Shown here: one piece after another, positions 1 through 64,000 of the stretch | How the letters are laid out: the number at the start of each line of letters is the position of its first letter | Position numbering within the stretch: the first letter of the stretch is position 1 | IMG/VR virus record: IMGVR_UViG_3300027977_000008 | Span: 107,944-171,943 of that record | Direction: 5' to 3' (one strand) | From: a virus | DNA: 64,000 bases | The notes under the pieces: generated by a model | Databases searched by the model: none | What the model was told of the DNA's origin: nothing | What the model saw: the letters and a program-made list of their open reading frames with translations, nothing else | Position numbers and translations under genes: made by a program

Positions 1-1
1 C

Positions 2-745
2 CAACTTGTTGTCTTCCACTTCCTCATTGGCATCTATGCTTACATGGGACGAGAATGGGAACTTAGTTATAGACTAGGTATGCGTCCTTGGATCTGTATT
101 GCTTACAGTGCTCCTGTTGCTGCTGCCTCTGCTGTATTCTTAGTGTATCCTTTTGGTCAAGGTTCTTTTAGTGATGCGATGCCTTTGGGTATCTCAGGCA
201 CCTTTAACTATATGCTTGTATTCCAGGCAGAACATAACATCTTAATGCACCCCTTCCATATGCTTGGAGTTGCTGGTGTCTTTGGAGGAAGTCTATTTTC
301 TGCGATGCATGGATCTTTGGTAACCTCATCATTGGTTCGTGAAACCACAGAAACCGAAAGTCAGAACTACGGATATAAGTTTGGTCAAGAAGAAGAGACC
401 TATAATATTGTTGCTGCTCACGGATACTTTGGAAGACTTATTTTCCAATATGCTTCGTTCAACAACTCTCGTTCACTTCACTTCTTCCTTGCTGCCTGGC
501 CTGTTGTAGGCATCTGGTTCACCGCTCTTGGTGTTTCAACCATGGCTTTTAACCTTAACGGCCTAAATTTCAACCAGAGTATTCTGGATAATCAAGGACA
601 CGTTATTAATACGTGGGCTGATGTTCTTAACCGTGCTGGACTCGGTTTAGAAGTGATGCATGAACGTAATGCCCACAACTTTCCCCTAGATCTTGCTGCT
701 GCTGAAGCAACTCCTGTTGCTTTGACTGCACCTGCTATCGGTTGA
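2..745 (+). CDS. psbA: Photosystem II D1 protein, C-terminal two thirds (5' end outside window)
   Basis: The reading frame is open from the left edge and encodes the D1 reaction-centre protein of photosystem II, an integral thylakoid protein that binds the primary electron-transfer cofactors. Visible signatures are [15 protein letters not shown], the quinone-side [21 protein letters not shown] helix region, the [18 protein letters not shown] helix, and a lumenal tail ending [13 protein letters not shown] followed by a 14-15 residue extension of the kind removed by CtpA after Ala344. The visible part is intact and shows no intron. Marine cyanophages carry psbA to replace host D1 lost to photodamage and shut-off. 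A terminator follows directly. Confidence 0.98.
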
Positions 746-765
746 TAAATAAATCATTGTCGTGC

Positions 766-793
766 AAAGGATCCTTCGGGATCCTTTTTTTTT
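766..793 (+). terminator. Rho-independent terminator after psbA
   Basis: AAAGGATCC, a TTCG tetraloop and GGATCCTTT form a perfect stem, followed by a run of T. Confidence 0.93.
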
Positions 794-800
794 ATAAATA
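793..800 (+). promoter_or_regulatory. T4-like late promoter TATAAATA
   Basis: An exact TATAAATA octamer, the T4 late-promoter consensus, ends 26 nt before the start codon of the HNH gene and lies just after the psbA terminator. Confidence 0.55.
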
Positions 801-826
801 ATAATGCACGACAATGCACGAATACT

Positions 827-1276
827 ATGACTAAAACAACTCAAACATCTGGGACTAAAACTTGTACTAAATGTGGTGCAAGTAAAGACATCGCAGAATT
901 TTATAAGAGAGGTGGTAAAACATCACCTGAAACTAGGCATAATCACTGTAAAGAATGTACTAAATCTAGAGTAACTTCAAAGTATAAAGAAGATCCTTCT
1001 CTTTATAGAGAACAGCATTTACAGAGAAGTTATGGAATTGGTAGAGATGAGTACAACAATATGTTGCAAGAGCAAAATAATCAATGTGATATTTGCAAAT
1101 CATTAGATCCAAAGGGCAAACATAACAATAATTATTTTCCCGTTGATCATTGTCATTCTACAAATAAAGTTAGGGGATTACTATGCCATAACTGCAACAC
1201 CGCATTAGGACTTGTGGGGGACAATATTAGCACACTACAAACAATGATTGAATACCTGAGTAAAAACACCTATTGA
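827..1276 (+). CDS. Endonuclease VII-like HNH endonuclease, likely free-standing homing enzyme
   Basis: The 149-residue protein has an N-terminal CxxC...CxxC zinc-ribbon-like part (CTKC, CKEC). Its C-terminal half carries the endonuclease VII pattern CDIC...VDHCHSTNKVRGLLCHNCN, with the metal-binding Cys pairs and catalytic His region of that beta-beta-alpha-metal family. Endonuclease VII-family enzymes are common in phages as resolvases or homing endonucleases. A position between psbA and psbD matches the known free-standing homing endonuclease next to psbA in some cyanophages (F-CphI in S-PM2). I infer the same role; the cleavage site cannot be read from the sequence. It has its own late-type promoter motif. 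Confidence 0.85.
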   Translation: MTKTTQTSGTKTCTKCGASKDIAEFYKRGGKTSPETRHNHCKECTKSRVTSKYKEDPSLYREQHLQRSYGIGRDEYNNMLQEQNNQCDICKSLDPKGKHNNNYFPVDHCHSTNKVRGLLCHNCNTALGLVGDNISTLQTMIEYLSKNTY

Positions 1277-1298
1277 CTTTTTTATTAACAAATGTTAA

Positions 1299-1306
1299 GA
1301 TAAATA
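1299..1306 (+). promoter_or_regulatory. Possible late promoter GATAAATA
   Basis: This is a one-base variant of TATAAATA, ending 9 nt before the start of the small gene that precedes psbD. It is the only promoter-like motif seen between the HNH gene and psbD. Confidence 0.3.
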
Positions 1307-1315
1307 TGAGAAATA

Positions 1316-1561
1316 ATGAAGGTGCTTATGGTTGGAAAGTTAGATCCTGAGGAAAATGTTCTTCAGTGGTTTGAACAAACTTCTAATGAACCTTATAATC
1401 GTCATGATTATAAACTAGTATACACTAATGGTAATATAAAAGTATTTGAGGATTATCAAGAGTTTATGGCAGCATGGTTTCAATATCCAAAACAACTTCT
1501 AAGTCACGGAGAAGTTTTGAATAAAAAAGTAAAAAAAATTAAATCTGGAGGATTTATGTAA
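1316..1561 (+). CDS. Small conserved-looking protein upstream of psbD
   Basis: An 81-residue protein of unknown function, basic at the C-terminus ([10 protein letters not shown]). No signal peptide, membrane segment or motif is visible. Its stop codon overlaps the psbD start by one base (TAATG), which implies translational coupling. An AGGAGG-like sequence for psbD (CTGGAGGATT) lies within its last codons. The position suggests co-expression with psbD, but the sequence shows no role in photosynthesis. Confidence 0.75.
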
Positions 1562-2619
1562 TGGTTTCTTCAACATTTACTCAACAAACTCAGAGAGGAT
1601 GGTTCGATGTCTTGGACGACTGGCTTAAACGAGATCGCTTTATCTTTGTGGGGTGGTCTGGACTACTTCTTTTTCCCACTGCTTATTTGGCAATTGGTGG
1701 CTGGCTTACTGGGACAACGTTTGTTACAAGTTGGTACACCCACGGGTTGGCGTCTAGTTACCTTGAGGGTGCTAATTTCCTCACGGCAGCTGTGTCAACG
1801 CCTGCTGATGCTATGGGTCATTCTCTTCTTCTACTTTGGGGTCCTGAGTCTCAAGGGGATATTATCAGGTGGTTCCAACTTGGGGGACTCTGGGCTTTTG
1901 TGGCACTCCACGGGGCTTTCGCTCTGATTGGATTTATGCTTCGTCAGTTTGAGATTGCTCGTTTAGTAGGGATTAGACCGTACAATGCTATTGCGTTTTC
2001 TGGACCGATTGCAGTATTCGTTTCGGTATTCTTAATGTATCCTCTGGGTCAATCCAGCTGGTTCTTTGCTCCTTCTTTTGGTGTTGCTGCTATCTTCAGG
2101 TTCCTGCTATTCCTACAAGGTTTTCATAACTGGACACTCAATCCCTTTCACATGATGGGAGTTGCTGGTATACTGGGAGGAGCATTGCTCTGTGCGATTC
2201 ACGGAGCAACTGTAGAAAACACTTTATTTGAGGACAGTGGACAAGCAAACACATTCAAAGCATTTGAACCTACGCAAGAAGAAGAGACTTATTCAATGGT
2301 TACTGCGAACCGTTTCTGGTCGCAGATATTTGGTATCGCGTTTAGCAATAAGCGTTGGTTGCATTTCTTTATGCTATTTGTTCCTGTCATGGGTCTTTGG
2401 ACCGCTTCTATTGGTATTATTGGTCTTGCTTTTAATTTGAGAGCATATGACTTTGTAAGTCAGGAGATTAGAGCTGCTGAAGATCCTGAATTTGAAACAT
2501 TCTATACAAAGAATATTCTTTTGAATGAAGGACTTCGTGCTTGGATGGCACCAGCAGATCAACCTCACGAGAACTTTGTATTTCCAGAGGAAGTACTACC
2601 ACGAGGAAATGCTCTTTGA
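1561..2619 (+). CDS. psbD: Photosystem II D2 protein
   Basis: The 352-residue protein has the full length expected for D2. It begins [19 protein letters not shown] and contains [15 protein letters not shown], the quinone-region [21 protein letters not shown], and the helix [14 protein letters not shown]. It ends [16 protein letters not shown], the typical D2 C-terminus. D2 pairs with D1 to form the photosystem II core. Phage psbD accompanies psbA mainly in broad-host-range cyanomyoviruses. The chosen ATG gives the family-standard start and is coupled to the upstream small gene. A terminator follows. Confidence 0.98.
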
Positions 2620-2625
2620 TTATCC

Positions 2626-2654
2626 AGGGACCTTCTTGTAGGGTCTCTTTTTTT
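2626..2654 (+). terminator. Rho-independent terminator after psbD
   Basis: AGGGACC pairs with GGTCTCT (one G-U pair) across a 9-nt loop, followed by a T run. Confidence 0.85.
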
Positions 2655-2680
2655 ATAAATCTCCCAAGTAATATTAAAAA

Positions 2681-3304
2681 ATGTCTTATTTAAATCATAA
2701 CTTACCTGATTGGAGTTGTTATATTCGTAATGAGTTTCTATACAATCACAAAAAAGGACACGGAGAAATTACAAAATGTGATGTTCATTCTGTCGCAAGT
2801 ATGGAGAAACGAGTTCCATTGTTTGAATGTTTTCTGGAGAATGGTGTAAACTGGACCCGAAGACCATTACATTCACTCTGCTGGAAACCTGATGCAGAAA
2901 TAGAACCTCTCAATCAAATTATGTATTGGGATTGCTTCTCTTCTTATGTGGATGTGCAACGAAGAAATCGTCTTGCTGGATTGAAAGCAGAACTTATTCG
3001 TCCTGATAATACTAAAGTTCATGGTGAGTATATGTTTACTCTTGACTGGGGATTTGAGAATAAGGGAATGACGGATTTTAATTACTCAGAAACTCCAGAA
3101 CATAAATGTGCTCATTTGTTCAAGGTGGAAACTGGTAACTACTATGCATACCCAAATAATAGAATTATATGGTATGATAGTGCCTGGACATTCAATCGCA
3201 TCAAGTCAAATCCAGGATATGAGATTGATACGAATTTGTATTCTGTAGAAAATACAAGAACCTTTGAGACTTCTGATCATTACATTTATCAAATTGAGGA
3301 ATGA
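2681..3304 (+). CDS. Hypothetical protein downstream of psbD
   Basis: A 207-residue soluble protein of unknown function, rich in Trp, Tyr and Cys (for example DWSCYIRNEF, LHSLCWKP, MYWDCFSSYVDV). It has no signal peptide or transmembrane segment. A TATAAATC sequence at 2653-2660, inside the psbD terminator tail, could act as a weak late promoter. Its position after psbD suggests a photosynthesis-linked or late cargo gene, but nothing in the sequence proves this. Confidence 0.8.
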   Translation: MSYLNHNLPDWSCYIRNEFLYNHKKGHGEITKCDVHSVASMEKRVPLFECFLENGVNWTRRPLHSLCWKPDAEIEPLNQIMYWDCFSSYVDVQRRNRLAGLKAELIRPDNTKVHGEYMFTLDWGFENKGMTDFNYSETPEHKCAHLFKVETGNYYAYPNNRIIWYDSAWTFNRIKSNPGYEIDTNLYSVENTRTFETSDHYIYQIEE

Positions 3305-3313
3305 ATTTAGGTT

Positions 3314-3439
3314 ATGATTTCGTCTACAACTCCATACAAACTCACAGAAATTATTCGGGATACTTGGCCCAATCTTTATAGACCACCAGCAGATTTCAAA
3401 CCACCATCACTTTATAAATCAATAGATATAAATAACTAA
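3314..3439 (+). CDS. Possible 41-residue protein
   Basis: A short open frame starting at ATG 3314 encodes a Pro/Tyr-rich peptide (DTWPNLYRPPADFKPP in the middle). It fills the gap between two genes, and its last codons contain the next gene's late promoter. No clear ribosome-binding site is visible, so it may be a decayed or chance frame. Confidence 0.35.
   Translation: MISSTTPYKLTEIIRDTWPNLYRPPADFKPPSLYKSIDINN
3427..3434 (+). promoter_or_regulatory. T4-like late promoter TATAAATA
   Basis: An exact TATAAATA, ending 19 nt before the ATG of the tagged protein at 3454. It belongs to a 91-bp direct repeat whose second copy is at 4319-4409. Confidence 0.75.
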
Positions 3440-3517
3440 AAAGTAGTTATAAGATGAGCCCACAAGAACTTCGTGCCCTTCAAGAAGCATATTTAAGTGT
3501 TTATGAACTTGATGAAG
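3427..3517 (+). repeat. 91-bp direct repeat, copy 1 (late promoter plus gene start)
   Basis: Bases 3427-3517 match 4319-4409 with a single difference (3444 is T, 4336 is C). The unit covers the late promoter, leader, start codon and the first 21 codons of two adjacent paralogous genes. Sequence identity drops abruptly afterwards. Confidence 0.97.
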
Positions 3518-4242
3518 CAACTGCCATGGCAAAGAGGGGCAAGGATGAGACTGAAATTCGTAACCAAATTGCATCAAAAACTCGTGGTGGGGAATTTGCA
3601 GACAAAGCAGGTAAGTTAGCAGATCGTGAAACTTATGGTAATAAGGAAATGAAAGCAGGTAGAGAGAAACTTGCAAGAAAGCAAAGAGGTGATTTCCGTG
3701 ATACAAATTCTTCAAGTCCTGGTCTTCGTGGATATGGTCATCAATCAAGTGACCCTGCTGTAAAAGCAAAACAAGACGCAAGAGGTAATCAGAGAGCTCG
3801 TGCTGCATTAACTCCTAATGAGAGAAAGCAATTAAATATGGAGTTTGATCTCTATGATGTAATCCTTGCACACTTACTTGCTGAAGGTTATGCTGATACT
3901 AATGAAAATGCACTAGTGATTATGGCAAATATGAGTGAAGGTTGGAAGGATAATATTCTTGAGGCAAGAGTAGATGATAGTCTTTCTGATGAGGAAAAGC
4001 AAGATGCAAGAAATAAAAGATCTGGTGGACAATCTGATTTTACTAGAAGAAATTTAACTAAGGCAGGAAGAGGTAAATCTCCAAAAGGACTGAAACCTGT
4101 AGAAACAACACCAGCAATGACTTCGGTGAGAAAATTTGAAATGTCACTCAATCAACCAAGAACATCTGTCGGAAAAAGAGTTCGAGGTGAGATTGAAATG
4201 AATAAGGCAGAAAGAGGACCCTCAGGTCGTCGTGGATCTTAA
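3454..4242 (+). CDS. Late protein with putative capsid-targeting N-terminus (paralog 1)
   Basis: A 262-residue highly charged protein. Residues 2-17 read SPQELRALQEAYLSVY and are shared with the next gene. A central block near residues 130-168 (DLYDVILAHLLAEGYADTNE, then IMANMSEGWKDNILE) is also shared, while the flanking sequence is Lys/Arg/Gly-rich, low-complexity and variable. LQE before Ala and ILE before Ala resemble T4 gp21 prohead-protease sites (hydrophobic-x-Glu, then Ala/Gly). T4 internal head proteins carry such an N-terminal capsid-targeting tag. I infer an internal or core head protein; no experiment is implied. Transcription is probably from the late promoter at 3427. Confidence 0.85.
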   Translation: MSPQELRALQEAYLSVYELDEATAMAKRGKDETEIRNQIASKTRGGEFADKAGKLADRETYGNKEMKAGREKLARKQRGDFRDTNSSSPGLRGYGHQSSDPAVKAKQDARGNQRARAALTPNERKQLNMEFDLYDVILAHLLAEGYADTNENALVIMANMSEGWKDNILEARVDDSLSDEEKQDARNKRSGGQSDFTRRNLTKAGRGKSPKGLKPVETTPAMTSVRKFEMSLNQPRTSVGKRVRGEIEMNKAERGPSGRRGS

Positions 4243-4260
4243 ACACTAAAAATAGTGTTT
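4241..4260 (+). terminator. Hairpin directly after the stop codon
   Basis: AAACACTA and TAGTGTTT form a perfect 8-bp stem with an AAAA loop that overlaps the stop codon of paralog 1. There is no T run, so it may stabilise or pause the transcript rather than terminate it. Confidence 0.5.
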
Positions 4261-4318
4261 AACTTTGGAAAGAAGAAACTAGATATAAAACAATATGCCA
4301 TAATTGTTGTGGTTTTTT

Positions 4319-4326
4319 TATAAATA
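4319..4326 (+). promoter_or_regulatory. T4-like late promoter TATAAATA
   Basis: An exact octamer in the second repeat copy, 27 nt from its first base to the ATG at 4346. Confidence 0.75.
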
Positions 4327-4409
4327 ACTAAAAAGCAGTTATAAGATGAGCCCACAAGAACTTCGTGCCCTTCAAGAAGCATATTTAAGTGTTTATGAAC
4401 TTGATGAAG
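4319..4409 (+). repeat. 91-bp direct repeat, copy 2 (late promoter plus gene start)
   Basis: Second copy of the 3427-3517 unit, with an identical promoter-to-ATG spacing. Confidence 0.97.
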
Positions 4410-5050
4410 AAAAGGTAGAACTCAAAGATAGAAACAAAAATGAAATGCAACGCAAGGCAGGCAACCTTGGTCGTGAAGTAGTTTCTACTCCTAACACGAA
4501 GAAGAATGCAGTAAAGAGAACTGCTGCAATGGATAGAATGGGTAAATTGGTAAGTGCAATTGCTAGTGATGATGAAGATAAAAGATTTGATAGGATGCCT
4601 ACTAGAGAAGAGTTTGTTGATGAAGCAAAGAAAAAACCAATGATAAAGGTTGGGGTTCCCAAGGAAAAACTTGGATATAAAGTTGCTGATATTGGACCTG
4701 GTGGTAAAGAGTATAATGTAAAAACTTATGGTGCCTATAATGAACAAGCAGACCTCTACGACATCATTCTCTCACATCTTTTAGATGAAGGTTATGCTGA
4801 TACTCAAGAAGCAGCAATCTATATTATGGCGAATATGAGTGAGGATTGGAGAGAGAGTATTCTTAGTGAAGACCCAGTTCAAGATTATAGAGATATGAAA
4901 AGAGCAGATCAAAATAGAAGTGGTATTAGAGGTCGTGAATTGAGTCACGATACAACTCTCGGACTTAAAGGCAAACCACAACCAGGAAGCGGATCTGTTA
5001 CTCAAAAACTTACAGTTAGAGGAAGAGAATTTACTATTCCCCCATCCTGA
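4346..5050 (+). CDS. Late protein with putative capsid-targeting N-terminus (paralog 2)
   Basis: A 234-residue charged paralog of the previous gene. The first 21 residues are identical (SPQELRALQEAYLSVY...), and the block near residues 135-174 (DLYDIILSHLLDEGYADTQE, IMANMSEDWRESIL) aligns with it. The middle and C-terminus are unrelated and low in complexity. LQE before Ala again matches the prohead-protease pattern. A related but diverged protein lies at 46553. The pattern of constant tag, variable cargo and constant core fits a family of internal virion proteins. The terminator at 5080 ends the transcript. Confidence 0.85.
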   Translation: MSPQELRALQEAYLSVYELDEEKVELKDRNKNEMQRKAGNLGREVVSTPNTKKNAVKRTAAMDRMGKLVSAIASDDEDKRFDRMPTREEFVDEAKKKPMIKVGVPKEKLGYKVADIGPGGKEYNVKTYGAYNEQADLYDIILSHLLDEGYADTQEAAIYIMANMSEDWRESILSEDPVQDYRDMKRADQNRSGIRGRELSHDTTLGLKGKPQPGSGSVTQKLTVRGREFTIPPS

Positions 5051-5079
5051 TCCCAAAACCACTTTCTGAACTGACACAG

Positions 5080-5104
5080 AGACCTCTTCCAAGGGGTCTT
5101 TTTT
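5080..5104 (+). terminator. Rho-independent terminator
   Basis: AGACCTC pairs with GGGGTCT (one G-U pair) across a TTCCAA loop, followed by a T-rich tail. Confidence 0.88.
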
Positions 5105-5126
5105 ATGCTATAATAAAGAAGTAAAT

Positions 5127-5333
5127 TTGAAAAGATCTCAAGTGTTAAAAAGCACTCAGTTCACTTACATTTTTCTTGGTGTCATTGCTATTCTTGGATG
5201 GAATATTTGGGCAATGCAAAAAGATGCTAAACTTATCAGAGCATATGATGATCAAAGAGCAAAAATAGAGTTCTGTAGTTCGCAGGCAGGATGGCATCCC
5301 GATTGTAATGATGATAAAATATACAAAAGATAA
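5127..5333 (+). CDS. Small single-span membrane protein (paralog of 59718 and 62553)
   Basis: A 68-residue protein starting at TTG. Residues about 11-29 (FTYIFLGVIAILGWNIWAM) form one transmembrane helix. A short tail with QKDAKLIRAYDDQ and two cysteines (EFCSSQ...WHPDC) follows, suggesting a periplasmic or lumenal disulfide. The same plan, TM then (K/R)D-x-(K/Q)-(L/M)-x-x-(A/K)Y, recurs at 59718 and 62553. A TATAAT box at 5109-5114 lies just upstream, but no good -35 is visible. Function unknown. Confidence 0.75.
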   Translation: MKRSQVLKSTQFTYIFLGVIAILGWNIWAMQKDAKLIRAYDDQRAKIEFCSSQAGWHPDCNDDKIYKR

Positions 5334-5379
5334 AAACTTTGATGTATTATTATAAAAAAGAAGGAAGTAATTATTTTTT

Positions 5380-5514
5380 ATGAAATATGTTTCTGTAATG
5401 CTGTTATTAGAAAATAAAAAAATTGAATGGATAGATATTCCTTGGGGTAAAAAATACTTAGATGTGATTAGAAAATTTGGCACAATTATTATGACAGTTG
5501 TAAAATATCAATGA
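5380..5514 (+). CDS. 44-residue protein coupled to glutaredoxin
   Basis: A small hydrophobic/basic protein of unknown function, missed by length filters. It has an AAGGAAG ribosome-binding site about 12 nt upstream, and its stop overlaps the glutaredoxin start (ATGA). The overlap and the ribosome site support translation. Confidence 0.6.
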   Translation: MKYVSVMLLLENKKIEWIDIPWGKKYLDVIRKFGTIIMTVVKYQ

Positions 5515-5759
5515 AAGCAATAGTTTATAGCAAACTAGAATGTCCATATTGTGAAAAAGTAAAAACCATACTATTTCATTGTAATATTGAGTACATAGAA
5601 TATGTGTATGGAAAAGATTTTATCAGAGATCAATTTTATGCAAAATTTGGAAATGGATCTACTTTTCCCCAAGTAATATTGGATGATAAACATGTTGGAG
5701 GATGCACAGACACAGTAAAATACTTGAAAGAACAGAACCTCTTTCGAATTATACAATAA
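5511..5759 (+). CDS. Glutaredoxin
   Basis: An 82-residue thioredoxin-fold protein with the redox motif CPYC at residues 11-14, the cis-Pro motif TFPQV and the glutathione-site GGCTDT. Glutaredoxins use glutathione to reduce disulfides and supply electrons to ribonucleotide reductase; T4-like phages commonly encode one (T4 nrdC has the same role). Start ATG overlaps the upstream small gene by 4 nt. It is likely cytosolic and supports dNTP synthesis. Confidence 0.93.
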   Translation: MKAIVYSKLECPYCEKVKTILFHCNIEYIEYVYGKDFIRDQFYAKFGNGSTFPQVILDDKHVGGCTDTVKYLKEQNLFRIIQ

Positions 5760-5788
5760 ATAAAGATGTATAACTTCTACTTAGGAGT

Positions 5789-5833
5789 AAGAAACCAAAA
5801 ATAAAAATCATAAGATTTGGAAAGTGGTTTCTT
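5789..5833. repeat. 9-bp inverted repeat after the glutaredoxin gene
   Basis: AAGAAACCA at 5789-5797 is complementary to TGGTTTCTT at 5825-5833 across a 27-nt loop. There is only a short pyrimidine tail, so it is a weak terminator candidate or a leader structure for the next gene. Confidence 0.45.
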
Positions 5834-5900
5834 CCTTTTACAAATAAGGAATTTACCATTTGCTTAGAGATAAGAGAACGGTAATCCCAGGAGAACAAAA

Positions 5901-6119
5901 ATGTTAGCAGCTATTATTGGTTTAGCAACTTTATGTTGCTTGTTGACATTAGGTTTTGGGGTTGTTATTGGATATTTGGTTAGACTATATTTACAAGATG
6001 TGACACCACAGTATTCACATCCTGAAATGTTTGACCCTAATGGCAACCCACTTCCAGACGAAATTATTGCTTTCAGGTTTGAAGGTAACACAGAACACTT
6101 AGACGAATTTAATGACTAA
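5901..6119 (+). CDS. Small membrane protein
   Basis: A 72-residue protein with an N-terminal hydrophobic helix (residues 3-28, GLATLCCLLTLGFGVVIGYL) and an acidic soluble tail containing MFDPNGNPLPDEIIAFRFE. The tail looks conserved, and I recall similar small proteins in other cyanophages, but its role is unknown. A CCAGGAGA ribosome-binding site precedes the ATG. It is followed after 2 nt by the next gene. Confidence 0.8.
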   Translation: MLAAIIGLATLCCLLTLGFGVVIGYLVRLYLQDVTPQYSHPEMFDPNGNPLPDEIIAFRFEGNTEHLDEFND

Positions 6120-6121
6120 TT

Positions 6122-6571
6122 ATGACAAAACTACCAAATAACCCTTTAGTTTCTGAAGTTTTTAAAGCTGCACACGGCGGTAAAACTATAGAACGAAAGA
6201 TTGAAATCTTACAAGAACACAGAAGTAATCATATCAAATCACTTTTGATTTGGAACTTTGATAAAGGAATTGAAACTATTCTTCCACCTGGTGAAGTTCC
6301 TTATAGAAAGAATGAAGCACCTGCAGGAACACCAGGACATACAAGACTTGCCCATGAATGGAAGGTGCTTTATAACTTTATCAAAGGTGGCAATGACAAG
6401 ATCTCACATATGAAACGTGAGCAAATGTTTATTCAACTTCTTGAATCACTTCATGCTGATGAAGCAGAGATTGTTACTCTAGTAAAAGATAAGGAATTGC
6501 AGTCTAAGTATCGCATCACCAGGAGTGTTGTTGAGCAAGCATATCCAGAAATTGTTTGGCTAGATAAGTGA
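6122..6571 (+). CDS. Conserved T4-like cyanophage protein of unknown function
   Basis: A 149-residue soluble helical protein (FKAAHGGKTIERKIEILQEH, then a helix-rich C-terminal half with MFIQLLESLHADEAEIVTL). It resembles a widespread T4-like phage family of unknown role, possibly the one catalogued as DUF6433; this is from memory and would need a profile search. Its stop overlaps the GTG start of the radical SAM gene. Confidence 0.8.
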   Translation: MTKLPNNPLVSEVFKAAHGGKTIERKIEILQEHRSNHIKSLLIWNFDKGIETILPPGEVPYRKNEAPAGTPGHTRLAHEWKVLYNFIKGGNDKISHMKREQMFIQLLESLHADEAEIVTLVKDKELQSKYRITRSVVEQAYPEIVWLDK

Positions 6572-7683
6572 TTGGAATTTTCATTGATATAACAGATCAT
6601 TGCAATTCTAAATGTCCTCTTTGCACTAGACACAAAGTTTCTAAATTTACAAATGTTGTAGATTTAGTTCCTACAACATTTGTAAATAGATCATCAGTGT
6701 CTATTGAAACTTGGAAAACTTGGTTTTCCCCAAAAGTTCTTGAGAATATTTCTTTTATAAACTTTCAAGGATCATTTGGGGAACCAAGTTTATGTGAAGA
6801 TTTACTAAAAATAATTAAGTATTCAAGATTTATCAATAAAAATATTAATATTTTGATGAGTACTAATGGAGGAACAAGGGATAAAAATTTTTGGAAGTCT
6901 CTTGGTAGACTTTTATTTTTTTCAACTCCCAACTCTAGAGTAATTTTTTCTATTGATGGGTTAGACGATACACTAGCAGAATATAGAGTTGGGGTTGATT
7001 ACAATAAAGTTATAGATAATGCCACTGCTTTCATTTCTGGTGGTGGTAATGCAGAATGGAGGATGCTTGTCTTTAAGCATAATGAACATCAGATTGAAAT
7101 CTGTAAACAAATATCCAAACAACTTGGATTTAAAAAGTTTTCCCACCAAACGGTGAATGGGTTTTGGGATACTTCTGGCATGGGAAGTGGATCTTATAGT
7201 TACGTGTATAATGGTAAATTAAAAACTTTACAAGAAGCTTCTGACCCTAAGTATACAACTAATCGAGGAAAGACAGAGAAAAATTCAGATATTCATTGTG
7301 ACTTCAATCACAAAATAAATTCTATAGGAAATCTCAGAATAGATAGCATGGGGATAGTTCATGCTTGCTGCTATCATCAATCTAGACTAAGGTATTTTTA
7401 TCCCGATTATTATATCAATAAAAATCCAGACGCAAAACCAGTTTATGATGAAAGTATTGATAATCCTAATATGGGATCTGGTGTAAAATATTTGCATAAA
7501 ATTTTTTACGATAGTATTATACCTTTGATAGAAGAGCAGGGTGGATTAAAAAGTATTAATTTAAATTACTTTTCTTTAGATGAAATTATTAACACTCCAT
7601 TTTTTCAGCATAGTTTAATTTCATCGTGGAAAAATCCTGTACATATGTGCAGAGAAAATTGTGGTATTTCTAGAATAAAATAA
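6568..7683 (+). CDS. Radical SAM/SPASM-like enzyme (rSAM1)
   Basis: A 371-residue protein starting at GTG and coupled to the upstream gene. Residues 12-19 contain C-NSK-C-PL-C, the CX3CX2C motif that binds the radical SAM 4Fe-4S cluster, followed by GSFGEPSLCED in the position of the SAM-binding GGEP motif. The C-terminal third has further cysteines (HCDF, HACCYH, HMCRENCG) compatible with an auxiliary cluster domain as in SPASM/twitch enzymes. These enzymes use the 5'-deoxyadenosyl radical; the substrate is unknown. It is only distantly similar to the two other radical SAM proteins in the window. Its base composition is more AT-rich than the neighbouring genes. Confidence 0.88.
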   Translation: MIGIFIDITDHCNSKCPLCTRHKVSKFTNVVDLVPTTFVNRSSVSIETWKTWFSPKVLENISFINFQGSFGEPSLCEDLLKIIKYSRFINKNINILMSTNGGTRDKNFWKSLGRLLFFSTPNSRVIFSIDGLDDTLAEYRVGVDYNKVIDNATAFISGGGNAEWRMLVFKHNEHQIEICKQISKQLGFKKFSHQTVNGFWDTSGMGSGSYSYVYNGKLKTLQEASDPKYTTNRGKTEKNSDIHCDFNHKINSIGNLRIDSMGIVHACCYHQSRLRYFYPDYYINKNPDAKPVYDESIDNPNMGSGVKYLHKIFYDSIIPLIEEQGGLKSINLNYFSLDEIINTPFFQHSLISSWKNPVHMCRENCGISRIK

Positions 7684-7705
7684 GTAACAAACTATACAAA
7701 ATTAC

Positions 7706-7734
7706 TTGCATAGATAGTGTATAGACGCTATAAT
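7706..7734 (+). promoter_or_regulatory. Sigma70-type promoter upstream of riboswitch
   Basis: TTGCAT at 7706-7711 and TATAAT at 7729-7734 are separated by exactly 17 nt. The predicted transcription start near 7741 coincides with the first base of the riboswitch. Confidence 0.85.
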
Positions 7735-7740
7735 GTGTCT

Positions 7741-7794
7741 ACGTTCATTCGCAAATAGCGAACGCAAGTAAGTCGCGGAACGGAGCGTTCATCT
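7741..7794 (+). ncRNA. Glutamine-II (downstream-peptide type) riboswitch candidate
   Basis: The leader has the arrangement of the glnA/downstream-peptide RNA motifs known from marine cyanobacteria and their phages. P1 is CGTTC (7742-7746) with GAACG (7778-7782). An internal hairpin pairs TTCGC with GCGAA (7748-7752 and 7758-7762). The conserved-looking joining segment is GCAAGTAAGT. The P1 3' strand runs into GGAG, the ribosome-binding site of a 29-codon peptide at 7795. A second CGTTC at 7786-7790 could compete for P1. Glutamine binding would be expected to close P1 and hide the ribosome site. The class assignment is from memory of the motif. Confidence 0.72.
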
Positions 7795-7884
7795 ATGGAA
7801 GCAGTTCTTATTACTTGTTTGCAACTTGGACAATTAGTTGGCAGGGTTAATCAATCTTATGCTCCTGCCATAGTGAAGAGGTAA
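7795..7884 (+). CDS. 29-residue peptide controlled by riboswitch
   Basis: ATG 7795 lies 9 nt after CGGAG, which itself overlaps the P1 stem of the riboswitch. The peptide (EAVLITCLQLGQLVGRVNQS in the middle) is short, with an amphipathic hydrophobic N-terminal half. Downstream-peptide riboswitches are named for exactly this arrangement. The peptide's action is unknown; small proteins under glutamine riboswitches in cyanobacteria include inhibitors of glutamine synthetase, but this one is too short to be recognised as such. Confidence 0.6.
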   Translation: MEAVLITCLQLGQLVGRVNQSYAPAIVKR

Positions 7885-7983
7885 ATTATAGAGGAACTCG
7901 TAAGAGTTTCGCCAAAGAAGTGCAGCATAAATGCAAACGGATGAAGGAACGGACCTAAAAATCCATTCATTCAGGAGAAACAA
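7885..7983 (+). promoter_or_regulatory. Structured leader before the DUF4278-like gene
   Basis: This 99-nt gap contains a 7-bp hairpin with a GTAA (GNRA-type) tetraloop at 7893-7910, a short TGCA/TGCA hairpin at 7921-7935, and a 7-bp stem pairing GGATGAA (7939-7945) with TTCATTC (7966-7972). The last stem is next to the TCAGGAG ribosome site of the gene at 7984. It looks like a second cis-acting RNA element; no known class is recognised. Confidence 0.4.
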
Positions 7984-8115
7984 ATGACTACTGCAACGTA
8001 TAGAGGAGTAAAGTATGACGTTGAAGAGCGTAAATTAAATGTTCTTCAACTTCTTAAAGATCAAATTGAAAAAGCAGAGCGCCTTAAGCAAGCACAAATG
8101 CAACTAAAAGGATGA
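7984..8115 (+). CDS. DUF4278-like small cyanobacterial/cyanophage protein
   Basis: A 43-residue protein with the N-terminal ATYRGVKYDV that is characteristic of the short DUF4278 domain found in marine cyanobacteria, followed by a charged amphipathic helix (LLKDQIEKAERLKQAQMQL). A strong TCAGGAG site lies 8 nt upstream. The function of this domain is unknown. It shares the transcript that starts at 7741 and is followed by a terminator. Confidence 0.7.
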   Translation: MTTATYRGVKYDVEERKLNVLQLLKDQIEKAERLKQAQMQLKG

Positions 8116-8121
8116 TTGATT

Positions 8122-8146
8122 GGGAGAATTGACTTTCCCCTTTTTT
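8122..8146 (+). terminator. Rho-independent terminator
   Basis: GGGAGA pairs with TTTCCC (one G-U pair) across ATTGAC, followed by a T run. The loop and 3' arm contain the -35 box of the next promoter. Confidence 0.82.
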
Positions 8147-8157
8147 ATTGGTATAAT
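8129..8157 (+). promoter_or_regulatory. Sigma70-type promoter embedded in terminator
   Basis: TTGACT at 8129-8134 and TATAAT at 8152-8157 are 17 nt apart. The -35 box is inside the terminator hairpin of the preceding transcript. It probably drives the ThyX/carbamoyltransferase/radical SAM operon. Confidence 0.85.
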
Positions 8158-8180
8158 TATTATACGGGAGGTACTATCTA

Positions 8181-8363
8181 ATGCGGTACAAGGAAACAAT
8201 CCGCCTAGTCAAAAAAGCACTAGAGCAACCTTGGAAATATTCTGATGCTGAACTCTTGTACATGAGAAAGGCTTTAGATGATGCTACCTTAGGATTAGCA
8301 ACAAAGAAATTTAACAAGAAAAAGAAAAAAGGATTTGGTTATCATGACAGTGCGATTGATTAG
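8181..8363 (+). CDS. Small basic protein upstream of thyX
   Basis: A 60-residue protein, helical, with a Lys-rich tail (KKFNKKKKKGFG). CGGGAGG 11 nt upstream is a strong ribosome site. It overlaps the thyX start by 20 nt. Function is unknown; the basic tail could bind nucleic acid. Confidence 0.75.
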   Translation: MRYKETIRLVKKALEQPWKYSDAELLYMRKALDDATLGLATKKFNKKKKKGFGYHDSAID

Positions 8364-8976
8364 TGCGACATCAGATGCAGAAAAAACAATGGCATATATT
8401 GCTAGAGTTTCTAATCCTGCAAATCAAGATAATGAAAACTATACAGGTTTGTTACGTTATTGTATCAAGCACAATCATTGGTCTGTGTTTGAGCACGCTT
8501 TTATGACTTTGGAAATTGAAACGAACCGTGGTATAGCGGCTCAAGTGCTCCGACATAGAAGTTTTACATTCCAAGAATTCTCACAACGTTATGCTGATAC
8601 AAATCTTTTAGCAGAAGAAATACCATTACCAGAACTTCGTAGACAAGATACTAAAAATCGTCAGAATTCTATTGATGATATTGATGAGGAGAAAGTATTC
8701 GTAATGAATAAGATGATTAGAGACCTGTTTAAGGACGCTCAAGACACGTACAACTTTCTTTTGGAACAAGGAGTAGCAAAAGAATGCGCTCGTTTTGTGC
8801 TTCCTTTGGCAGTAAAAACAAAAATTTATATGACTGGATCTGTCAGGTCATGGATTCATTATATTAATCTTCGTTCTGCAAATGGAACTCAGAAGGAGCA
8901 TATGGATATTGCAAATGAGTGTAAAAAAGTATTTGTGGAACAGTTTCCTGCGGTATCCGAATCACTTGAGTGGTGA
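8344..8976 (+). CDS. thyX: Flavin-dependent thymidylate synthase
   Basis: A 210-residue ThyX with the diagnostic motif RHRSFTFQEFSQRY at about residues 70-83, an upstream HWSVFEHAFMT segment and the late YMTGSVRSWIHYINLR region. ThyX methylates dUMP to dTMP using methylenetetrahydrofolate and reduced FAD/NADPH, and is widespread in cyanophages. ATG 8344 is preferred over TTG 8335 because it gives the usual MTVRLISAT start. The stop overlaps the next start by one base (TGATG). It supplies dTMP for phage DNA synthesis. Confidence 0.96.
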   Translation: MTVRLISATSDAEKTMAYIARVSNPANQDNENYTGLLRYCIKHNHWSVFEHAFMTLEIETNRGIAAQVLRHRSFTFQEFSQRYADTNLLAEEIPLPELRRQDTKNRQNSIDDIDEEKVFVMNKMIRDLFKDAQDTYNFLLEQGVAKECARFVLPLAVKTKIYMTGSVRSWIHYINLRSANGTQKEHMDIANECKKVFVEQFPAVSESLEW

Positions 8977-10562
8977 TGAAAGTATTAGGAATAAACTTAG
9001 CAAAGAATGGATCTATTGCAATAGTCAATGATGGTAATCTAGAATTTTATCTTGAAGAGGAAAGAGTTACTAGGAAAAAACGTGACGTTGGTGCATATGC
9101 ACTATGTGAAAAGTTTGTTGATAGCACTGTTGATGTTGCAGTTTATTCTGATTGTTTTACGCGATATTCATTTAAAAACAATCTAGAAAGAGTTACTGCT
9201 AGAAAAAAACTAGAACAACTTTTACATTCTAGGGGTGTAAAAGAAGTCTTAGATTTTTCTGATCATCATCATGAGTGTCATGCAGCATCTGCTTTTTATG
9301 GATCTGGATTTGATGATGCCGTTTGTGTTGTGATGGATGGGAAAGGATCTGTAATCCGAAAAAATGGGACTTTATTTTGTGAAACAGAAAGCATTTATAA
9401 CTATGTAAATGGAAAATTTGTTTCACTATTCAAACACTATTCTTGTTTTTATAATCGTGCATTATGTGAAAAAATTGACAAACCTTTTTGGGACGGCAAC
9501 AACTTATTCAGCAATCGAGTAAGTATTGGGCAAGCATTTAGATGTGTTTCTGGATATTGTGGATTTGATGAAATTGAAGCTGGTAAAACCATGGGATTAT
9601 CTTCTTATGGTTCTGGTCCAGTCAATCTTTTCAACGAAGAATACGGACATAGTTTTTGTAGTAAAGATATCTATCCTAGAGATAATACTGGATGGACAAA
9701 ATATTATGGTGAAGAAACTACAAATGAAAATTTAGCATACAATCTACAGAAATCTGCTGAAAAACATGCAATCTATATGATCAAAAAGGCAGTTGAACTT
9801 TCTGGAAAAAAGAATGTTGTAGTTTCTGGTGGGTTTTTTTTGAATTGTGTTTCCAACTATAATGTGTTAAAATCTTTAGACATAAATTTATATGCTGATC
9901 CGCTGTCATATGATGGAGGACATGCATTTGGATCTGCAATGCTAGTTTCTGATAAAAAGACAACTATGAAAACACTATACTTAGGACCAACTTATGATCT
10001 TTCTCACATTGAAGGAAAGGATACTTCGTATAGTGAAGTTGCACGACTAATTTCTGAGAAGAATATTGTTGCAATGTTTCAAGGAAGATCTGAAGCTGGT
10101 CCTAGAGCATTGGGGAACAGATCTATTCTCTATGATCCTAGAGATCCAAATGGAAAAGATCACGTCAACACAATTAAAAAACGTGAGACATTTAGACCTT
10201 TTGCGGGAACAGTTCTAAATGAATATGTTCATGAGTGGTTTGACATGGCAGGTATGGAAGAAAGTCCTTTTATGATGTATGCTGTTGATGCACATCTTGA
10301 TGCTTGGGAACATATTCCTGCAATTCTTCATGTAGATAAAACCTGCAGAATTCAAACGCTAACTAAGGAACAGAATGAACATTACTATAATTTGATTGAA
10401 GCATTTTATGAAAAGACAAGAGTTCCTATTTTATTCAATACATCTTTCAATCTTGCAGGCGAACCACTTGTAGAGACACCAGAAGATGCATTGAAAACTT
10501 TTTATAATAGTGATATCAAGTATCTTTATTTTCCCGAAGTTCAGAAACTTATAATCAAATGA
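8976..10562 (+). CDS. Carbamoyltransferase, NodU/CmcH/TobZ family (full length)
   Basis: A 528-residue protein with both domains of the family. The N-terminal Kae1-like ASKHA domain begins KVLGINLAKNGSIAIV and has the metal-binding HHHECHAASAFYG near residues 97-108 and VVSGGFFLNCVSNY near 280. The C-terminal YrdC-like domain has GRSEAGPRALGNRSIL near 370 and FNTSFNLAGEPLVETPEDA near 490. In TobZ the YrdC-like domain makes carbamoyladenylate and the Kae1-like domain transfers the carbamoyl group to a hydroxyl of the substrate. The substrate here is unknown. It is coupled to thyX upstream and overlaps a second, shorter family member downstream. Confidence 0.9.
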   Translation: MKVLGINLAKNGSIAIVNDGNLEFYLEEERVTRKKRDVGAYALCEKFVDSTVDVAVYSDCFTRYSFKNNLERVTARKKLEQLLHSRGVKEVLDFSDHHHECHAASAFYGSGFDDAVCVVMDGKGSVIRKNGTLFCETESIYNYVNGKFVSLFKHYSCFYNRALCEKIDKPFWDGNNLFSNRVSIGQAFRCVSGYCGFDEIEAGKTMGLSSYGSGPVNLFNEEYGHSFCSKDIYPRDNTGWTKYYGEETTNENLAYNLQKSAEKHAIYMIKKAVELSGKKNVVVSGGFFLNCVSNYNVLKSLDINLYADPLSYDGGHAFGSAMLVSDKKTTMKTLYLGPTYDLSHIEGKDTSYSEVARLISEKNIVAMFQGRSEAGPRALGNRSILYDPRDPNGKDHVNTIKKRETFRPFAGTVLNEYVHEWFDMAGMEESPFMMYAVDAHLDAWEHIPAILHVDKTCRIQTLTKEQNEHYYNLIEAFYEKTRVPILFNTSFNLAGEPLVETPEDALKTFYNSDIKYLYFPEVQKLIIK

Positions 10563-11410
10563 ATATCTTAGGAATAAATCTTTCCAATAATGGATCTATT
10601 TGCTTACTCAAAGATGGGCAAGTAGATTTTTATTTGGAAGCAGAAAGAATTACAAGAAAAAAACTTGATTATATTGTCAAAGATCTTGTAGATTATGTAT
10701 CTGATGTTGATGTGATTGCAACAGTTGATGCTCATTGGGTTGGAGCTGAAAAAAATATGCTTAGCGCAAGAGATATCGCACGGTTCAGACGTGCATTTCC
10801 CAATGCTAAACACGTTGATTACAAGAAGTCTCATCATCTAGCACATGCTGCAGGAGCATTTTATAGTTCTAGATTTGATGAGGCAGTTTGTATTGTAGTT
10901 GATAGTAATGGATCTAGTATCGCAGATAAACTAGAAATTGAAACCATCTTTCATGCAAAGACTGACAACAGATTTCAATGGAAAACTATACATAAAAAAT
11001 ATTGGGATCCACCTGAAAATGGTATAGGAAAACTATTTGAATATGTGTCTAAGTTTTGTGGATTTGGTCGAGATGATGCTGGTAAAGTTATGGGATTGTC
11101 ATCTTACGGATTTAATAAAGTGGATCTAAGTAATCTTGCACTTAAATCAAAAGAAGACGCTGCATATACAATTCAAATTCTTTGGGAAGAACGTGCATTA
11201 GAACTTGCTAATCTTGCAATCAAAAAAACAAAGTGTAAGAACCTTGTATTATCTGGTGGATGTTTCTTGAACTGTGTTGTTAATTACAAACTTCGCAAAC
11301 AATTACCAAAAGATGTTAAAATGTATGTTGAACCAGTTGCACATGATGGTGGAACTTCTATAGGAGCTGCTTACCTTGCCTATTACAATCCCAAAATTAA
11401 AAATTCTTGA
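10559..11410 (+). CDS. Carbamoyltransferase-family protein, Kae1-like domain only
   Basis: A 283-residue paralog of the preceding protein: start NILGINLSNNGSICLL, metal motif KSHHLAHAAGAFYSSRFDEA near residue 91, and LVLSGGCFLNCVVNYKLRKQ near 235. It stops just after EPVAHDGGTSIGAAYLAYY. The whole YrdC-like carbamoyladenylate-forming domain is missing, so alone it should not make the intermediate. It could be a regulatory or substrate subunit of a heteromer with the full-length protein. The start overlaps the previous stop (ATGA); the end overlaps the next radical SAM gene by 35 nt. Confidence 0.85.
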   Translation: MNILGINLSNNGSICLLKDGQVDFYLEAERITRKKLDYIVKDLVDYVSDVDVIATVDAHWVGAEKNMLSARDIARFRRAFPNAKHVDYKKSHHLAHAAGAFYSSRFDEAVCIVVDSNGSSIADKLEIETIFHAKTDNRFQWKTIHKKYWDPPENGIGKLFEYVSKFCGFGRDDAGKVMGLSSYGFNKVDLSNLALKSKEDAAYTIQILWEERALELANLAIKKTKCKNLVLSGGCFLNCVVNYKLRKQLPKDVKMYVEPVAHDGGTSIGAAYLAYYNPKIKNS

Positions 11411-12182
11411 TATCAGTGCAACGATTGGATGCAATCTAAGTTGTAAAGGATGTAATCATTTCAGTAATTATTTTGCCCCCGGTAGCAAATTAGATACAGA
11501 TAAACTCATTCAAGATATCCACACCATCCTGCCCAGGATAGACGTAGAACGTGTCTCAGTCATTGGCGGGGAACCATTGCTCAATGTACGCTGCCGAGAC
11601 ATCTTACACGCTTGTCTAGAGCATACAGAGACAGTCTATCTGTATACAAATGGCATACTTCTTAATGAAGAAAACCGAGAATGGATTGAAGAAGACTTAG
11701 AAAAATATCCTGGCATGTCTTTACGTGTTAGTATTCATACTCCAGATGTTATTGATAACATCAACAAGGTAAAGAGTAGCAAAGTTTTTGTTACAGAACA
11801 CCATGATGGCAAAGATCGATGGTTCAGTTCTATCAAACAATCTAACGGTAAAGTATACCCTTATGTTCATAATAACATAAAACAAAGTTATGAGTTGTGC
11901 TCTTGTCCCAATACACAACTATTCGATGGTAAACTTTGGAAGTGTCCTAATGCAGCATTTTTAAAAGAACTTCTTTATGTTACTGAACAATTAGAAGAAG
12001 ATTTTTGGAAACCTTTTATTGGTGATGGATTACCAGTTGACTGTAGTGATGAGGATCTGGTAAAATTATGTGATAACTCTAGTAAACCTGAACAAATATG
12101 TAACATGTGTACTGCTAGACCATTGAAGTTTAGCGCAGCATTACAAACCAATAATCATAAAAAGATTATTACAACACAATAA
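11376..12182 (+). CDS. Radical SAM enzyme with C-terminal cysteine cluster (rSAM2)
   Basis: A 268-residue protein. Residues 19-26 are C-NLS-C-KG-C, the CX3CX2C cluster motif, followed by VSVIGGEPLLN (SAM-binding GGEP). The C-terminal part has C-S-C...LWKCPNAAFL and ICNMCTARP, an arrangement suited to an auxiliary Fe-S cluster. It is clearly paralogous to the protein at 14140. The start is taken as TTG 11376, inside the preceding gene, because no ATG precedes the cluster motif; this is unusual and leaves a short N-terminus. The sulfur/radical chemistry and substrate are unknown, and adjacency to carbamoyltransferases suggests one pathway. Confidence 0.85.
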   Translation: MPITIPKLKILDISATIGCNLSCKGCNHFSNYFAPGSKLDTDKLIQDIHTILPRIDVERVSVIGGEPLLNVRCRDILHACLEHTETVYLYTNGILLNEENREWIEEDLEKYPGMSLRVSIHTPDVIDNINKVKSSKVFVTEHHDGKDRWFSSIKQSNGKVYPYVHNNIKQSYELCSCPNTQLFDGKLWKCPNAAFLKELLYVTEQLEEDFWKPFIGDGLPVDCSDEDLVKLCDNSSKPEQICNMCTARPLKFSAALQTNNHKKIITTQ

Positions 12183-12185
12183 ATA
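12178..12185 (+). promoter_or_regulatory. Possible late promoter AATAAATA
   Basis: A one-base variant of TATAAATA that overlaps the rSAM2 stop codon, 19 nt before the ATG at 12205. It could add late transcription to the phoH group. Confidence 0.3.
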
Positions 12186-12204
12186 TTTACGAATTGAAAT
12201 AATT

Positions 12205-12456
12205 ATGCCCATATATCCTGTAAGACATTTAGAAACTGGGGAAACACAGGAACTTGCTATGTCTATCTCTAATTACGATCAGTGGAGAAAAGACAATCCC
12301 GAATGGGATAAAGATTGGTCTGCTGGTGTCGCTTCTGCTGTGAGTGCTGTAGGTGACGTTTATAGTAGAACTGATGGTGGATGGAATGAAATCCTTCACA
12401 AAGTCAGCAAAATGCCTGGTTCAAAAGTAAAACCTCAAAAAACAACGCACTTCTAA
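12205..12456 (+). CDS. FmdB-like N-terminus small protein
   Basis: An 83-residue protein starting MPIYPVRHLETGETQELAMS, the strand pattern of FmdB-type small zinc-ribbon proteins of phages, but the cysteines are absent, so metal binding is unlikely. The rest is Trp/Asp/Ser-rich. It is followed by phoH after a single base. Function unknown. Confidence 0.7.
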   Translation: MPIYPVRHLETGETQELAMSISNYDQWRKDNPEWDKDWSAGVASAVSAVGDVYSRTDGGWNEILHKVSKMPGSKVKPQKTTHF

Positions 12457-12457
12457 A

Positions 12458-13213
12458 ATGACCTCAAGGAAAAAAAGAACTCCTTCTCAAGTCGGCGCTG
12501 GCATGTCTGCAAAACAAATATCCAGAAAAAAACCTTTCAATATCGATATGGTGGTTGATATTGAACCACTTACAGAAAATCAAACAAAAGTTTTTGATTC
12601 ATATAAAGAAGATAAAAACTTATTTGTTTATGGTGCAGCAGGTACGGGTAAAACATTTATTACTCTTTACCTTGCATTGAAAGAAGTCCTTAATCCTTTG
12701 ACTCCATACAATCGAGTTGTAATTGTACGATCATTAGTTGCAACTCGTGAAATTGGTTTCCTTCCTGGAGATCATGAAGATAAATCTTCTCTTTACCAAA
12801 TTCCTTATAAGAATATGGTAAAATATATGTTTGAGTTACCCACTGACAATGACTTTGAAATGTTATGGGGTAATCTCAAGACGCAAGAAAGCATAAAGTT
12901 TTGGTCAACATCTTTCATTCGTGGTACTACTCTTGACGATTGTATTGTAATTGTTGACGAATGCCAGAACTTGAATTTTCACGAATTAGATAGTATAATT
13001 ACTAGAGTTGGTGAGAACTGCAAGATTCACTTCTGTGGTGATGCTTCGCAGTCAGATCTTGTCAAAACAAATGAGCGACATGGAATTCTTGATTTCATGA
13101 AGATCATTCACGCAATGCCCGAATTTGATTCTTTTGAATTTGGACCTCAGGATATTGTTAGATCTGGTCTTGTCAAGAGTTACATTCTAAACAAAATTAA
13201 TTTGGGTCTCTGA
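12458..13213 (+). CDS. phoH: PhoH-like ATPase
   Basis: A 251-residue P-loop ATPase with Walker A GAAGTGKT at residues 58-65 and Walker B CIVIVDECQN near 161-170, preceded by the Q-motif-like LTENQTKVFDSY. The sensor-like region is HFCGDASQSDL. This is the PhoH fold, related to superfamily 1 helicases and very common in marine T4-like phages. The role in infection is unsettled (phosphate stress or RNA metabolism). The stop overlaps the next start by one base. Confidence 0.92.
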   Translation: MTSRKKRTPSQVGAGMSAKQISRKKPFNIDMVVDIEPLTENQTKVFDSYKEDKNLFVYGAAGTGKTFITLYLALKEVLNPLTPYNRVVIVRSLVATREIGFLPGDHEDKSSLYQIPYKNMVKYMFELPTDNDFEMLWGNLKTQESIKFWSTSFIRGTTLDDCIVIVDECQNLNFHELDSIITRVGENCKIHFCGDASQSDLVKTNERHGILDFMKIIHAMPEFDSFEFGPQDIVRSGLVKSYILNKINLGL

Positions 13214-13893
13214 TGTTTCAACATGTTGATATTGAGTTTCCCGCACTTAAGCGGGAAACAATTGATGGAGTTCGATATTATGATGTAGAAGGTAGACCGA
13301 TGGTATCTATTACCTCGGTCACCTCGCATTACAACAAAGAAATTTTTGTCAAATGGCGAGCGAAGATTGGTGAAGAAGAAGCAAACCGTATTTCTAAACG
13401 CTCCACAAATCGTGGTACAAAAGTACACACTTGTATAGAAAACTTCCTTTGGAATAAGAACGTTCTAGATACAGATCCTTTGCCAATGATGTTATTTACC
13501 CAGGCAAAAAAAATTCTAGGAAATATAGATAACATTTACGCTCTTGAGAAATCTTTATACAGTAAACATCTGGGTGTTGCTGGTACTGTAGATTGTATTG
13601 CTGAGTACACGGGAGAAAGTGGTGTTCCAGAACTTGCAATCATTGACTTCAAGACTGCAGAAAAACCAAAACCAAGGGCATGGATCGAAAATTATTTTGT
13701 ACAAGCAGCAGCGTATGCTTGCATGTTTTACGAAATGACTAACATCCCAGTAAAGAAACTTGTCATTTTGATGACTTGCGAAAACGGGGAAGTTGAGGTT
13801 TACGAAGAGTATGATAAAAAACAATACATAGAAAAACTAGTTAAATACATTCAAAAATTTGTGGAAGACAAACTAAATGACTACAAAAACTGA
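13213..13893 (+). CDS. PD-(D/E)XK superfamily exonuclease
   Basis: A 226-residue protein with GTVDCIAEY near residue 124 and LAIIDFKTAEKPK near 142-152, giving the D...DxK metal-binding core of PD-(D/E)XK nucleases. The QAAAYACMFYE helix that follows is typical of the Cas4/RecB-like exonuclease branch. Homologues sit in the replication module of cyanomyoviruses. It probably degrades or processes host or recombination DNA. It is coupled to phoH upstream and overlaps gp33 by 17 nt. Confidence 0.82.
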   Translation: MFQHVDIEFPALKRETIDGVRYYDVEGRPMVSITSVTSHYNKEIFVKWRAKIGEEEANRISKRSTNRGTKVHTCIENFLWNKNVLDTDPLPMMLFTQAKKILGNIDNIYALEKSLYSKHLGVAGTVDCIAEYTGESGVPELAIIDFKTAEKPKPRAWIENYFVQAAAYACMFYEMTNIPVKKLVILMTCENGEVEVYEEYDKKQYIEKLVKYIQKFVEDKLNDYKN

Positions 13894-14140
13894 AATCAAA
13901 TCTGTCATAAAAAGTAAATTTTTATGTCAAGATAAGTTTACTAATGACATCGAAAACATTGTAAAAGATAATTCTGACATGAATTATATTGAAGCAATTT
14001 GTTTTTATTGTGAACAAAATACGATTGAACTTGAATCGATTATAAAACTTATTTCCAAACCACTAAAAGAAAAACTCAAGTGTAATGCAACTAATCTAAA
14101 TTATTTAAATAGAACTTCTAATGCGAAATTTTTTATCTGA
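13877..14140 (+). CDS. 33: gp33-like late-transcription coactivator
   Basis: An 87-residue protein whose C-terminal two thirds match the T4-type late coactivator pattern: NYIEAICFYCEQNTIELESI, LISKPLKEKLKCNATNLNYL, ending in a short hydrophobic tail. In T4, gp33 bridges RNA polymerase and the sliding clamp so that late promoters (TATAAATA) are read on replicating DNA. Many such promoters occur in this window. It lies between exonuclease and rSAM3, overlapping both. Confidence 0.78.
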   Translation: MTTKTEIKSVIKSKFLCQDKFTNDIENIVKDNSDMNYIEAICFYCEQNTIELESIIKLISKPLKEKLKCNATNLNYLNRTSNAKFFI

Positions 14141-15171
14141 TGGACAAAGAACTTAAAGCAAAAGTTGATTATGTAAGAGGTTTAAAAGGATTTTGGGTAG
14201 ATAATTTTAAACAGATTACCGTTGAGCAAATTGCAGAATTAGAAAAACAAAGACCCACTACAAGACTTCTTAGTATTCATACAATAAACGGTTGCAATCT
14301 TTCTTGTAGAGGTTGTAATCATAATAGTAGTTTGCTTTCAGGAAAAAGTACTGTAAATATTGATCAACTGATAGAAGATATTGAAAATATTCTTCCTAAA
14401 ATTTATGTTTGGAGCCATGTTAGTATTATTGGTGGAGAACCATTATTAGAACCGAGGACAAAGGAAGTTACAAGAATTGTAAGAGAACTTTGTTACGGTG
14501 AACGTGGATCACAACCATGTAATGTAAAGTTATTCAGCAACGGATCTAGACTTCTTCAGGAAAAGGAATGGATTGCTGATGAGATGTTGAAAGGAGTTAT
14601 TTTTAGACTTACTTTTCATCGTCCACCATATACACAAGCAGGTAAAAAAGATTGGGAGAATGGGTATGAGTTCACTCATTATCTAATTGAACGTGGGGTT
14701 GATATTGACAATAAGTTTGAGTTGAGTGAAGCGTATTTACAACCAGACAACACTCCAAGGGTATGGTTTGATCTAGTAAAGTATGAATTCAATGAAGATG
14801 GATCAGTAAAATATTACCCACATGAAGATGGTAATCCATCTTCTAGTTTTAAACATTGTACTTGTGCTAATTCACAATTATATAATGGACATCTATGGAA
14901 ATGTCCGATGGTAGCATATCTAAGAGAATCTTTAGCAGCAACTGATCAGTTAGAAGATCCTGAATGGCAAAAATATCTTGGATATAAACCAACTAATATC
15001 AATGACACTGAGGAAGCACTTAGAAGTTCATTCAAAGAAGTTGTAGAACCTGGTTGGATCTGTAACATGTGCCCAAGCAGACCAAAAATTGAATATGCTG
15101 CTAAAATACAATTGAAAGGACAGAAGAGGACAGTTGAAATGTTCGATCCTAAAAATTATGAACCCGTTTGA
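14140..15171 (+). CDS. Radical SAM enzyme with C-terminal cysteine cluster (rSAM3)
   Basis: A 343-residue paralog of rSAM2. CX3CX2C occurs at residues 52-59 (CNLSCRGC), with VSIIGGEPLLE following. The C-terminal half has HCTCANSQLYNGHLWKCPM and ICNMCPSRP, matching rSAM2 residue for residue around the cysteines. It has an extra 33-residue N-terminal extension and a longer middle. It sits between gp33 and gp59, genes that are neighbours in related phages as far as I recall, so it looks inserted. The start overlaps gp33 by one base; the end overlaps gp59 by 14 nt. Confidence 0.87.
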   Translation: MDKELKAKVDYVRGLKGFWVDNFKQITVEQIAELEKQRPTTRLLSIHTINGCNLSCRGCNHNSSLLSGKSTVNIDQLIEDIENILPKIYVWSHVSIIGGEPLLEPRTKEVTRIVRELCYGERGSQPCNVKLFSNGSRLLQEKEWIADEMLKGVIFRLTFHRPPYTQAGKKDWENGYEFTHYLIERGVDIDNKFELSEAYLQPDNTPRVWFDLVKYEFNEDGSVKYYPHEDGNPSSSFKHCTCANSQLYNGHLWKCPMVAYLRESLAATDQLEDPEWQKYLGYKPTNINDTEEALRSSFKEVVEPGWICNMCPSRPKIEYAAKIQLKGQKRTVEMFDPKNYEPV

Positions 15172-15760
15172 TACTTATAAACAATATCTTGCATTCAAAC
15201 AACATTTTACTAGAAAAAATTATGATTACTTTAGATATGGTGGTAAGTCTAGAGCAAGTTTGAATTCTTTTTACAAAAGAAAAGACAGATACTTCTTTGA
15301 AAAAATGTCGAGGAAGTATAATGATGATGAGATCAAGTTATTTTTTATTGCTAACTTCGTAGCGTGTGACAATCCAAATTCTTTATGGATTGGTGAGATT
15401 ATTCGATCTGGTGAAAGTGTTTATTCTTCTTGGCAAGGAAGACAGCAAAGTTTGTTTTATCAGTTCAAGCAACACACAGAAGATTTGTTGTCTGAATACA
15501 ACCTAGAAGAACTATTTGATGCTTCAAGGCAACATCCACCAGTTTTAAAAAATTTCTTGAGTGGGAATATTAGCATCGAAACCATTACAATATACGACAA
15601 AATATTCCTGTTTGGCAACAATCTTGATAAGAAATTGACTGACCCAATTTGGGAAGCGATTAGTTTAAAACTAAAAAAGTATGCACCGTTTCTAAATATT
15701 GATGCCGTCAAATACAAACAATATTTGCGGGAACGACTATTGGAGAAGACGCATGGGTAA
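15158..15760 (+). CDS. 59: gp59-like helicase loader
   Basis: A 200-residue protein beginning NPFDTYKQYLAFKQHFTRK and then YDYFRYGGKSRASLNSFYKR, typical of the T4 gp59 family. It contains FFIANFVACDNPNSLWIGEI. gp59 loads the gp41 helicase onto gp32-coated DNA at forks and recombination intermediates. ATG 15158 is preferred over an upstream TTG because it gives the family start. It overlaps the next gene by 8 nt. Confidence 0.9.
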   Translation: MNPFDTYKQYLAFKQHFTRKNYDYFRYGGKSRASLNSFYKRKDRYFFEKMSRKYNDDEIKLFFIANFVACDNPNSLWIGEIIRSGESVYSSWQGRQQSLFYQFKQHTEDLLSEYNLEELFDASRQHPPVLKNFLSGNISIETITIYDKIFLFGNNLDKKLTDPIWEAISLKLKKYAPFLNIDAVKYKQYLRERLLEKTHG

Positions 15761-16085
15761 GTTTTTTCAGTCTGAGATTATCCGTGAAGAGATGGAAGAC
15801 ATCTTTAGAATTCAAAAAGAATTATATGAAGTTATTATTCAGTTTAGTTCGTTTAGTGATAAAGAAAAGAATGAACACATTGAAAAACTAAAGACACTTT
15901 TAGATAAACAAGAAATCATGTGGACAAGACTTTCATTGTCCGATGATCGGGAAGCATTAGAAATGAAAGAAAAAATCAAGATAACATCAGCAGCAATGGG
16001 GTTTAAAGATGTTGATATGTCAATCATCTTCAATAACATGAGAAGAACCTTGGAAGGTTTACAAAAACGCCTTGACACACCCTAA
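15753..16085 (+). CDS. DUF1825-like protein
   Basis: A 110-residue helical protein starting GKFFQSEIIREEMEDIFRIQ and containing HIEKLKTLLDKQEIMWTRLS. It matches the DUF1825 family shared by cyanobacteria and cyanophages, where the role is unknown. Longer upstream in-frame starts lie inside gp59 and are less likely. The gp32 promoter begins inside its 3' end. Confidence 0.82.
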   Translation: MGKFFQSEIIREEMEDIFRIQKELYEVIIQFSSFSDKEKNEHIEKLKTLLDKQEIMWTRLSLSDDREALEMKEKIKITSAAMGFKDVDMSIIFNNMRRTLEGLQKRLDTP

Positions 16086-16101
16086 ATGGTATGTTATAAT
16101 A
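16073..16101 (+). promoter_or_regulatory. Consensus sigma70 promoter for gp32
   Basis: TTGACA at 16073-16078 and TATAAT at 16096-16101 are both perfect, with a 17-nt spacer. This is the best sigma70 promoter in the window. The predicted start near 16108 leaves a leader of about 37 nt. Confidence 0.93.
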
Positions 16102-16144
16102 TAACAGGTAATCAATCCACCCAATCTAAAAATACAAAAATCTT

Positions 16145-17059
16145 ATGTCTTTTGCAGATCTAAAAAAACAATCTCGCCTTGGCAGTTTGACTTCTAAACT
16201 GACAACAGAGATTGAAAAAATGAATAAGAGCACCACTGGTGGTGCTGATGATCGTGTATGGAAACCTGAAGTAGATAAAGCAGGCAACGGTTATGCAGTA
16301 ATTCGTTTTCTACCTGCACCACAAGGTGAAGAATTGCCTTGGGGAAAAGTGTGGTCACATGCTTTTCAAGGTCCAGGAGGTTGGTATATTGAGAACAGTC
16401 TGACCACGCTTGGTGGTAAAGATCCTGTTTCGGAGTACAATCGTATTCTTTGGAACAGTGGTAGTGAAGTAGATAAAGAACAAGCACGTAAGCAGAAGCG
16501 TAAACTATCTTACATTAGCAACATCTATGTTGTGAAGGATCCTGCTAATCCCCAGAACGAAGGCAAAGTTTTTCTATTCAAGTTTGGTAAGAAAATCTTT
16601 GATAAGATTACTGCTGCCATGCAACCTGAGTATGAAGATGAGCAAACGATTGATCCGTTTGACTTCTGGCAAGGTGCAAATTTCAAGATGAAAATCAAGA
16701 ACGTTGCTAGTTATCGTAACTACGACAGTTCTGAGTTTGCAAAATCTGAACCACTTCTGGATGATGATGATGCACTTGAAGCAATTTGGAAAAAACAGTA
16801 TTCTCTTGAAGAGTTTACTCGTCCTGATCAGTTCAAGTCCTACGAAGAACTTGAAAAGCGTATGAATATGGTTCTAAATCCTAACGCTTCTAGTCGTCGT
16901 GTTGATCCTGATACGTTCGATGAGGAAGAGCAAGTTGTGATGAAGTCTCGCCAACAAATCAAGGAAGAAGAGCGTGTTGTTAAGTCATCTCCTGCTCCTG
17001 TAGCAGCAGATGATGATGACGATACACTGTCTTACTTCCAGCGACTTGCTGAAGAGTGA
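16145..17059 (+). CDS. 32: Single-stranded DNA-binding protein gp32
   Basis: A 304-residue protein with the gp32 plan: basic N-terminal cooperativity region (FADLKKQSRLGSLTSKL), OB-fold core with GNGYAVIRFLPAPQGEELPW and WYIENSLTTLGGKDPV, and a very acidic C-terminal tail (ADDDDDTLSYFQRLAEE) that recruits partner proteins. It coats ssDNA in replication and recombination and works with gp59. It has its own strong promoter and a terminator, so it is an independent transcription unit. Confidence 0.95.
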   Translation: MSFADLKKQSRLGSLTSKLTTEIEKMNKSTTGGADDRVWKPEVDKAGNGYAVIRFLPAPQGEELPWGKVWSHAFQGPGGWYIENSLTTLGGKDPVSEYNRILWNSGSEVDKEQARKQKRKLSYISNIYVVKDPANPQNEGKVFLFKFGKKIFDKITAAMQPEYEDEQTIDPFDFWQGANFKMKIKNVASYRNYDSSEFAKSEPLLDDDDALEAIWKKQYSLEEFTRPDQFKSYEELEKRMNMVLNPNASSRRVDPDTFDEEEQVVMKSRQQIKEEERVVKSSPAPVAADDDDDTLSYFQRLAEE

Positions 17060-17131
17060 TTTCAAAATCAATTTTTGTTTTCAAAAAAGTCAATTAAAAA
17101 ATTCTGGGTAAAAATTTCAAAATATGTTTTT

Positions 17132-17175
17132 GGAGTTATCTTGAGGATAAAATCCTTAAGTTAGCTCCTTTTTTT
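17132..17175 (+). terminator. gp32 terminator inside the 3' end of gene 53
   Basis: A long imperfect stem pairs 17132-17146 with 17154-17168 (12 of 15 positions complementary), followed by seven T. It overlaps the last codons of the convergent gene 53, so one sequence serves as coding DNA and terminator. Confidence 0.82.
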
Positions 17176-17801
17176 GTACGTTTATCAATATATTGAGAAC
17201 TATCGGTATAAGTCATGATTTCACGCATATCATCAATTATGGTTTGGATGTAATTTTGTCTCAAAACGTAAATTGTGCGTTTTTCGTCGTTTTTCAAAAC
17301 TTCGTAATCATAGTTACTGACTGAAGTTAGTATATTTGCCCCAGAAAGCACTTTATACGTGCCAAAGTTAGAATACTTAAATTGGAAGTTTGCATCAACA
17401 AATAATCCTGCCTGTAAAAGCAAATTTCCTTCACTATTACGAACTTCTTTGGTTTCATAATGATGAATTTCCTGTAAAAGTTCAGATCCATACTTATTCA
17501 TCAAATAATTGTTTAGATCTGTTTGTGACATTGGCCATTCTTCTCTAACATTGATAATATTGTTAGAAATTAGGATAATCCAGTCTAATTGTGGACTATT
17601 GTATAGTATTCCCGCAACATTATCTGGACGATTATCACCAACAATGGAGTATTTGTCAAATACTATAGCATTTTGAAAAAAATCATCTCTAATTTTAGCA
17701 CGTTTGAAAAGATTTTTTACACGGACATAATCGTAACTGGAATTACGATTGTCTGAAAACGATGGTAATAATAGATCTGGAAATAAGTCAAAATATGCCA
17801 T
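17136..17801 (-). CDS. 53: Baseplate wedge protein gp53
   Basis: A 221-residue protein with the gp53 signature ILYNSPQLDWIILISNNI followed by EEWPMSQTDLNNYLMNKYG. The N-terminus is AYFDLFPDLLLPSFSDNR. In T4, gp53 joins baseplate wedges around the hub. It is the last gene of a minus-strand late operon: gp4, unknown, gp48, gp53. Confidence 0.92.
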   Translation of the reverse strand: MAYFDLFPDLLLPSFSDNRNSSYDYVRVKNLFKRAKIRDDFFQNAIVFDKYSIVGDNRPDNVAGILYNSPQLDWIILISNNIINVREEWPMSQTDLNNYLMNKYGSELLQEIHHYETKEVRNSEGNLLLQAGLFVDANFQFKYSNFGTYKVLSGANILTSVSNYDYEVLKNDEKRTIYVLRQNYIQTIIDDMREIMTYTDSSQYIDKRTKKGANLRILSSR

Positions 17802-17802
17802 T

Positions 17803-19389
17803 TTAGAAACCTATATCGTCGAATGTAATTGCATCTTGTGGAGCAAGTGTAGATACAGACTGTTCAAATACATCTATAACACTAGGATCATCTTGATTAA
17901 TGTAATCTTGCTCAAAGATTGGAGTTAGTTCTGTGAATGATAATGTCATATTTGTTCTTACTGGCATTGATACGGCATTTGGATCATCATATGATTGATA
18001 AACTCCTTCTGGTGTATAATTTATTTCGCATGAAGTCAAAGCACATATTTTGAATTTATTCAAACCTTTTATACTTTTATTACCACTTCCTCTATATGAA
18101 ATTCTAAAAACGTTAGGCGATCCTATAAAAATAGAAGTGCTTTCAAATCTTTTTGCTGCCATTCCTTGCTTAAAAAATCTCATTACACGTCTTGCTGCTG
18201 TAGCATCATTTAATCCGATTGGAGCAAATTCAAAAGTAAATGAGAATGACCTAAGTTTAGGACCATTGAATAATAATTCGAGGTTTGGATTGATTGTTGT
18301 TCCTGTTCCTCTTGCAATGAATTGTGCAGGATCTACATTGATACCAACTTTACCCAAAGCATATTGTGCAATGAATGAAGATAATAGTAATCCTGCAGAC
18401 GTGTTTGCACCAAAATTTCCTTGCCCAAATTGGTCCATGAATTGTCCAAATCCACTAAAAGTACCACCTAACAATCCGCCAACATTTCCACCTATTGCCT
18501 GCTGTGCAAGTGGAAGAGCACCAAAGAATGCAGCAGCTTCTATAGGATTAGCACGATCTTCACCCCAACTTACACCATTTGAGATTGCTAACTGGTTTGG
18601 TATTGGTAATTTTACCATTCCTATGAAAAATCTAAGATTTGAATTTCTAGTTAATCCTTTAGTTACAATATCGGCAAAATTTGTAGTGAATTCATTTTGT
18701 CCAGTAATAAAAAGTTCTTCTTGAGGTGCTTTGTATGTAAATTGCTCTATAATAACGTGATCTTGTGTATTGGAAAAAGATGCATCGTTGGGATATGATA
18801 TGATTAGTGGACCAGTTTCGTTTGGGGCAAGTAAGGATTTTATTGTTTCTTTAGAACTATTCAAAAGTTCTTTGATTAATTCTGGATCAAGAGTTACGGC
18901 TTGTCCAGTTATAGGTGCAGACTGTGGAATTGCAGGTGCTTCTGGAGGTGGTGTTGGTTCTGGTGGTGCTAGTTGTTTTGTTTGCTTGGAAGCATCCCAC
19001 ACATCAACTGTTTTTGCATCTGCCAATGCTTGATCTATTTGAGCTTTTGTTGATCCCCCAGGCAGAGATGGGGTTTTATTTTGATTTTCGATGATAAGTT
19101 TTAATCTTCCTATCGCATCATAATATGAAGCTTTACCAGGATTACCATCTTCCATCAATTTTTTGAAGTCAGATTTATCTGGAGTTGTAAATTCCCAAGG
19201 AAGCAGCCCAGTTTTTACTTGATATACTTTTAAGAAATCGCCATTTGCAGTATCTTTACTGTAAAATGCAGTAAAGTTTTTCCCAGGATATCGTGGGTCG
19301 GTGAATTCAAACAGGCCGAAATGTATTCCAAGTTTTTCTGCTGGTCTTACTGGTTGTTTTTTTCCTGGAGGCTTATATGGATTTGCCAT
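17803..19389 (-). CDS. 48: Baseplate tail-tube cap, gp48-like
   Basis: A 528-residue protein starting ANPYKPPGKKQPVRPAEKLG. The middle has Gly/Ala-rich stretches (GGNVGGLLGGTFSGFGQF). The C-terminal domain RSFSFTFEFAPIGLND through MTLSFTELTPIFEQDYI has the beta-sandwich pattern of tail-tube-like proteins. Position beside gp53 and the C-terminal motif support gp48, the cap from which the tail tube grows. It is longer than T4 gp48 because of a Pro-rich linker near residues 155-185. Confidence 0.75.
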   Translation of the reverse strand: MANPYKPPGKKQPVRPAEKLGIHFGLFEFTDPRYPGKNFTAFYSKDTANGDFLKVYQVKTGLLPWEFTTPDKSDFKKLMEDGNPGKASYYDAIGRLKLIIENQNKTPSLPGGSTKAQIDQALADAKTVDVWDASKQTKQLAPPEPTPPPEAPAIPQSAPITGQAVTLDPELIKELLNSSKETIKSLLAPNETGPLIISYPNDASFSNTQDHVIIEQFTYKAPQEELFITGQNEFTTNFADIVTKGLTRNSNLRFFIGMVKLPIPNQLAISNGVSWGEDRANPIEAAAFFGALPLAQQAIGGNVGGLLGGTFSGFGQFMDQFGQGNFGANTSAGLLLSSFIAQYALGKVGINVDPAQFIARGTGTTINPNLELLFNGPKLRSFSFTFEFAPIGLNDATAARRVMRFFKQGMAAKRFESTSIFIGSPNVFRISYRGSGNKSIKGLNKFKICALTSCEINYTPEGVYQSYDDPNAVSMPVRTNMTLSFTELTPIFEQDYINQDDPSVIDVFEQSVSTLAPQDAITFDDIGF

Positions 19390-19814
19390 TATCCTAAACT
19401 CCTAAGATTAACTGTAACTTCTGCACCACGAAAACTTCTAACAAACTCTTCTACAGTTAATAGTGATGCAGCTTGCCATTCTTCCATTGCTATATCTATG
19501 AAATTACTTTCTACTTCTAATTTCAAGTATTTATGGAACCCAGTGCTGCCAAATAAAAATTCTTCCCAGTTTTGAACATCACTTGATTGTGCTTCTTGAA
19601 GCATATTTACCACATCCATTCGTTGACTTTTTGGATAATAGTGTAAGTTCATGCCATAGAACACTTCGTTCAAATCTAGAACAATGAAGCACAATGGATT
19701 TTTGTCATAAAATCGTTTTTCTGCAGTCACTGCACGATAACGAAATAACATTAAATGTCCTACTTGAGGAATACTTGTAACTGTTGATTTTGGAAATCGT
19801 GACTTATACTCCAA
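19389..19814 (-). CDS. Unassigned virion-assembly protein between gp48 and gp4
   Basis: A 141-residue protein of unknown function with the motif YDKNPLCFIVLDLNEVFYG followed by MNLHYYPKSQR, a pattern I recall in other T4-like marine phages beside head and baseplate genes. No membrane segment or catalytic motif is identifiable. It overlaps gp48 by one base and gp4 by 11 nt, so it is co-translated with structural genes. Confidence 0.75.
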   Translation of the reverse strand: MEYKSRFPKSTVTSIPQVGHLMLFRYRAVTAEKRFYDKNPLCFIVLDLNEVFYGMNLHYYPKSQRMDVVNMLQEAQSSDVQNWEEFLFGSTGFHKYLKLEVESNFIDIAMEEWQAASLLTVEEFVRSFRGAEVTVNLRSLG

Positions 19815-20238
19815 GATCGTGCTCCGTTAATATTTTAAATTCCCATTTTCGATCATCGCAATATTCTTTTGCTGCTTCCCATTTTGCCATATTTTTAGCA
19901 TATTCATAAACTTCAGAAAGATATTTGTTAGATTTTAATTTCTGTGGTTTTGGACCTGCAACTTGTTTTGCTGGTTTTATTTCAATCAAACTTTCTATAA
20001 TTTTTCCAGAAGTATTTTTATATTTGATATAAAAATCTGGAAAGTATTTGTGTAAACGATCATCAATTGGAGACTTATAGGGAATCCAAAGTTCTTCTGA
20101 TGCCCATTTCAAAATATCTTGATTTGTATCACAATATCGCATAAATTTTAATTCCCACAAAGATCTATAAATGATATTTGTGGGATCACCTTTATATTTA
20201 CTAGAATTAGAAGGTCGAAATTTTCCCTTATAACTCAT
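19804..20238 (-). CDS. 4: Head completion protein gp4
   Basis: A 144-residue protein with GDPTNIIYRSLWELKFMRYC, LHKYFPDFYIKYKN and a Lys-rich segment containing SLIEIKPAKQ. This is the conserved T4 gp4 (gp50) head-completion family, which has an endonuclease-like fold and caps the filled head before tail joining. It is the first gene of the minus-strand operon. Confidence 0.9.
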   Translation of the reverse strand: MSYKGKFRPSNSSKYKGDPTNIIYRSLWELKFMRYCDTNQDILKWASEELWIPYKSPIDDRLHKYFPDFYIKYKNTSGKIIESLIEIKPAKQVAGPKPQKLKSNKYLSEVYEYAKNMAKWEAAKEYCDDRKWEFKILTEHDLGV

Positions 20239-20244
20239 ACATAG

Positions 20245-20266
20245 TATATAAACGTCTTCTATTTAG
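20245..20266. promoter_or_regulatory. Divergent late promoter region
   Basis: On the minus strand CTAAATAG lies about 20 nt upstream of gp4. On the plus strand a TATATAAAC sequence lies about 15 nt upstream of the gene at 20267. The 28-nt intergenic gap must serve both directions. Confidence 0.45.
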
Positions 20267-21091
20267 ATGAGCGATTTAGAAAGATCAAAAAATAGAATTT
20301 ATATTCCAACATATGAACTGTACAATACTAGAACAAGTAAAACTGGATCTGGTATTGTACCTGCTTTTAATAACATATATGATGTATGGATAGATTTTAA
20401 TAGTGCTATAATCCAGGGTGGTGGTAATAGTTTAGTTGGATTTATCAATCAACATGGTTTTTATGAAAACAGTTTGTCAGAAAATCCAGGAAATTATCTA
20501 GCACTATTTTGTTCAGAAGCAGTTCTACCAGGATCACAAATTCAAACATCACAAGTTGACGGACTAAGGCAAGGTGTATCTTCAAACTATGCAGTTTATA
20601 GAAGATATCCAGATATTACATTAACATATTATTCTCAGAAAGATTATTTTACAAATGAAGTATTCAATGCTTGGATGGAATACATTTCGCCAACAGTTTT
20701 ATCGTCTGGTGGGCATGGCAGAAGTACAGGTGAAAGAAAAAAAGATAGAGCATCTTATAGGAAATTAAAATACCCATTAAGTTATAAATGTGACATACAG
20801 ATCACAACATTTGGTGGAGATATTCTTCCAAAACAGTACAGATCTAAAGACTATACTACTATTAAAAATAGCAATGCTTCTAGAATATCTAATAGTATTA
20901 CATACCATCTAATGGATGCTTTTCCAGTTAACATTGTTGCTGCACCATTAGCATATGGTAATGCAGAGTTGATCAAAACGGCAGTCACCTTCAAGTATGA
21001 TTACTATTATACTGATAGAACTTCCAGATCTTTTAATCAAGATGTAGTTGCGAGATCAGATTCTGGAAAGAACGTCAGAAATCCATTCTAA
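20267..21091 (+). CDS. 54: Tail-tube-fold baseplate protein, probably gp54
   Basis: A 274-residue protein with the gp19/gp54-type plan: VPAFNNIYDVWIDFNSA, LALFCSEAVLPGSQIQTSQV, PDITLTYYSQKDYFTNEVF and a final FKYDYYYTDR strand. This is the tail-tube fold, and placement beside gp48 favours gp54, the tail-tube initiator of the baseplate, over gp19 (the tube protein itself, normally near gp18). The gp54 assignment is inferred from context. Confidence 0.72.
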   Translation: MSDLERSKNRIYIPTYELYNTRTSKTGSGIVPAFNNIYDVWIDFNSAIIQGGGNSLVGFINQHGFYENSLSENPGNYLALFCSEAVLPGSQIQTSQVDGLRQGVSSNYAVYRRYPDITLTYYSQKDYFTNEVFNAWMEYISPTVLSSGGHGRSTGERKKDRASYRKLKYPLSYKCDIQITTFGGDILPKQYRSKDYTTIKNSNASRISNSITYHLMDAFPVNIVAAPLAYGNAELIKTAVTFKYDYYYTDRTSRSFNQDVVARSDSGKNVRNPF

Positions 21092-21094
21092 ATA
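21088..21094 (+). promoter_or_regulatory. Late promoter variant CTAAATA
   Basis: CTAAATA overlaps the end of the preceding gene and lies 22 nt before the gp26-like ATG. CTAAATA recurs upstream of other late genes here (30701, 41755). Confidence 0.5.
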
Positions 21095-21115
21095 AAGACA
21101 ATGATGTGAATTCTT

Positions 21116-21847
21116 ATGCCATTACCTAAAGTTGTTACTCCTACATTTGAACTAGATCTTATTTCTACTGGTAAATCAATTAAATATCGACCATTTCTTG
21201 TAAAGGAAGAGAAAGTTCTTCTGATTGCACTTGAGAGTGGTAATGAAAAGGATATTTTGAACGCTGTAAAAGATGTTTTAAAATCCTGTGTTCTTACTCG
21301 TGGTATCAAAGTTGATGATCTTCCTAGTTTTGAACTTGAATACCTTTTCTTGAATATTCGCAGCAAGTCTGTGGGTGAAAGTGTAGAACTTCTAGTTACT
21401 TGTACTGATGATGGAGAAACTCAAGTTCCATTAACAGTCAAAATCAACGAAGTAAAACTCGTTGTTCCTGAAGGACACGCTGATATTATTGATCTTGGTG
21501 ATGGGCTGAATATGAAGATGAAATATCCTTCCATGCAGCAATTTGTTGAAAATAATTTTTCTGTTACTAAGTCTGGAACAAATCTGGATAAGATTGATAG
21601 GGCATTCAAATCTGTGATCTCATGCATTGAACAGTTATATAATGAAGATGAAGCATGGTCACATTCTGATTATACTGAAAAAGAATGGGTTGAGTTCCTT
21701 GAAGGACTAAACAGTTTTCAATTTCAAATGATTGAGAAGTTTTTTGAAAGTATGCCAAAGTTATCATATTCGACAAAAATAACCAATCCCAATACTAATG
21801 TTGATACTGATGTCCTAATTGAGGGTTTGACAAATTTTTTCGCATAA
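21116..21847 (+). CDS. 26: Baseplate hub protein, gp26-like
   Basis: A 243-residue protein with IKYRPFLVKEEKVLLIALES, FELEYLFLNIRSKSVGE and a C-terminal ending DVLIEGLTNFF, typical of the T4-like baseplate protein family that includes gp26. It is involved in hub assembly. Its stop overlaps the next start (TAATG), the arrangement expected for a gp26-gp51 chaperone-like pair. Confidence 0.8.
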   Translation: MPLPKVVTPTFELDLISTGKSIKYRPFLVKEEKVLLIALESGNEKDILNAVKDVLKSCVLTRGIKVDDLPSFELEYLFLNIRSKSVGESVELLVTCTDDGETQVPLTVKINEVKLVVPEGHADIIDLGDGLNMKMKYPSMQQFVENNFSVTKSGTNLDKIDRAFKSVISCIEQLYNEDEAWSHSDYTEKEWVEFLEGLNSFQFQMIEKFFESMPKLSYSTKITNPNTNVDTDVLIEGLTNFFA

Positions 21848-22035
21848 TGTTATATCATACAGATATGACTTCATATTACGAAGACAACTTTGCGTTGATG
21901 CATTATCATAGATGGAGTTTATCTGAACTTGACGATTTGATCCCTTGGGAAAAGGAAACTTATATCAAATATCTAGAGAATTATTTGGAGAAGAAAAAGT
22001 TAGAGGCAGCACAAGCAGCAAACGCTAATGGCTAA
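21847..22035 (+). CDS. 51: Baseplate hub assembly protein, gp51-like
   Basis: A 62-residue protein containing SYYEDNFALMHYHRWSLSEL and PWEKETYIKYLENYL, a motif widespread after gp26 in T4-like phages. It is probably an assembly factor absent from the mature virion. Start 21847 is coupled to gp26; the internal ATG 21865 would also be plausible. It overlaps the next gene by 8 nt. Confidence 0.68.
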   Translation: MLYHTDMTSYYEDNFALMHYHRWSLSELDDLIPWEKETYIKYLENYLEKKKLEAAQAANANG

Positions 22036-23704
22036 TTTAGAACCACATCAATATTTTGGAATTAGAGTTCCTTCAGCTGGAACTTATAGGCATCCTGGTG
22101 AAATGAATGCATCAGACTATGCTAAAAAAATGATCAATCGTTATGGTGATCCTTTAGCAGATGTTGCTACAGGAAAACCTGTGGAAGGAATAAAATCTCT
22201 CCTTCCACAGAGAATGAGTAAGGAATATGATAAACTTTTGATGAGTGCAGAAGAAAAGGCATCAGCACTTACTCCACAATCAATACGCACATTAGGAAAA
22301 CTTGTATTAGAATTTGAACAAGTCAACAATAATCTTGGTTCAATTCAATCACAGATTAGAGAAGACATTAGTAACAAGAAGAAATATTTTAATGAAGAAA
22401 AGAAGTTATATAAAGAAGAAGAAGATAATTTAACTAGTTTACGTGGATCGTTTTTTGATCTAAGATCTAAGTTTGCTGGGTTATCTGCAGTTCTAAGTGG
22501 TAAAGCATTATCAGAAGGTCGATTTGGTGATGCTGCTGTTAATGCTGGAGCTGCAGTTACTGCAATGCTCCCAGAGATCGTCAATATCGTTTCTGGATTA
22601 GTCCTAGCAAGAATGGCACTTGGTGGTAGGGGAAACGCCGCAGCAGGTGCTACAGTCGCTCGTAGACCTGGTATGGGTGGACTAGGGATGCTAGGACTTG
22701 CTGCTGCAGTACCATTGACAATGGGTGCTGCTGATGTAAGAAGACAGGAACTTATAAAAAAGCAGACTGGATCTGCAGTAATTAATCCAGAGGATGTTGA
22801 TAGATTTCAAGCAACCGTAACTCGTTTTAATGAAATCCTAACACAAAGAGGTGGTGGAAAAGCACAAGAACAACCAAAGGTTGCAGTTGAAGATTTGATG
22901 AAAAAAAGACCAAAGAATTATCCTGGCGGTGGGGGTGGTATATCTGGTGATGTAAATGCTGCAGATGTAATTGCAGATACACCACAAGAAAAGGCGTTTA
23001 TTGCATCTGTTAGGGAAGTTGAAGGAACTTCTAGTGCAAAAGGATATAATACATTCTTCGGTGGTTCTCAATATGGAGGAGATTTATCTAAACTAACAGC
23101 AAATCAAGTTGCTGAACTGCAAAGAAAGTTTCTAAAAGAAGGTAGAGGATATTATTCTGGTGGAAGATCTGCAGCAGTTGGTGCTGGGCAATTTATGGAA
23201 CCAGAAAATGTTGTTAGTGCGATGGGATTAGACCCTACTAAGGAAAAGCTTACTCCAGAATTACAGAACAAAATGATATTATTCCTTGCAAAAAAGAAAA
23301 GAAGAATAGATGTATCAAAACCACTATCAATTAATGATCTTCGTGTTTTAAATGAGGAATGGGCTGGATTTGGACCTCGTTATGGACAAACAAAGAGAAC
23401 ATTGCAACAAAGTTTAGATATTTACAACCAAAACCTTAGAGAAGCACAAGGAGCACAGACAAGTCCAAAACCAAAAAAATCTGCTCAAAATAGTAAGATT
23501 GATGGTAAACCTAGTGAGCAAAGTTCAACTGGCAGACCTGCAAGTTCTGATGTTGCTTTACTAACAATTCCTGGTAAGCAATCAGTTGTTAAACCACAAG
23601 GACCAAAATCTGCTCCAGCATCAAGTGAAATTGCATTCAACACTACTTTTGAAAGTGTTGATAGATTTACTTCTAATCTCATTCTAGGAGTATACGGAGC
23701 ATGA
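22028..23704 (+). CDS. Hub/tape-measure-region protein with lysozyme-like domain
   Basis: A 558-residue protein. Residues about 95-150 are a charged coiled coil and residues 165-245 are Ala/Gly/Leu-rich and possibly membrane-active. Residues about 322-420 (SVREVEGT, GYNTFFGGSQYGGDL, AAVGAGQFMEPENVVSAMGL) resemble the lambda-lysozyme-type muramidase fold, including the EGT stretch with its catalytic Glu. The C-terminus is Ser/Pro-rich. The position after gp26/gp51 suggests a gp29-like or hub protein carrying the tail-associated peptidoglycan-cleaving domain that T4 puts in gp5. This is inference from motifs. Confidence 0.7.
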   Translation: MANLEPHQYFGIRVPSAGTYRHPGEMNASDYAKKMINRYGDPLADVATGKPVEGIKSLLPQRMSKEYDKLLMSAEEKASALTPQSIRTLGKLVLEFEQVNNNLGSIQSQIREDISNKKKYFNEEKKLYKEEEDNLTSLRGSFFDLRSKFAGLSAVLSGKALSEGRFGDAAVNAGAAVTAMLPEIVNIVSGLVLARMALGGRGNAAAGATVARRPGMGGLGMLGLAAAVPLTMGAADVRRQELIKKQTGSAVINPEDVDRFQATVTRFNEILTQRGGGKAQEQPKVAVEDLMKKRPKNYPGGGGGISGDVNAADVIADTPQEKAFIASVREVEGTSSAKGYNTFFGGSQYGGDLSKLTANQVAELQRKFLKEGRGYYSGGRSAAVGAGQFMEPENVVSAMGLDPTKEKLTPELQNKMILFLAKKKRRIDVSKPLSINDLRVLNEEWAGFGPRYGQTKRTLQQSLDIYNQNLREAQGAQTSPKPKKSAQNSKIDGKPSEQSSTGRPASSDVALLTIPGKQSVVKPQGPKSAPASSEIAFNTTFESVDRFTSNLILGVYGA

Positions 23705-25341
23705 ATTTAGAAAGAGTATTACAAGCTGCTTCATCTGCAAGTAAAAATAGTGTTAATTTAGAAAAATTATTTTCTAAATCTGTTGCAACCACCAATCAAA
23801 TTGAAGAACAACGTCTTCGTGCTAGAACACAACTTTTAGAAGTAAGACAAAAAACCTACACTGCAATTCAGCAGTCGGAACAAGATTCAGAAAATAAAGA
23901 CGGAATAGTAGAAAAAGTTCTTGGAACACTTGGACTGGCAGGACTATCAAAAGGTCTAAAAGGTGCTAAATCACCAAGTGGAGTTAAAGGCATAGGAATA
24001 TCACCAAAACCTAGAGCAGGTGTAGGAAAATCAATTCCTTTATTGAGTGCTGCATTTACTGGAATAGACTTTTTACAAAGAAAACAATCAGGACAAACAA
24101 ATGTTCAAGCTGGCGTAGGTGCTGGTGCTGGATTATTAGGTGCATTGGGAGCAGGTGCAGCTGCTGGGGCAATTTATGGTTCTGTTGTTCCTGGAGCAGG
24201 AACTCTTTCTGGCGGTATTATTGGTGGCACAATTGCATTAGCAGCATCTATTGGTGGTGGATATCTAGCATCTTCAGCAGCAGATAAATTGACTGGTGTT
24301 GATGCTGGAGAACAAGAAGTAGAGCGTAGAGTACAAGAAGAGGAAAAAAGAACTAATTTACTGATTACTAAAACACCGTTTTCTGGTGCATTGGATACCT
24401 TTGATGCTGCTTTAGATAAGCTTGCATCTTTCCCTGGTGGTATTTGTGCATGTGCTGGTAGAGAACAACCAGCAAAAGCACCTAGTATACAAAGGACAGG
24501 TGTTGATACTCTTATTGAAGATCTAATACCAAAACCAAAAGCACCACCTACACCAAAAACAGATCCGGGTACTGGTACGGGTGATACAACAGGTACTGGT
24601 AAACAAACACCAATTGAAGTTATACCATATGACCCTAATAAACCTAAAACTAATCCAAAACCAAAAGCACCACCTACACCAAAAACAGATCCGGGTACTG
24701 GTACGGGTGATACAACAGGTACTGGTAAACAAACACCAATTGAAGTTATACCATATGACCCTAATAAACCTAAAACTAATCCAAAATCTGAAACATCATC
24801 TGAACCAACTAAACCTAAACCTGAACCTAAAAAACCATCTGAAACACCATCTGAACCAACTAAATCTGAACCTAAAAAACTATCTAAACCAACACCAACT
24901 CCCCAATCGATCATTGGAGAAACATCTGCTTCTAGATATACTCCAAGAACACTTGGAGATCCTAATACAGAAAGACCTCAAGAAATGGTTGAGGAAGTCA
25001 TTGATACTCCAGAAGGGCAGGTTAGTATTAGAAAACCTGCATCTAAAGTAGAACAATCAACTCCAGAAGAATTCTTCCAAAAGCAAGAATTAAAAGGAGT
25101 AAAGAGGCAAATCAATCCACTAAAAAGAATACGAGAAACACTATCACCAGAAAAAAATTCTTCTGTTGGTTTTCAAAATAATATGGGTGGACAAAATATT
25201 ATTGCATTAGCAGAACCAAATACCACGATTGTTCCTGTTCCTGTAGGTGGTGGAACGCAGAGTATTGGTGGTGGTGGTGGAGCATCTCCATACCAGGCTG
25301 CTGCTAAATATGCACAGATGATGTCACAGATAACCGCATAA
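23701..25341 (+). CDS. Hub-region structural protein with Pro/Thr-rich tandem repeat
   Basis: A 546-residue protein. The N-terminal helix is charged. Residues about 115-190 are a glycine/alanine-rich hydrophobic segment (GVGAGAGLLGALGAGAAAGA) typical of membrane-inserting tape-measure regions. Residues about 277-360 comprise two exact 42-residue repeats (start PKPKAPPTPKTDPGTGTGD), followed by shorter SEPTKPKPEPKK-like units. The C-terminus is Gly-rich. It overlaps its neighbours by 4 and 1 nt. It may be the tape measure or a hub partner; which cannot be decided here. Confidence 0.7.
   Translation: MNLERVLQAASSASKNSVNLEKLFSKSVATTNQIEEQRLRARTQLLEVRQKTYTAIQQSEQDSENKDGIVEKVLGTLGLAGLSKGLKGAKSPSGVKGIGISPKPRAGVGKSIPLLSAAFTGIDFLQRKQSGQTNVQAGVGAGAGLLGALGAGAAAGAIYGSVVPGAGTLSGGIIGGTIALAASIGGGYLASSAADKLTGVDAGEQEVERRVQEEEKRTNLLITKTPFSGALDTFDAALDKLASFPGGICACAGREQPAKAPSIQRTGVDTLIEDLIPKPKAPPTPKTDPGTGTGDTTGTGKQTPIEVIPYDPNKPKTNPKPKAPPTPKTDPGTGTGDTTGTGKQTPIEVIPYDPNKPKTNPKSETSSEPTKPKPEPKKPSETPSEPTKSEPKKLSKPTPTPQSIIGETSASRYTPRTLGDPNTERPQEMVEEVIDTPEGQVSIRKPASKVEQSTPEEFFQKQELKGVKRQINPLKRIRETLSPEKNSSVGFQNNMGGQNIIALAEPNTTIVPVPVGGGTQSIGGGGGASPYQAAAKYAQMMSQITA
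24529..24786 (+). repeat. Two perfect 126-bp tandem repeats inside a structural gene
   Basis: Bases from 24529 repeat exactly from 24655 with a period of 126 (42 codons). No base differences are seen between copies, so the duplication is recent or maintained by recombination. Confidence 0.97.
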
Positions 25342-26603
25342 TGTCCAATTTCCTAAAAGGACATAAAGTAATAGAACTTTTAATTGCTTCTCCTAAAGGT
25401 GATAAGTTTGAGGATGTTCGTTTACAGTCTGGTCTCATCAGTTATTATGAAGATATCGTAGATAGTTCAATTCACTTTGAAATTGACATTCTAGACACCA
25501 GTGGTAAGTTAGCAAAACTTCCTGTAAGAAGTGGTGCGGTTGTATATCTTACAATTACACACCCTTCTGGGGAAATGAGATTTGATCAAAATAATCCATT
25601 AGTCATCAGTAATATCAAAACAGGAACAGCATCAGCAAAACGAGAAGTTTATACTTTAATCTTAGAAACCCAAGGATCATTCAGCAATCATACAACTAGA
25701 TTATATCGCAAATACACAGGTAAACTTGATACAATTATCAGAAAAATATTAGAAAAAGATCTTCGCATCAATCCATCAAGAATAAAAACACTTGAGGAAA
25801 CTTCAAATACTTATAGTTTTATGGGAAACTATAAGAAACCTTTATTCACTTGTACTTGGTTATGCCCAAAGTCTATTCCTATTGTCAATAACGGAAAAAA
25901 TTCTGGAACCGCTGGATATTTTTTCTATGAAACATTAGATGGATATTATTTCAGAAGCGTTGATAATATTTTCAATGAGGCAAAAAAGAATAAAGATAGA
26001 ATTCTGAAATATGATTATGACGAAGCACTAGATGCACTAAGTCCAAACAACAATTTCAAACTTGTTTCACCTCCAGTTTGGAAAGAAAGTCATGATATCC
26101 TAGAAAAACTAAGACTAGGTATGTACAGATCTTCTAATTTGTTTTATAATATCGTTACAAGATCGCCAGACTTTCAAGACTATTATTTTAGTTACAGCAT
26201 AAACAACCAACTGACATTATCGAATGAAGTTGAGAATATTCCCAATAAAATCGATATGTATCCATCAAGAATTATTATGGGAGTAATTGATACAGGAACA
26301 TTATCTGCAAAAGGTGAATTAGATACACCACAATATCAACCATTGTTTCAATCGCAAGGAATTGCAAGATATGCATCACTGTTCTCTCAAACATTATCAA
26401 TAACAGTGCCAATGAATTTCAATTTAAGAATTGGAGAAGTTATATTCTGCAACTTTTCTAAGATAAATAAGCAAGAATCTGATTTTGGTTCCGATCCTAG
26501 TTCGGGATATTATATGATTAAGTCATTGGCACATAAATTTTCCTCAAGGGGCGATTTTACTGGATTGACTTTAGTAAGAGATTCTTACGCACAACTAACA
26601 TGA
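25341..26603 (+). CDS. 27: Baseplate central hub protein, gp27-like
   Basis: A 420-residue protein starting SNFLKGHKVIELLIASPKGD, with LQSGLISYYEDIVDSSIHFE, SLFSQTLSITVPMNFNLRIG and a C-terminal SGYYMIKSLAHKFSSRGDFT. Paired beta-barrel strands plus a C-terminal region for maturation of the central hub fit the gp27/gpD family. It is placed just before the gp5-like gene, as expected for the gp27-gp5 complex. Identification is by fold pattern and context. Confidence 0.68.
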   Translation: MSNFLKGHKVIELLIASPKGDKFEDVRLQSGLISYYEDIVDSSIHFEIDILDTSGKLAKLPVRSGAVVYLTITHPSGEMRFDQNNPLVISNIKTGTASAKREVYTLILETQGSFSNHTTRLYRKYTGKLDTIIRKILEKDLRINPSRIKTLEETSNTYSFMGNYKKPLFTCTWLCPKSIPIVNNGKNSGTAGYFFYETLDGYYFRSVDNIFNEAKKNKDRILKYDYDEALDALSPNNNFKLVSPPVWKESHDILEKLRLGMYRSSNLFYNIVTRSPDFQDYYFSYSINNQLTLSNEVENIPNKIDMYPSRIIMGVIDTGTLSAKGELDTPQYQPLFQSQGIARYASLFSQTLSITVPMNFNLRIGEVIFCNFSKINKQESDFGSDPSSGYYMIKSLAHKFSSRGDFTGLTLVRDSYAQLT

Positions 26604-26812
26604 TAAACATCGAAGACCACATAGAAAAAAATATCACAGATCTTTATGATCCTGGCATTTCTTTACAACGTCTTCGTTTTCTAGAACAAGAACTAGAAGA
26701 CTTGAAAATGTATCAGGCAAATCATCCTGAAGATCCACACGATCCAACTCAGTTTGAGATATATTGTGATCAAAACCCTAACGCACTTGAGTGTAGAGTT
26801 TACGAAAACTAA
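26600..26812 (+). CDS. Small acidic protein between hub genes
   Basis: A 70-residue acidic protein with a helical centre (LQRLRFLEQELEDLKMYQ) and a Pro/Asp-rich C-terminus containing two cysteines. It overlaps both neighbours (ATGA; TAATG), so it is made together with gp27-like and gp5-like proteins. Function unknown; it may be an assembly factor. Confidence 0.75.
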   Translation: MINIEDHIEKNITDLYDPGISLQRLRFLEQELEDLKMYQANHPEDPHDPTQFEIYCDQNPNALECRVYEN

Positions 26813-28776
26813 TGTTAGATCAACGCCTATCTAAGATTAACTTTATCGGAGAAGATGGATTTCATTGGTTCATTGGACAGGTAACCGCTGATCCAAATTG
26901 GCGAGAATTTAGCACAAAATACGGATATCGGGCAAAAGTCAGGATCTTAGGTCGTCATCCAGCATCGAATGAGGTTCCTGATAGTGAACTACCATGGGCA
27001 CATTTTCTAGTACCACCAACATTAGGTGCTGGCAAGAATTTTGGTGGTACTAGTTTTGCACTGCAAGGTGGTGAAACTGTCCTAGGATTTTTTCTAGACG
27101 GTGATGATATGCAACAACCCATTATCATGGGTGCATTGTTTAGTGGAGAAGCAGAAAAAAATCTTGTTGCTTGGCAGAAAGCGGTAGATAAAGGGACTAG
27201 TGGTTTCCAACCAATTGATTTTAATAGGCAATTAAAATATTCAACTGCAGTAAAACCTGCTACTGGAGGATCTCCAACGGGGAATGGAGTTCCTGGACAG
27301 GGTAAAACTGCAGATGGGAAAGAAAGTATTCAGGGAAAACAAAACAACGACGCAAAGAAAAAAATTGTAGGACGTGCTAAAAAATGTAAAGATGGCAAAG
27401 GCTTCATGTGGGAAGTCGCACGTTCATTATCAACATTTATTGAGGTTGTTAATGATTTGAAAGCATTTAAAGATGGATACATTGATCCAGTTTTGAATGA
27501 AATTGCTGATATCGGATCATTAGTTAATCAAATTGCAGATTTAATTTCTGGAGCATTTTCAGAATTAATCAGACAAGCACGAAAGTATCTGTTTAAAAAA
27601 ATCTTTAATACTATAAAGGATCTTTTAAACTTCATCTTACCAGAAAGTTTCTTAAAAGATATCGCCATTAAGAAATCAATGGATACAATCTATTGTGTGA
27701 TTGAAAATATCATCAAAGGTCTTAAGAAATTTATTGGTGATTTCTTGATGCAAATGGTTGGTAAGATTATCAATATTCCACTATGTGCTGCTGAACAATT
27801 TATTGCAGGATTAATTTCGGAGATTGGAGAATCAATTCAAAAAGCAATTGGTCCTGCTATGAGTGCTATTGGACAAATTTTAGGACCAATTGGATCATTC
27901 ATGGGATTTATTGATCAAGCAATTAACTATGCCCAAGTTGGTCTAAACTTCCTCAAGTGTGAAGGTGATATATGTGAATCACAACCATATAATTGGGCAA
28001 TCAATTTTGGTCCAGTACCACAAGAAACTGCAGACTTTAAGAGAACAATTAATATTTCTAAGTATATTGGTAATCTGAATAAAGATACTAAGAATACAAT
28101 TGCAGGATGGTTCCCCAAAGATGATAATCCTGCAGATGATGAAGTTGTTGCTAGTCTTGTAGGTGGTTGTGATCCATATAATATTACATGTGGTCCACCA
28201 AATGTTCTTATCTTTGGTGGTGGTGGTTTTGAAGCAGCAGCTAGAGCAGTTGTAAACAGTTTTGGGCAAGTTGTTGGTGTTAATATGACTAGTGTTGGAT
28301 TTGGTTATACTAGTTCACCATATGTACAGTTTATTGATCCTTGTGATAGTGGATATGGTGCTACTGGACAAGCAATCGTTCAAAATGGACAAGTCACCAA
28401 TATTGTGATGCTTGAACCTGGTGGTGGATATATTCCAACATCAGAAATTACACCAGATAGTCGGGGTGAAGATGTTGTTGGACAACTCTTTGGTGTTAAA
28501 GTTGTCAATACAGGTATTGGATATTCGCCAGACGATATGATCGAAAGTGAATGTGGTGTTCTGAAACCAATCCTAGATGGTGAAGGGAGAGTTGTTGGTG
28601 CCGATATTATTTCGTCTGAACTTGGATGCACAACGCTTCCTAACCTAGCAATAAATAGTGCAACTGGTGTTGGTGTAATCATCAGACCTGTTATGAAGTA
28701 CATTAGAAGAAGTGAGATCAAAGTTGATATTCCACCAGAAAAAGTTCTTCGTGTTGTAGATTGTGTGAGTAAATAA
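26812..28776 (+). CDS. 5: Baseplate hub gp5-like protein: OB domain, no lysozyme domain
   Basis: A 654-residue protein. Residues 15-125 form a gp5/VgrG-type OB domain (DGFHWFIGQVTADPNWREFS, LPWAHFLVPPTLGAGKNFGG, GDDMQQPIIMGALFSGEAE). Residues 190-400 are long helices with hydrophobic faces. Residues about 470-630 contain repeated beta modules (SVGFGYTSSPYVQF, EPGGGYIPTSE, NTGIGYSPDD). T4 gp5 has a lysozyme domain and a beta-helix after OB; neither is here. They appear to be in the genes at 22028 and 28777. It forms the trimeric base of the puncturing device. Confidence 0.82.
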   Translation: MLDQRLSKINFIGEDGFHWFIGQVTADPNWREFSTKYGYRAKVRILGRHPASNEVPDSELPWAHFLVPPTLGAGKNFGGTSFALQGGETVLGFFLDGDDMQQPIIMGALFSGEAEKNLVAWQKAVDKGTSGFQPIDFNRQLKYSTAVKPATGGSPTGNGVPGQGKTADGKESIQGKQNNDAKKKIVGRAKKCKDGKGFMWEVARSLSTFIEVVNDLKAFKDGYIDPVLNEIADIGSLVNQIADLISGAFSELIRQARKYLFKKIFNTIKDLLNFILPESFLKDIAIKKSMDTIYCVIENIIKGLKKFIGDFLMQMVGKIINIPLCAAEQFIAGLISEIGESIQKAIGPAMSAIGQILGPIGSFMGFIDQAINYAQVGLNFLKCEGDICESQPYNWAINFGPVPQETADFKRTINISKYIGNLNKDTKNTIAGWFPKDDNPADDEVVASLVGGCDPYNITCGPPNVLIFGGGGFEAAARAVVNSFGQVVGVNMTSVGFGYTSSPYVQFIDPCDSGYGATGQAIVQNGQVTNIVMLEPGGGYIPTSEITPDSRGEDVVGQLFGVKVVNTGIGYSPDDMIESECGVLKPILDGEGRVVGADIISSELGCTTLPNLAINSATGVGVIIRPVMKYIRRSEIKVDIPPEKVLRVVDCVSK

Positions 28777-29319
28777 ATGAATAATTGCCCTCCCATCAAT
28801 TTTCATAATCCAGAAGCAGGATTTCTTGAAATTGGTGAAGAAACTGATGATAAAATCCTAAGAAAACATCATGTTCAGTTAGGTGGTGGAACTGGATCAG
28901 CATTGCACATATACAAAGATGGCGGATGGTGCTTGTGGGCTAAATCTAATGAAAAAGGATCTTCCTTAATTCAAGAAGGATCTGGTCCAATCAATATTAT
29001 TTCGGATGGAGATGTTAATATTGAGGCAAAAGGCGATATTTCAATGAAGGCTAGGAATATTATTATGCAAACAACAGCATCAGATGGTGATGTTGTTGTA
29101 AACTCAAAGCGTAACATAAGACTTGATGCTGACAATAATGTTACAATCCTTGGTACAAATGTAACGATTAAGGCATTTTATAATATGCTTCAGGTATCTG
29201 ATGGATGGAATATTATTTCTGGAAATCCAGTTCTTTTACATGAAAGTAAAACAAAACTTATTCCAACCTCAGTTGCAGATATTGTGAATACATTACTAAA
29301 AGAAATTATTGTAGGATGA
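28777..29319 (+). CDS. Puncturing-spike protein with gp5C-type beta-helix
   Basis: A 180-residue protein. After an N-terminal globular part (HHVQLGGGTGSALHIYKDGG), residues about 70-135 read GDVNIEAKGDISMKARNIIM, DVVVNSKRNIRLDADNNVTI and so on: the regular octapeptide-like repeats of a triple-stranded intertwined beta-helix as in T4 gp5C and VgrG spikes. It directly follows the OB-domain gene, so OB and spike are separate chains here. It probably forms the membrane-piercing needle. Confidence 0.82.
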   Translation: MNNCPPINFHNPEAGFLEIGEETDDKILRKHHVQLGGGTGSALHIYKDGGWCLWAKSNEKGSSLIQEGSGPINIISDGDVNIEAKGDISMKARNIIMQTTASDGDVVVNSKRNIRLDADNNVTILGTNVTIKAFYNMLQVSDGWNIISGNPVLLHESKTKLIPTSVADIVNTLLKEIIVG

Positions 29320-29323
29320 TAGT

Positions 29324-30160
29324 ATGGCAATCGCAGGCGAACTTTCAGCAGGAAAACTTTATATTGGACCAGAAATTCCAGCACGATTAGATCAATCTAC
29401 TCTGACACTAGATGATGATGCTAATCCATTTTCAGGTACGTTATCAGTATGTGGTCCTGCATTTTTTGGTCTCCCAACTAATATTGGATTTGCTCGGGCA
29501 GCAGTCAATATTGGACCTGCACTTCCACCATTTGCACCAGGAATTCCTACATTAGGATTAGATGTTACTGCAGGAACTCAACATACAGGTTATATGAATA
29601 ACCTTGGTTTGAGCAACTTTTTTGGTATGTCAAACAAACTTGGGATCCTGAACAAAATTGGTATCAACAATGCACTTGGCTTATCGAACAGAGTGGGGTA
29701 TAATGTAGCAGTAGGTGGAGAAACAAACACTCAACCAACTCAAGAAGACATTTGTCTTGCTAAAACTTCAGCAGCACCACTTTATACACATTATGGGAAT
29801 ATGCATGTGGCTGGATCATTTTCGGCAAATAGCAAAGCCTTTGAAATTGAACACCCTTCCAAACCAGGGAAGAAACTATATCATGGATCACTTGAAGGAC
29901 CAGAACACGGTGTCTATACCCGTGGTCATGTAAGGGCTGATGGTATTATTGAACTTCCAGAGTATTGGAAAGATCTTGTAGATCCTTCTACGATTACTGT
30001 TCAACTAACACCACATCGTTTTTATCAAGACCTTTTCGTTGATCATATTGAATGGGGAATTCGAGTTGTAATTCGTAATTCTAGTGGCGGTGCCATCGAT
30101 GCATACTATCTTGTTCAAGCAGAACGTAAAGACATAGAGAAACTTCAAGTTGAGGGTTGA
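29324..30160 (+). CDS. Virion spike/adhesin-like protein
   Basis: A 278-residue protein. Residues about 90-125 repeat LG(L/M/I)xN motifs (NNLGLSNFFGMSNKLGILNK, then NALGLSNRVGYN), suggesting a beta-solenoid. Residues about 170-235 (FEIEHPSKPGKKLYHGSLEG, VYTRGHVRADGIIELPEYW) match a C-terminal domain widespread in phage fibre and bacterial adhesin-like proteins. It follows the spike gene and may cap or decorate the needle. It is the last gene of the hub operon. Confidence 0.75.
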   Translation: MAIAGELSAGKLYIGPEIPARLDQSTLTLDDDANPFSGTLSVCGPAFFGLPTNIGFARAAVNIGPALPPFAPGIPTLGLDVTAGTQHTGYMNNLGLSNFFGMSNKLGILNKIGINNALGLSNRVGYNVAVGGETNTQPTQEDICLAKTSAAPLYTHYGNMHVAGSFSANSKAFEIEHPSKPGKKLYHGSLEGPEHGVYTRGHVRADGIIELPEYWKDLVDPSTITVQLTPHRFYQDLFVDHIEWGIRVVIRNSSGGAIDAYYLVQAERKDIEKLQVEG

Positions 30161-30185
30161 CATGCCTAGGGTTTCATGTTATGAT
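30157..30185 (+). promoter_or_regulatory. Sigma70-type promoter
   Basis: TTGACA at 30157-30162 and TATGAT at 30180-30185, separated by 17 nt. It starts at the stop codon of the preceding gene and probably drives the two small genes and the tRNA genes. Confidence 0.8.
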
Positions 30186-30206
30186 ATGACCTGATGAGCA
30201 AGCACT

Positions 30207-30398
30207 ATGGATCTTCACCTCACTAACGAGCATATTGAATGTGTCAAGATAAATATCAATAACAGGACATTTTATCTTTATGGCACTGATGGGTCCTATG
30301 AAGAAGTGCTTTGCAAAAAATCAGATCAATTCTTGAGTGTGTTAGAGTTTACTAAGTCACATTCAAACGGGGTACGTATCGAGTATGTCGCAGATTAG
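30207..30398 (+). CDS. 63-residue protein of unknown function
   Basis: A small soluble protein (HIECVKININNRTFYLYGTD). No strong ribosome site is visible, but it starts shortly after a good sigma70 promoter and overlaps the zinc-finger gene by 14 nt. Unknown role, probably early-expressed. Confidence 0.65.
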   Translation: MDLHLTNEHIECVKININNRTFYLYGTDGSYEEVLCKKSDQFLSVLEFTKSHSNGVRIEYVAD

Positions 30399-30510
30399 AT
30401 GCCCAATGTGTGGACATCTATGTAATGGTAAAATTGATTTTGGGTCACACATCAAAAGATGTCAAGAAGCAGACACCAAATTTAAATTCAATCAAAAAAA
30501 AAAATTCTAA
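30385..30510 (+). CDS. 41-residue zinc-finger-like protein
   Basis: A short protein with CPMCGHLCNG near the start and H-IKR-C downstream (Cys-x2-Cys ... His-x3-Cys), followed by a Lys-rich tail. This resembles a single CCHC zinc finger that could bind nucleic acid. Overlap with the upstream gene supports translation. Unknown target. Confidence 0.6.
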   Translation: MSQIRCPMCGHLCNGKIDFGSHIKRCQEADTKFKFNQKKKF

Positions 30511-30535
30511 AAAGAAATAAAATAATTGATTATAA

Positions 30536-30610
30536 GGGACTGTTGCTTATTGGTTAAATCCGTCGCCTTATAAGCGGCAGAACTGAGTTCAATCCTCGGC
30601 GGTCCTACCA
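30536..30610 (+). tRNA. tRNA-Ile (anticodon UAU)
   Basis: A cloverleaf can be drawn: acceptor GGGACTG with CGGTCCT, anticodon stem GTCGC/GCGGC around loop CTTATAA (anticodon TAT at 30569-30571, T33 present), T-arm with loop TTCAATC, and an encoded CCA end. One mismatch occurs in the D stem. It reads AUA, a codon common in AT-rich phage genes and rare in many Synechococcus hosts. Confidence 0.85.
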
Positions 30611-30611
30611 T

Positions 30612-30696
30612 GGGAGCGTGGTGAAATTGGTAGACACAACAGACTTAAAATCTGTCGAACGTAGAGTTCATGTCGGTTCAAGTCCGACTGTTCATA
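30612..30696 (+). tRNA. tRNA-Leu (anticodon UAA)
   Basis: A type II tRNA with the Leu-specific D-arm GGTGAAATTGGTAGACAC, anticodon stem ACAGA/TCTGT around CTTAAAA (anticodon TAA), a long variable arm and T-arm GTCGG/CCGAC. CCA is not encoded. The acceptor stem is weak: several G-U pairs and one mismatch in my folding. It begins two bases after tRNA-Ile, suggesting joint processing. Confidence 0.78.
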
Positions 30697-30700
30697 TTAT

Positions 30701-30707
30701 CTAAATA
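30701..30707 (+). promoter_or_regulatory. Late promoter variant CTAAATA
   Basis: CTAAATA follows the tRNA pair and ends 22 nt before the ATG at 30730. Confidence 0.45.
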
Positions 30708-30729
30708 AAAAAAATTACTTGTTATAAAA

Positions 30730-31272
30730 ATGTTGTATAGAATTGCTATAAAAACTGTTGATGGAAGCCTGCACTATTTGGTAAGTGATCAAGATTTACC
30801 AGAAACTGATTCTGAAATAAACTATAAAGAGATACAATTTCTTTTTAAATTAAACCCAAATCACGCGCATACATTTAGTACTTTAGAATTAGTTACAAAT
30901 GTTTGTAAAAATTTACCTTATCCATATAATGAAAAAGCAACTATAATATTAACAGATTCTAAAGAAACTGTACCACCAACAAAAATATATTATCGTATTG
31001 CACAAATGAAATTTAATGAATTGTGTCTTATTAACCAGAACAAATCATTTACGCAAACTGTTACTCCACAAACTTTGTCATTTATAAACATAACAGATGC
31101 TAAAGTATTTTTCAATTCTTTAAAAAAAATTACTAAAAAACTTTCTTGTATTGTAGAAGTTCATGATTTTGGACCTCCAAACTATAACTTTAAAAATCAT
31201 TTTATTGCATCAAATGAAGAATTTACCAAAGAATATACCAAAGAATTTCAAGCAGGTGTTTTCTATTCTTGA
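30730..31272 (+). CDS. Hypothetical AT-rich protein
   Basis: A 180-residue soluble protein of unknown function (start LYRIAIKTVDGSLHYLVSD; rich in Lys, Asn, Phe). Its codon use is more AT-rich than the flanking structural genes, which suggests an accessory origin. It ends convergently, overlapping the minus-strand gene at 31263 by 10 nt. Confidence 0.7.
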   Translation: MLYRIAIKTVDGSLHYLVSDQDLPETDSEINYKEIQFLFKLNPNHAHTFSTLELVTNVCKNLPYPYNEKATIILTDSKETVPPTKIYYRIAQMKFNELCLINQNKSFTQTVTPQTLSFINITDAKVFFNSLKKITKKLSCIVEVHDFGPPNYNFKNHFIASNEEFTKEYTKEFQAGVFYS

Positions 31273-31985
31273 AAATATATTTGATTATTAGGATCTTCAA
31301 GAGCACTTATCAAAGTGTTCTTTTTTTGTATCTGAGCATCTAACTGTGATTTTGCAGTTTGATAACCATATCTTTGCAATTCATAAGACGCTCTAGCTTC
31401 TTTAATAACATTGATTTGAACAATAACAGTATCTCTTTCTGCTCGATAAGTTGTCAAACTATTATTAAGTGTTGTAATGGAGTTAGAATATCCTACACAG
31501 TCACCAACAATTGATGTTGTAAATCCTAGATAAGTTCCAATAGAAACTTGTGTTACAACATCATAAGTTCCGACACCAACAGTATTTGAAACAAGTTCTT
31601 GAGTGCTTTTTAAAAATGGGTTTGGTGATGTAAAAGACCAAGAATGAAGAATAACGCGATCTTCAACTACATCTACAACTGCAACGGATGTTGTTCCACA
31701 TCCAATTACATTTGCCTGCTGTCCAAGAACAAGAATTTGATTTTGTACTGTTTTAATTTGATTATTAACTTCTAAAATTCTTCTATCTAATCCTTTTGTT
31801 GCAGGATCAAATCGATTGATCTGGTTATTGATGCCTTCAATAACATATTCAGGATCTTCATCGTCTGCAGTTCTTATTTCAATCCCAGCAATAACTTGAT
31901 CGAGTTGTTCTTTTTGTTTGTTATCTTGAGTAATTGATTTTTTATATGATGAAATCAAATATTTTGTATTTGGACCACTTGCCAT
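31263..31985 (-). CDS. Coiled-coil, probably structural protein
   Basis: A 240-residue protein with a charged N-terminal helix, heptad-like stretches (RRILEVNNQIKTVQNQILVL) near residues 68-90, a beta-rich middle (GTTSVAVVDVVEDRVILHSW) and a C-terminal coiled coil. This helix-beta-helix plan suggests a trimeric fibre or chaperone component. It stands alone on the minus strand within the fibre region and has a late promoter (TATAAATA on the minus strand at 32017-32024). Confidence 0.72.
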   Translation of the reverse strand: MASGPNTKYLISSYKKSITQDNKQKEQLDQVIAGIEIRTADDEDPEYVIEGINNQINRFDPATKGLDRRILEVNNQIKTVQNQILVLGQQANVIGCGTTSVAVVDVVEDRVILHSWSFTSPNPFLKSTQELVSNTVGVGTYDVVTQVSIGTYLGFTTSIVGDCVGYSNSITTLNNSLTTYRAERDTVIVQINVIKEARASYELQRYGYQTAKSQLDAQIQKKNTLISALEDPNNQIYFQE

Positions 31986-31987
31986 AG

Positions 31988-31995
31988 TATAAATA
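31988..31995 (+). promoter_or_regulatory. Late promoter TATAAATA for the giant fibre gene
   Basis: An exact octamer on the plus strand, 34 nt before ATG 32029. It lies inside the leader of the divergent minus-strand transcript. Confidence 0.7.
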
Positions 31996-32016
31996 TAATG
32001 AAGAACGGTGTCTCAG

Positions 32017-32024
32017 TATTTATA
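32017..32024 (-). promoter_or_regulatory. Late promoter TATAAATA on the minus strand
   Basis: The plus strand reads TATTTATA, so the minus strand carries an exact TATAAATA, about 32 nt upstream of the minus-strand gene start (31985). Confidence 0.7.
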
Positions 32025-32028
32025 GGTA

Positions 32029-35000
32029 ATGCCACTAAGTAGACTGGAAAATTTTCTCAAGAACGTTCAGGGAAGTGTAATATACGTAAATCCTGAAGAA
32101 CTTGACGCAACAGATGATATCAGTAATACTGGTAATTCAAGAGCACGTCCTTTTAAAACTATTCAACGTGCTCTTTTAGAAAGTGCTAGGTTCTCATATC
32201 AAGTAGGACAAAACAATGATCGGTTTGACAAAACCACGATCATGGTTTCTCCTGGTGTTCATTACCTTGATAATAGACCAGGACTTGCAATTGATACAAG
32301 TGCTAATCTAACGGATGCTAATGGATCTGCAGCGTCGATCAATCAATTCTCTGTAGGCACTAATTTTGATATTCAAGATCCAGATAACGTATTATACCTT
32401 TTTAACTCCATTCATGGTGGTGTAATTCTGCCTCGTGGTACTTCTATTATTGGATCAGATCTTAGAAAGACAAAGATTAGACCAAAATATGTTCCTCAAC
32501 CAAACAATGATAACATTCCAAGATCTGCAGTTTTTAGAGTAACTGGTGGTTGTTTCTTCTTTGGATTTTCTTTATTTGATGCAGATCCTGGTGATAGAAT
32601 TTATAAAGACTTTACAAAATCAGTTTATTCTCCAAACTATTCGCACCACAAACTGACATGCTTTGAATATGCTGATGGTGTAAACACTGTTGCTGGAAAA
32701 GGTGGTACAGATCTTGATATGTACTATCGTAAGCTTACTTTAGCTTATGGTGCAAACTCAGGTAGATCACTTCCAGATTATCCTGCAAATAATGATTTCC
32801 AAGCAACTGTTGATGAAACAAGAATTGTTGGTGCAATTTCTCAAATTGGTGATATTGAAATTGAAGATATTTACTCGGGATCTAATCCATCAGCATCTAT
32901 AGCAACACCTGTTGTTACTGTTGTCACAAGAACAAATCATGAGTTATCTGTAGGAACCCCAGTTCTTATTTTTGGTGTAGATAATGCGGAATATGATGGT
33001 GGATATATTGTATCTCAAATTATCAATGATACTACGTTTACATATTCTTTATCATCTGTCCCAAATTCAACTGCAAATCCTAGTTTAGTAGGAAAAAATC
33101 CGATTGTAACAGTTGAAAGTGATACAGTAACGTCATGTTCTCCATATATTTTCAACTGCTCAGTTAGATCAACGTTTGGTCTAAATGGAATACACGCAGA
33201 TGGTGATAAAGCCACTGGTTTCAAATCAATGGTTGTTGCACAATTCACTGGAATTGGACTAAACAAAGATGATAATGCTTATGTCAAATATAATACAACT
33301 TCTGGTATTTGGCAAGATCAAGCAACACTAGGAACTTCTGTATCATTACATACGGACAGTAGAGCAAGACATAAACCAACCTGGCAAAATTTCCACGTTA
33401 AAACATCAAATAACGCATACATTCAGTGTGTTTCTATCTTCGCCATTGGTTATGCTACACACTTTGTTGCTGAAAGTGGTGGAGATCAATCAATTACGAA
33501 CTCAAACTCAAACTTTGGTGCAAAATCATTAGAGGCAGATAATTTTAGAAGAGATGCATTCTTGAAGGATGATCAAGGATATATTACAGAAATTATACCA
33601 GCACAGAAAAACTTTGCAAAACAAGGTGAAGTCAATTATCTTCCTCTTGATGTAGAAGTTACTGTTGGTTTATCAACTGATATCAAATTATATTTCTATG
33701 GATATAATCAAAGAGATACTGTTCCACTAAAGAGCACTGGTGGTTATATTATTGGCAATAAAGTTGGTGAAACTATTCACTGTAATATCGATAATGTTGT
33801 CTATGGTGCTAGAGTTCTAATGCCTGTTCCTGGATCTAATCCAGATAATAGAATTTCTGCAAAAAAGGAATATCTAGTTGGTAGATCTGCAGGCATCAAC
33901 TCAATCACTGGAAACACATTTACTCTACAACAAAATCATAGACTTCTTCCTGGAGAAATAATCCGAGTTTATTCCGAAACTGGATCTCTTCCAGATGGAC
34001 TAGAGCACAAAACAGTTTATTATGCAATCACTGGTGGGGTGAATGCGGATCAAATTCAAATTGCAACAACTTATAATAATGCATTGTCTGGTGATGAACT
34101 AACTGGGATCAATAATCTTGGTGGACAACTAAGAATTGTTTCTGAAGTTGCTGATAAGAACCCAGGAGATCCTGGACATCCAATTCAATATGATAGTAGC
34201 GGATGGCACATCAATGTTGGTGCAGGAAATAGTTTACGTGCTGCACTTGTAACTAATCAAACAAAAGTTACTCCAAAAACAGGTAATGCTTTTATCTTCA
34301 GAACACCTGATAATAGAACCAATAATGATAAAATTTATCGTCTAAGATATGTTATCCCAGATAATGCTACAATTGCATCACCACCCCAAAACGGATTTTC
34401 AATTGAAGAAAGTAGTGCTGTAATTGATGACACAAATTATAAAAACGACAATACTACACTTACATCAGTAACAAATCTAAGAACAAAAACTAACATCATT
34501 AATGCTTCTTGGTCTTCAAACGTTGGTGTTGTTACTACACAATATCCACATGGATTGAAAACTAAACATCTAATTGAGATCAATCGTCTAAGAAGTGTAA
34601 ACAATACTAGCGGTTCTACAAATTCTGGATTCAACGGATTATTTGAAGTTTTAGCAATCACAGATAGTAAAACATTTACAATCGGTCTCAATACAAACCC
34701 AGGATCAATTTCTACTGTAACAACTGGTATTCCATATACAGTATTTGATCAATCTATTGTGGGATCTGGTAGAACCTTCAGTCCATATTTTGTCAAAAAA
34801 GATTTTGGTCCCTCTTATCAAATCTATACCAATAGTGAAGTTCAAAAATATAAGAAAGATATTCAAGATGGTATCTATGATATAACAATCTTAGGATATT
34901 TAAAAACCCCAGATGTAACTCCATTTTCAACTGCATCAAATAAGTTCTCGCAAAATATCAACGATATTATTCCTGCAGTTGGAAAAGATACTCAAAAAGA

Positions 35001-37356
35001 TGATCCAAATGCAACAATAAGTTATGCATTACGTGAACTTGTTGGACAAGTAGAAAGCAGCGATCCTTCTGATAGTATTTCAAAGGAAGCATTATTCTCA
35101 TTATTTGAACAAACTGGTATTGGTATTGGCATCACGGGAGCATCAGTTTCTGGATCTACTCTAACAATCAATACTGATGTAGAACATGGACTAAGTGGTA
35201 TTTCTAATTTTACAATAGTTTCTGGTGGAACAAATTATGGAACCAATAGTGGCGGTGTAGAAAATTATTTCAATATTAGATTAGAAGGTGGAAGTGGTAA
35301 AGGTGCAACAGCAAATGTAACTGTGTCTGCTGCTAGTGTTATCACTAATATTACACTTGTAGATAATGGATCTGGATATGTAGTTGGAGACACTGTTACT
35401 GTAGGAGGAGTTCCTTTCCATGCTTCTGGTACAAATGCTACCGCTACTGTATCTGCAATTGATAATAGAATTGGTGATGCAATTCAAGTTGTTGGTGTAG
35501 GAAGCACTGCATACAATGGATTGTTTAGAATTGCTTCTGTTCCCAACTCTAAAACGATTACATATACTGGCACTGCATCTGGTGTTTCAACTGGTGGATT
35601 TGTTTATCATGTTGGTATTGCAACAAACGTTACCAACATTACACACGATGCACTAAGTGGTATTGCTACTGTTCTTCTTACTTCCGATATTGGATTGAGA
35701 AGTGGAGATCAGATTGTTATTGCTGGATGCACAGGGTTCTCTACCATTTACAATGGTACACATTTTGTTAGTGAACGAGTAGGATATGGTTCTTCTTTAC
35801 GTGTCAATATTGGTGTAACAAGTAATGCTCCTGCATATGCTGGTGTTGCTACTGCACATGGAACTGGTATTTCTATTCGTGGAAGAGGAAGAGGAATTCC
35901 AATCTATGATGGGGTAACCACAAGATTAACTTCTGGTATTACAACTACAACAACATCAATTTCTCTTGCTGATACATCTATGCTCAAGAGAGGTGATTAT
36001 CTCTTGATTGAAGATGAAATCGTAAGAATTTCTAATACTGGTGCAACAAATATTATTCGTGGTGTATTGGGATCTAATGCTGTTCCTCATGATGTTAACG
36101 TTGCAATCAAAAAAATTAATGTTCTTCCAGTAGAAAATAGAAGATATTCTATTCTTCGTGCTTCAGGACATACATTTGAATATCTTGGATATGGTCCTGG
36201 AAACTACTCTACTGCGATGCCACAATCTCAAGATAGGATTCTTGATGATAACGCAGTGCTTCTTGCCCAGTCGGTTCAAACCAGAGGTGGACTAGTTGTT
36301 TACACTGGTATGAATGATACTGGAGATTTCTATATTGGTAAGCGTAAAATCAACAGTGTTAATGGACTTTCTGGTATTGATGGTGGTATTGGTGATGATA
36401 CTGGTTCAGAAAAAACAACTTTTGCAATACTTACTGTTGATGATCTAACAGTCAATGATAACCTATACAGCAAGGGTAACACTGAAGTCGTCGATTTTGC
36501 CCTAAAAGGTAATCGTGCAGGAGATATTGCACAAACAGTTTATGTTGGTATTCGTGCTGGTGATACTTGTCCATCAAGTTCAACCGATAATATCCTACTG
36601 AGAACCACATTTACTCGTGGTGGATATATTGGATGGGTCAAGACTAATGAAGCAGATGCTAGTGTAAGATGGAAGCGTTGGGGTAAAATTTCCCACGAAT
36701 GTAATAGTGATCATTATGTATTTGATAAAATTGGTATTGGTGTAACGTATTGCGCTGATCAATACAAGTTCCAGGTTACTGGCATCAGTACATTCAGTGG
36801 TAATGTATTTGTTACTGGCATCAGTACATTCAGTGGTAATGTATTTGTTACTGGTAATACTACACTTACTGGTAATTTGGCAGTCACTGCACCATCAACA
36901 ATTAGTGGATATGGCACCATTCCAATTGGTGGAATTATTATGTGGTCTGGAACGATTGTAAATATTCCAACAGGTTGGGCACTTTGTGATGGTTCAAATA
37001 ATACTCCAGACTTAAGAAATAGGTTTGTTATTGGTGCTCATAGTGGTGGTGGAACTGGTATTACTTCTACTGCTGGTCCTGGATTTAATGCAGATAATGG
37101 AACTTTAGATAATACTTATACTCCAGGAAACACTGGTGGTAAGACTGCACACCAACTTACTATTGACGAACTTGCTTCTCATAGTCACACGGTTTCTAAT
37201 ATTTGTACTTTTCCGGGAAGTATTTCAGATCCAGCTGGCGGAGGAAATAACCATGAGAATACATCTTCACGCGGAACTTCTTCAGTAGGCGGCAGCAAAT
37301 TCCACGAAAACAGACCACCATACTATGCTCTGGCATTCATTATGAGAACTCTTTGA
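32029..37356 (+). CDS. Giant fibre/baseplate structural protein with C-terminal tail-collar domain
   Basis: A 1775-residue protein. The N-terminus (LSRLENFLKNVQGSVIYVNP, ARPFKTIQRALLESARFSYQ) leads into a pectate-lyase-like beta-helix. The middle is built of beta modules with GSGKGATANVTVSA and DNGSGYVVGDTVTV units. Near residues 1580-1610 is a doubled GISTFSGNVFVT. The last 135 residues (PIGGIIMWSGTIVNIPTGWA, CDGSNNTPDLRNRFVIGAHS, HSHTVSN, ENRPPYYALAFIM) are a phage tail-collar domain as in T4 gp10/gp12-type fibres. Similar very large proteins are common in cyanomyoviruses. It is likely a host-contacting or baseplate-anchored fibre. Confidence 0.88.
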   Translation: MPLSRLENFLKNVQGSVIYVNPEELDATDDISNTGNSRARPFKTIQRALLESARFSYQVGQNNDRFDKTTIMVSPGVHYLDNRPGLAIDTSANLTDANGSAASINQFSVGTNFDIQDPDNVLYLFNSIHGGVILPRGTSIIGSDLRKTKIRPKYVPQPNNDNIPRSAVFRVTGGCFFFGFSLFDADPGDRIYKDFTKSVYSPNYSHHKLTCFEYADGVNTVAGKGGTDLDMYYRKLTLAYGANSGRSLPDYPANNDFQATVDETRIVGAISQIGDIEIEDIYSGSNPSASIATPVVTVVTRTNHELSVGTPVLIFGVDNAEYDGGYIVSQIINDTTFTYSLSSVPNSTANPSLVGKNPIVTVESDTVTSCSPYIFNCSVRSTFGLNGIHADGDKATGFKSMVVAQFTGIGLNKDDNAYVKYNTTSGIWQDQATLGTSVSLHTDSRARHKPTWQNFHVKTSNNAYIQCVSIFAIGYATHFVAESGGDQSITNSNSNFGAKSLEADNFRRDAFLKDDQGYITEIIPAQKNFAKQGEVNYLPLDVEVTVGLSTDIKLYFYGYNQRDTVPLKSTGGYIIGNKVGETIHCNIDNVVYGARVLMPVPGSNPDNRISAKKEYLVGRSAGINSITGNTFTLQQNHRLLPGEIIRVYSETGSLPDGLEHKTVYYAITGGVNADQIQIATTYNNALSGDELTGINNLGGQLRIVSEVADKNPGDPGHPIQYDSSGWHINVGAGNSLRAALVTNQTKVTPKTGNAFIFRTPDNRTNNDKIYRLRYVIPDNATIASPPQNGFSIEESSAVIDDTNYKNDNTTLTSVTNLRTKTNIINASWSSNVGVVTTQYPHGLKTKHLIEINRLRSVNNTSGSTNSGFNGLFEVLAITDSKTFTIGLNTNPGSISTVTTGIPYTVFDQSIVGSGRTFSPYFVKKDFGPSYQIYTNSEVQKYKKDIQDGIYDITILGYLKTPDVTPFSTASNKFSQNINDIIPAVGKDTQKDDPNATISYALRELVGQVESSDPSDSISKEALFSLFEQTGIGIGITGASVSGSTLTINTDVEHGLSGISNFTIVSGGTNYGTNSGGVENYFNIRLEGGSGKGATANVTVSAASVITNITLVDNGSGYVVGDTVTVGGVPFHASGTNATATVSAIDNRIGDAIQVVGVGSTAYNGLFRIASVPNSKTITYTGTASGVSTGGFVYHVGIATNVTNITHDALSGIATVLLTSDIGLRSGDQIVIAGCTGFSTIYNGTHFVSERVGYGSSLRVNIGVTSNAPAYAGVATAHGTGISIRGRGRGIPIYDGVTTRLTSGITTTTTSISLADTSMLKRGDYLLIEDEIVRISNTGATNIIRGVLGSNAVPHDVNVAIKKINVLPVENRRYSILRASGHTFEYLGYGPGNYSTAMPQSQDRILDDNAVLLAQSVQTRGGLVVYTGMNDTGDFYIGKRKINSVNGLSGIDGGIGDDTGSEKTTFAILTVDDLTVNDNLYSKGNTEVVDFALKGNRAGDIAQTVYVGIRAGDTCPSSSTDNILLRTTFTRGGYIGWVKTNEADASVRWKRWGKISHECNSDHYVFDKIGIGVTYCADQYKFQVTGISTFSGNVFVTGISTFSGNVFVTGNTTLTGNLAVTAPSTISGYGTIPIGGIIMWSGTIVNIPTGWALCDGSNNTPDLRNRFVIGAHSGGGTGITSTAGPGFNADNGTLDNTYTPGNTGGKTAHQLTIDELASHSHTVSNICTFPGSISDPAGGGNNHENTSSRGTSSVGGSKFHENRPPYYALAFIMRTL
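36781..36852 (+). repeat. Two perfect 36-bp tandem repeats in the giant fibre gene
   Basis: A 36-nt unit at 36781-36816 is repeated exactly at 36817-36852 (12 residues, GISTFSGNVFVT), just before the collar domain. It may vary fibre length by slippage. Confidence 0.95.
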
Positions 37357-37362
37357 TAAATA
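37355..37362 (+). promoter_or_regulatory. Late promoter variant GATAAATA
   Basis: GATAAATA overlaps the stop codon of the giant fibre gene and ends 26 nt before ATG 37389. Confidence 0.5.
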
Positions 37363-37388
37363 CTGATAACGAAGAAGTGTAATAGTAG

Positions 37389-39422
37389 ATGGCATCAGTA
37401 AATAAAAAGTTTGCTGTAGAAAATGGTCTGGAAGTAGGACAACAGGCTCTTTTTGTCGATGCGGATACCAATAAAACTGGTGTAGGTAAAACTGATGCCA
37501 ATTACCCATTAGATGTTGCTGGCACGGCAAACTTTGATGGTATTGTTGCTGCTGGACAAATTGGTATTGGTAGCACTCAACCAGTAAGAGGTGCAGATTT
37601 TCGTCAAGATATTCAAATTTATGCTAAATTATATGATAGTAATAATGGAGCAGGAAACAACGGACAAGTCCTAAGATCCGTTGGTACTGCTGTTTCTTGG
37701 ACAGATATTGCAGAAATTCAAGTCAATGCTGAAGGCACAAGTTTCCAAGTTCAGTATAGAAAAACTGATGGTAAGTTTGGTGGTGCTAATCAACTTTATT
37801 ATAATGATACAACAAATAGAGTTGGTATTGGTACATCAGTTCCACAATATCTTTTCCAAGTAAAACGTCCAAGAGATGATAGTGGCAATGGATATGTTCA
37901 GATTGGGGGAACATTCTTAGACGTTGCTGGTTCTGTTGGTGCTGCTGGTTCTGTTTTAGGAACTAATGGATCTGGAGAATTACTTTGGGTTGGCGCAGGA
38001 ACAAGTGAATATAATGTTATTTTTGTTACTCAAGTTGGAAATGATAGTAATGATGGAAGATCTCCAGCAACAGCAAAGAGAACAATCAAATCTGCTTGTG
38101 GTATTGCAACAGCAGGGCAAGTTATTCGTGTAACTGGTGGTGTTTATCCAGAAAATAATCCAATTATTGTTCCAAAGAATATTACAATTGATGGAGATGA
38201 TCTAAGAAACACTCAAATTATTCCAACAAATCTTGGACAAGATTTGTTTTATGTTAATAATGGTAACTTATTACAGAATATGTCATTCGTCGGTGCAGCG
38301 AATACTGGTTCAATAATTGCATTCAATCCAGCATCAAACACTGGCATTATTACACAATCCCCATACATAAGAAACTGCACAAACTTTGTTCCAAATAGTA
38401 TTGGAATGAAGATCAATGGAAACCATGCAGAAGGCACAAAGTCTATGGTGGTTGATAGTTATACACAATACAATCAAGGTGGTATTGGCGTTTCTATCAC
38501 AAATGATGGATATGCTCAGTTGGTTTCTATCTTTACAATATGTACTGATAAAGCAATTACTTGTTATTCTGGTGGTACTTGCGATCTCAACAATTCAAAC
38601 GCATCGTTTGGTAACTTTGGATTGATTGCTTCTGGTGTTGGTACAGTTCATTATACTGGTATTTTAACATCTACTGGTGTGGCAGACGATAATGTTATTG
38701 TTGTATCTGGGTTAGGAACAAGAAGACCATTTACAGGACAAGCACTTTACATTGGAGAACTCTTCAATGAAGTCATTCGTGTTAATGTAACATCTACCGG
38801 TGCTGGATATACTTCAGCAAATCCACCCGTAGTTACAGTTAGTAGTCCTACTGGTCCTAATGGAATTACTGCAGAAGTTGTTGCTAATGTTAGTGGATTT
38901 GGATCAGTTACTTCAATTGATTTGATCTCATCTGGTACGCAATATAGAACTGCTCCTACAATTACGATTGGTGCTCCAATTACAGGCATTGATACAGCAA
39001 CTGCTACTGCAGTGATTGGTCCATCATACTTTACTATAAATAGTGCTACAACGCCTACAGCAGGCGTATCTACGATTACTCTTGATCAAAATCTACCATC
39101 AAATATTGGTGTTGGATCTACAGTTCCATTTGCAAAACAATCATTAATTCTTGCTTCGTCATATACATTTGAATATATTGGTTCTGGTACAACAATTACA
39201 ACTGCATTTCCTGTAAATGGTGGTGTATCAATTCCAGAAAATATGGTTGTATCTGAATTTGGTGGTAAAGTTGTTTATACATCAACTGATGAAAAGGGAA
39301 ATTTTAGGATTGGTGATGGATTTACAATCAACCAACAAACTGGAACTATCACTGGGGATGCCTTTAACAAGAGTATTCAAGCAACTCTAACTCCGCTTAT
39401 AATTGCACTAGGAGCACAATAA
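37389..39422 (+). CDS. Beta-helical fibre/structural protein
   Basis: A 677-residue protein. The N-terminal part has GIGT-type short-repeat motifs (NRVGIGTSVPQYLFQVKR). Residues about 215-430 form a pectate-lyase-like right-handed beta-helix (VTQVGNDSNDGRSPATAKRT, GGVYPENNPIIVPKNITIDG). Residues about 460-540 carry two Gly-Tyr modules (STGAGYTSANPPVVTVSSP, SSGTQYRTAPTITIGAP) like those in the hub and giant fibre proteins. It is probably a tail fibre or spike binding cell-surface glycans. Next gene begins 3 nt later. Confidence 0.82.
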   Translation: MASVNKKFAVENGLEVGQQALFVDADTNKTGVGKTDANYPLDVAGTANFDGIVAAGQIGIGSTQPVRGADFRQDIQIYAKLYDSNNGAGNNGQVLRSVGTAVSWTDIAEIQVNAEGTSFQVQYRKTDGKFGGANQLYYNDTTNRVGIGTSVPQYLFQVKRPRDDSGNGYVQIGGTFLDVAGSVGAAGSVLGTNGSGELLWVGAGTSEYNVIFVTQVGNDSNDGRSPATAKRTIKSACGIATAGQVIRVTGGVYPENNPIIVPKNITIDGDDLRNTQIIPTNLGQDLFYVNNGNLLQNMSFVGAANTGSIIAFNPASNTGIITQSPYIRNCTNFVPNSIGMKINGNHAEGTKSMVVDSYTQYNQGGIGVSITNDGYAQLVSIFTICTDKAITCYSGGTCDLNNSNASFGNFGLIASGVGTVHYTGILTSTGVADDNVIVVSGLGTRRPFTGQALYIGELFNEVIRVNVTSTGAGYTSANPPVVTVSSPTGPNGITAEVVANVSGFGSVTSIDLISSGTQYRTAPTITIGAPITGIDTATATAVIGPSYFTINSATTPTAGVSTITLDQNLPSNIGVGSTVPFAKQSLILASSYTFEYIGSGTTITTAFPVNGGVSIPENMVVSEFGGKVVYTSTDEKGNFRIGDGFTINQQTGTITGDAFNKSIQATLTPLIIALGAQ

Positions 39423-39425
39423 ACC

Positions 39426-39764
39426 ATGGCTGCCATTCCATTAAATAAGTTTAAAACAATTACGCATACACTTACAACAGGTGCTGTTGGAATTTATACC
39501 TGCCCACCAGGTGTTGCCGCACTTTTGATTTATGGTAATGTCGCTAACGTTGGTTCAGGAACATCAGTAACATCTTTCACTGCATATCATAGTAGAAGTG
39601 GTACTGATACTGAAATTATTAATCTTGGTAGAATTCCTTCCCAAGATTCTATGTCATTTATTGAAGGTAGATTGGTTTTAGAAGTTGGAGATATTGTAAA
39701 GATTAAGGGCGATTTTTCTAATACTATGAAATGCATTATTAGTATACTGGAGAACGCTAAGTAA
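39426..39764 (+). CDS. Small virion-associated beta protein
   Basis: A 112-residue beta-rich protein (PLNKFKTITHTLTTGAVGIY, CPPGVAALLIYGNVANVGSG). It looks like a small adapter or head/tail decoration protein in the fibre operon. The stop overlaps the next start (TAATG). Specific role unknown. Confidence 0.75.
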   Translation: MAAIPLNKFKTITHTLTTGAVGIYTCPPGVAALLIYGNVANVGSGTSVTSFTAYHSRSGTDTEIINLGRIPSQDSMSFIEGRLVLEVGDIVKIKGDFSNTMKCIISILENAK

Positions 39765-40342
39765 TGGGAAGACTTCTTTCTGGTAGAGTAGGATTAACAA
39801 GTGCTTCCGGTTTAACAACAGATAGATATTCTTTTATTGGATTAGAACAGGTAGAACCTAATTTAGGAAATCCTGGAAATAATAATTATGTTCTTTATAG
39901 TGATACCAACGGAAGTAGATACTGGAACCCAATTACTCCAGCTGGTACAGTTGATGGTATTACAGTAGAAGAAGAAGGTGTAACACCAGTAGGATTTGCT
40001 GGTTCAATCACCATTATGAATTTTGTTGGTACTGGTGTTACTGTAACACAAGCAACAAGGGTTTTATCTGGATTGAACATTGGTGTTGCTACAGTAACAG
40101 TTACATTACCAGAACAAGGAATTGGTATTGGATCATATATTGATGGTGCTTCTGGTATTATAGAATATCTAAACACGGATATAGGTATTTCTAATGTAAT
40201 TGTATTAGATTCAGCAAACATGCCAAATGCAGAGCGTGCATGGACAACATATGAAAATTTAATTATAAATGAGGGTGGAGATCTAACCGTTGGTGATGGT
40301 AGAATTTTCACAATAGATATTTTAAATCTTGCTAGTATGTAA
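39764..40342 (+). CDS. Short fibre-like structural protein
   Basis: A 192-residue beta-rich protein (GRLLSGRVGLTSASGLTTDR at the start, GGDLTVGDGRIFTIDILNL at the end). Composition rich in Gly, Thr and Val matches the neighbouring fibre genes. It shares their operon; exact place in the virion is unknown. Confidence 0.72.
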   Translation: MGRLLSGRVGLTSASGLTTDRYSFIGLEQVEPNLGNPGNNNYVLYSDTNGSRYWNPITPAGTVDGITVEEEGVTPVGFAGSITIMNFVGTGVTVTQATRVLSGLNIGVATVTVTLPEQGIGIGSYIDGASGIIEYLNTDIGISNVIVLDSANMPNAERAWTTYENLIINEGGDLTVGDGRIFTIDILNLASM

Positions 40343-40343
40343 T

Positions 40344-40351
40344 CATAAATA
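40344..40351 (+). promoter_or_regulatory. Late promoter variant CATAAATA
   Basis: It lies immediately after the preceding stop codon and 42 nt before ATG 40386. Confidence 0.5.
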
Positions 40352-40385
40352 AAACAAGCAAAGTAGAAAACTTCAGGGACTTATA

Positions 40386-41753
40386 ATGTCAAAACTTCGC
40401 GTAAATACGGTTGTAAATAGAACAAATAGTGATAAGGTTATTTTTCCGTTTGGTATTGGTGTTACGAATGGAATTATTGTCTCTGGTATTGTAACGGCAA
40501 CCGGATTTGTTGGTAGTGGTGTTTCACTGACTGATGTTCTTGGACAAGTAACAATCCAGAGACCAAGCGGAGAAACTGCTTTTACTGGTATTACCACTAT
40601 TAGAGTTGGAACTGGAATGACAATCACCCAGCCTAGTGCTGGTATTGCATCAATTAGACCAACTGGTAATTTAGAAAGTTTAAGAGTAACTGGAATTGCA
40701 ACTTTTGGTACGACTGGTCTTACAACAGTTTCTGATGCAGGACAAATAAGATCTCAAGCAGTTGGAACTCTTATTCGTCAAAGTGTTATTAACCTTTCAG
40801 ATTTAACTATTCAACTTTCTACAGACTATCCTGGTGCGATTGTTAGATCAATAGAAGATGGACAAGTATATTCTTCATCAACTACTTCTGGTTGGCAACA
40901 AATAGCAAAGGCATTTCATGTGGGTATTATCACTGCTATTGGTGGATTTGTTGCTACTGGTAGCTCTGTAGGATTTACTGGTCCTCTTAACTCTACTGGA
41001 GTTTCTACAGCAGCGTTCCTACAAGCAACAACAATAAATGTTAGTGCTGCAGCAACTGTTGGAACTGCACTAACAGTAACTCAAGATCTAAAGGTAGGGA
41101 GACATGTTCTAGTTTCTGGTGTTACTACAGCCACTGATTTGACTGTCAATAACATTACAGTCAATGGTGGCATCACAGGAAAAATCAATTCATCTGGCGT
41201 TTCTACAATTACGCAACTTGTAGCAACTACAGTAAATGCTTCTGGTATTGTCACTGCATCAACATTCAGTGGTCCACTTACAGGACAAGTAACTGGTAAT
41301 GTTACTGGAGAAATAAATTCTACTGGCATTTCTACATTAGGAAGAATTTCCGTTACTTCGATTAACCAATCCAGCGGTATCTCTACAATTTCCCAATTGA
41401 AGGGTGATACAATTAACATCACAGGTGTTGCAACTGCTACCACTTTCAGTGGATCCTTTAGTGGAGGATTGTCTGGTAATGCAACTGGACTATCAGGAAA
41501 TCCAGATATTACTGTTGGATTTATAACTTCTAAAACTATTTTACCAGTTACTAATAATACTTTTGATTTAGGATCTTCTTCTGTTCGCTGGGCAAATATC
41601 TATTCTGCTGATATGCACTTTAGTAACAAAGGTGGTGCAAACAGCGTAGATGGAACTTGGGGAGATTGGACATTACAAGAAGGTGAAAATGATATCTTTA
41701 TGCTGAATAACATCACTGGTAAGCGTTATAAGATTAATCTAACTGAAGTATAA
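40386..41753 (+). CDS. Tail fibre with repeated STITQL/ATTF modules and shared tip domain
   Basis: A 455-residue protein made mostly of short beta repeats of the form (S/T)G(I/V)(S/V)T(A/I)xxF or TITQL-xxTTVNASG, typical of trimeric phage fibres. The last 75 residues (ILPVTNNTFDLGSSSVRWAN, NSVDGTWGDWTLQEGENDIF) form a module that is also the C-terminus of the next protein. That shared end may be a trimerisation or receptor-binding tip. It has its own late promoter motif. Confidence 0.82.
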   Translation: MSKLRVNTVVNRTNSDKVIFPFGIGVTNGIIVSGIVTATGFVGSGVSLTDVLGQVTIQRPSGETAFTGITTIRVGTGMTITQPSAGIASIRPTGNLESLRVTGIATFGTTGLTTVSDAGQIRSQAVGTLIRQSVINLSDLTIQLSTDYPGAIVRSIEDGQVYSSSTTSGWQQIAKAFHVGIITAIGGFVATGSSVGFTGPLNSTGVSTAAFLQATTINVSAAATVGTALTVTQDLKVGRHVLVSGVTTATDLTVNNITVNGGITGKINSSGVSTITQLVATTVNASGIVTASTFSGPLTGQVTGNVTGEINSTGISTLGRISVTSINQSSGISTISQLKGDTINITGVATATTFSGSFSGGLSGNATGLSGNPDITVGFITSKTILPVTNNTFDLGSSSVRWANIYSADMHFSNKGGANSVDGTWGDWTLQEGENDIFMLNNITGKRYKINLTEV

Positions 41754-41754
41754 T

Positions 41755-41761
41755 CTAAATA
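41755..41761 (+). promoter_or_regulatory. Late promoter variant CTAAATA
   Basis: CTAAATA just after the preceding stop codon, 28 nt before ATG 41790. Confidence 0.5.
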
Positions 41762-41789
41762 CTCTTGTAGTATAAAATCATAACCAATT

Positions 41790-42278
41790 ATGTCTAGAGC
41801 CAGAGAACTGGCGAAATTTGGTGGATCTGGTCAACAAGTAATTGCAGGTGTATCCTCGCATGTTGGCGTATCTACTTTCGCCGCAAAAGTTTTCATGTAT
41901 CAAGATCTTTCCGTTAGCGGAAACATTAACGTTACTGGAGATTTATCTTATGATGAAGTTTCCGCAAGAAACCAGTTTACATCTGGTATCACAACAACGG
42001 CAGATCTTATTGTAACAAGAAATGCTAATTTTTCAGGTATTATCACGGCTTCAAACACTGTTGCACCAAACGCAAACAACACAGTTTCTTTAGGTACATC
42101 AGAAAACCGTTGGTCAAACGTATTTTCAAACGACTTAGACCTGTCAAACGAAGGAAGTACTAATGATATTGATGGTACTTGGGGATCTTTCTTAGTGCAA
42201 GAAGGTGAGGAAAGTCTATATATTATTAATAGAAGAAGCGGCAAGAAATTCCGTTTTGTTCTTGAAGAGTTGGTTTGA
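41790..42278 (+). CDS. Short fibre with shared C-terminal tip domain
   Basis: A 162-residue protein starting SRARELAKFGGSGQQVIAGV. A brief repeat stem (DLSVSGNINVTGDLSYDEVS, TTADLIVTRNANFSGIITAS) is followed by the tip module VAPNANNTVSLGTSENRWSN, NDIDGTWGSFLVQEGEESLY, matching the end of the previous fibre. It may be a short version of the same fibre or its partner. Confidence 0.8.
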   Translation: MSRARELAKFGGSGQQVIAGVSSHVGVSTFAAKVFMYQDLSVSGNINVTGDLSYDEVSARNQFTSGITTTADLIVTRNANFSGIITASNTVAPNANNTVSLGTSENRWSNVFSNDLDLSNEGSTNDIDGTWGSFLVQEGEESLYIINRRSGKKFRFVLEELV

Positions 42279-42284
42279 TATTTC

Positions 42285-42292
42285 TATAAATA
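42285..42292 (+). promoter_or_regulatory. T4-like late promoter TATAAATA
   Basis: An exact octamer, 20 nt before ATG 42313, followed by a strong AAGGAGAG ribosome site. Confidence 0.72.
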
Positions 42293-42312
42293 CACAAGAA
42301 GGAGAGTAAACA

Positions 42313-42879
42313 ATGGCTTTATTTGGAGACGGAGTAAACGTAACAAAAACCACTAGTGCAACAGCTGCAACTTATGGCGATGCTACAAACGTTGCTCAAG
42401 TAACAATTGACGCTAACCAAAGACTTAGTGGTATTACCAACGTTGCAATCACTGCTGCAGTAAATGCTAACGCAGCTACGGGTGATATTGGAACCTATGC
42501 TTTCATGCAACAAGCAACTGGTGACACAATTTATAACCCAGGTAATACGCTTGCTGGTTCATCACTTCGCTATTCTGATGCTACTGGTCGTATGTATACG
42601 GTTAGTAACCCATCAGGAAACTGGAGATGTATGGGATATGATTCTGGTGCAGCACTAGTTAACACTGGTACTGGTACTGGATCTGGTACTGGATCTGGTA
42701 CAATTGCGGGTACTGTATCTGTTTCTGGTACTGTTACCGTTCCTGGTAAACCTGCAACAGCGTATACAGGTACTGGTACTGCAACAGGTACTGCAACAAT
42801 CACCACAGTTACAGTAAACAGTGTTACTGTAAACACCACAGTTGCATATTCGTCAACCCTTTGGTTACGATATTCTTAA
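42313..42879 (+). CDS. Gly/Thr-rich virion protein
   Basis: A 188-residue protein starting ALFGDGVNVTKTTSATAATY. Residues about 117-165 are simple GT/GS and TV repeats (TGTGTGSGTGSGTIAGTVSV), a low-complexity beta-prone segment. Strong late promoter and ribosome site suggest abundant late expression, as for a decoration or short tail-fibre protein. Function not assigned. Confidence 0.78.
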   Translation: MALFGDGVNVTKTTSATAATYGDATNVAQVTIDANQRLSGITNVAITAAVNANAATGDIGTYAFMQQATGDTIYNPGNTLAGSSLRYSDATGRMYTVSNPSGNWRCMGYDSGAALVNTGTGTGSGTGSGTIAGTVSVSGTVTVPGKPATAYTGTGTATGTATITTVTVNSVTVNTTVAYSSTLWLRYS

Positions 42880-42904
42880 TATATACTAAGGAGAAATAAA
42901 AAAA

Positions 42905-43306
42905 ATGTCACAGTATTACACAATTAGAGATGCTCGTAACCCAAGATGGGCTAATCCTGAGCATAACACAATCGACTTAGAAGTTGATTTTACCGATCTT
43001 CCTGAAGAGTACCTACCTTATACTGCTGCACCAACGGATGTTGTTGAGCATTCAAGAGAACTTTATAACAGAGCTCTTGCTGGTGAATTTGGTACTATTG
43101 CAGAATATGATGGTCCTCTAAAATGGACACCAGTTAATAAAACTACCATTCAGGTTTCTACTGAAGGTTTAGTTCAACTTCTACTTGAAAAGGGTATCCT
43201 TACCGATGAAGAAGTTGATACAATTCTTATTGAAGAAACAGTAACAGTTGGTTTTGCAAGAACCACATTTAACGGTTCAAATCCTGTTTATACTGGCGTT
43301 TACTAA
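42905..43306 (+). CDS. Possible fibre-assembly or virion protein
   Basis: A 133-residue acidic protein: ARNPRWANPEHNTIDLEVDF, then LPEEYLPYTAAPTDVVEHSR and LYNRALAGEFGTIAEY. This segment resembles the short region found in phage tail-fibre assembly proteins, where the last fibre gene is followed by its chaperone. Position here fits. A TAAGGAG ribosome site precedes it. Assignment is tentative. Confidence 0.7.
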   Translation: MSQYYTIRDARNPRWANPEHNTIDLEVDFTDLPEEYLPYTAAPTDVVEHSRELYNRALAGEFGTIAEYDGPLKWTPVNKTTIQVSTEGLVQLLLEKGILTDEEVDTILIEETVTVGFARTTFNGSNPVYTGVY

Positions 43307-43311
43307 TATAA

Positions 43312-44298
43312 GTGTTCGCTGATCAATCTGATAAGTGGCACCATTCAATCTGCAGGTATTTGGGGTTATCCTCAGATACCTCTTTTTTATTTGGTGTAAT
43401 TCCTGGTGTTTGTCGTGAAGTTCTCGGCAGACGTGATTTTATGTATACACAACCAGAATGTTTTAATGCTACTAAAGTATATTGTTTTACTGAACCACAC
43501 AACAATAAAATAAACAACAGTAAAGTTGTTCGTTCATACTATGGTGTTTGTCCATTTTTATGGGATCTTGGTGTAACTGCAATTAAAAAAGAATACGATC
43601 CTAAAGGTTCGTTATTTTTTTTACCAAGAGATGATGTAGGAACAATTCGTAAAGACGAATGGCAATCGGTGCAAGATGTTATTGATAATGCACCAAAACC
43701 AATTACATTCTTATTACCTTGGAGGCAGTGTGATATATGGAAACATTGGAATAAGTTATCTTTACCGGAAGATTGTAACTTTGTGCAAATGTCCGATAAA
43801 GAAACAAGACAATTTGTTTTGTCCGAGTTATTTTTAACCCACAAAAACATTTATATTCCTTGGCCAGGTACAGATGTTTATTTTGCAGAATTTTTAGAAA
43901 AAAATATTATTATCTACGATGACATCAAAAAATATAGGACTAAGACTGTTGATGAAGGTGGCAAACAAATTCAATCAAAAGTTCTTAGATTTTTAAAGTG
44001 GGGGTATGATTATCTAAATGATACACAAAAACAATTTTTTCACTGGACAGAAAAGTGGAATGATTTATCTTTAGGCGATAGAAGATTTCTTACAACAAAA
44101 ATGTTAGGACTTGATGTATTGAAATCGCCTAAAGAGTTATTTGATGATATGAAATTAAACGGATTTCTTCAAGAAGAATTAGAATTTGTGTGTGATGAAA
44201 ACTATCAAAAGTCTTATGAGTGGTTGAAAACTAAATCTGAAAAATTTGTCAATTCTAATTGTAGTAGTGAGTGTGCTACCATATTGGGTAAACTTTAG
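43312..44298 (+). CDS. Unknown protein, possibly carbohydrate-related
   Basis: A 328-residue soluble protein starting at GTG 43312. It has no clear catalytic motif. It contains TFLLPWRQCDIWKHWNKLSL and NIYIPWPGTDVYFAEFLEKN, a pattern reminiscent of surface-polysaccharide or glycosyltransferase-like proteins, and it lies next to sugar-metabolism genes on the opposite strand. This is weak inference. It ends convergently, overlapping the HAD gene by 4 nt. Confidence 0.65.
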   Translation: MFADQSDKWHHSICRYLGLSSDTSFLFGVIPGVCREVLGRRDFMYTQPECFNATKVYCFTEPHNNKINNSKVVRSYYGVCPFLWDLGVTAIKKEYDPKGSLFFLPRDDVGTIRKDEWQSVQDVIDNAPKPITFLLPWRQCDIWKHWNKLSLPEDCNFVQMSDKETRQFVLSELFLTHKNIYIPWPGTDVYFAEFLEKNIIIYDDIKKYRTKTVDEGGKQIQSKVLRFLKWGYDYLNDTQKQFFHWTEKWNDLSLGDRRFLTTKMLGLDVLKSPKELFDDMKLNGFLQEELEFVCDENYQKSYEWLKTKSEKFVNSNCSSECATILGKL

Positions 44299-44648
44299 AA
44301 TTGCCGAAAAAAATCGTTGTCTTCCCAACCTTTATCATCAACGTAATGTGCTGCACGAGGTTTACCAAAAAACAACTGATGATATAAAACACCCCATTCT
44401 TTTAGTTGTTTTTCCGTAAATTCTCGCATTAATTTATCTGCTTCTGCTTGATTGTTGTTAGATCCAAGCATACCACGAGCAGTCATCAGGTAAATCTGAG
44501 CACCTTTTTGATATAGACGATTAACAACACTAATTCGTGAAAGAATTGGTTGAGCATCTTTAAGGTTACAGTTTTCTTCTGTGCAAAGAGTACCATCAAT
44601 ATCAAAGCAGTAGATCTCTGCCTTATCATCAATATCAGAAACAATCAT
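44295..44648 (-). CDS. HAD-superfamily phosphatase
   Basis: A 117-residue protein with the catalytic motif CFDIDGTLC (nucleophile and acid Asp), motif II IYLMTARG and a C-terminal HYVDDKGWEDNDFF acidic motif. It is short, without a cap domain, as in KdsC- or GmhB-type sugar phosphatases. Coupled (4-nt overlap) to the SIS isomerase gene, it is probably the dephosphorylation step of a sugar pathway. Confidence 0.8.
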   Translation of the reverse strand: MIVSDIDDKAEIYCFDIDGTLCTEENCNLKDAQPILSRISVVNRLYQKGAQIYLMTARGMLGSNNNQAEADKLMREFTEKQLKEWGVLYHQLFFGKPRAAHYVDDKGWEDNDFFRQF

Positions 44649-45106
44649 GGCAATTTAGGAAGTGTAATCCCATTATACGACATAAGCATATACATTGTCC
44701 AGAGTGCATTGACTTCAAATTCGTGATATGTTTCTACATCAAGAACAATTGTCTCAATGGTCTTATGTTTTTGTGGTGCAATCAATACAACAGGCATACC
44801 ATACTCAACATCTTCTAGAGCAGTCACCAATGAAGATTGCATCCTGCAACTAATACCAATAATTAGATCTGCTGTATGACAAGCATAATCTACCCATTTT
44901 TCATGCCATCCACCATCAACATCAAATGCAGTGATTGAAATACTATCAGGAGCAAAACAGAATTTATCTGTATGGCGATAAATATCAGATGCCATATGTT
45001 GAGCAACTGCTAAGTTGCCGCCATTACCAATTAGAGCAATTTTAGATGCTTTACCAAACATCTTTGCTGCTTGTTCAATATTGCCGTTTTGAAAGTTCAT
45101 GTTCAA
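44645..45106 (-). CDS. SIS-domain sugar isomerase, GmhA-like
   Basis: A 153-residue protein with the SIS-domain phosphate-binding signature ALIGNGGNLAVAQHMASDIY and LIIGISCRMQSSLVTALED, similar to phosphoheptose isomerases (sedoheptulose 7-phosphate to heptose 7-phosphate). It is shorter than GmhA, lacking part of the C-terminal helix. It overlaps the upstream KdsB-like gene by 32 nt and the HAD gene by 4 nt. Confidence 0.78.
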   Translation of the reverse strand: MNMNFQNGNIEQAAKMFGKASKIALIGNGGNLAVAQHMASDIYRHTDKFCFAPDSISITAFDVDGGWHEKWVDYACHTADLIIGISCRMQSSLVTALEDVEYGMPVVLIAPQKHKTIETIVLDVETYHEFEVNALWTMYMLMSYNGITLPKLP

Positions 45107-45791
45107 TTTCTTGGATGTGAGATTGTCTATCTACTGCTCTTATTTTACCACATTTTAGATCATATGGCAATACTTCATATTTTCCACAAAAACCAATCGT
45201 ATCTAATCCTTTCCAATATTCAACAAATCCCATATCAAGATTAGGAAAATCACAGATTACATCTCGTTTATAAAAATATAATCCCAATTGCACCGTGATA
45301 TTTTTGCACATTACATCTGGTGTTCTTTGCATATGAACAACTCTACCATTATTTTCAATCATCTTAACAACATCTTCGTCTTCAAGATCATCAGGTTCTA
45401 GTTGTCTTGATGCTTGAACCATATCATAATCGTTATCAACACCAAACTCAATAATGTTATCGATCCATGCAGGATTTGTTAACGGTTCGTCTCCTTGCAA
45501 ATTAAAAACATAATCACTTTCTAGAGTTTGAGATACCTCTGACACGCGATGAGTGCAGGTATAGTGTTGATCTGTAAGTTGTGATTGATATCCATTGATT
45601 TCACATAAGCGTTTGATGATTTCGTCTTCTGTAGCTACAATGATTTGATCAAAATACTTAGATTGTTTTGCAATATCTGCAACACGTACTACCATTTCAC
45701 GTCCTAGTATCCTAGCAAGTGGTTTGCCATGAAATCGACTAGATTTCATTCTTGCTGGGATGACACAAGTTATTTTTTTATTGTTATACAT
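45075..45791 (-). CDS. KdsB-like 3-deoxy-manno-octulosonate cytidylyltransferase
   Basis: A 238-residue nucleotidyltransferase with the signature CVIPARMKSSRFHGKPLARI, IVATEDEIIKRL and YVFNLQGDEPLTNP, matching the CMP-KDO synthetase family (CTP plus KDO gives CMP-KDO). An upstream ATG at 45809 is in frame, but the minus-strand late promoter motif would overlap it, so 45791 is preferred. It heads the three-gene sugar module. Confidence 0.88.
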   Translation of the reverse strand: MYNNKKITCVIPARMKSSRFHGKPLARILGREMVVRVADIAKQSKYFDQIIVATEDEIIKRLCEINGYQSQLTDQHYTCTHRVSEVSQTLESDYVFNLQGDEPLTNPAWIDNIIEFGVDNDYDMVQASRQLEPDDLEDEDVVKMIENNGRVVHMQRTPDVMCKNITVQLGLYFYKRDVICDFPNLDMGFVEYWKGLDTIGFCGKYEVLPYDLKCGKIRAVDRQSHIQEIEHELSKRQY

Positions 45792-45808
45792 ACTAAAATA
45801 GTTTTTCA

Positions 45809-45816
45809 TATTTATT
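45809..45816 (-). promoter_or_regulatory. Late promoter variant AATAAATA (minus strand)
   Basis: The plus strand reads TATTTATT; the minus strand AATAAATA ends 17 nt before ATG 45791. It would drive the kdsB-gmhA-HAD module. Confidence 0.45.
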
Positions 45817-45826
45817 ATACCATATT

Positions 45827-46315
45827 ATGACAATTCTATCCAAGTTGGGACAAACAAATACTATCTGGCACATGGCATTTACATGTCCAGATATTGATGC
45901 TGCAATAGAATATTGTTGTGATGTCCTTGGATGTAAATTTTGTAGAAAGTTTGCCATTACTGTCGAAGACGGTTCTCATAACTTAGGATTTATTTTTTCA
46001 TTTGCTGGACATCATATTGTTGTTACACAAGGGGAAACATCTATACCACAACCAGATAATAGAATGCCTAGACATTCTGGACCTATCTTTTTAGATAAGA
46101 ATGAATATTTTGAAGTTGTTAATTATGTTAAGTCACATCCAAAGATTAATGTAATTGAAAGTAAATATACTACATTTATATCAAAAAAACTTTCATCAGA
46201 AGAAAAAAATTTACATGGACAAAACGTAAGGTGTCATAAGACTACTATAAAGGATCCATGGGATAACTGGATTGAAATGAAGTATTATTCATATGCGGAT
46301 CAAATTTATACTTGA
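45827..46315 (+). CDS. VOC (glyoxalase/dioxygenase fold) superfamily protein
   Basis: A 162-residue protein with paired beta-alpha-beta-beta-beta units: IWHMAFTCPDIDAAIEYCCD at the start and CHKTTIKDPWDNWIEMKYY at the end. His (IWH) and Glu (WIEMK) occupy the usual metal-ligand positions of the VOC fold. The substrate is unknown. It is divergent from the sugar module and could act on a related metabolite. Confidence 0.8.
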   Translation: MTILSKLGQTNTIWHMAFTCPDIDAAIEYCCDVLGCKFCRKFAITVEDGSHNLGFIFSFAGHHIVVTQGETSIPQPDNRMPRHSGPIFLDKNEYFEVVNYVKSHPKINVIESKYTTFISKKLSSEEKNLHGQNVRCHKTTIKDPWDNWIEMKYYSYADQIYT

Positions 46316-46340
46316 CAAATCCCGCAATTACGACTAGGAT
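46312..46340 (+). promoter_or_regulatory. Sigma70-type promoter
   Basis: TTGACA at 46312-46317 and TAGGAT at 46335-46340, separated by 17 nt, upstream of the small gene at 46364. Confidence 0.72.
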
Positions 46341-46363
46341 AGCTCTGATACCGATGACAAATC

Positions 46364-46540
46364 ATGTTCCAGTTGGGTCAAGAAGTTCAGTATAATGGGC
46401 ATAAAGGCATAGTAGATTTCTATGACAAACATTATATTGGAATATGTATTAGTGGATGTACAGATCGGTTGCGTTCTGTTCGTTTGATTGTATATCCTTG
46501 TGATTGGGATAAAGTTAGTATAAATACCGATAGAACATAA
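46364..46540 (+). CDS. 58-residue protein of unknown function
   Basis: A small protein (FQLGQEVQYNGHKGIVDFYD, then IGICISGCTDRLRSVRLIVY), beta-rich and SH3-like in pattern. I recall similar short proteins in other cyanophages. Expressed from the sigma70 promoter just upstream; its 3' end contains a late promoter for the next gene. Confidence 0.7.
   Translation: MFQLGQEVQYNGHKGIVDFYDKHYIGICISGCTDRLRSVRLIVYPCDWDKVSINTDRT
46519..46526 (+). promoter_or_regulatory. T4-like late promoter TATAAATA
   Basis: An exact octamer within the 3' end of the preceding gene, 34 nt before ATG 46553. Confidence 0.68.
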
Positions 46541-46552
46541 TTTCTATTGGTA

Positions 46553-47083
46553 ATGAACCCCCAAGAATTATACGAAGCATATATGACAGTCTACGAAAGT
46601 GATGATCGTAGAGAAATGAGAAAACTTGCTTCACAAGAAAGACAAGCAGAAAAGAAATCTGAAAATGAATTTAGAAATAATGGTGGTATTGGTGCTAAGA
46701 AATCTGGACCAAAAATGAGCACCACAAAATTGTCTAAGAAGGAGGGTGAAGAATATTCTAAGCAGACAATGAATACTGCCGAGTATATTGCAAAAAATGC
46801 AAAAAAACATACTGTAGGTAATCTTTTTCCTGAGCAAGTAGATTATTTTGATAAGGTTCTATCAGAAATTACTGCTGCTGGTTATACTGTATACCAAGCA
46901 TTATCGTATATGGTTTATGAAGCACAGCACGCTAGAAACAATCCAGAGAAGTATGAGCGTGAACAAGAGAAAAGTCAATCTTCCCGTGACCGTAAAATGA
47001 ATGATCCTAAGACTGGTATCAAGTCTAAAGCGTTCAATGATTTCTATAATGCTCAGATGGCATCTAAAAAGAAAAAGCCCTGA
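46553..47083 (+). CDS. Late protein with putative capsid-targeting N-terminus (third member)
   Basis: A 176-residue charged protein. It begins NPQELYEAYMTVYES, clearly related to the SPQELRALQEAYLSVY tag at 3454 and 4346. LYE before Ala again fits a gp21-type cleavage site. The middle is low-complexity Lys/Ser/Glu. A helix near residues 85-120 (DYFDKVLSEITAAGYTVYQA, LSYMVYEAQ) corresponds in position to the conserved core of the other two. It has an exact late promoter. ATG 46553 is preferred over TTG 46547. Confidence 0.8.
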   Translation: MNPQELYEAYMTVYESDDRREMRKLASQERQAEKKSENEFRNNGGIGAKKSGPKMSTTKLSKKEGEEYSKQTMNTAEYIAKNAKKHTVGNLFPEQVDYFDKVLSEITAAGYTVYQALSYMVYEAQHARNNPEKYEREQEKSQSSRDRKMNDPKTGIKSKAFNDFYNAQMASKKKKP

Positions 47084-47104
47084 ACCAGTTTTTAAACTGT
47101 CCAC
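47084..47104 (+). repeat. Hairpin/promoter module, copy A (partial)
   Basis: CCAGTTTTTAAACTGTCCACTA: a CAGTT/AACTG stem followed by TCCACTA, the core of a motif seen again at 59489, 61830 and 63186. It lies about 75 nt upstream of the next start codon, as in the other copies. The 5' GTG of the motif is missing here. Confidence 0.65.
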
Positions 47105-47106
47105 TA

Positions 47107-47130
47107 AACCGCCCTTTCAGGCGGTTTTTT
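47107..47130 (+). terminator. Rho-independent terminator
   Basis: AACCGCC and GGCGGTT form a perfect 7-bp stem around CTTTCA, followed by T residues. Confidence 0.92.
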
Positions 47131-47138
47131 GCTATGAT
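47131..47138 (+). promoter_or_regulatory. Extended -10 promoter element
   Basis: TG-C-TATGAT (47130-47138) directly follows the terminator, with ATG 47160 about 22 nt downstream. No good -35 is visible. Confidence 0.5.
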
Positions 47139-47159
47139 ACTGTCAAATCAAGAAAAACA

Positions 47160-49331
47160 ATGTCAGTCAATATCGAAATCAAGGGCAATCTGGCACGGTT
47201 GCTTGCTACTGAAAACCTGATTGTTGAACATAAGCAGGTAGAAACTGCTATGTTTGATGTTGATCGCCGTGTGTTGACGTTACCGATGTGGCAGAAAGCA
47301 AGCAATTATGTTTATGATATGCTTGTTGCACATGAAGTTGGTCATGCGTTGTTTACACCATTCCGTGGGTGGAATTTTGAAGAAACTTATAAAAATGTTC
47401 CTCCCGATTATGTGAATGTAGTTGAAGATGCTCGTATTGAGCGTTTGATGAAGAACAAATTTGCAGGTCTATCGCGTGATTTTTACGCTGCATATAATGA
47501 ATTACACCATGATAATTTTTTCTGTGTAAAAGATGAAGACATCAATCGGATGAAACTGATTGACAAAATTAATTTGTATTTCAAAATTGGTGCATATCTT
47601 TGTATTGACTTTGAAGATGATGAAGAACAGTTTGTAACTGAAATTGTAAAAGCAGAAACGTTTGAGCAAGTTCTTGATATTTCTAAACGTATTCATGAGT
47701 ATGCTAAACAACAACACAAACAGAAAAAAGTTCAACCTCAAGAAAGTCAAGATGATGTTTCTGATGGACATCAAACTTCTCAACAACCACAATCATCAAC
47801 TGATAGTGTAAATGATAAAGATGACTTTGAAAATCTTGAGCAAAATAACAATAGCATCAAGGAAAGTAAATCTGAAGTTGGTAATAAAAAAGTAGAGAAA
47901 CCAAAAGCAAATCTTAATTCAGAAGATGAAGGTGATCTAGATAAATCTGACACTCAACAATCATTCTCTAATAAGAGTAGTGATTTGATTGATCATCGCT
48001 TATTTGAAACTCTGTACGTTGGAGTTCCTAAACTGAATATTGATAATGTTGTTGTTGATTTTGACACCGTTAAGAAGTATCTCGATCTTCATTATCAAGA
48101 CGAAGCACTAGTCAATTCTGCACGGGAAGATCTGATCAAAGAAGAGATCCAACGTTATATTCAATTCAAGAACTCTGCTGCTAAGGAAGTTAACTACTTG
48201 GTAAAAGAGTTTGAGATGAAAAAGTCAGCAGATGCTTATGCTCGTGTTACAACTTCACGCACTGGTGTACTGAATACAGGTAAACTACATTCATATAAGT
48301 ACAATGAAGATCTGTTTAGAAAAGTAACATCCATTCCTGAAGGAAAAAACCACGGTCTAGTGTTTTATCTAGATTGGTCTGGTAGTATGCAGCATATTAT
48401 GCTAGATACTATGAAACAACTATTTCAGTTGATTTGGTTCTGCCGTAAAGTTAATATTCCTTTTGATGTGTATGCGTTTACCAATAACGCTTATAGTCTG
48501 AACATTGGTGATAATACTACGCCAGCTCATGATATTTCTAAAATGGATGTGTGTAAAGAATGGAAGGAAAATGATATTGCTATTGATGGATGTTTCCGTA
48601 TGGTCAATGTTCTTAGCAGCAATGTGAAGAATGATGATCTAAATAAAATGATGCAGAACTTGTGGTTGACTGCTAAATCATTCAGCAGCAGTCACTATGA
48701 GTATCCTCTTCGGTTTTCGCTTGGTGGTACACCTTTGAATGAGTGTATTATTGCATCTGCTCAACTTATGAAACAATTTATCAATAAGCATAAAGTGCAA
48801 AAGTGTCATGCTATTGTTCTTACTGATGGGGAAGGTTACAGTCCATCTTATAATTTTATTCGTAAATACGATAGTGATGTTAAAAAAAGTCGTCGTCGAA
48901 TTTATCATAATGCTGTAATCCGCAATTGTCGTAATGGACGTACATATTCCCCTCACAATACAGAGGGAGATTTCACAAGCAAACTGATTGAATATGTGAA
49001 GGATGATGTTCCTGGTGTGAGTTTTGTTGGGTTCCGTGTTCTTGAACGAGGTTCACTTAGCAACTTTTTTCATTGGTATGGTATTAATAGTCAATACAAA
49101 AGTCTTGATGAAATGCGTAATGATCTAAGAAAAAATAATAGTCTTTGTATGAAGACTAAAGCATTTGATTTGTTCTTTGGTCTGCAACAATCTTCATTAA
49201 GTGTTGATGCTGATTTAAAAGTAGAAGACGATGCTTCTAAGCGAGAGATTAGTAATGCTTTTCGTAAGATGTTTAAGGGTAAAAAAACTAATAAGTTTGT
49301 ACTTCAAACATTTGTAAAGCAAATCGCATGA
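47160..49331 (+). CDS. Metallopeptidase-VWA protein, CobT-like
   Basis: A 723-residue protein. HEVGH at residues 58-62 is a zinc-metallopeptidase HExxH motif, with a possible third ligand in NVVEDARIERL downstream, as in gluzincin-like families. Residues about 215-310 are acidic, Gln/Ser-rich and low in complexity. The C-terminal part is a von Willebrand A domain with the metal-ion-dependent adhesion motif LDWSGSM near residue 404 and VLTDGEG near 555. CobT cobaltochelatase subunits have the acidic linker plus VWA; the peptidase motif is an addition. It pairs with the AAA+ gene at 49508. ATG 47160 is chosen because the longer frame runs through the terminator. Confidence 0.85.
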   Translation: MSVNIEIKGNLARLLATENLIVEHKQVETAMFDVDRRVLTLPMWQKASNYVYDMLVAHEVGHALFTPFRGWNFEETYKNVPPDYVNVVEDARIERLMKNKFAGLSRDFYAAYNELHHDNFFCVKDEDINRMKLIDKINLYFKIGAYLCIDFEDDEEQFVTEIVKAETFEQVLDISKRIHEYAKQQHKQKKVQPQESQDDVSDGHQTSQQPQSSTDSVNDKDDFENLEQNNNSIKESKSEVGNKKVEKPKANLNSEDEGDLDKSDTQQSFSNKSSDLIDHRLFETLYVGVPKLNIDNVVVDFDTVKKYLDLHYQDEALVNSAREDLIKEEIQRYIQFKNSAAKEVNYLVKEFEMKKSADAYARVTTSRTGVLNTGKLHSYKYNEDLFRKVTSIPEGKNHGLVFYLDWSGSMQHIMLDTMKQLFQLIWFCRKVNIPFDVYAFTNNAYSLNIGDNTTPAHDISKMDVCKEWKENDIAIDGCFRMVNVLSSNVKNDDLNKMMQNLWLTAKSFSSSHYEYPLRFSLGGTPLNECIIASAQLMKQFINKHKVQKCHAIVLTDGEGYSPSYNFIRKYDSDVKKSRRRIYHNAVIRNCRNGRTYSPHNTEGDFTSKLIEYVKDDVPGVSFVGFRVLERGSLSNFFHWYGINSQYKSLDEMRNDLRKNNSLCMKTKAFDLFFGLQQSSLSVDADLKVEDDASKREISNAFRKMFKGKKTNKFVLQTFVKQIA

Positions 49332-49480
49332 ACACACCTAATTGGCAACACAATTCTAGTAAAGATCCCAAACGTAGTCTCAAACCTCAAGCGTTGAGAC
49401 AAGCGAAAGCACGTCGCCAAGCATTACTGAGACAGTTGATGAACCGTCCACCAAATTCCCAAAACCATCCCAATTCCTGA
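49328..49480 (+). CDS. 50-residue basic protein between the CobT-like and CobS-like genes
   Basis: A short Arg/Lys/Gln-rich helical protein (LRQAKARRQALLRQLMNRPP). Its start overlaps the upstream stop (ATGA), so it is translated from the same message. Could be a linker or nucleic-acid-binding peptide; unknown. Confidence 0.6.
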   Translation: MNTPNWQHNSSKDPKRSLKPQALRQAKARRQALLRQLMNRPPNSQNHPNS

Positions 49481-49507
49481 TAAGATACTTTCAGTTCAAA
49501 AAAAGAC

Positions 49508-50608
49508 ATGCCACGCACTATCGACTTTACGCACCACTTTGATAACTTGAGTGACAACTTTGGCACTGAGATTAATGCTGATATGCTGCGAGCATATTGC
49601 AACACTCATAGTGTTTCTTATGCTACAATTACAAAGTATCTAAACCAATATAAAGTTGGTCGTGGTAAATGGAACTTGACTGTGGAACAAGTAAAAGAAC
49701 AATTGGAAAGTATTGTGGATACCAGTGTGCCACTTTGTAAAACTGCTAAAGTAGCACAAAATCTTATTCCCAGTAAAGATGATACCTTCATCCAGTTTGG
49801 TAATTTTAGCAGTCTTAAAAAAGTTATTGCTTCCCGTATCTTTTATCCAGTATTCATTACGGGTCTGTCGGGTAATGGTAAGACGTTCAGTGTGGAGCAA
49901 GCGTGTGCTCAACTTGGTCGTGAATTGATCCGTGTCAATATTACAGTAGAAACTGATGAAGATGATCTGATTGGTGGATTTCGCCTTGTCAATGGTGAAA
50001 CTGTTTGGCATAATGGTCCTGTAATTCAAGCATTAGAACGTGGTGCAGTTCTGTTGCTTGATGAGATTGATCTTGCATCTAATAAAATCTTGTGCTTGCA
50101 ATCTATTTTAGAAGGTAAAGGTATCTTCTTGAAGAAAATTGGTGAGTACATTAATCCTTCTGCTGGATTTACTGTAGTTGCTACTGCAAATACTAAAGGT
50201 AAGGGTTCTGATGATGGGCGATTTATTGGCACTAATGTGTTAAATGAAGCGTTTTTAGAACGCTTTCCAATTACCTTTGAGCAAGAATATCCTACACCTG
50301 CTGTAGAATATAAAATCTTACAAGCATTGTGTGAGCAACTAAATGTTCCTTTCATTGGTGAACACGAAAAGTATATCTTACATCTTTGTTCTTGGGCAGA
50401 TATTGTTCGTAAGACATTTGCCGAAGGTGGTATTGATGAGATTATTTCTACTCGTCGCTTGACACATATCATTCGCGCTTATAGTATTTTTGGAGATAAA
50501 ATGAAAGCAATTGAACTGTGTCTGAACAGGTTTGATGAAGAAACTAAGCAATCTTTTGTACAATTGTATACCAAATTGGATGATACTGTTGTGGTTTCTG
50601 CGGATTAA
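49508..50608 (+). CDS. cobS: AAA+ ATPase, CobS/MoxR-like
   Basis: A 366-residue AAA+ protein: Walker A GLSGNGKT at about residues 119-126, Walker B AVLLLDEID near 179-187, sensor TVVATANTKGKG and the arginine-rich STRRLTHIIRAY. An N-terminal helical domain precedes. CobS-like proteins of this kind are common in cyanomyoviruses. MoxR/CobS ATPases act as hexameric rings with VWA partners, and the VWA protein is encoded just upstream, so they probably form a complex. True cobalt chelation in the phage context is unproven. Confidence 0.88.
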   Translation: MPRTIDFTHHFDNLSDNFGTEINADMLRAYCNTHSVSYATITKYLNQYKVGRGKWNLTVEQVKEQLESIVDTSVPLCKTAKVAQNLIPSKDDTFIQFGNFSSLKKVIASRIFYPVFITGLSGNGKTFSVEQACAQLGRELIRVNITVETDEDDLIGGFRLVNGETVWHNGPVIQALERGAVLLLDEIDLASNKILCLQSILEGKGIFLKKIGEYINPSAGFTVVATANTKGKGSDDGRFIGTNVLNEAFLERFPITFEQEYPTPAVEYKILQALCEQLNVPFIGEHEKYILHLCSWADIVRKTFAEGGIDEIISTRRLTHIIRAYSIFGDKMKAIELCLNRFDEETKQSFVQLYTKLDDTVVVSAD

Positions 50609-50641
50609 TTATACATAGTATTACCCAAATTTTTTGGATTT

Positions 50642-50785
50642 ATGTCAAAAGAATTTTATTTTGAAGATACGGAGGATTATGTAATTGAAAGAGTTGAATT
50701 ACATTTTCAAGAAGAATATCTTGATGAGGATGAAAGATCCTCTCAGGCAGATTATGAAAGATTAGCAAATCGTTTCAACGCTTGA
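50642..50785 (+). CDS. 47-residue acidic protein
   Basis: A short acidic helical protein (VIERVELHFQEEYLDEDERS). Start ATG 50642 gives a compact frame ending in the -35 box of the next promoter. Function unknown. Confidence 0.6.
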   Translation: MSKEFYFEDTEDYVIERVELHFQEEYLDEDERSSQADYERLANRFNA

Positions 50786-50810
50786 CAATTTACCATGTCT
50801 ATCGTAAAAT
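50782..50810 (+). promoter_or_regulatory. Sigma70-type promoter
   Basis: TTGACA at 50782-50787 and TAAAAT at 50805-50810, 17 nt apart. A start near 50817 implies that the next gene begins at ATG 50837 rather than 50795. Confidence 0.68.
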
Positions 50811-50836
50811 CTAAGTTCAAATCAAGAGATTTCATC

Positions 50837-50983
50837 ATGCTGACTGAAAGAGATTTGAGATTACACGATGACTATGAAAACTTTGCCAAATATCTTGGCA
50901 TTGATTATGAAGACTACTATGAGACAGTAGTAGATTTTTTTGTACCAGAAGAAGATTTTGAGTATGTTGGCATCAGATGTTGA
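50837..50983 (+). CDS. 48-residue acidic protein
   Basis: An acidic protein (LTERDLRLHDDYENFAKYLG, then DFFVPEEDFEYVGI) of unknown function. ATG 50795 in the same frame would lie upstream of the predicted -10 box, so 50837 is chosen. Could be a DNA-mimic-like early protein by charge only; unproven. Confidence 0.6.
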   Translation: MLTERDLRLHDDYENFAKYLGIDYEDYYETVVDFFVPEEDFEYVGIRC

Positions 50984-51025
50984 CATTGGCGGTAAACTGA
51001 TAATTAATCCTTATCAATCAACCCC

Positions 51026-51066
51026 TTGACAACCCACGATTTTCGTGGTATGATTACTAAGTAATC
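51026..51066 (+). promoter_or_regulatory. Sigma70 promoter with hairpin spacer and palindromic start region
   Basis: TTGACA at 51026-51031 and TATGAT at 51049-51054, 17 nt apart, with an extended TGG before the -10. The spacer contains a CCACGA/TCGTGG inverted repeat. A palindrome GATTACT-A-AGTAATC covers 51052-51066, overlapping the -10 and the start region. It is a likely operator, as similar dyads occur at 59545 and 63240. Confidence 0.78.
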
Positions 51067-51126
51067 AAGGGAATGAGATGCGCCCTAAAGACACTCATTG
51101 TCAAACCACAACTTTACTTTTTTATC

Positions 51127-51351
51127 ATGACCGTTCTTAACATTGCTAACTCGACTGCTGTTGCTTCCGTGTCTTTTGGTGATAACAACGCTGTTGGCGT
51201 AAAGTTTACTTCAAACGATACTGAATACGGTTTTATCGCCAAGGATCAAACTCTTGTGCGTGAAGGTCTGGAAGGTGTTATTTCTGGTGGACAAAGTGTT
51301 GGCAAACTGATCGCTCAGTATCGCGCTGACGGTCAACTGCAAGCAGTCTGA
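51127..51351 (+). CDS. 74-residue early protein of unknown function
   Basis: A small beta-rich protein: NIANSTAVASVSFGDNNAVG, then TEYGFIAKDQTLVREGLEG. I recall similar short proteins in T4-like cyanophages. ATG 51127 is preferred over the upstream in-frame ATG 51073, which would add a hydrophobic leader lacking similarity to the rest. Driven by the promoter at 51026. Confidence 0.7.
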   Translation: MTVLNIANSTAVASVSFGDNNAVGVKFTSNDTEYGFIAKDQTLVREGLEGVISGGQSVGKLIAQYRADGQLQAV

Positions 51352-51398
51352 TTGTTTTAAAAAACTGAATATTTTGACAATCTGCTAAATCTTGCAAT

Positions 51399-51424
51399 AA
51401 CCACCCTCATAAAGGGTGGTTTTG
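51399..51424 (+). terminator. Rho-independent terminator
   Basis: AACCACCCT and AGGGTGGTT form a perfect 9-bp stem around CATAA, followed by TTT. Confidence 0.88.
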
Positions 51425-51480
51425 TAGTATATTGTTAAAGCAATAAATATCAAAATGCAATATTGAAGCAGAGTATAATA

Positions 51481-51738
51481 ATGAACATGAAAACATGCCC
51501 TAAATGTGGTGCTACATGGATCAACGATCAACACTACTGGTTAACTGGTAAACAAGGTGACCCACATGATCTTGCTGGGTTAGTATGTAATAACTGTGGT
51601 GATGATACTTGCATAAATCCTTGCAAAGGATCGACAAGTGGTGTAACATGGGAGAAACGATTAAAGGAATTAAATGAAGATTTCTTTGATAGATTGAAAG
51701 ACCTTACTGATGATGTGGAGTTGGATGGTGAAACTTGA
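51481..51738 (+). CDS. Zinc-ribbon-like protein
   Basis: An 85-residue protein with CPKC near residue 5 and CNNC near residue 41, plus CINPC, forming a likely zinc ribbon, then an acidic helix (KRLKELNEDFFDRLKDLTDD). ATG 51481 is preferred over upstream in-frame TTG. It overlaps the next gene by 14 nt. Possibly a transcription-related early protein; unproven. Confidence 0.7.
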   Translation: MNMKTCPKCGATWINDQHYWLTGKQGDPHDLAGLVCNNCGDDTCINPCKGSTSGVTWEKRLKELNEDFFDRLKDLTDDVELDGET

Positions 51739-51991
51739 ATTCAACTTTGTGAAACCTGGTGTTTTTGATTTACCCGAAATCTTCCAATGGGGATTTGAGA
51801 AGGAAGATAGTATCGAAATTCAATCACACTGGACAATGGCAAATCTTGCTGTGGAAATGGGTTTATTTCCATCACTTGGACAGGCAAAGAAGAATGGTTG
51901 GGGTGACCCAATACCAGAGGGTTTTACAGAAAAACGAAATCTTGGTAAAATGAAAAAAGCACTTTTTATTCACAATGGAGTTTTTGAATGA
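51725..51991 (+). CDS. 88-residue protein of unknown function
   Basis: A soluble protein with KPGVFDLPEIFQWGFEKEDS and a C-terminal KKALFIHNGVFE. ATG 51725 overlaps the zinc-ribbon gene; ATG 51710 is also possible. It shares 4 nt with the next gene. Unknown function. Confidence 0.65.
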   Translation: MVKLEFNFVKPGVFDLPEIFQWGFEKEDSIEIQSHWTMANLAVEMGLFPSLGQAKKNGWGDPIPEGFTEKRNLGKMKKALFIHNGVFE

Positions 51992-52218
51992 CGGAGAGGT
52001 CACAGGCACTTATGGATCAGATTTGGAACATTAGATACTCAAATCCTGATATGACAGAGGAACAACTATTATCAGCAGTATTGAAACTTGCCGCAGAAAA
52101 AGTTACATCTTATAATGCCCAGAATGATATGATAGTTCTGGATAAAAATGACTTATTACAACTTGCCGAGGAACTTAAAAGTGTTGAAATCACAACGACA
52201 AGCACAAAAACTTCTTGA
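51988..52218 (+). CDS. 76-residue helical protein
   Basis: A small helical protein (TEEQLLSAVLKLAAEKVTSY) of unknown function, coupled to the upstream gene through ATGA. Confidence 0.65.
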   Translation: MTERSQALMDQIWNIRYSNPDMTEEQLLSAVLKLAAEKVTSYNAQNDMIVLDKNDLLQLAEELKSVEITTTSTKTS

Positions 52219-52429
52219 TGCGGCACATCGTGTTGCTGATGGTGAAGTGCCTCTTAGGAAACTTATTCGTCTGGAACATAAAGACCCTATGAGTGCTCGT
52301 GTTCGTTATGAATATGGTGCAATTCTTCTTGCACTTGTAGAAGAATGTGCTTATAAGAAGGATGAATTGTATTTGGTAAATGTTCGTGATATACTGGATA
52401 TTATTGAGGTCTTAAATAATGGATGCTGA
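52181..52429 (+). CDS. 82-residue protein of unknown function
   Basis: GTG 52181 is chosen because GAGGAA lies 6-12 nt upstream, while the longer frame's ATG 52148 has none and would overlap the previous gene by 71 nt. The protein contains LLDAAHRVADGEVPLRKLIR and a helical tail. Overlaps the next gene by 11 nt. Confidence 0.6.
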   Translation: MLKSQRQAQKLLDAAHRVADGEVPLRKLIRLEHKDPMSARVRYEYGAILLALVEECAYKKDELYLVNVRDILDIIEVLNNGC

Positions 52430-52958
52430 TGAAAAAGTATTGAAGATTGGTATTGAATGTATGGAAAGATATGATGGGGCATTAAAACAACTTGCTGCCA
52501 TTGAGAGGGAAGAGTTAAAAGAAGAGTTGGAAGTATTGAAAAAGAAAAACTTCCAATCAGTTGCTATTGCTTGTATGGCAGAATACACCAGAGCATATGG
52601 TGAGATGCCAGAAGACGAGAGTTGGATGTTCCTGGAAGCAGAATACTATGGCACTGGTGAAGGACAAACTGTTTGTTTACAAATGACACAGGCAAATCCT
52701 CGTGGTGGTGATAATGGTGATTTTGATAGAACACTACCATACCCTGACAACTATAAAACACTCACCACTCAAGCATATCGTGCTGTCAGAGGGTTTCATA
52801 AATTGTTTGGAACTTTTTTCCTTCACGGATTGAGATTTCATACTCGTGAGGCATTCTTCACTAGATATGCAAATCAACTACCAGCAACATTAGTACAACT
52901 CAAAGACCAGCAATGCTTTCTTGAGTATCACTCAGAACTTTACTACAACTTTGCATAA
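52419..52958 (+). CDS. Hypothetical protein
   Basis: A 179-residue protein: an N-terminal coiled coil (AIEREELKEELEVLKKKNFQ) and a C-terminal mixed domain (PDNYKTLTTQAYRAVRGFHK). No catalytic motif recognised. The largest unknown protein between the CobS-like and phosphoesterase genes. Confidence 0.7.
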   Translation: MDADEKVLKIGIECMERYDGALKQLAAIEREELKEELEVLKKKNFQSVAIACMAEYTRAYGEMPEDESWMFLEAEYYGTGEGQTVCLQMTQANPRGGDNGDFDRTLPYPDNYKTLTTQAYRAVRGFHKLFGTFFLHGLRFHTREAFFTRYANQLPATLVQLKDQQCFLEYHSELYYNFA

Positions 52959-52967
52959 TAACAACAA

Positions 52968-53213
52968 ATGACTGATTACGAATATCAAAAAACACTAATG
53001 GTTGGTGCGATTATTGGTGCCTGTTTTACATTACTTGCTTTTTATATGATAAAACCATCCCCAGAAAATCACACAGTCACACCCGAAAAAGACTTTGCCA
53101 TCGTGTCTTCATACAAAGGGTGTGATGTCGTTCAGTGGTCTGAAAGGAACCAAGCAACTTATAAGTATTTCCTACACTGCAACAACACTCGTCCCGTATA
53201 CGAAACAAAATGA
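52968..53213 (+). CDS. Small single-span membrane protein
   Basis: An 81-residue protein with one transmembrane helix at residues about 10-30 (LMVGAIIGACFTLLAFYMI) and an outside or periplasmic tail with two cysteines (KGCDVV, FLHCNN). Function unknown. It overlaps the next gene (ATGA). Confidence 0.7.
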   Translation: MTDYEYQKTLMVGAIIGACFTLLAFYMIKPSPENHTVTPEKDFAIVSSYKGCDVVQWSERNQATYKYFLHCNNTRPVYETK

Positions 53214-53467
53214 AAAACTCTTTGATTATCTGCGACAAAAGAGAAGACTATGGGACGGATTGGTATGCCTCCATTATAAACATAAGAAAGTGGAGTTTAT
53301 TCCAAGTTTCTATTAGTTGGAACGATTACCCATCGTGGCCTTATTTACAAATCCGCAGTGGGTCTGGAGATGTATTGAATGTCTTATTCTGGGCCCATAA
53401 GTTTGGGTTGGACTTTGCTTTTATGAGTAGAACTTGGAACTGGACACGTTACGACAACTTAAAATGA
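53210..53467 (+). CDS. 85-residue Trp-rich protein
   Basis: A small protein rich in Trp and aromatic residues (YGTDWYASIINIRKWSLFQV, SWNDYPSWPYLQI). Unknown function. It is linked by ATGA overlaps to the membrane protein and the phosphoesterase. Confidence 0.65.
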   Translation: MKNSLIICDKREDYGTDWYASIINIRKWSLFQVSISWNDYPSWPYLQIRSGSGDVLNVLFWAHKFGLDFAFMSRTWNWTRYDNLK

Positions 53468-54288
53468 AAATCAAAGTTGTCTCTGATCTTCACCTAGAGA
53501 CGTGCGAATACGGTCATGGAGTTCCTGACCTTGGAGAAGGTGAAGTTCTTATTCTTGGTGGAGACATTCTCTGTGCCCGTCACTTTAAGAAGAATGGTAA
53601 TCTTAAGAAAGTTTATAATGATTTTTTAAAAAAATGTGTTGATAACTTTGATGAGGTTCTTTACATAAATGGTAATCATGAATTTTATGGGTATAATGTG
53701 GAGGGAACCTTTGATGTCCTAGCAGAGCATCTTCCAAAAGAAATCCATTACCTTGAGAATGACTTTGTAAAAATCAAGGACTGGGTATTTCTTGGAGCAA
53801 CTCTATGGACTGATTTTCGTAATGAGAATGCTCTGGAGATGATGGAAGCTTCCCAATGTATGAATGACTATAAGGTCATTCGTATTGGTTCTAACTATCG
53901 TAAGTTAAATCCTGATGATACTTTGGGGCTTCATAAGAAATCTAAACAGTTTCTTTTGGATACTCTACCGATGTTTAGTAATCAGAAGGTCTGGGTGCTC
54001 ACACATCATGCACCGTCGTATAGATCTGTTCATCCAAAATACAGAAATTCTGGTATTGCTAATGGTGCCTATGTGAGTAACCTCGATGATCTTATTTTTG
54101 ATAATCAAAACATAAAATACTTTTCACACGGACACACCCACGAAAGTATGGATTATATGATTGGTGGATGTAGAGTAATTTGTAATCCTCGTGGATATTA
54201 TCCAGCAGAAGTTAATCCAGAATTTGATCCAAACTTTGAAGTAGACACTTCTTGGCCTGGCACAAGACCTCCCCAAAACCCCCTGTGA
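53464..54288 (+). CDS. Calcineurin-like metallophosphoesterase
   Basis: A 274-residue enzyme with all metal-binding motifs of the family: VVSDLHLE (motif D-x-H), LGGDIL, YINGNHEFYGY, LTHHAPSY and SHGHTHESMDY. These proteins hydrolyse phosphoesters, such as cyclic nucleotides, nucleic acids or phosphoproteins, with two metal ions. The substrate is not predictable. ATG 53464 begins immediately before the first motif and overlaps the previous stop. Confidence 0.92.
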   Translation: MKIKVVSDLHLETCEYGHGVPDLGEGEVLILGGDILCARHFKKNGNLKKVYNDFLKKCVDNFDEVLYINGNHEFYGYNVEGTFDVLAEHLPKEIHYLENDFVKIKDWVFLGATLWTDFRNENALEMMEASQCMNDYKVIRIGSNYRKLNPDDTLGLHKKSKQFLLDTLPMFSNQKVWVLTHHAPSYRSVHPKYRNSGIANGAYVSNLDDLIFDNQNIKYFSHGHTHESMDYMIGGCRVICNPRGYYPAEVNPEFDPNFEVDTSWPGTRPPQNPL

Positions 54289-54322
54289 TGCCTTATAATA
54301 CACTCATACACACAAAAAACTT

Positions 54323-54610
54323 ATGAGATTTCGTAACATTGAGTTCCGTTGGAGCACATTAAACAACAAGTATGAACTCGTCAATTGGTATCCAAATCTT
54401 AATTGGGGGATAAATGAACCTGTAACTTATGATCAGAAAGAACACTGTTGTGTCGTTGCTTTCTTTGATAAAACCGAAGAGGGTTATGATATGAGAACTG
54501 TGGGGAGTAGGTTCTTTGAGAATAAAGATGCTTGGGTGGTAGGTAAGTATGGTCTGAATTTTCTAAATGCCATCTTTTATATTGAGAAGGATGAGGAGGA
54601 ACTAAAATGA
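54323..54610 (+). CDS. 95-residue protein of unknown function
   Basis: A soluble protein (RFRNIEFRWSTLNNKYELVN, VGKYGLNFLNAIFYIEKDEE). A TATAAT at 54294-54299 lies 23 nt upstream but no good -35 is visible. It overlaps the next gene by ATGA. Confidence 0.68.
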   Translation: MRFRNIEFRWSTLNNKYELVNWYPNLNWGINEPVTYDQKEHCCVVAFFDKTEEGYDMRTVGSRFFENKDAWVVGKYGLNFLNAIFYIEKDEEELK

Positions 54611-54789
54611 CCCCCAAATTCCGTGTTATACTAGAACAGGCACTTGAAGAAGGTATCCGTCGTGGGTATCGTCGTGCTTACAAACATAATGAGAACCCAA
54701 CTGAAGAAGCTATCTGTGAGCAGATAGAAGATTGTGTAATGGGTTCTCTGTATGAATACTTTGACTTTCCAGAGGAGCAACTCAAATGA
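54607..54789 (+). CDS. 60-residue helical protein
   Basis: A charged helical protein (RVILEQALEEGIRRGYRRAY, then EQIEDCVMGSLYEYFDFPEE) of unknown function; ATGA overlaps at both ends. Confidence 0.65.
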   Translation: MTPKFRVILEQALEEGIRRGYRRAYKHNENPTEEAICEQIEDCVMGSLYEYFDFPEEQLK

Positions 54790-54965
54790 CCACACTAGAC
54801 ACTACACAACTCTGCCTCACTGATAGACAAACATCTATCATTAATATTGCTCTCACCAATCTTTATGATGTGATTGCAATGGGAGGAGAAGGAAAAAAAA
54901 TGAGAGATGATATTATGGAACTCTCTAAATACATCCAAAAACAATATCAGTATTATCATGACTAA
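54786..54965 (+). CDS. 59-residue protein
   Basis: A short helical protein (SIINIALTNLYDVIAMGGEG, MRDDIMELSKYIQKQYQYYH) of unknown function. Start overlaps the previous stop (ATGA). Followed by a CTATT/AATAG hairpin at 54977-54990. Confidence 0.6.
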   Translation: MTTLDTTQLCLTDRQTSIINIALTNLYDVIAMGGEGKKMRDDIMELSKYIQKQYQYYHD

Positions 54966-54992
54966 ATCCTATTCTCTATTCGCAAATAGCAA

Positions 54993-55163
54993 ATGACTAT
55001 GAAACCACAAAAGTTCAAACACATCTCACGATGTATTGATGACCATGGAGTTCATTACTTGGATGCTCTTGATGAGTATGGACGGCACTGGTATGCTACA
55101 ATGCAACAGAAAGAAGAACCCTGGTTAGTTTACACTCAACAATGGACTCTGAAAACACACTGA
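54993..55163 (+). CDS. 56-residue protein
   Basis: A short protein with HISRCIDDHGVHYLDALDEY and HWYATMQQKEEPWLVY, reminiscent of small beta domains, but unassigned. Stop overlaps the next start (TGATG). Confidence 0.58.
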   Translation: MTMKPQKFKHISRCIDDHGVHYLDALDEYGRHWYATMQQKEEPWLVYTQQWTLKTH

Positions 55164-55345
55164 TGACTATATTGTATGAACATGGTGGTTATAAGATTAA
55201 AGAAATCTTTGACCCAGAAACTATGAGAGCATATTTCTGTGTTTATTGTATGATACCAACTCCAAGTATTATTGGTCCTCAATTTGAAACTCTTGACGAA
55301 GCAAACGATTGTGTTAGACGATGTATGAGAGATGTGTATTGGTGA
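55163..55345 (+). CDS. 60-residue protein
   Basis: A short alpha/beta protein (LYEHGGYKIKEIFDPETMRA, then FETLDEANDCVRRCMRD). ATG 55163 is chosen for its TGATG coupling to the upstream gene; ATG 55142 is in frame but overlaps more. Unknown function. Confidence 0.58.
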   Translation: MTILYEHGGYKIKEIFDPETMRAYFCVYCMIPTPSIIGPQFETLDEANDCVRRCMRDVYW

Positions 55346-55351
55346 AACAAA

Positions 55352-55528
55352 ATGACTGAAATAAATATCAAGGATTATACAGCAGAAGGCTCTTTGGTGT
55401 ATTATAGTATCAAAGTAGGTGACTGGGAGATAGATGACCATGCAACCACACTGGATGGTGCCTTCACACTTATCAAAAATCACCTCAAATGGGATTATAG
55501 AGAATATGAGAGGGATTTGGAAGTATGA
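55352..55528 (+). CDS. 58-residue protein
   Basis: A small protein (YTAEGSLVYYSIKVGDWEID, then HATTLDGAFTLIKNHL) of unknown function; it resembles short phage proteins that form a beta-beta-alpha unit. ATGA overlap to the next gene. Confidence 0.58.
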   Translation: MTEINIKDYTAEGSLVYYSIKVGDWEIDDHATTLDGAFTLIKNHLKWDYREYERDLEV

Positions 55529-55857
55529 AAAGAACCTGTAACTCTTGTAATAAGTCACAACCACTTAACAAAAAACATTTTCAAGTGGTTAAAATGTTTA
55601 AGAAAGGTTTCTCATTTATGTGTATTGACTGCGATGAGAAATCAAAGAAACCAAAGCCCAGAGATAAGAAGGAAGAAAAGTTTCTGCACGAGAAAGTAGA
55701 AGTTAAACTACAACATAAAGACATTGCTGAGATTGTTAATATTCTGGGATACTACAAGGGAGAGTTACAATCCACTCAAGATTATGATATACCCACTCAC
55801 GGCCTTGATAAACTGATCAAAAAACTTCAACACCAACTTGAAAAGCACACAAAATGA
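55525..55857 (+). CDS. Zinc-ribbon protein with charged tail
   Basis: A 110-residue protein. CNSC near residue 5 and CIDC near residue 33 form a four-Cys zinc ribbon, followed by a Lys/Glu-rich region and a C-terminal helix (KDIAEIVNILGYYKGELQST). Probably binds nucleic acid or protein; specific role unknown. ATGA overlaps on both sides. Confidence 0.68.
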   Translation: MKRTCNSCNKSQPLNKKHFQVVKMFKKGFSFMCIDCDEKSKKPKPRDKKEEKFLHEKVEVKLQHKDIAEIVNILGYYKGELQSTQDYDIPTHGLDKLIKKLQHQLEKHTK

Positions 55858-56102
55858 ACACCTTTGTTCATTATCTTCATGATGTATCAAATTGTAAGTG
55901 TAAGACACTTTGCCTAGGAAAGAAGTTTGTGGTAGAATTATTTCCTATTCGTCCTGACTTATATCACAAAGTCACAGGAACTCCCATAGACCCATTTTAT
56001 AATGATGATAATATTCCAGAGTTTCTTATATTTCTAATGGACAACTGGGACTTCGTGGATTATAGTTATTTTACACAAAACACTACATTTTTTCCAAAAT
56101 GA
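55854..56102 (+). CDS. 82-residue protein of unknown function
   Basis: A small soluble protein (HDVSNCKCKTLCLGKKFVVE, then NIPEFLIFLMDNWDFVDYSY). Contains a Cys-rich CKCKTLC segment. ATGA overlaps with both neighbours. Confidence 0.65.
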   Translation: MNTFVHYLHDVSNCKCKTLCLGKKFVVELFPIRPDLYHKVTGTPIDPFYNDDNIPEFLIFLMDNWDFVDYSYFTQNTTFFPK

Positions 56103-56404
56103 TAAACGCACTCAAAACTTGGGTTGATAATGCTTGGTGGTCTTGGGGTAATGCTATTCACTTTAGATTAGATAGATACGAAGACAACATAGATCGTTGT
56201 GCATTCTTTTACGAAATCAATATTGGATGGTACGATATGTATGACCAGGACGATATTGGTGATAGAGACCCTTGGAACTTATCGGGAAGAATTATGCATC
56301 TAAAGGTGCCACAAAAGGATTATGATGCTATAATGAAGGCACTTGACGAACCTCCCAAATATATTGAAGGACTTGCAAATCTTATGAAAAAGAAACTTCC
56401 ATGA
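56099..56404 (+). CDS. 101-residue Trp/Asp-rich protein
   Basis: A small acidic protein with VDNAWWSWGNAIHFRLDRYE and GWYDMYDQDDIGDRDPWNLS. Unknown function; ATGA overlaps at both ends. Confidence 0.65.
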   Translation: MINALKTWVDNAWWSWGNAIHFRLDRYEDNIDRCAFFYEINIGWYDMYDQDDIGDRDPWNLSGRIMHLKVPQKDYDAIMKALDEPPKYIEGLANLMKKKLP

Positions 56405-56757
56405 CTGACGAACAAATCAAACTACTACGACTTGCCATTCAAAGAGAGGTTGAATATGCAAGTATTGATGGTATGGAACATGGTGCCTGGGGATGGGCAG
56501 AAAAAGATGCAGATGTATCCTGGAAAAGTTTTCAGGAGAGTTTTAATCCCGTGGAAATCAACGGAATTAAAAATGAAAATGCCGAAGTTGCATTTGTGGA
56601 ATGGTTTACTGGAAATTATGGTAAATTCTCTTGCCGTTCTGAATGGTTCTATGGAGATTGTGAAGTAAAAGACGAAAAAATACGCAAAGACCTGTTATAT
56701 AATTGGGTCCGTTCCGCATATCTTAGTGGTTATGAACTGGGAGGAACTGACAAATGA
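56401..56757 (+). CDS. 118-residue protein of unknown function
   Basis: A soluble acidic protein (LAIQREVEYASIDGMEHGAW, then KDLLYNWVRSAYLSGYELGG). The last segment recurs in small phage proteins as a helical tail. ATGA overlaps with both neighbours. Confidence 0.65.
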   Translation: MTDEQIKLLRLAIQREVEYASIDGMEHGAWGWAEKDADVSWKSFQESFNPVEINGIKNENAEVAFVEWFTGNYGKFSCRSEWFYGDCEVKDEKIRKDLLYNWVRSAYLSGYELGGTDK

Positions 56758-56939
56758 AAATTGAAATCACACAAGACATTTCAGGAACAGGAGATTATCA
56801 CTGGATACTTTATACTGGGCCAGAACATATTGACGAATGCACTGGATACTGTTATACTTTGGGAGAATGCTTTGAAAAGATTGTGAGGTGGGAAACACTC
56901 AATGCACAGAAGTATTATGGAGGAACAACAAATGACTGA
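56754..56939 (+). CDS. 61-residue protein
   Basis: A short protein (DYHWILYTGPEHIDECTGYC, then YTLGECFEKIVRWETL) with three cysteines. Unknown function. ATGA coupling upstream, 8-nt overlap downstream. Confidence 0.6.
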   Translation: MKIEITQDISGTGDYHWILYTGPEHIDECTGYCYTLGECFEKIVRWETLNAQKYYGGTTND

Positions 56940-57663
56940 ACAAATCTCACTCAATCTTACAATTGAAGAACTTGAAATTATTGATAAGTATATTGAGTTA
57001 AATGATGATACAAGACAACTCTTTGATAAAATCCAGAAGGCTTATCCAAGATCACCAGTAGAAACAGCATATAAAAGAGTTTTTGGTGAGTATCCTCCAA
57101 CCGATCCAAGTGTTCATAATTTTGATGATAATCAGTGGTTTGCATTTCATAGGGGTTATAGTTGTGGATATGGGGATAGCTTAAAAAATGATAAAGAAGA
57201 GAAACTATTGTTAAAGAAAATTTTCCAAGAAGAAAGGGAAAGACAAGAAGAAAATGAAAGAATTGAAAGAAATCTTAAAACTTCTCTTCAAGAACTCTCA
57301 AATGGTGATGTGAGACCTATTGATGATGTTGTGAAAGAAGCAAAAAAAGAACTTGTTGAGAAACCAACAAAGAAGTTTCTGGATGTCCTGGATGATATTG
57401 CCTTTCCAGAGTGGGGGACTGTAGATAAACCAGAAGAGAAACAATCAAAAACCCTGACTGATATTTTATATCGTTGGTGGGATGATGTATTCACAACTCA
57501 TAGTGATTGGGATAAGGAAACTTGTGTTGAGGATTTGATAGACCAAGTAGAGCAATGGTTGCCTAAACAAAAATCTGCTAGTTCACAAAATGTTCTTGAT
57601 GATGCGGACATAGTAAAAGGTTTCAACGATTGTCTCAAAAAAATCAAGAGCAAACTACGATGA
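56932..57663 (+). CDS. Hypothetical charged protein
   Basis: A 243-residue protein starting TEQISLNLTIEELEIIDKYI. Central region (NQWFAFHRGYSCGYGDSLKN) and a long charged helix (LLLKKIFQEERERQEENERI) follow. ATG 56932 follows a GGAGG site at 56919; an upstream in-frame start at 56902 would lie inside the previous gene. Unknown function. Confidence 0.7.
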   Translation: MTEQISLNLTIEELEIIDKYIELNDDTRQLFDKIQKAYPRSPVETAYKRVFGEYPPTDPSVHNFDDNQWFAFHRGYSCGYGDSLKNDKEEKLLLKKIFQEERERQEENERIERNLKTSLQELSNGDVRPIDDVVKEAKKELVEKPTKKFLDVLDDIAFPEWGTVDKPEEKQSKTLTDILYRWWDDVFTTHSDWDKETCVEDLIDQVEQWLPKQKSASSQNVLDDADIVKGFNDCLKKIKSKLR

Positions 57664-58028
57664 CTTATTCAAGACCACTTTTAGGAACTGATACAAAGAA
57701 AATTAAACTTTCTTGGTTTGAGTACATTGTATTCTCTTGTCTTAAGCAAGGGTGGTATAATTGTTGGTACTCCTTTAAGAATTGGGGTGATTTGATGGGA
57801 AACTCATATCAGGATTATGCACTACTCAAAGATGATGACCCATTGGAGCAATGTACCTTATACTTTTGGGATAGTTTAGAAGATGAGATTTATCCTAAAT
57901 CCTTTTTGGAAAGTCTCTTACAGATGGTTGATGATATTGACACGGGCAAGGAAAAAGTTTATCCTATGGATGATGTAATGGCAAATCTAAAAACTTGGTT
58001 AGAAGAGGAAGATGATGAAGTTGAATAA
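57660..58028 (+). CDS. 122-residue acidic protein
   Basis: A soluble protein with FEYIVFSCLKQGWYNCWYSF and SFLESLLQMVDDIDTGKEKV and an acidic tail. ATG 57660 overlaps the previous stop (ATGA). The start of this frame 30 nt earlier is inside the previous gene and unlikely. Unknown. Confidence 0.65.
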   Translation: MTYSRPLLGTDTKKIKLSWFEYIVFSCLKQGWYNCWYSFKNWGDLMGNSYQDYALLKDDDPLEQCTLYFWDSLEDEIYPKSFLESLLQMVDDIDTGKEKVYPMDDVMANLKTWLEEEDDEVE

Positions 58029-58266
58029 TAACCCTGAATATCCACATTCAGAATTTCCTGTGCGTCTGGAACATATGGAAGGCAAGGACCAAATGGATAA
58101 AAAAGTCTGTTTCTTTCAAAGCCAAGAGCACTTGCAAAAATACCTGAATAATGCTAAACTTAAGGAGAACCAGTATCAGGCATACTACAGAGATAATGAT
58201 TTACAAACCACCAGTAGAAGTGCGAATGCAACAACTGGAAGACGAAAACGTGGGAATGACAAATGA
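58012..58266 (+). CDS. 84-residue protein of unknown function
   Basis: A small protein (NNNPEYPHSEFPVRLEHMEG, then LQKYLNNAKLKENQYQAYYR). AGAGGAAG just upstream is a good ribosome site. It overlaps the coiled-coil gene at 58196 by 71 nt, so the two frames cannot both use their full lengths unless this overlap is genuine. Confidence 0.5.
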   Translation: MMKLNNNPEYPHSEFPVRLEHMEGKDQMDKKVCFFQSQEHLQKYLNNAKLKENQYQAYYRDNDLQTTSRSANATTGRRKRGNDK

Positions 58267-58351
58267 ACTCTATGAACTTCAAATTGAGATTGATATGCTC
58301 AAAGAACGTATAAAAACTTTAGAAAACCTTGTAATCGGTGATGACAAATGA
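58196..58351 (+). CDS. 51-residue coiled-coil protein
   Basis: A heptad-patterned protein: RMQQLEDENVGMTNELYELQ, IEIDMLKERIKTLENLVIGD, a leucine-zipper-like dimerisation helix. ATG 58196 is chosen, though ATG 58226 is also possible. It is coupled to the next gene through ATGA. Could be a small regulator; unproven. Confidence 0.55.
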   Translation: MIYKPPVEVRMQQLEDENVGMTNELYELQIEIDMLKERIKTLENLVIGDDK

Positions 58352-58806
58352 CTGCTTATTTCAACCATGCAAAACATACACTTTCACAACTTCAAGCATT
58401 TTTGCACGATGCAATGAACGAAGAAAATCTCAGTGCTGAAGAAATCTATGATGTAATTATAGAAAATGTTGCATCAGATGTAGAACACTATCAGATGCAG
58501 TATCAAAAGTCAGAAAGACTTTTTAATTTACTGAAAGGTTATGTGAAACCTGAAGAAGAACCTGAAGAGTATGATTATGATGATATGATTGCTAAAGGGT
58601 ATTGGATGAATGCTGATGGGTTCTGGATGCCTCCAGAAAAAGAAGATAAGGTAATTCGGTGGTCATTACCAATAGAAGAAGCGGAAGATGGTGAATATTA
58701 CATTACTTTTCCAGAAGACTTATTAGAGGCATCAAAACTTGTTCCTGGTGATAATGTAGAGTGGGTGGATTTGACTGAAAATACTTATCTGTTGAGGAAA
58801 GTTTGA
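58348..58806 (+). CDS. Protein with AbrB/MazE-like C-terminal domain
   Basis: A 152-residue protein. The N-terminal half is helical (HTLSQLQAFLHDAMNEENLS). The C-terminal 45 residues (EYYITFPEDLLEASKLVPGD, then VEWVDLTENTYLLRKV) match the swapped-hairpin beta barrel of AbrB/MazE DNA-binding domains, normally seen at antitoxin N-termini. No toxin partner is evident nearby. I infer a transcriptional regulator. ATGA and TGATG overlaps link it to neighbours. Confidence 0.65.
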   Translation: MTAYFNHAKHTLSQLQAFLHDAMNEENLSAEEIYDVIIENVASDVEHYQMQYQKSERLFNLLKGYVKPEEEPEEYDYDDMIAKGYWMNADGFWMPPEKEDKVIRWSLPIEEAEDGEYYITFPEDLLEASKLVPGDNVEWVDLTENTYLLRKV

Positions 58807-59021
58807 TGAGCCTATCTAAATCCGTGGAAGAAAGTATAAGAGAGGCAGAAAGTCATTTAAGAAATGCACTTTCATATTCCGCACGTCAAGAATCTCCATA
58901 TGTATCTTGCGTAATTGCAGATATGATCGCAAAATTAGATCAACTCATTGAAACAGATAAGTTTCTGGATAAGGTTAAGGGTATGATGAAAAAATACGAA
59001 GGAGGACCACATAATGACTGA
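58806..59021 (+). CDS. 71-residue helical protein
   Basis: A helical protein (SVEESIREAESHLRNALSYS, CVIADMIAKLDQLIETDKFL) of unknown function. ATG 58806 overlaps the previous stop. Confidence 0.6.
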   Translation: MSLSKSVEESIREAESHLRNALSYSARQESPYVSCVIADMIAKLDQLIETDKFLDKVKGMMKKYEGGPHND

Positions 59022-59463
59022 ACAATTTGGATTTAATGAACCAGCATCACAGTATATACCAAAACCAAATGCTGTTTCGACGGGAGAACTTATCGACTCT
59101 CCTAAATTTCAAGAAGAACAATCAAAGAAGAATACTCTTCTAGAAAGTCTCAATTCACTAGAAATGGTGAAGATGAGAGAAGACCTTGCAAAAGCACATA
59201 AAGATAGTATTGAGGCATCTGTTGGATGGTATCATATGCTATCCGCCGAGGATAAGTATAAGGCAGTAGAGGCATTTTGTTATATTATCTGTAAGGCAGA
59301 ACGAGAAGGAACCTCTCATAGAGGTCTAATGGATACTCTTGGTGTATATCCAGAAGCATTTTGGATTGATCACTTGATGGACTTACATAATGCGATGTGG
59401 ACTTTTTATCATGATAAAAAAGAGAAACGAGAATTGCAGCAAGACCTTGATACCTTACAATAA
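59014..59463 (+). CDS. Hypothetical protein
   Basis: A 149-residue protein: disordered N-terminus, then a helical domain (EDKYKAVEAFCYIICKAERE, GLMDTLGVYPEAFWIDHLMD). No motif recognised. It is the last gene before the hairpin/promoter module at 59489. Confidence 0.65.
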   Translation: MTEQFGFNEPASQYIPKPNAVSTGELIDSPKFQEEQSKKNTLLESLNSLEMVKMREDLAKAHKDSIEASVGWYHMLSAEDKYKAVEAFCYIICKAEREGTSHRGLMDTLGVYPEAFWIDHLMDLHNAMWTFYHDKKEKRELQQDLDTLQ

Positions 59464-59488
59464 ATGTTTCCAATTTGAGAATAACGAT

Positions 59489-59513
59489 GTGCCAGTTTGT
59501 CAAACTGTCCACC
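59489..59513 (+). repeat. Hairpin/promoter module, copy B
   Basis: GTGCCAGTTTGTCAAACTG then TCCACCA: a CAGTTT/AAACTG stem with an outer GTG/CAC pairing. It shares its layout with copies at 61830 and 63186 and lies about 83 nt upstream of the next start codon. Confidence 0.78.
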
Positions 59514-59539
59514 ATTTGCCCCTGAGCACCCGTTGCTGT

Positions 59540-59559
59540 GGTATGATTACTTTGTAATC
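59540..59559 (+). promoter_or_regulatory. Extended -10 promoter with palindromic start region
   Basis: TG-G-TATGAT (59539-59547) is followed by GATTAC-TTT-GTAATC (59545-59559), the same dyad position as in the promoter at 51026. A good -35 is not visible. Confidence 0.6.
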
Positions 59560-59571
59560 GAAAGAACACAA

Positions 59572-59721
59572 ATGTGGGACGAAATTGCTGACATGCCTGG
59601 TGAAATCTTTGATATTAGTGATGAAGATCGTGAGGAAATGGTAAAAGAGTTTAATAAACCTGTAGAAGAATATAACGTCTATTGGAATACTGATCGTGAA
59701 GAATTTGAAGTCGTAGCATGA
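59572..59721 (+). CDS. 49-residue acidic protein
   Basis: An acidic protein (DEIADMPGEIFDISDEDREE, then FNKPVEEYNVYWNTDREEFE). ATG 59572 lies 25 nt past the -10 box; an upstream in-frame start is inside the promoter. Unknown function, linked by ATGA to the membrane protein. Confidence 0.62.
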   Translation: MWDEIADMPGEIFDISDEDREEMVKEFNKPVEEYNVYWNTDREEFEVVA

Positions 59722-59852
59722 AAACAACTTACATTTTCCTGGCATTCATTGCCATTCTTGGTTACACTACATTTCTAGCAAAACGTGACCAACAATTGTT
59801 TCAAAAATACAATCATGAACAAAGAACCGTCAGTCAATCTGTTACCCTATGA
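59718..59852 (+). CDS. Small single-span membrane protein (paralog of 5127 and 62553)
   Basis: A 44-residue protein, KTTYIFLAFIAILGYTTFLA then KRDQQLFQKYNHEQ. The membrane helix TYIFLAFIAILGY is nearly identical to TYIFLGVIAILGW in the gene at 5127, and the downstream KRDQQLF corresponds to its QKDAKLI. The cysteine-bearing tail of the other two is absent. Start overlaps the previous stop (ATGA). Confidence 0.65.
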   Translation: MKTTYIFLAFIAILGYTTFLAKRDQQLFQKYNHEQRTVSQSVTL

Positions 59853-60021
59853 GATGAACATTATCATGGCAGCCTTGAACAATTTAACGCTTCCTGATGA
59901 AAAAAAACTAGAGGAAGAGTATGGAAGTGTGAGTGCATTGTATAATAAGATTTACAGTGTATGGGAAAAGTCTGGTGGTAAGACTGAAAAATATGATAAA
60001 TTATTAAATCCATCTTACTGA
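59815..60021 (+). CDS. 68-residue protein
   Basis: A small helical protein (EPSVNLLPYEMNIIMAALNN, then LTLPDEKKLEEEYGSVSALY). I recall similar short proteins in cyanophages. ATG 59815 is chosen over an in-frame start 30 nt earlier. It overlaps the membrane-protein gene by 38 nt. Confidence 0.58.
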   Translation: MNKEPSVNLLPYEMNIIMAALNNLTLPDEKKLEEEYGSVSALYNKIYSVWEKSGGKTEKYDKLLNPSY

Positions 60022-60039
60022 TAACTATCATCGTATCAA

Positions 60040-60180
60040 ATGAAGTATCTTGTTTCTGGTTTAGTGAATGGTTGGAGAAGCGAAACTTGGATTAGTGCTC
60101 CAACACTACATCAAGCAATCAAATTGTTTGAAAACATGTATAATGGTGCAAGAAATGTTTATGTTCTTGATCAAGAATGA
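60040..60180 (+). CDS. 46-residue protein
   Basis: A short alpha/beta peptide (LVSGLVNGWRSETWISAPTL, HQAIKLFENMYNGARNVYVL). Resembles tiny phage proteins of the beta-alpha-beta type. ATGA coupling to the next gene. Confidence 0.58.
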   Translation: MKYLVSGLVNGWRSETWISAPTLHQAIKLFENMYNGARNVYVLDQE

Positions 60181-60299
60181 TTGAACTTGCTATGATGTAT
60201 GGACTGCTTGTAGGTAGTGCTCAAGTTGGTCCATATTTTATTCAAGAAAATTATCTTTATTACAATCACATTTACACCGTCGTTGTTGACACCGAATGA
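60177..60299 (+). CDS. 40-residue hydrophobic peptide
   Basis: A short protein (IELAMMYGLLVGSAQVGPYF) with a partly hydrophobic N-terminal helix. Coupled by ATGA overlaps on both sides; unknown. Confidence 0.5.
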   Translation: MIELAMMYGLLVGSAQVGPYFIQENYLYYNHIYTVVVDTE

Positions 60300-60403
60300 T
60301 CCCTGATAACATTGAAGAACTCGCAGCAGAATTGGAAGTCACTGTAGACTATTATCTTGCAGAGTTCTTTATACCATGTGACAGTTGCGAGACTGCATAC
60401 TAA
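60296..60403 (+). CDS. 35-residue acidic peptide
   Basis: A short acidic peptide (NIEELAAELEVTVDYYLAEF), ending with a CDSC pair that could bind metal. ATGA coupling upstream; its stop overlaps a terminator. Confidence 0.5.
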   Translation: MIPDNIEELAAELEVTVDYYLAEFFIPCDSCETAY

Positions 60404-60424
60404 ATCGCCTACGAGCGATTTTTT
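60402..60424 (+). terminator. Rho-independent terminator
   Basis: AAATCGC and GCGATTT form a perfect 7-bp stem around CTACGA, followed by TTT. Confidence 0.88.
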
Positions 60425-60459
60425 CATGTTAATGTAACTAACATAATCAAACAATTCAA

Positions 60460-61038
60460 ATGACTACCTACCTAGAAGACAATCTGCTTCCGCTGATTTT
60501 GTCTATCAAAACTCCTAAAACTGATAGTTACATTATGATCGCTTCTGGTCTTGGTGATCGCACATCTCAAAGTAGCATTCTAATTCAAGTTGGTAATAAA
60601 CTTGAAAAGTTTTGGAACAATGTTATTAGTAAATGTGCTCATAATTTGATCGAAGTTAGTAATAAAATTAAAGTCAATGGCAAAAATCGTCAACTCGATC
60701 ATTTGTTTGAGTGTATGCCAGATACATACCTTTTGTATTTGGAATCGAAGTGCAATCTAAACTTTGATACTGAAAAAAAACCTGCCAGCAATGATAAAGT
60801 TGAAGCAGTGTGTGATGCAATTTCTGAGAAATACAATAGCGAAGTAACTGCTGGGTATTTTGTTCCTTGCATCCGTGAAGTTCCTGATGGTGTGAAGAAA
60901 AAGTATCCCGACATTAACATCTATGGTGTAGAATGGTTGATGAATACTATCAACTGTGATCTGTTTACTGTTGATGAGTTTTTTACATTCTTTGAGGAAG
61001 TTATTGGTCCTATTCTTGAAGAAAAGATTTATGGTTAA
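60460..61038 (+). CDS. Putative type II restriction endonuclease (PD-(D/E)XK)
   Basis: A 192-residue protein. NRQLDHLFECMPDTYLLYLE then SKCNLNFDTEK places D80 about 14 residues before E95-S-K97, the D...ExK core of PD-(D/E)XK nucleases; the following N-x-N-x-D-TEK pattern also occurs in type II restriction enzymes as I recall. It overlaps the Dam-type methylase gene by 8 nt, the classical R-M pairing, and is separated from upstream genes by a terminator. The function is inferred from motif and context; no family match was computed. Confidence 0.62.
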   Translation: MTTYLEDNLLPLILSIKTPKTDSYIMIASGLGDRTSQSSILIQVGNKLEKFWNNVISKCAHNLIEVSNKIKVNGKNRQLDHLFECMPDTYLLYLESKCNLNFDTEKKPASNDKVEAVCDAISEKYNSEVTAGYFVPCIREVPDGVKKKYPDINIYGVEWLMNTINCDLFTVDEFFTFFEEVIGPILEEKIYG

Positions 61039-61825
61039 ACCTGTCATCAAATATCAAGGCGGTAAAACTAAAGAATTGCCGTTGATTAAGCAACTCGCAC
61101 CTGAGCAATTCTCCCGTATTATTGAACCATTCTGTGGTGGTGCTGCGGTATCATTTAAATATGGATATTCGTGTATTCTCAATGATGTGAACCCTGCGGT
61201 AATTAATCTGTATAGGGTGATTGCATCCAAGGATTATGCTACCGTACAAAATAGAATTGATACGATCAAATCGTATGATCACGATGCGCTTGAGAAAGCA
61301 TACTATACTGCCCGTGATGTAATCAATCATCCTGGTGATTACAGTAGATTAGTGTACGCTATCTCATATATCATCGTTAGGCAATTATGCTTCAGTGGTA
61401 TGGAACGGTATAATGCTGCTGGACAATTTAATGTGCCATTTGGTCATTACAAAAAACTTTCTTGCAATCTATCACCAGAGCACCATCAATTCTTATCAAC
61501 CAAGGTAGAATTGCGTGAGGAAGATGGTGTCGAACTAATAAACCATTGTGATAAGAATGACTTTATCTTTCTAGATCCACCGTACATTGATCGTTTAGGA
61601 TATACAACTGGAGACGGTGGAAATGATCTGCACGATAGACTACTCCAAGCGATGAAATCTACTAAAGCGAAATGGTTATTCATTCACACAGATTGTGACT
61701 ATTATCGTGATAACTTGTCTGAGTTTGATATAAAAAGCGAAGAGTTTCGTTATGCACAGAACTTCGGTAAAGGTAAAGATCACTCAGGAGCAAAAGTATC
61801 ACACATTTATGTAAAGAACTATTGA
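61031..61825 (+). CDS. D12-class adenine-N6 DNA methyltransferase (Dam-type)
   Basis: A 264-residue protein with VIKYQGGKTKEL (SAM-binding motif), IEPFCGGAAVSF and the catalytic DPPYIDRLGY (DPPY), plus GQFNVPFGHYKKLS, the pattern of Dam/DpnM-type enzymes that methylate adenine, usually in GATC. It is co-encoded with the putative nuclease at 60460. GATC sites are abundant in the window, so the phage has not lost them. ATG 61031 is preferred over an upstream start inside the nuclease gene. Confidence 0.92.
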   Translation: MVKPVIKYQGGKTKELPLIKQLAPEQFSRIIEPFCGGAAVSFKYGYSCILNDVNPAVINLYRVIASKDYATVQNRIDTIKSYDHDALEKAYYTARDVINHPGDYSRLVYAISYIIVRQLCFSGMERYNAAGQFNVPFGHYKKLSCNLSPEHHQFLSTKVELREEDGVELINHCDKNDFIFLDPPYIDRLGYTTGDGGNDLHDRLLQAMKSTKAKWLFIHTDCDYYRDNLSEFDIKSEEFRYAQNFGKGKDHSGAKVSHIYVKNY

Positions 61826-61829
61826 TGGT

Positions 61830-61853
61830 GTGCCAGTTTGCGAACTGTCCACT
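61830..61853 (+). repeat. Hairpin/promoter module, copy C
   Basis: GTGCCAGTTTGCGAACTGTC then CACTA: CAGTT/AACTG stem with a TGCG loop and outer GTG/CAC pairing, beginning 87 nt before the next start codon. Confidence 0.8.
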
Positions 61854-61886
61854 AAATCGCCAACTGCCCCCAGCACCGTGTTATGG

Positions 61887-61892
61887 TATATT
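61887..61892 (+). promoter_or_regulatory. Extended -10 promoter element
   Basis: TG-G-TATATT (61884-61892), with the next ATG 25 nt downstream. No clear -35 and no start-region palindrome. Confidence 0.5.
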
Positions 61893-61916
61893 CATACAAA
61901 CAAAGGGAGAAACCCG

Positions 61917-62102
61917 ATGACCGCAACTTTCCAAATGAACAGAATCGAAATCAATATTTCCATCCTGCAACTGAACCAACAAAAGGAAGTTCTTCAGAAT
62001 CAAGTGGATAATCTTCAGCAACATATCAACTTTCTTGTTGCTGAACGTGAACAACTTCGCTTTAATGATACATCACTTTTCGATGAACTGTTCGGCGGTT
62101 AA
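61917..62102 (+). CDS. 61-residue coiled-coil protein
   Basis: A heptad-patterned protein (LQLNQQKEVLQNQVDNLQQH, then INFLVAEREQLRF), predicted parallel coiled coil. GGGAGAAA ribosome site upstream. ATG 61917 is chosen; the in-frame start at 61830 is inside the hairpin. Unknown function. Confidence 0.68.
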   Translation: MTATFQMNRIEINISILQLNQQKEVLQNQVDNLQQHINFLVAEREQLRFNDTSLFDELFGG

Positions 62103-62139
62103 TTAACTTTTTTCAAACCTTCTCTAAACAAACAAAATC

Positions 62140-62550
62140 ATGGCAACTCGCTCACGCATCGGTATTCAACTTGCCGACGAATCTATTCTTTCGATATACT
62201 GTCATTATGATGGATATCCTGAGTTCAATGGTGTAAAACTCCAAGAACATTTCAACTCTCGTGATGCTGCCACTGAACTGATTGATGGTGGTGATATAAG
62301 TTGCCTGTGGACAAATGCTGGATTTTGGAATGGTGAAATTCGCCCTGAAGTTGGTCCTCTTTACTATTCTTCCAGGTTCCCCTCTGATAACACTGAACCT
62401 CGTTATGATATGTCTCTGGGGACTTATCTTGCGAATGGTGAAGAGTATGCCTATCTATTTGCGAATGGCAAATGGGTATGTTACAATACTAAAGATTGGA
62501 GTGAAACATACCTTCAACAAGTAGAAATTCCTGTTCCTGTTGCTGCCTGA
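62140..62550 (+). CDS. Conserved phage protein of unknown function
   Basis: A 136-residue protein starting ATRSRIGIQLADESILSIYC and continuing HYDGYPEFNGVKLQEHFNSR and LIDGGDISCLW, a pattern frequent in marine phages (from memory). It is a beta-rich single domain of unknown role. Confidence 0.75.
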   Translation: MATRSRIGIQLADESILSIYCHYDGYPEFNGVKLQEHFNSRDAATELIDGGDISCLWTNAGFWNGEIRPEVGPLYYSSRFPSDNTEPRYDMSLGTYLANGEEYAYLFANGKWVCYNTKDWSETYLQQVEIPVPVAA

Positions 62551-62552
62551 TT

Positions 62553-62726
62553 ATGAATCTCTCACCAAAGTATTTCATTACTTTTGCCCTTCTATTCCTT
62601 GCTATGGGTGCATGGCAAGTATTTCTTATTCAACGAGATGATAAGATGTTTGGTGCCTATAAGAATCGTCACCAACAAATCTGCGAACAAATTAAATCCT
62701 TTTCCCCTGATTGTCACATCGAATAA
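62553..62726 (+). CDS. Small single-span membrane protein (paralog of 5127 and 59718)
   Basis: A 57-residue protein. Membrane helix FITFALLFLAMGAWQVFLI at residues 8-26, then QRDDKMFGAYKNRHQQICEQ and a CEQ...PDC cysteine pair, matching the plan of the gene at 5127 (QKDAKLIRAYDDQ, EFC...PDC). Stop overlaps the next start (TAATG). Function unknown. Confidence 0.65.
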   Translation: MNLSPKYFITFALLFLAMGAWQVFLIQRDDKMFGAYKNRHQQICEQIKSFSPDCHIE

Positions 62727-63163
62727 TGACTGCTACTTTCGCTGACTATGTTGCCGAGCAAGATGCAAAGAACACTATTAGTTTGAAAGTGACAGAATGG
62801 TGCCTAATGTTATGTGATGCACTGAAAGATAATTATATTAAGTATGCAATTCGTGGGCATCAACAAAGGTTGCATGTCGATAGTCACAATTATCATAAAG
62901 AGCAAATTGAGAACTTGAAGGCAGGTAATTGTCCGATTGATTATGTAATTGAGAGCGGCAGAAAGTATCATAAACTCATTTTAATTGATGGTAGTAGTGG
63001 ACGATCTGTCCACGCATTTGTAGATCGTAAGAGTGGCGAGGTTTATAAATCTGCATCCTGGAAGTCTCCTGCTAAGGGAGTAAGATTTGATATGAGATTG
63101 ATAACTGATAGGGAGTATCTTCTGGAGAATGCTGATTGGGCAGGCGGGTATCTTTACAAATAA
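62726..63163 (+). CDS. Hypothetical protein
   Basis: A 145-residue protein (TATFADYVAEQDAKNTISLK; RKYHKLILIDGSSGRSVHAF; VDRKSGEVYKSASWKSPAKG). The last segment resembles short beta-hairpin domains seen in other phage proteins. Unknown. ATG 62726 is coupled to the upstream gene. Confidence 0.68.
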   Translation: MTATFADYVAEQDAKNTISLKVTEWCLMLCDALKDNYIKYAIRGHQQRLHVDSHNYHKEQIENLKAGNCPIDYVIESGRKYHKLILIDGSSGRSVHAFVDRKSGEVYKSASWKSPAKGVRFDMRLITDREYLLENADWAGGYLYK

Positions 63164-63173
63164 AAGTAAGAAA

Positions 63174-63218
63174 TGGGGATTTGATGTGCCAGTTGCCTAA
63201 CTGACCACTAAATCCCCA
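63174..63218 (+). repeat. Hairpin/promoter module, copy D, with extended outer stem
   Basis: GTGCCAGTTGCCTAACTGAC then CACTA (63186-63210). It is enclosed by TGGGGATTT (63174-63182) and AAATCCCCA (63210-63218), a perfect 9-bp outer stem, giving a long two-stage hairpin. Confidence 0.8.
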
Positions 63219-63236
63219 AAGGGTTCTGATCTGGGG

Positions 63237-63253
63237 TATATTACTAAGGTAAT
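63237..63253 (+). promoter_or_regulatory. -10 element with palindromic start region
   Basis: TATATT at 63237-63242 overlaps ATTAC-TAAG-GTAAT (63240-63253), the third instance of a dyad just after the -10. ATG 63270 follows. Confidence 0.55.
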
Positions 63254-63269
63254 CAAGGAAACGAACCAA

Positions 63270-63434
63270 ATGCAACTCTCGATCCGATGTTCTTCTGCCC
63301 CGTGGGAGAACGAAACCACTGATGAAGATCGTGCTATTGATCTTGCATATTCTCTCTCTGAAGAATACTCTTGCGATGTTCAGTTAGTATACACTTCAAC
63401 TGGAACTATTCACTCTGTTGTTTCTAACTACTAA
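63270..63434 (+). CDS. 54-residue acidic protein
   Basis: A short acidic protein (SSAPWENETTDEDRAIDLAY, then SLSEEYSCDVQLVYT), beginning 28 nt after the -10 element. AAGGAAACG provides a ribosome site. Unknown function. Confidence 0.62.
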   Translation: MQLSIRCSSAPWENETTDEDRAIDLAYSLSEEYSCDVQLVYTSTGTIHSVVSNY

Positions 63435-63443
63435 TCAAACAAA

Positions 63444-63671
63444 ATGACACTCACCACTCAACAAATGACATTCACCAAAAAGCAACTTACCAATGCTTAT
63501 ATTACTCATATAGTAGAGAATATGGAACTTGAAACTCTTATGGGTTTCGCGTGTGATTACCTTCAAGATCATTATGCAGGTTTGTCTGTAGATGAATTGA
63601 TTGCTGAAGTTGATGATATTGCCCCTGAGATATTAGAAGAATTAGCAGAAGAAATTGGAGCAACTAAATGA
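63444..63671 (+). CDS. 75-residue acidic helical protein
   Basis: An acidic helical protein (ITHIVENMELETLMGFACDY, then LSVDELIAEVDDIAPEILEE). I recall similar short proteins in cyanophages. ATG 63444 or internal ATG 63465 could be used. ATGA overlap downstream. Confidence 0.62.
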   Translation: MTLTTQQMTFTKKQLTNAYITHIVENMELETLMGFACDYLQDHYAGLSVDELIAEVDDIAPEILEELAEEIGATK

Positions 63672-63868
63672 CACAAACCATTTATGTTAAATTCTCTTAT
63701 GAGAATAAAGTTTCAGAATTAGTTCCCATTCACACTCAGTTAGATCTATCAAAGAACTCTAACAGAACAAGGTTACTCAATCGACTGCTAAAATCAGTTC
63801 CTGATGGCACTGAAGTCTCACTACCTAAAATGAGTAATGTTCTCTACAAATCACCACTGAACAAATGA
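63668..63868 (+). CDS. 66-residue protein
   Basis: A basic protein (QTIYVKFSYENKVSELVPIH, then NRTRLLNRLLKSVPDGTEVS) of unknown function; ATGA overlaps with both neighbours. Confidence 0.6.
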   Translation: MTQTIYVKFSYENKVSELVPIHTQLDLSKNSNRTRLLNRLLKSVPDGTEVSLPKMSNVLYKSPLNK

Positions 63869-64000
63869 CACTCACAAACAAAATGACTACTAAAACTTGG
63901 GTTATTAGACTTGAAATTGAGATTGATGAGAATGATCATCCTCGCAAGTTTATTCCTGAAGCAATCAATGAGTGTCTGAATCTTGAAGAAGGTGAAGACC
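63865..64000 (+). CDS. Partial protein at right edge
   Basis: Open frame from ATG 63865 (or ATG 63883) to the window end, with no stop. It begins TKTWVIRLEIEIDENDHPRK and continues FIPEAINECLNLEEGED. Overlap with the upstream stop (ATGA) supports translation. Incomplete, no function assigned. Confidence 0.55.
   Translation, partial: MTLTNKMTTKTWVIRLEIEIDENDHPRKFIPEAINECLNLEEGED

Follow-up and report, generated by a model that had tools for sequence, protein, structure and literature searches.

Why should a cyanophage carry carbamoyltransferase-like genes beside several radical SAM genes, and on what would the encoded proteins act? Phages can alter their own surface chemistry or that of their hosts, which bears on adsorption and superinfection; to our knowledge, few such reactions have been worked out in cyanophages infecting the ocean's main photosynthesisers. 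The locus that raises this question lies in a 172 kb cyanomyovirus record (IMG/VR virus record IMGVR_UViG_3300027977_000008), positions 107,944 to 171,943 of which make up the 64,000-nt stretch analysed here (termed the window). The original prediction for this DNA was a modification pathway comprising a full-length carbamoyltransferase, a Kae1-domain-only paralog, three radical SAM enzymes and ThyX. Pfam domain matches confirm that all of these genes are present, and the head-to-tail overlaps downstream of ThyX are real; what that prediction did not see is that the unit appears to be a split enzyme with two Kae1/radical SAM pairs. The features, in window coordinates, are:

6568..7683, + strand: rSAM1, SPASM/twitch-type radical SAM protein, accessory; at the module site seen only with Kae1a
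8335..8976, + strand: ThyX (PF02511, E 7e-50), backbone gene flanking the insertion site, outside the module
8970-10562, + strand: full carbamoyltransferase, 530 aa (PF02543, 1e-19; PF16861, 2e-61)
8970..9944, + strand: Kae1a, Kae1-type carbamoyl-transfer domain (PF02543) forming the N-terminal part of the fused enzyme; accessory pair A
9945..10562, + strand: CTc, predicted YrdC-like carbamoyl-adenylate-forming domain (PF16861, E 1.6e-61), fused here; shared subunit
10559..11410, + strand: Kae1b, stand-alone Kae1-type carbamoyl-transfer protein, 283 aa (PF02543, 6e-25; no C-terminal domain); core pair B
11376..12182, + strand: rSAM2, SpeY/BtrN-like twitch radical SAM protein, 268 aa (PF04055, 2e-9); core pair B
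12205..12456, + strand: phrog385 (RbpA in the S-SCSM1 annotation), the backbone gene bordering the insertion site downstream
14140..15171, + strand: rSAM3, twitch-type paralog of rSAM2, 343 aa (PF04055, 3e-7); accessory pair A, tracks Kae1a
43312..46315, no strand assigned: possible sugar cassette (CTP_transf_3 cytidylyltransferase, a weak HAD-like protein, and SIS-like and VOC-like proteins)

An Rfam scan of positions 6000-16200 gave no match at the gathering threshold.

The fused protein has both domains (Carbam_trans_N and Carbam_trans_C) of the class III O-carbamoyltransferases of the NodU family, TobZ and GdmN, and to that extent the description 'full-length' stands. It is better regarded, however, as CTc with Kae1a placed in front of it: unlike TobZ and GdmN, relatives encode CTc and Kae1 as separate genes or lack Kae1a, and one CTc accompanies two Kae1 paralogs. 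CTc stands alone in many relatives (AG-345-D19, S-RIM44, S-SCSM1, L013 and L047 among them), and the start Met of the stand-alone form is retained inside the fused gene, at 9966 (KTTMKTLYLGP). Where the enzyme is split, the genes separating CTn from CTc (pyrimidine-dimer-glycosylase-like, PurM-like and others, called by eye) were considered as parts of the system and set aside.

Kae1b is indeed a paralog with the N domain only, 35% identical to the Kae1a domain. Its missing C-terminal domain and base His would suit a decaying duplicate, with the full-length enzyme alone active and the radical SAM genes mere unrelated cargo. Against this, the four metal-ligand positions are kept: the iron ligands of GdmN (H133, H137, D156 and D333, as given in the available excerpt of PMC9633730), i.e., HxxxH, D, D, correspond in Kae1b to H92, H96, D115 and D263 (conserved in 82, 82, 83 and 83 of 83 sequences) and in Kae1a to H100, H104, D123 and D315 (44, 45, 46 and 46 of 46), the remaining sequences being unaligned there. 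Moreover, Kae1b is the sole Kae1 protein with CTc at the module site in AG-345-D19 and other loci lacking Kae1a (17 of the 58 callable), and Kae1a/rSAM3 and Kae1b/rSAM2 are gained and lost pairwise, as described below. Given this ligand conservation and paired gain and loss, the notion that Kae1b is a decayed copy was rejected, and the reading as a whole seems improbable. At the position of H27, the proposed catalytic base of GdmN, Kae1b has Asn in all 77 aligned sequences, and Kae1a has Lys in 32 and His in 10 of the 42 aligned; the proposed general-base His of class III enzymes is thus absent from Kae1b and no fixed feature of Kae1a. Hence Kae1b is said here to work like a standard class III member rather than to be one, and its reaction may differ; more speculatively, the change from His to Asn might mean an acceptor chemistry unlike that of TobZ and GdmN. 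One crystallised TobZ chain carries the identical change at this position.

Do these genes belong together? The co-occurrence proposed originally was found: in cyanophage contigs, carbamoyl-transfer genes and radical SAM genes accompany each other. An rSAM2 relative is encoded in 136 IMG/VR stretches, 80 of which were analysed, and the order CTc-Kae1-rSAM2 is kept in 74 of the 80 loci showing CTc and phrog385, a count in which rSAM2 is over-represented because most loci were fetched via rSAM2. Conservation of these genes and of their order across relatives excludes chance, and the conserved core comprises three genes, CTc, Kae1b and rSAM2, whose order is fixed. The second pair is accessory. 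Although rSAM3 lies about 4 kb from Kae1a, with backbone genes (phrog385/RbpA-like, PhoH, exonuclease and gp33) separating it from rSAM2, the 42 contigs callable for both traits (of 106 counted by contig name, the other 64 not being callable for both) include 30 with Kae1a and rSAM3, 2 with Kae1a only (L020 and L062), none with rSAM3 only and 10 with neither (Fisher 4.5e-8, uncorrected for kinship); a negative control, the pyrimidine-dimer-glycosylase-like gene between CTn and CTc, gave p=1.0. Counted by locus (34 callable of 81, i.e., AG-345-D19 and the 80 loci of the rSAM2 scan), the corresponding numbers are 23, 2, 0 and 9. On a tree with Kae1a leading, the 5 independent pairs average 4.7 concordant, 0 opposite and 0.3 without difference, and with rSAM3 leading, 6 pairs average 4.5 concordant, 0 opposite and 1.5 without difference; with 5 pairs the sign test has a floor of 0.06. 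The reciprocal loss occurs in L136, where Kae1a and rSAM3 are retained and Kae1b and rSAM2 are both missing. Because Kae1a tracks rSAM3 and L136 keeps this pair without the other, the module seems to comprise two Kae1/rSAM pairs, Kae1a-rSAM3 and Kae1b-rSAM2, with one CTc in common. The degree of paralogy also fits such pairs, being much alike for Kae1a versus Kae1b (35%) and rSAM2 versus rSAM3 (33%). Gene order is broken in L057, one of two loci scored as missing both genes. A related, 45%-identical gene of the rSAM3 type (named rSAM3b) is present where Kae1a is absent in the group L035/L036/L037/L094, defined by shared 400-mers (L036 is not callable for Kae1a in the contig-name count), and rSAM3b likewise occurs without Kae1a in L097.

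The place of rSAM1 in the module, as first proposed, holds only in part. It is tied to Kae1a, occurring in 12 of 26 Kae1a-bearing versus 0 of 13 Kae1a-less contigs (p 0.003), but few of its IMG/VR relatives examined show the module genes. When the window's proteins were compared by tblastn (E 1e-4) with 80 of 342 such relatives, and these were grouped by shared 400-mers, which merges different contigs, 34 of the 41 groups had rSAM1 alone, 5 had rSAM1 with ThyX and 2 the whole module; because 39 of 41 thus show no carbamoyltransferase, rSAM2 or rSAM3 within the stretch examined, rSAM1 was rejected as a core member and is best classed as accessory. By its cysteines (CX3CX2C and auxiliary, conserved in 13-14 of 14) and its GX4C pattern this 371-aa protein is of the SPASM/twitch type. 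Its PF04055 match (E 1.3e-6) falls just under the cut-off (29.2 versus 29.5 bits), BLASTP detects no paralogy with rSAM3, no PDB sequence matches at E 0.01, and the predicted model is poor (pLDDT 50.6).

ThyX fared worse. In two phages, S-CAM8 and ACG-2014b (confirmed by tblastn), ThyX, phrog385, PhoH, exonuclease and gp33 are consecutive, with no carbamoyltransferase at that place; for this reason ThyX was dropped as a partner and is a backbone neighbour only. This weakens the idea that the carbamoyltransferase, whose gene overlaps ThyX, produces with it a carbamoylated pyrimidine, i.e., a hypermodified DNA base or nucleotide. There is a precedent, in that a phage 5-hydroxymethylcytosine (5hmC) carbamoyltransferase, likewise with PF02543/PF16861, is already known, and it is accompanied by the PF00303 family (both according to the available excerpt of PMC8670742). 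The present module, in contrast, is split and paired, and no PF00303 hydroxymethylase or synthase was found in its own record (0/1) or in other module-bearing records (0/9), which may be fragments, with control matches in 9 of the 14 genomes. DNA-base modification is therefore unsupported, and this reading is very improbable. In a search for the TET/JBP family the controls gave no match.

What, then, would the radical SAM partners do? The C-terminal cysteine set ascribed to rSAM2 and rSAM3 (33% identical) is borne out, the same four auxiliary cysteines being found in both and, for rSAM3, in 56/56 sequences. Together with CX3CX2C, the twitch-type set of rSAM2 (C175-x9-G185-x4-C190 ... C242-x2-C245) is present wherever aligned (84-85 of 85, one sequence being unaligned at two positions), and the same CX9GX4C...CX2C arrangement characterises SpeY and BtrN, of spectinomycin and butirosin biosynthesis respectively. 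SpeY is the best match in a PDB sequence search (E 3e-9), and the predicted rSAM2 model (pLDDT 82.5) has the radical SAM plus twitch fold, resembling SpeY (Z 19.5, rmsd 2.9, 234 aligned) and BtrN (Z 12.7) at structural-alignment identities of only 19% and 17%. NCBIfam names for rSAM2 and rSAM3 (MoaA, viperin-like and others) are all far under their cut-offs. Going by the model, the nearest counterpart of rSAM2 is the twitch radical SAM dehydrogenase SpeY; BtrN, according to the available excerpt of PMC9012708, catalyses the oxidation of an aminocyclitol and carries an auxiliary cluster held by four cysteines. Unlike either, rSAM2 is phage-borne and paired with a carbamoyl-transfer subunit. Close behind BtrN come enzymes acting on other substrates, including SuiB (Z 12.1), SkfB, EpeE and anSME (Z 11-12) and nucleotide-acting viperin-like enzymes (Z 11.3). 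On account of the first four, RiPP-like modification of a peptide or protein might be considered. SpeY, however, is far ahead of the RiPP enzymes in both sequence and fold, and the distance from rSAM2 to phrog385 (-2 to 33 bp in 75 of 80 loci) leaves no space between them for a precursor gene; a peptide substrate is accordingly hard to credit.

Among the three substrates offered originally, a surface glycan fits best. Sugar genes lie beside carbamoyltransferases in several phages and the module's own genome has a glycan cluster, in which 8 of the 10 ORFs tested belong to sugar-enzyme families; both favour a sugar or glycan. Phosphoheptose isomerase, kinase and epimerase genes adjoin the carbamoyltransferase genes in Sf-FS3 and S-CAM3; in S-SCSM2R, NDP-sugar epimerases lie downstream of the carbamoyltransferase and an rSAM homologue sits amid glycosyltransferases. 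Searching 9 module-bearing records yielded epimerase and GT2 genes in only 3, among them the contig that matches the window at 100%, and the 6 negative records span 32-112 kb; only 4 of 11 sampled bacterial loci (20 proteins) have sugar genes (L101, L105, L113 and L116). The 43312..46315 cassette possibly supplies the substrate; its cytidylyltransferase alone exceeds the cut-off by a wide margin, the SIS-like and VOC-like proteins having been called by eye. The available excerpt of PMC9633730 describes polar acceptors, such as tobramycin, as usual for those class III carbamoyltransferases that lack a dimerisation domain. The product might instead be a free, aminoglycoside- or nucleoside-like small molecule directed at the host or at competing phages, inasmuch as TobZ, SpeY, BtrN and BlsE (the last from the available excerpt of PMC3715490) are antibiotic-pathway enzymes, viperin-like enzymes are among the fold matches, and the genome's glycan cluster is distant from the module. 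Yet by eye no scaffold-building, export or resistance gene is recognised beside the module, and in S-SCSM1 the carbamoyltransferase pairs at the same site are followed by a sugar-nucleotide dehydratase; the small-molecule alternative is unlikely.

The reading preferred here, to which we give an even chance, is a phage sugar- or glycan-tailoring module in which a shared CTc serves two Kae1/twitch radical SAM pairs to yield a carbamoylated, oxidised sugar. CTc would convert carbamoyl phosphate and ATP to carbamoyl-AMP, with which Kae1a (fused here) and Kae1b (free) would each carbamoylate a hydroxyl (or amine) on its own acceptor; the partner enzyme, rSAM3 or rSAM2 respectively, would most likely turn a secondary alcohol on the same sugar into a ketone, in the manner of BtrN with its cyclitol, and the product would probably reside on a surface or virion glycan. 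More tentatively, and rather doubtfully, this may be a plug-in system, in which a single subunit making carbamoyl-AMP supplies two Kae1 proteins, each specific for its acceptor and tied to its own radical SAM sugar dehydrogenase; by gaining or losing one such pair a phage would acquire or shed a complete two-step sugar decoration, Kae1b having departed from TobZ/GdmN acceptor chemistry. What the sequences themselves show is the domain arrangement, the split and fused forms, the paired gains and losses, and the conserved metal and cysteine ligands. With enzymes of known fold and clear gain and loss states, the module offers Kae1a with rSAM3 and Kae1b with rSAM2 as directly testable pairs, and possibly a new route to carbamoylated keto-sugars.

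Among the matches listed, open-licence PMC titles and abstract openings contain no description of a split carbamoyltransferase with two Kae1 proteins and paired radical SAM enzymes, and a literature search gave nothing on S-SCSM1. Among the closest known arrangements are those that occupy this site in S-RIM44, Sf-FP1 and S-SCSM1, which have the order ThyX-CTc-Kae1-phrog385-PhoH, annotated as Nol-like or carbamoyl transferase; they differ in having no radical SAM partner there and a Kae1 only 27-30% identical to the window's. In S-SCSM1 two CTc-Kae1 pairs are followed by a dTDP-glucose 4,6-dehydratase gene, before phrog385. A split CTc/Kae1 module would account for the side-by-side annotation of two Nol-like carbamoyltransferase genes in several isolates.

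The 171,943-bp IMG/VR virus record, of which the window comprises bases 107,944-171,943, carries psbA- and psbD-like genes (recognized by eye) together with T4-like replication and structural genes. All six genes of the original prediction, which proposed a modification pathway built from two carbamoyltransferase-family proteins, three radical SAM enzymes and ThyX, are found in the window, and domain searches confirm their expected domains. There is a real, conserved phage module here, which, judged from its sequences, appears to be a split class III-like carbamoyltransferase: one activating subunit (CTc, a YrdC-like carbamoyl-adenylate domain), two transfer subunits (Kae1a, a Kae1 domain fused ahead of CTc in the window, and Kae1b, a stand-alone Kae1 protein) and, matched to these transfer subunits, two radical SAM enzymes of twitch type (rSAM3 for Kae1a and rSAM2 for Kae1b). 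Sequence identity is 35% between Kae1a and Kae1b and 33% between rSAM2 and rSAM3; BLASTP detects no paralogy of the remaining radical SAM protein, rSAM1, with rSAM3. The module is spread over three backbone gaps in the window (phrog385 being an RbpA-like backbone gene):

rSAM1: gap between DUF6433 and ThyX
carbamoyltransferase genes and rSAM2: gap between ThyX and phrog385
rSAM3: gap between gp33 and gp59

About 500 bp between rSAM1 and ThyX (window 7684-8180) hold no listed plus-strand ORF of 60 aa and have no Rfam match; four relatives also have gaps of about 690 bp between these two genes.

ThyX, which had been counted as a partner, is a flank, because ACG-2014b and S-CAM8 keep it in the same backbone place with no carbamoyltransferase at the ThyX-phrog385 site: in ACG-2014b the genes immediately after it are phrog385, PhoH, exonuclease, gp33 and gp59, and S-CAM8 keeps this order up to gp33, where the record ends, with one additional small ORF after ThyX.

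Both the 'full-length' carbamoyltransferase and its Kae1-only paralog exist as genes, but the former does not hold as one unit, CTc and Kae1a being separable in relatives. The single-cell record AG-345-D19 has the order ThyX, stand-alone CTc (206 aa), Kae1b (286 aa), rSAM2, phrog385, PhoH, and the isolates S-RIM44, Sf-FP1 and S-SCSM1 likewise have a stand-alone CTc ahead of a Kae1 gene at the same site. Across AG-345-D19 and the 80 loci of the rSAM2 scan described below (81 in all), Kae1a is fused to CTc in 17, an adjacent gene in 8, separated by other DNA in 16, absent in 17 and not callable in 23. The window's 'full-length' enzyme is therefore, by these comparisons, CTc with Kae1a placed in front; the start methionine of stand-alone CTc is kept internally in 6/6 fused genes scanned. 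Upstream of the module in AG-345-D19 lie, by eye, an amidinotransferase-like ORF (9853-11148, minus strand) and a sulfotransferase-like ORF (11200-12042, plus strand).

An IMG/VR scan with rSAM2 gave 136 relatives, of which the best 80 were taken. The predicted co-occurrence of carbamoyltransferase and radical SAM genes is borne out: of 80 loci with both CTc and phrog385, 74 carry Kae1 and rSAM2 genes between them, in the order CTc-Kae1-rSAM2, a figure that over-counts rSAM2 because it was the bait for most loci. As for the exceptions, L097 and S-RIM44 have Kae1 without rSAM2 (as do L138 and L141, which are cut before CTc, for Kae1b); L136 has neither gene; L057 is unusable owing to broken gene order; and in L140 and L144 Kae1b is followed by a 209-aa protein, SGNH-like by eye and without a Pfam match, which replaces rSAM2 in another partner swap.

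The second pair behaves as a unit even though Kae1a and rSAM3 lie about 4 kb apart with conserved genes between them. Among the 34 callable of the 81 loci, 23 have both, two Kae1a only, none rSAM3 only and nine neither; with loci from other scans the counts are 30, 2, 0 and 10 (42 callable of 106 contigs; Fisher p 4.5e-8, not corrected for kinship). A tree built from four backbone proteins implies a minimum of 6 changes for Kae1a and 8 for rSAM3; of 5 independent pairs, 4.7 on average are concordant and 0 opposite (median sign-test p 0.0625, the lowest value that 5 pairs allow), and rSAM3 shows no association with a control gene taken from this region (p 1.0). L013, whose common genes are 95-100% identical to those of the window, lacks both Kae1a and rSAM3; L136 (85-91% identical in the genes it has in common) keeps fused Kae1a-CTc and rSAM3 without Kae1b and rSAM2, with 41 bp from the CTc match to phrog385. 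This pairing of Kae1 and radical SAM genes is well supported. The two exceptions, L020 and L062, have Kae1a without rSAM3; by eye, the rSAM3 site of L020 is occupied by a SPASM-like radical SAM gene together with one resembling glycosyltransferases. L097 lacks Kae1a but has rSAM3b, a type related to rSAM3 yet distinct from it; the same is probably true of the L035-L037 group. rSAM1 is present in 12/26 contigs with Kae1a and 0/13 without (p 0.003). In L077, L078 and L084 two rSAM3-type genes stand in tandem between gp33 and gp59.

For GdmN, PMC9633730 gives H133, H137, D156 and D333 as iron ligands and H27 as proposed general base. The four ligand positions are kept in every aligned Kae1b (82-83 of 83) and Kae1a (44-46 of 46). 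The general-base position is Asn in 77/77 aligned Kae1b sequences; in Kae1a, 32 sequences have Lys there and 10 have His. With its ligands kept and Asn at this position, Kae1b therefore looks alive but chemically shifted. The TobZ crystal chain 3vex has the same His-to-Asn change, labeled H14N.

The rSAM2 alignment conserves CX3CX2C and an auxiliary cysteine set of twitch type. Its structure model (pLDDT 82.5) best matches the fold of SpeY (Foldseek E 1e-10; Z 19.5, rmsd 2.9 Å over 234 residues), followed by BtrN (Z 12.7), SuiB (12.1) and SkfB, viperin-like enzymes and others (Z near 11); SpeY is also the top PDB sequence match (E 3e-9). By itself, this resemblance in fold is no proof of the reaction.

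Regarding the substrate, a DNA base was among those proposed. According to PMC8670742, the 5hmC carbamoyltransferase already known is accompanied by a PF00303 hydroxymethylase, and carbamoyltransferases of unmodified contigs have unrelated flanking genes, such as glycosyltransferases. A family search finds PF00303 neither in this record nor in 9 other module-bearing records, and ThyX, here a backbone gene, belongs to a different family from that hydroxymethylase, all of which argues against DNA-base modification. We infer, for both chemistry and substrate, that the module most likely tailors a sugar. At the ThyX-phrog385 site of S-SCSM1, an annotated dTDP-D-glucose 4,6-dehydratase comes after two CTc-Kae1 pairs; in Sf-FS3 two carbamoyltransferase-domain proteins, one full and the other Kae1-only, lie among genes annotated as cytidylyltransferase-like, PfkB kinase, phosphoheptose isomerase and epimerase, and S-CAM3 has one carbamoyltransferase in a similar setting; in S-SCSM2R the carbamoyltransferase precedes NDP-sugar epimerases and a GT10, and the radical SAM homologue lies among glycosyltransferases. 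This genome's own glycan cluster (about 90.3-107.4 kb; sugar-enzyme family matches for 8/10 ORFs tested) lies just ahead of psbA and the window. Of 11 bacterial neighbourhoods sampled (11 of 23 loci; 20 proteins in the sample), four contain glycosyltransferase genes (L105, L113, which also has a DegT aminotransferase, L116 and, of Maf type, L101) and seven none. A sugar or glycan substrate gains from these neighbours and the genome's own cluster, but against it epimerase or GT2 genes occur in only 3/9 module-bearing records, among them the contig that matches the window at 100%.

Elsewhere in the window (43312-46315), a CTP_transf_3 cytidylyltransferase with small HAD-like and SIS-like (by eye) proteins forms a possible CMP-sugar cassette. 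A third carbamoyltransferase with both Pfam domains lies outside the window in the same genome (G000:C1, about 6470-7861; L120), beside a protein with weak similarity to DUF6071 and an ORF with weak similarity to sulfotransferases. L097 (PAQA01000006.1), whose title names a Rhodospirillaceae MAG, seems to be phage DNA that was binned with a bacterial genome; its order DUF6433-ThyX-CTc-Kae1b-phrog385-PhoH-exonuclease-gp33 is followed by another full carbamoyltransferase, a SPASM radical SAM, an ORF resembling glycosyltransferases by eye, rSAM3b, an epimerase and, again by eye, an ORF resembling aminotransferases.

Cyanophage carbamoyltransferases have long been known (PMC3037559); the split, paired form is not described among the literature matches listed (open-licence PMC papers). 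Two entries are likely misannotated, in S-SCSM2R (PQ898602.1, 190827-192419), where the carbamoyltransferase carries the label 2OG-Fe(II) oxygenase, and in MS29 (OP807803.1, 172009-173613): the pyrBI/aspartate carbamoyltransferase named in the MS29 paper (PMC10436341) is possibly the NodU-type gene at this entry.

Follow-up and report, generated by a model that had tools for sequence, protein, structure and literature searches.

The DNA analysed here is a window of 64,000 nucleotides (G000:C1:107944-171943) from a viral contig of 171,943 bases. Because this contig encodes a T4-type gp23 (1.6e-151) together with two psbA/psbD-family proteins of the photosystem reaction centre, we assign it to a T4-like cyanophage. 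Near the end of the window lie two overlapping genes and an upstream hairpin, with the following features.

60402..60421, + strand: terminator-like hairpin, AAATCGC-CTACGA-GCGATTT and then a T tract, closing the preceding operon (a consensus match only)
60460..61038, + strand: putative PD-(D/E)XK restriction endonuclease P0001, 192 aa, phrog_26553 (from fold prediction, conserved residues, family profile matches and pairing)
60604..60606, + strand: codon of E49, a helix-borne, family-invariant acidic residue (from the alignment; position derived from the residue number)
60697..60699, + strand: codon of D80, putative first catalytic acid, in RQLDH (from the alignment)
60742..60750, + strand: codons of E95-S96-K97, the E-x-K of the PD-(D/E)XK motif, in predicted strand 91-96 (from the alignment and the predicted structure)
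61031..61825, + strand: Dam-family (D12 class) DNA N6-adenine methyltransferase P0002, 264 aa, with its ATG inside the nuclease gene (PF02086, TIGR00571)
61031..61038, + strand: 8-nt overlap of the nuclease 3' end and the methyltransferase 5' end (from ORF coordinates)

An earlier reading of the sequence alone had described a Dam-type methylase gene overlapping its upstream neighbour by 8 nt, and both parts of this description were borne out, with the ATG at 61031, nucleotides 61031-61038 shared and matches to both family models. The same sequence-only reading placed the pair behind its own terminator boundary, of which only the hairpin with its T tract was recovered: it lies approximately 38 nt ahead of the nuclease ATG and comes from a scan of 2.6 kb that returned four sites of this kind where 1.0 was expected. 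A promoter scan found no sigma-70-like promoter between this hairpin and the nuclease gene, which leaves a separate transcription unit for the pair no more than a possibility.

P0001 carries R77-Q78-L79-D80-H81, Y93-L94-E95-S96-K97 and N99-L-N-F-D-T-E-K106, which include, at exactly the stated positions, the residues (D80, E95-x-K97 and NLNFDTEK) by which it had been called a PD-(D/E)XK-type protein, and residue invariance and the predicted fold both agree with that assignment. The protein falls only in phrog_26553, whose function is unannotated. Used alone, it gave no significant match in Pfam, PADLOC or PDB sequence searches, and PDB sequence searches with P0001 and its profiles returned chance matches only. 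An identity as Phage_connect_2 (Pfam) was considered and rejected, the best E value in the family being 0.004 and P0001 scoring 13.2 bits where the cut-off is 24.3. Relatives annotated as 'hypothetical protein' occur in the Synechococcus phages S-WAM2 (77% identity) and S-CAM8 (47%), each immediately upstream of a methyltransferase, and a further 77 relatives were found in IMG/VR with peptide patterns spanning Y93-K106. E49, D80, E95 and K97 are invariant across 58 relatives and also in nine sequences with 19-27% identity to the first row of their own alignment, three of which (L175, L187 and L163) were retrieved via the methyltransferase and not via the nuclease motif. Because the search pattern covered Y93-K106, the weight of this observation rests on the invariance of D80 and E49, and on that of E95 and K97 in L175, L187 and L163. 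Where synonymous sites are unsaturated, pairwise dN/dS is 0.04-0.13, indicating purifying selection on the nuclease ORF. This selection, conservation in S-WAM2 and S-CAM8 and the invariant catalytic motif in 58 relatives argue that the ORF is not a chance one. Ten of 58 family members match the PADLOC REase_II profile PDLC03491 (best 1.1e-5), and the match of L072 spans the catalytic region. Two scans of genome contigs, and searches of plasmids, yielded no bacterial relative and hence none beside a methyltransferase.

An AlphaFold model of P0001 built from 58 sequences (pLDDT 88.8, pTM 0.86) has an alpha-beta-beta-beta-alpha-beta core of PD-(D/E)XK topology, made up of helix 37-59 (bearing E49), strands 69-72, 75-78, 81-84 and 91-96 (bearing E95), helix 110-125 and strand 129-134. 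A structural comparison had been proposed as a check on the nuclease assignment, and the top PDB fold matches of the model are indeed PD-(D/E)XK nucleases, among them cap-snatching endonucleases, Card1/Can2, McrC and Nt.BspD6I, at modest to weak scores (best E 5e-4, TM about 0.3-0.4). Matches in BFVD include K4I5X0, discussed below, as well as A0A6G6XMY6, A0A0P0YNF5 and M1HMA1, which may be restriction enzymes of algal viruses. P0001 is thus predicted to possess both the fold and the catalytic residues of a restriction endonuclease.

The downstream product, P0002 (METHYLTRANSFERASE), belongs to the D12/Dam family, with 136.6 bits against PF02086 (1.6e-39, cut-off 22), 158.2 bits against TIGR00571 (cut-off 114.85) and the DPPY and EPFCGG (SAM) motifs of D12 enzymes in its sequence. 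Its closest solved structures are M.DpnII 1 (2dpm, 2.6e-20) and E. coli Dam, both GATC enzymes. The GATC contacts of E. coli Dam are K9, L122, R124, P134 and Y138; in an alignment of P0002 with 2g1p, four of these five (K9, R124, P134 and Y138) are retained and L122 is replaced by Met, and the same four residues are invariant across nine diverse P0002 relatives. Given its nearest solved relatives and these retained contacts, GATC is the likely target of P0002.

We also counted 4-bp palindromes. In the window (1-64000) most of them are strongly avoided, with observed/expected ratios of 0.29 for AGCT, 0.31 for CCGG, 0.56 for GTAC and 0.61 for TTAA, and GATC is not (0.93); the ratio for GATC in related loci is 0.88, and 12.6 kb of S-WAM2 gave 0.03 for GTAC and 0.14 for AGCT. 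In the Salmonella phage STML-198 and the Klebsiella phage KP179 (L093 and L094), GATC is strongly avoided (0.21) though both encode Dam-type enzymes. Because of this avoidance, and because protection by methylation is inseparable from an absence of selection, we draw no conclusion on specificity from the GATC counts.

Seen from the nuclease side, the pairing is persistent. A D12 methyltransferase lies in the fetched neighbourhood of 58 of the 77 IMG/VR relatives, directly downstream in 51 and upstream in seven, and most of the other 19 sit on contigs cut off, on one side, within about 10 kb. Related samples contributed near-duplicates to the IMG/VR loci, and locus counts therefore do not equal independent events. 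On a 176.7-kb contig (G004) the methyltransferase lies approximately 10 kb from the nuclease across the contig ends, if circular permutation is assumed, and in L064 (G010) approximately 9 kb separate the two genes, which share a strand. Only in L043 and L044 did approximately 10 kb of upstream contig hold no visible partner, the L044 contig having been searched in part. A different arrangement is found at L072:870-3343, where a P0001-family nuclease sits between two N6_N4 (PF01555) enzymes in a methyltransferase-nuclease-methyltransferase triplet and a D12 gene is absent.

Searches with P0002 and profile A3 gathered further loci, and from the methyltransferase side the nuclease appears to be exchangeable. 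The P0001 family is present in 52 of 79 distinct methyltransferase loci. Elsewhere the immediate upstream gene encodes a different nuclease-like protein, separated by gaps of up to approximately 30 nt or overlapping by 4-17 nt, and start-stop overlaps of 4-8 nt recur among the pairs. The alternative partners are as follows.

L124, L127, L154 and L185: HQIDM...RELKTNTDLDRGK, a remote P0001 homologue
L144 and L173: HKVDILIV...NSKG, nuclease-like
L174: EPDFF...EMK, PADLOC REase_II (4.9e-14)
L175: VDVLF...YYLEVKSNLTLDSEK, a remote P0001 homologue
L150 and L151: HNH, PF01844 (1.4e-16)
STML-198 and KP179: VDIV...DVK, Hjc-like

In profile comparisons, the catalytic motifs of L175 and of the L124 group line up with those of P0001 (hhalign 6.9e-10 and 7.7e-8, respectively), and L174 shows a weak alignment to the family profile (2.5e-4), whereas L144/L173 and STML-198 have no sequence relation to P0001 detectable in this way (hhalign E 0.51 for STML-198). 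The structure predicted for the L124 group from four sequences was unusable at a pLDDT of 46. A quick methyltransferase tree with SH-aLRT support only requires ten or more changes of partner type, and it puts the L124-type partner at four separate positions, three of them forced by well-supported branches. In all seven records examined that have a different nuclease in the slot, the P0001 family is missing, although some of these are short contigs. Within one marine sub-clade (L096-L111), no adjacent nuclease is seen on the short contigs available, and on this basis the methyltransferase can apparently stand alone, some members possibly being orphans. These contigs often end just past the methyltransferase, near genes for a UvsW-like helicase or for oxygenase-like and FAD-enzyme-like proteins. 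On one of them, after a helicase downstream of the methyltransferase, L102:4220-4768 encodes a 183-aa protein without a Pfam match that has a DFEWEDKKIELK stretch, possibly of the PD-(D/E)XK type.

Many related viruses carry the pair, often with another nuclease beside the methyltransferase. The expectation of the sequence-only reading that such a unit would be unusual in a lytic T4-like phage did not hold: contigs of T4-like cyanophages commonly contain the cassette, and the T4-like Salmonella and Klebsiella phages have a comparable pair. The methyltransferase of the latter two is approximately 42% identical and its start overlaps an upstream gene for a PD-(D/E)XK-like protein, which we equate by phage and length with the BFVD match K4I5X0, although this protein lacks detectable sequence homology to P0001. 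In STML-198 and KP179 the pair sits among rIIA-rIIB-denB-ndd-motA-type genes, the host-takeover cluster of T4.

As in Type II systems of the DpnII/MboI (GATC) kind, a nuclease gene adjoins a D12 methyltransferase gene whose product has M.DpnII 1 as nearest solved relative, and one alternative partner (L174) is a PADLOC REase_II; unlike in those systems, the cyanophage pair is encoded by a lytic tailed phage, its nuclease family is unannotated, and a persisting methyltransferase lineage has changed its nuclease partner again and again. The nearest viral precedents are the CviAI-like, GATC-specific systems of chloroviruses and marseilleviruses, in which a methyltransferase and a restriction enzyme always occur side by side in a lytic dsDNA virus (PMC7019647, PMC7253447). 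In chloroviruses, the role ascribed to the restriction enzymes is degradation of host DNA (PMC7019647), whereas marseillevirus GATC restriction-modification spares host DNA and rival viruses are its proposed target (PMC7253447). The cyanophage locus resembles these systems as an adjacent pair that may be directed against host or rival DNA, but they belong to viruses of eukaryotes, whereas the pair described here is that of a bacterial virus and undergoes partner swapping. We found no report of the cassette in open-access literature.

We consider it very probable that P0001 and P0002 form a phage-encoded, Type II-like restriction-modification cassette with an interchangeable nuclease. This is the best explanation because the methyltransferase keeps a nuclease for company while the nuclease itself is swapped, including for a recognised Type II enzyme. 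The restriction-modification unit put forward in the sequence-only reading thus draws support from the predicted fold, the conserved residues, the matches of some family members to a Type II restriction enzyme profile, the persistent pairing and the repeated nuclease replacement. Against it weigh the lack of a significant direct match for P0001 itself, the weak PDB fold scores, the failure to find a bacterial relative beside a methyltransferase and the L096-L111 methyltransferases, seen on short contigs without a neighbouring nuclease. In such a cassette, P0001 would act as a PD-(D/E)XK endonuclease (E49, D80, E95 and K97) that cuts a short site lacking adenine methylation. The overlapping Dam-type enzyme would methylate that site, most likely GATC, in the phage's own replicating DNA, and methylation of a recognition site common to both enzymes would protect the phage genome. 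The likely use during infection would be to cut the host chromosome, unmethylated competing phage DNA, or both. Cyanophages are not known to have the T4-type modification of cytosine. We give about even chances to a broader proposal, namely that an offensive restriction-modification module is spread across T4-like phages, cyanophages and enterobacterial Straboviridae included, and that it combines one conserved adenine methyltransferase lineage with interchangeable nucleases (several PD-(D/E)XK groups and an HNH enzyme), presumably specific for the same site, against the host chromosome or rival phages, as a methylation-protected alternative to the cytosine modification of T4. Restriction-modification is usually viewed as a bacterial defence, and a widespread phage version in abundant marine viruses would, if true, imply offensive use and offer a testable explanation of how cyanophages could destroy the DNA of hosts or rivals yet spare their own. 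It would also give a proposed function to the unannotated family phrog_26553 and several of its neighbours, and the nucleases swapped around a constant methyltransferase would represent a natural collection of enzymes, all of which can be expected to recognise the same site.

What the nuclease is for bears on the strongest competing account, in which P0001 is a host-DNA degradation nuclease, a cyanophage counterpart of T4 EndoII/EndoIV that serves nucleotide scavenging and host shut-off, with the methyltransferase as self-protection. This account is compatible with restriction-modification biochemistry, and we put its chances somewhat below even. The location of the STML-198/KP179 pair within the rIIA-rIIB-denB-ndd-motA cluster speaks for attack on the host chromosome, and the role ascribed to chlorovirus enzymes points the same way; the marseillevirus system, which leaves host DNA intact, is a precedent for the opposite, and we prefer neither use over the other. 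P0001 could instead be a homing endonuclease of the free-standing kind whose gene spreads next to that of the methyltransferase, the swaps being independent homing events. Such enzymes are common in T4-like phages. F-CphI is described as a cyanophage example (PMC6083498); the HNH partner of L150/L151 would also suit this idea. Yet the P0001 family is found upstream or downstream of the methyltransferase, approximately 10 kb off, or beside non-homologous methyltransferases, so the nuclease tracks methyltransferases and not a single insertion site. Together with the recurrent 4-8-nt start-stop overlaps and the recognised Type II enzyme of L174, this makes homing very unlikely.

Two further possibilities concern the biochemical activity of P0001. 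If this nuclease depended on modification, as DpnI does, or if P0001 were a DNA-binding protein that has decayed or is non-catalytic, the methyltransferase alone would counter host restriction, which would fit the absence of direct matches between P0001 and characterised enzymes and the methyltransferases seen without an adjacent nuclease. However, a nuclease that requires methylation would be suicidal next to a self-methylating enzyme, and decay is at odds with invariant catalytic residues and low dN/dS, leaving this possibility a slimmer chance than homing. MutH is a PD-(D/E)XK relative of GATC restriction enzymes whose usual partner is Dam, and P0001 could by analogy be a strand-discriminating nickase that works with Dam methylation in mismatch repair. 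We find this scarcely credible: neither P0001 nor its relatives matched MutH or any other GATC-enzyme model in Pfam, and swaps to an HNH nuclease and to unrelated PD-(D/E)XK groups speak against a conserved repair interaction.

The proposed restriction-modification cassette also differs from T4 Dam and other orphan phage Dam enzymes, which are of the same D12/Dam family as P0002 but have no cognate nuclease, whereas the P0002 lineage usually has one. The cyanophage genome itself carries a second D12-class adenine methyltransferase gene outside the window, at G000:C1:63081-63809 (PF02086, 5.5e-33), whose product has 21% identity to P0002. On another cyanophage contig, of 6.4 kb and without a methyltransferase, two diverged copies of the P0001 family stand in tandem (L059:1226-1912 and 2183-2749).
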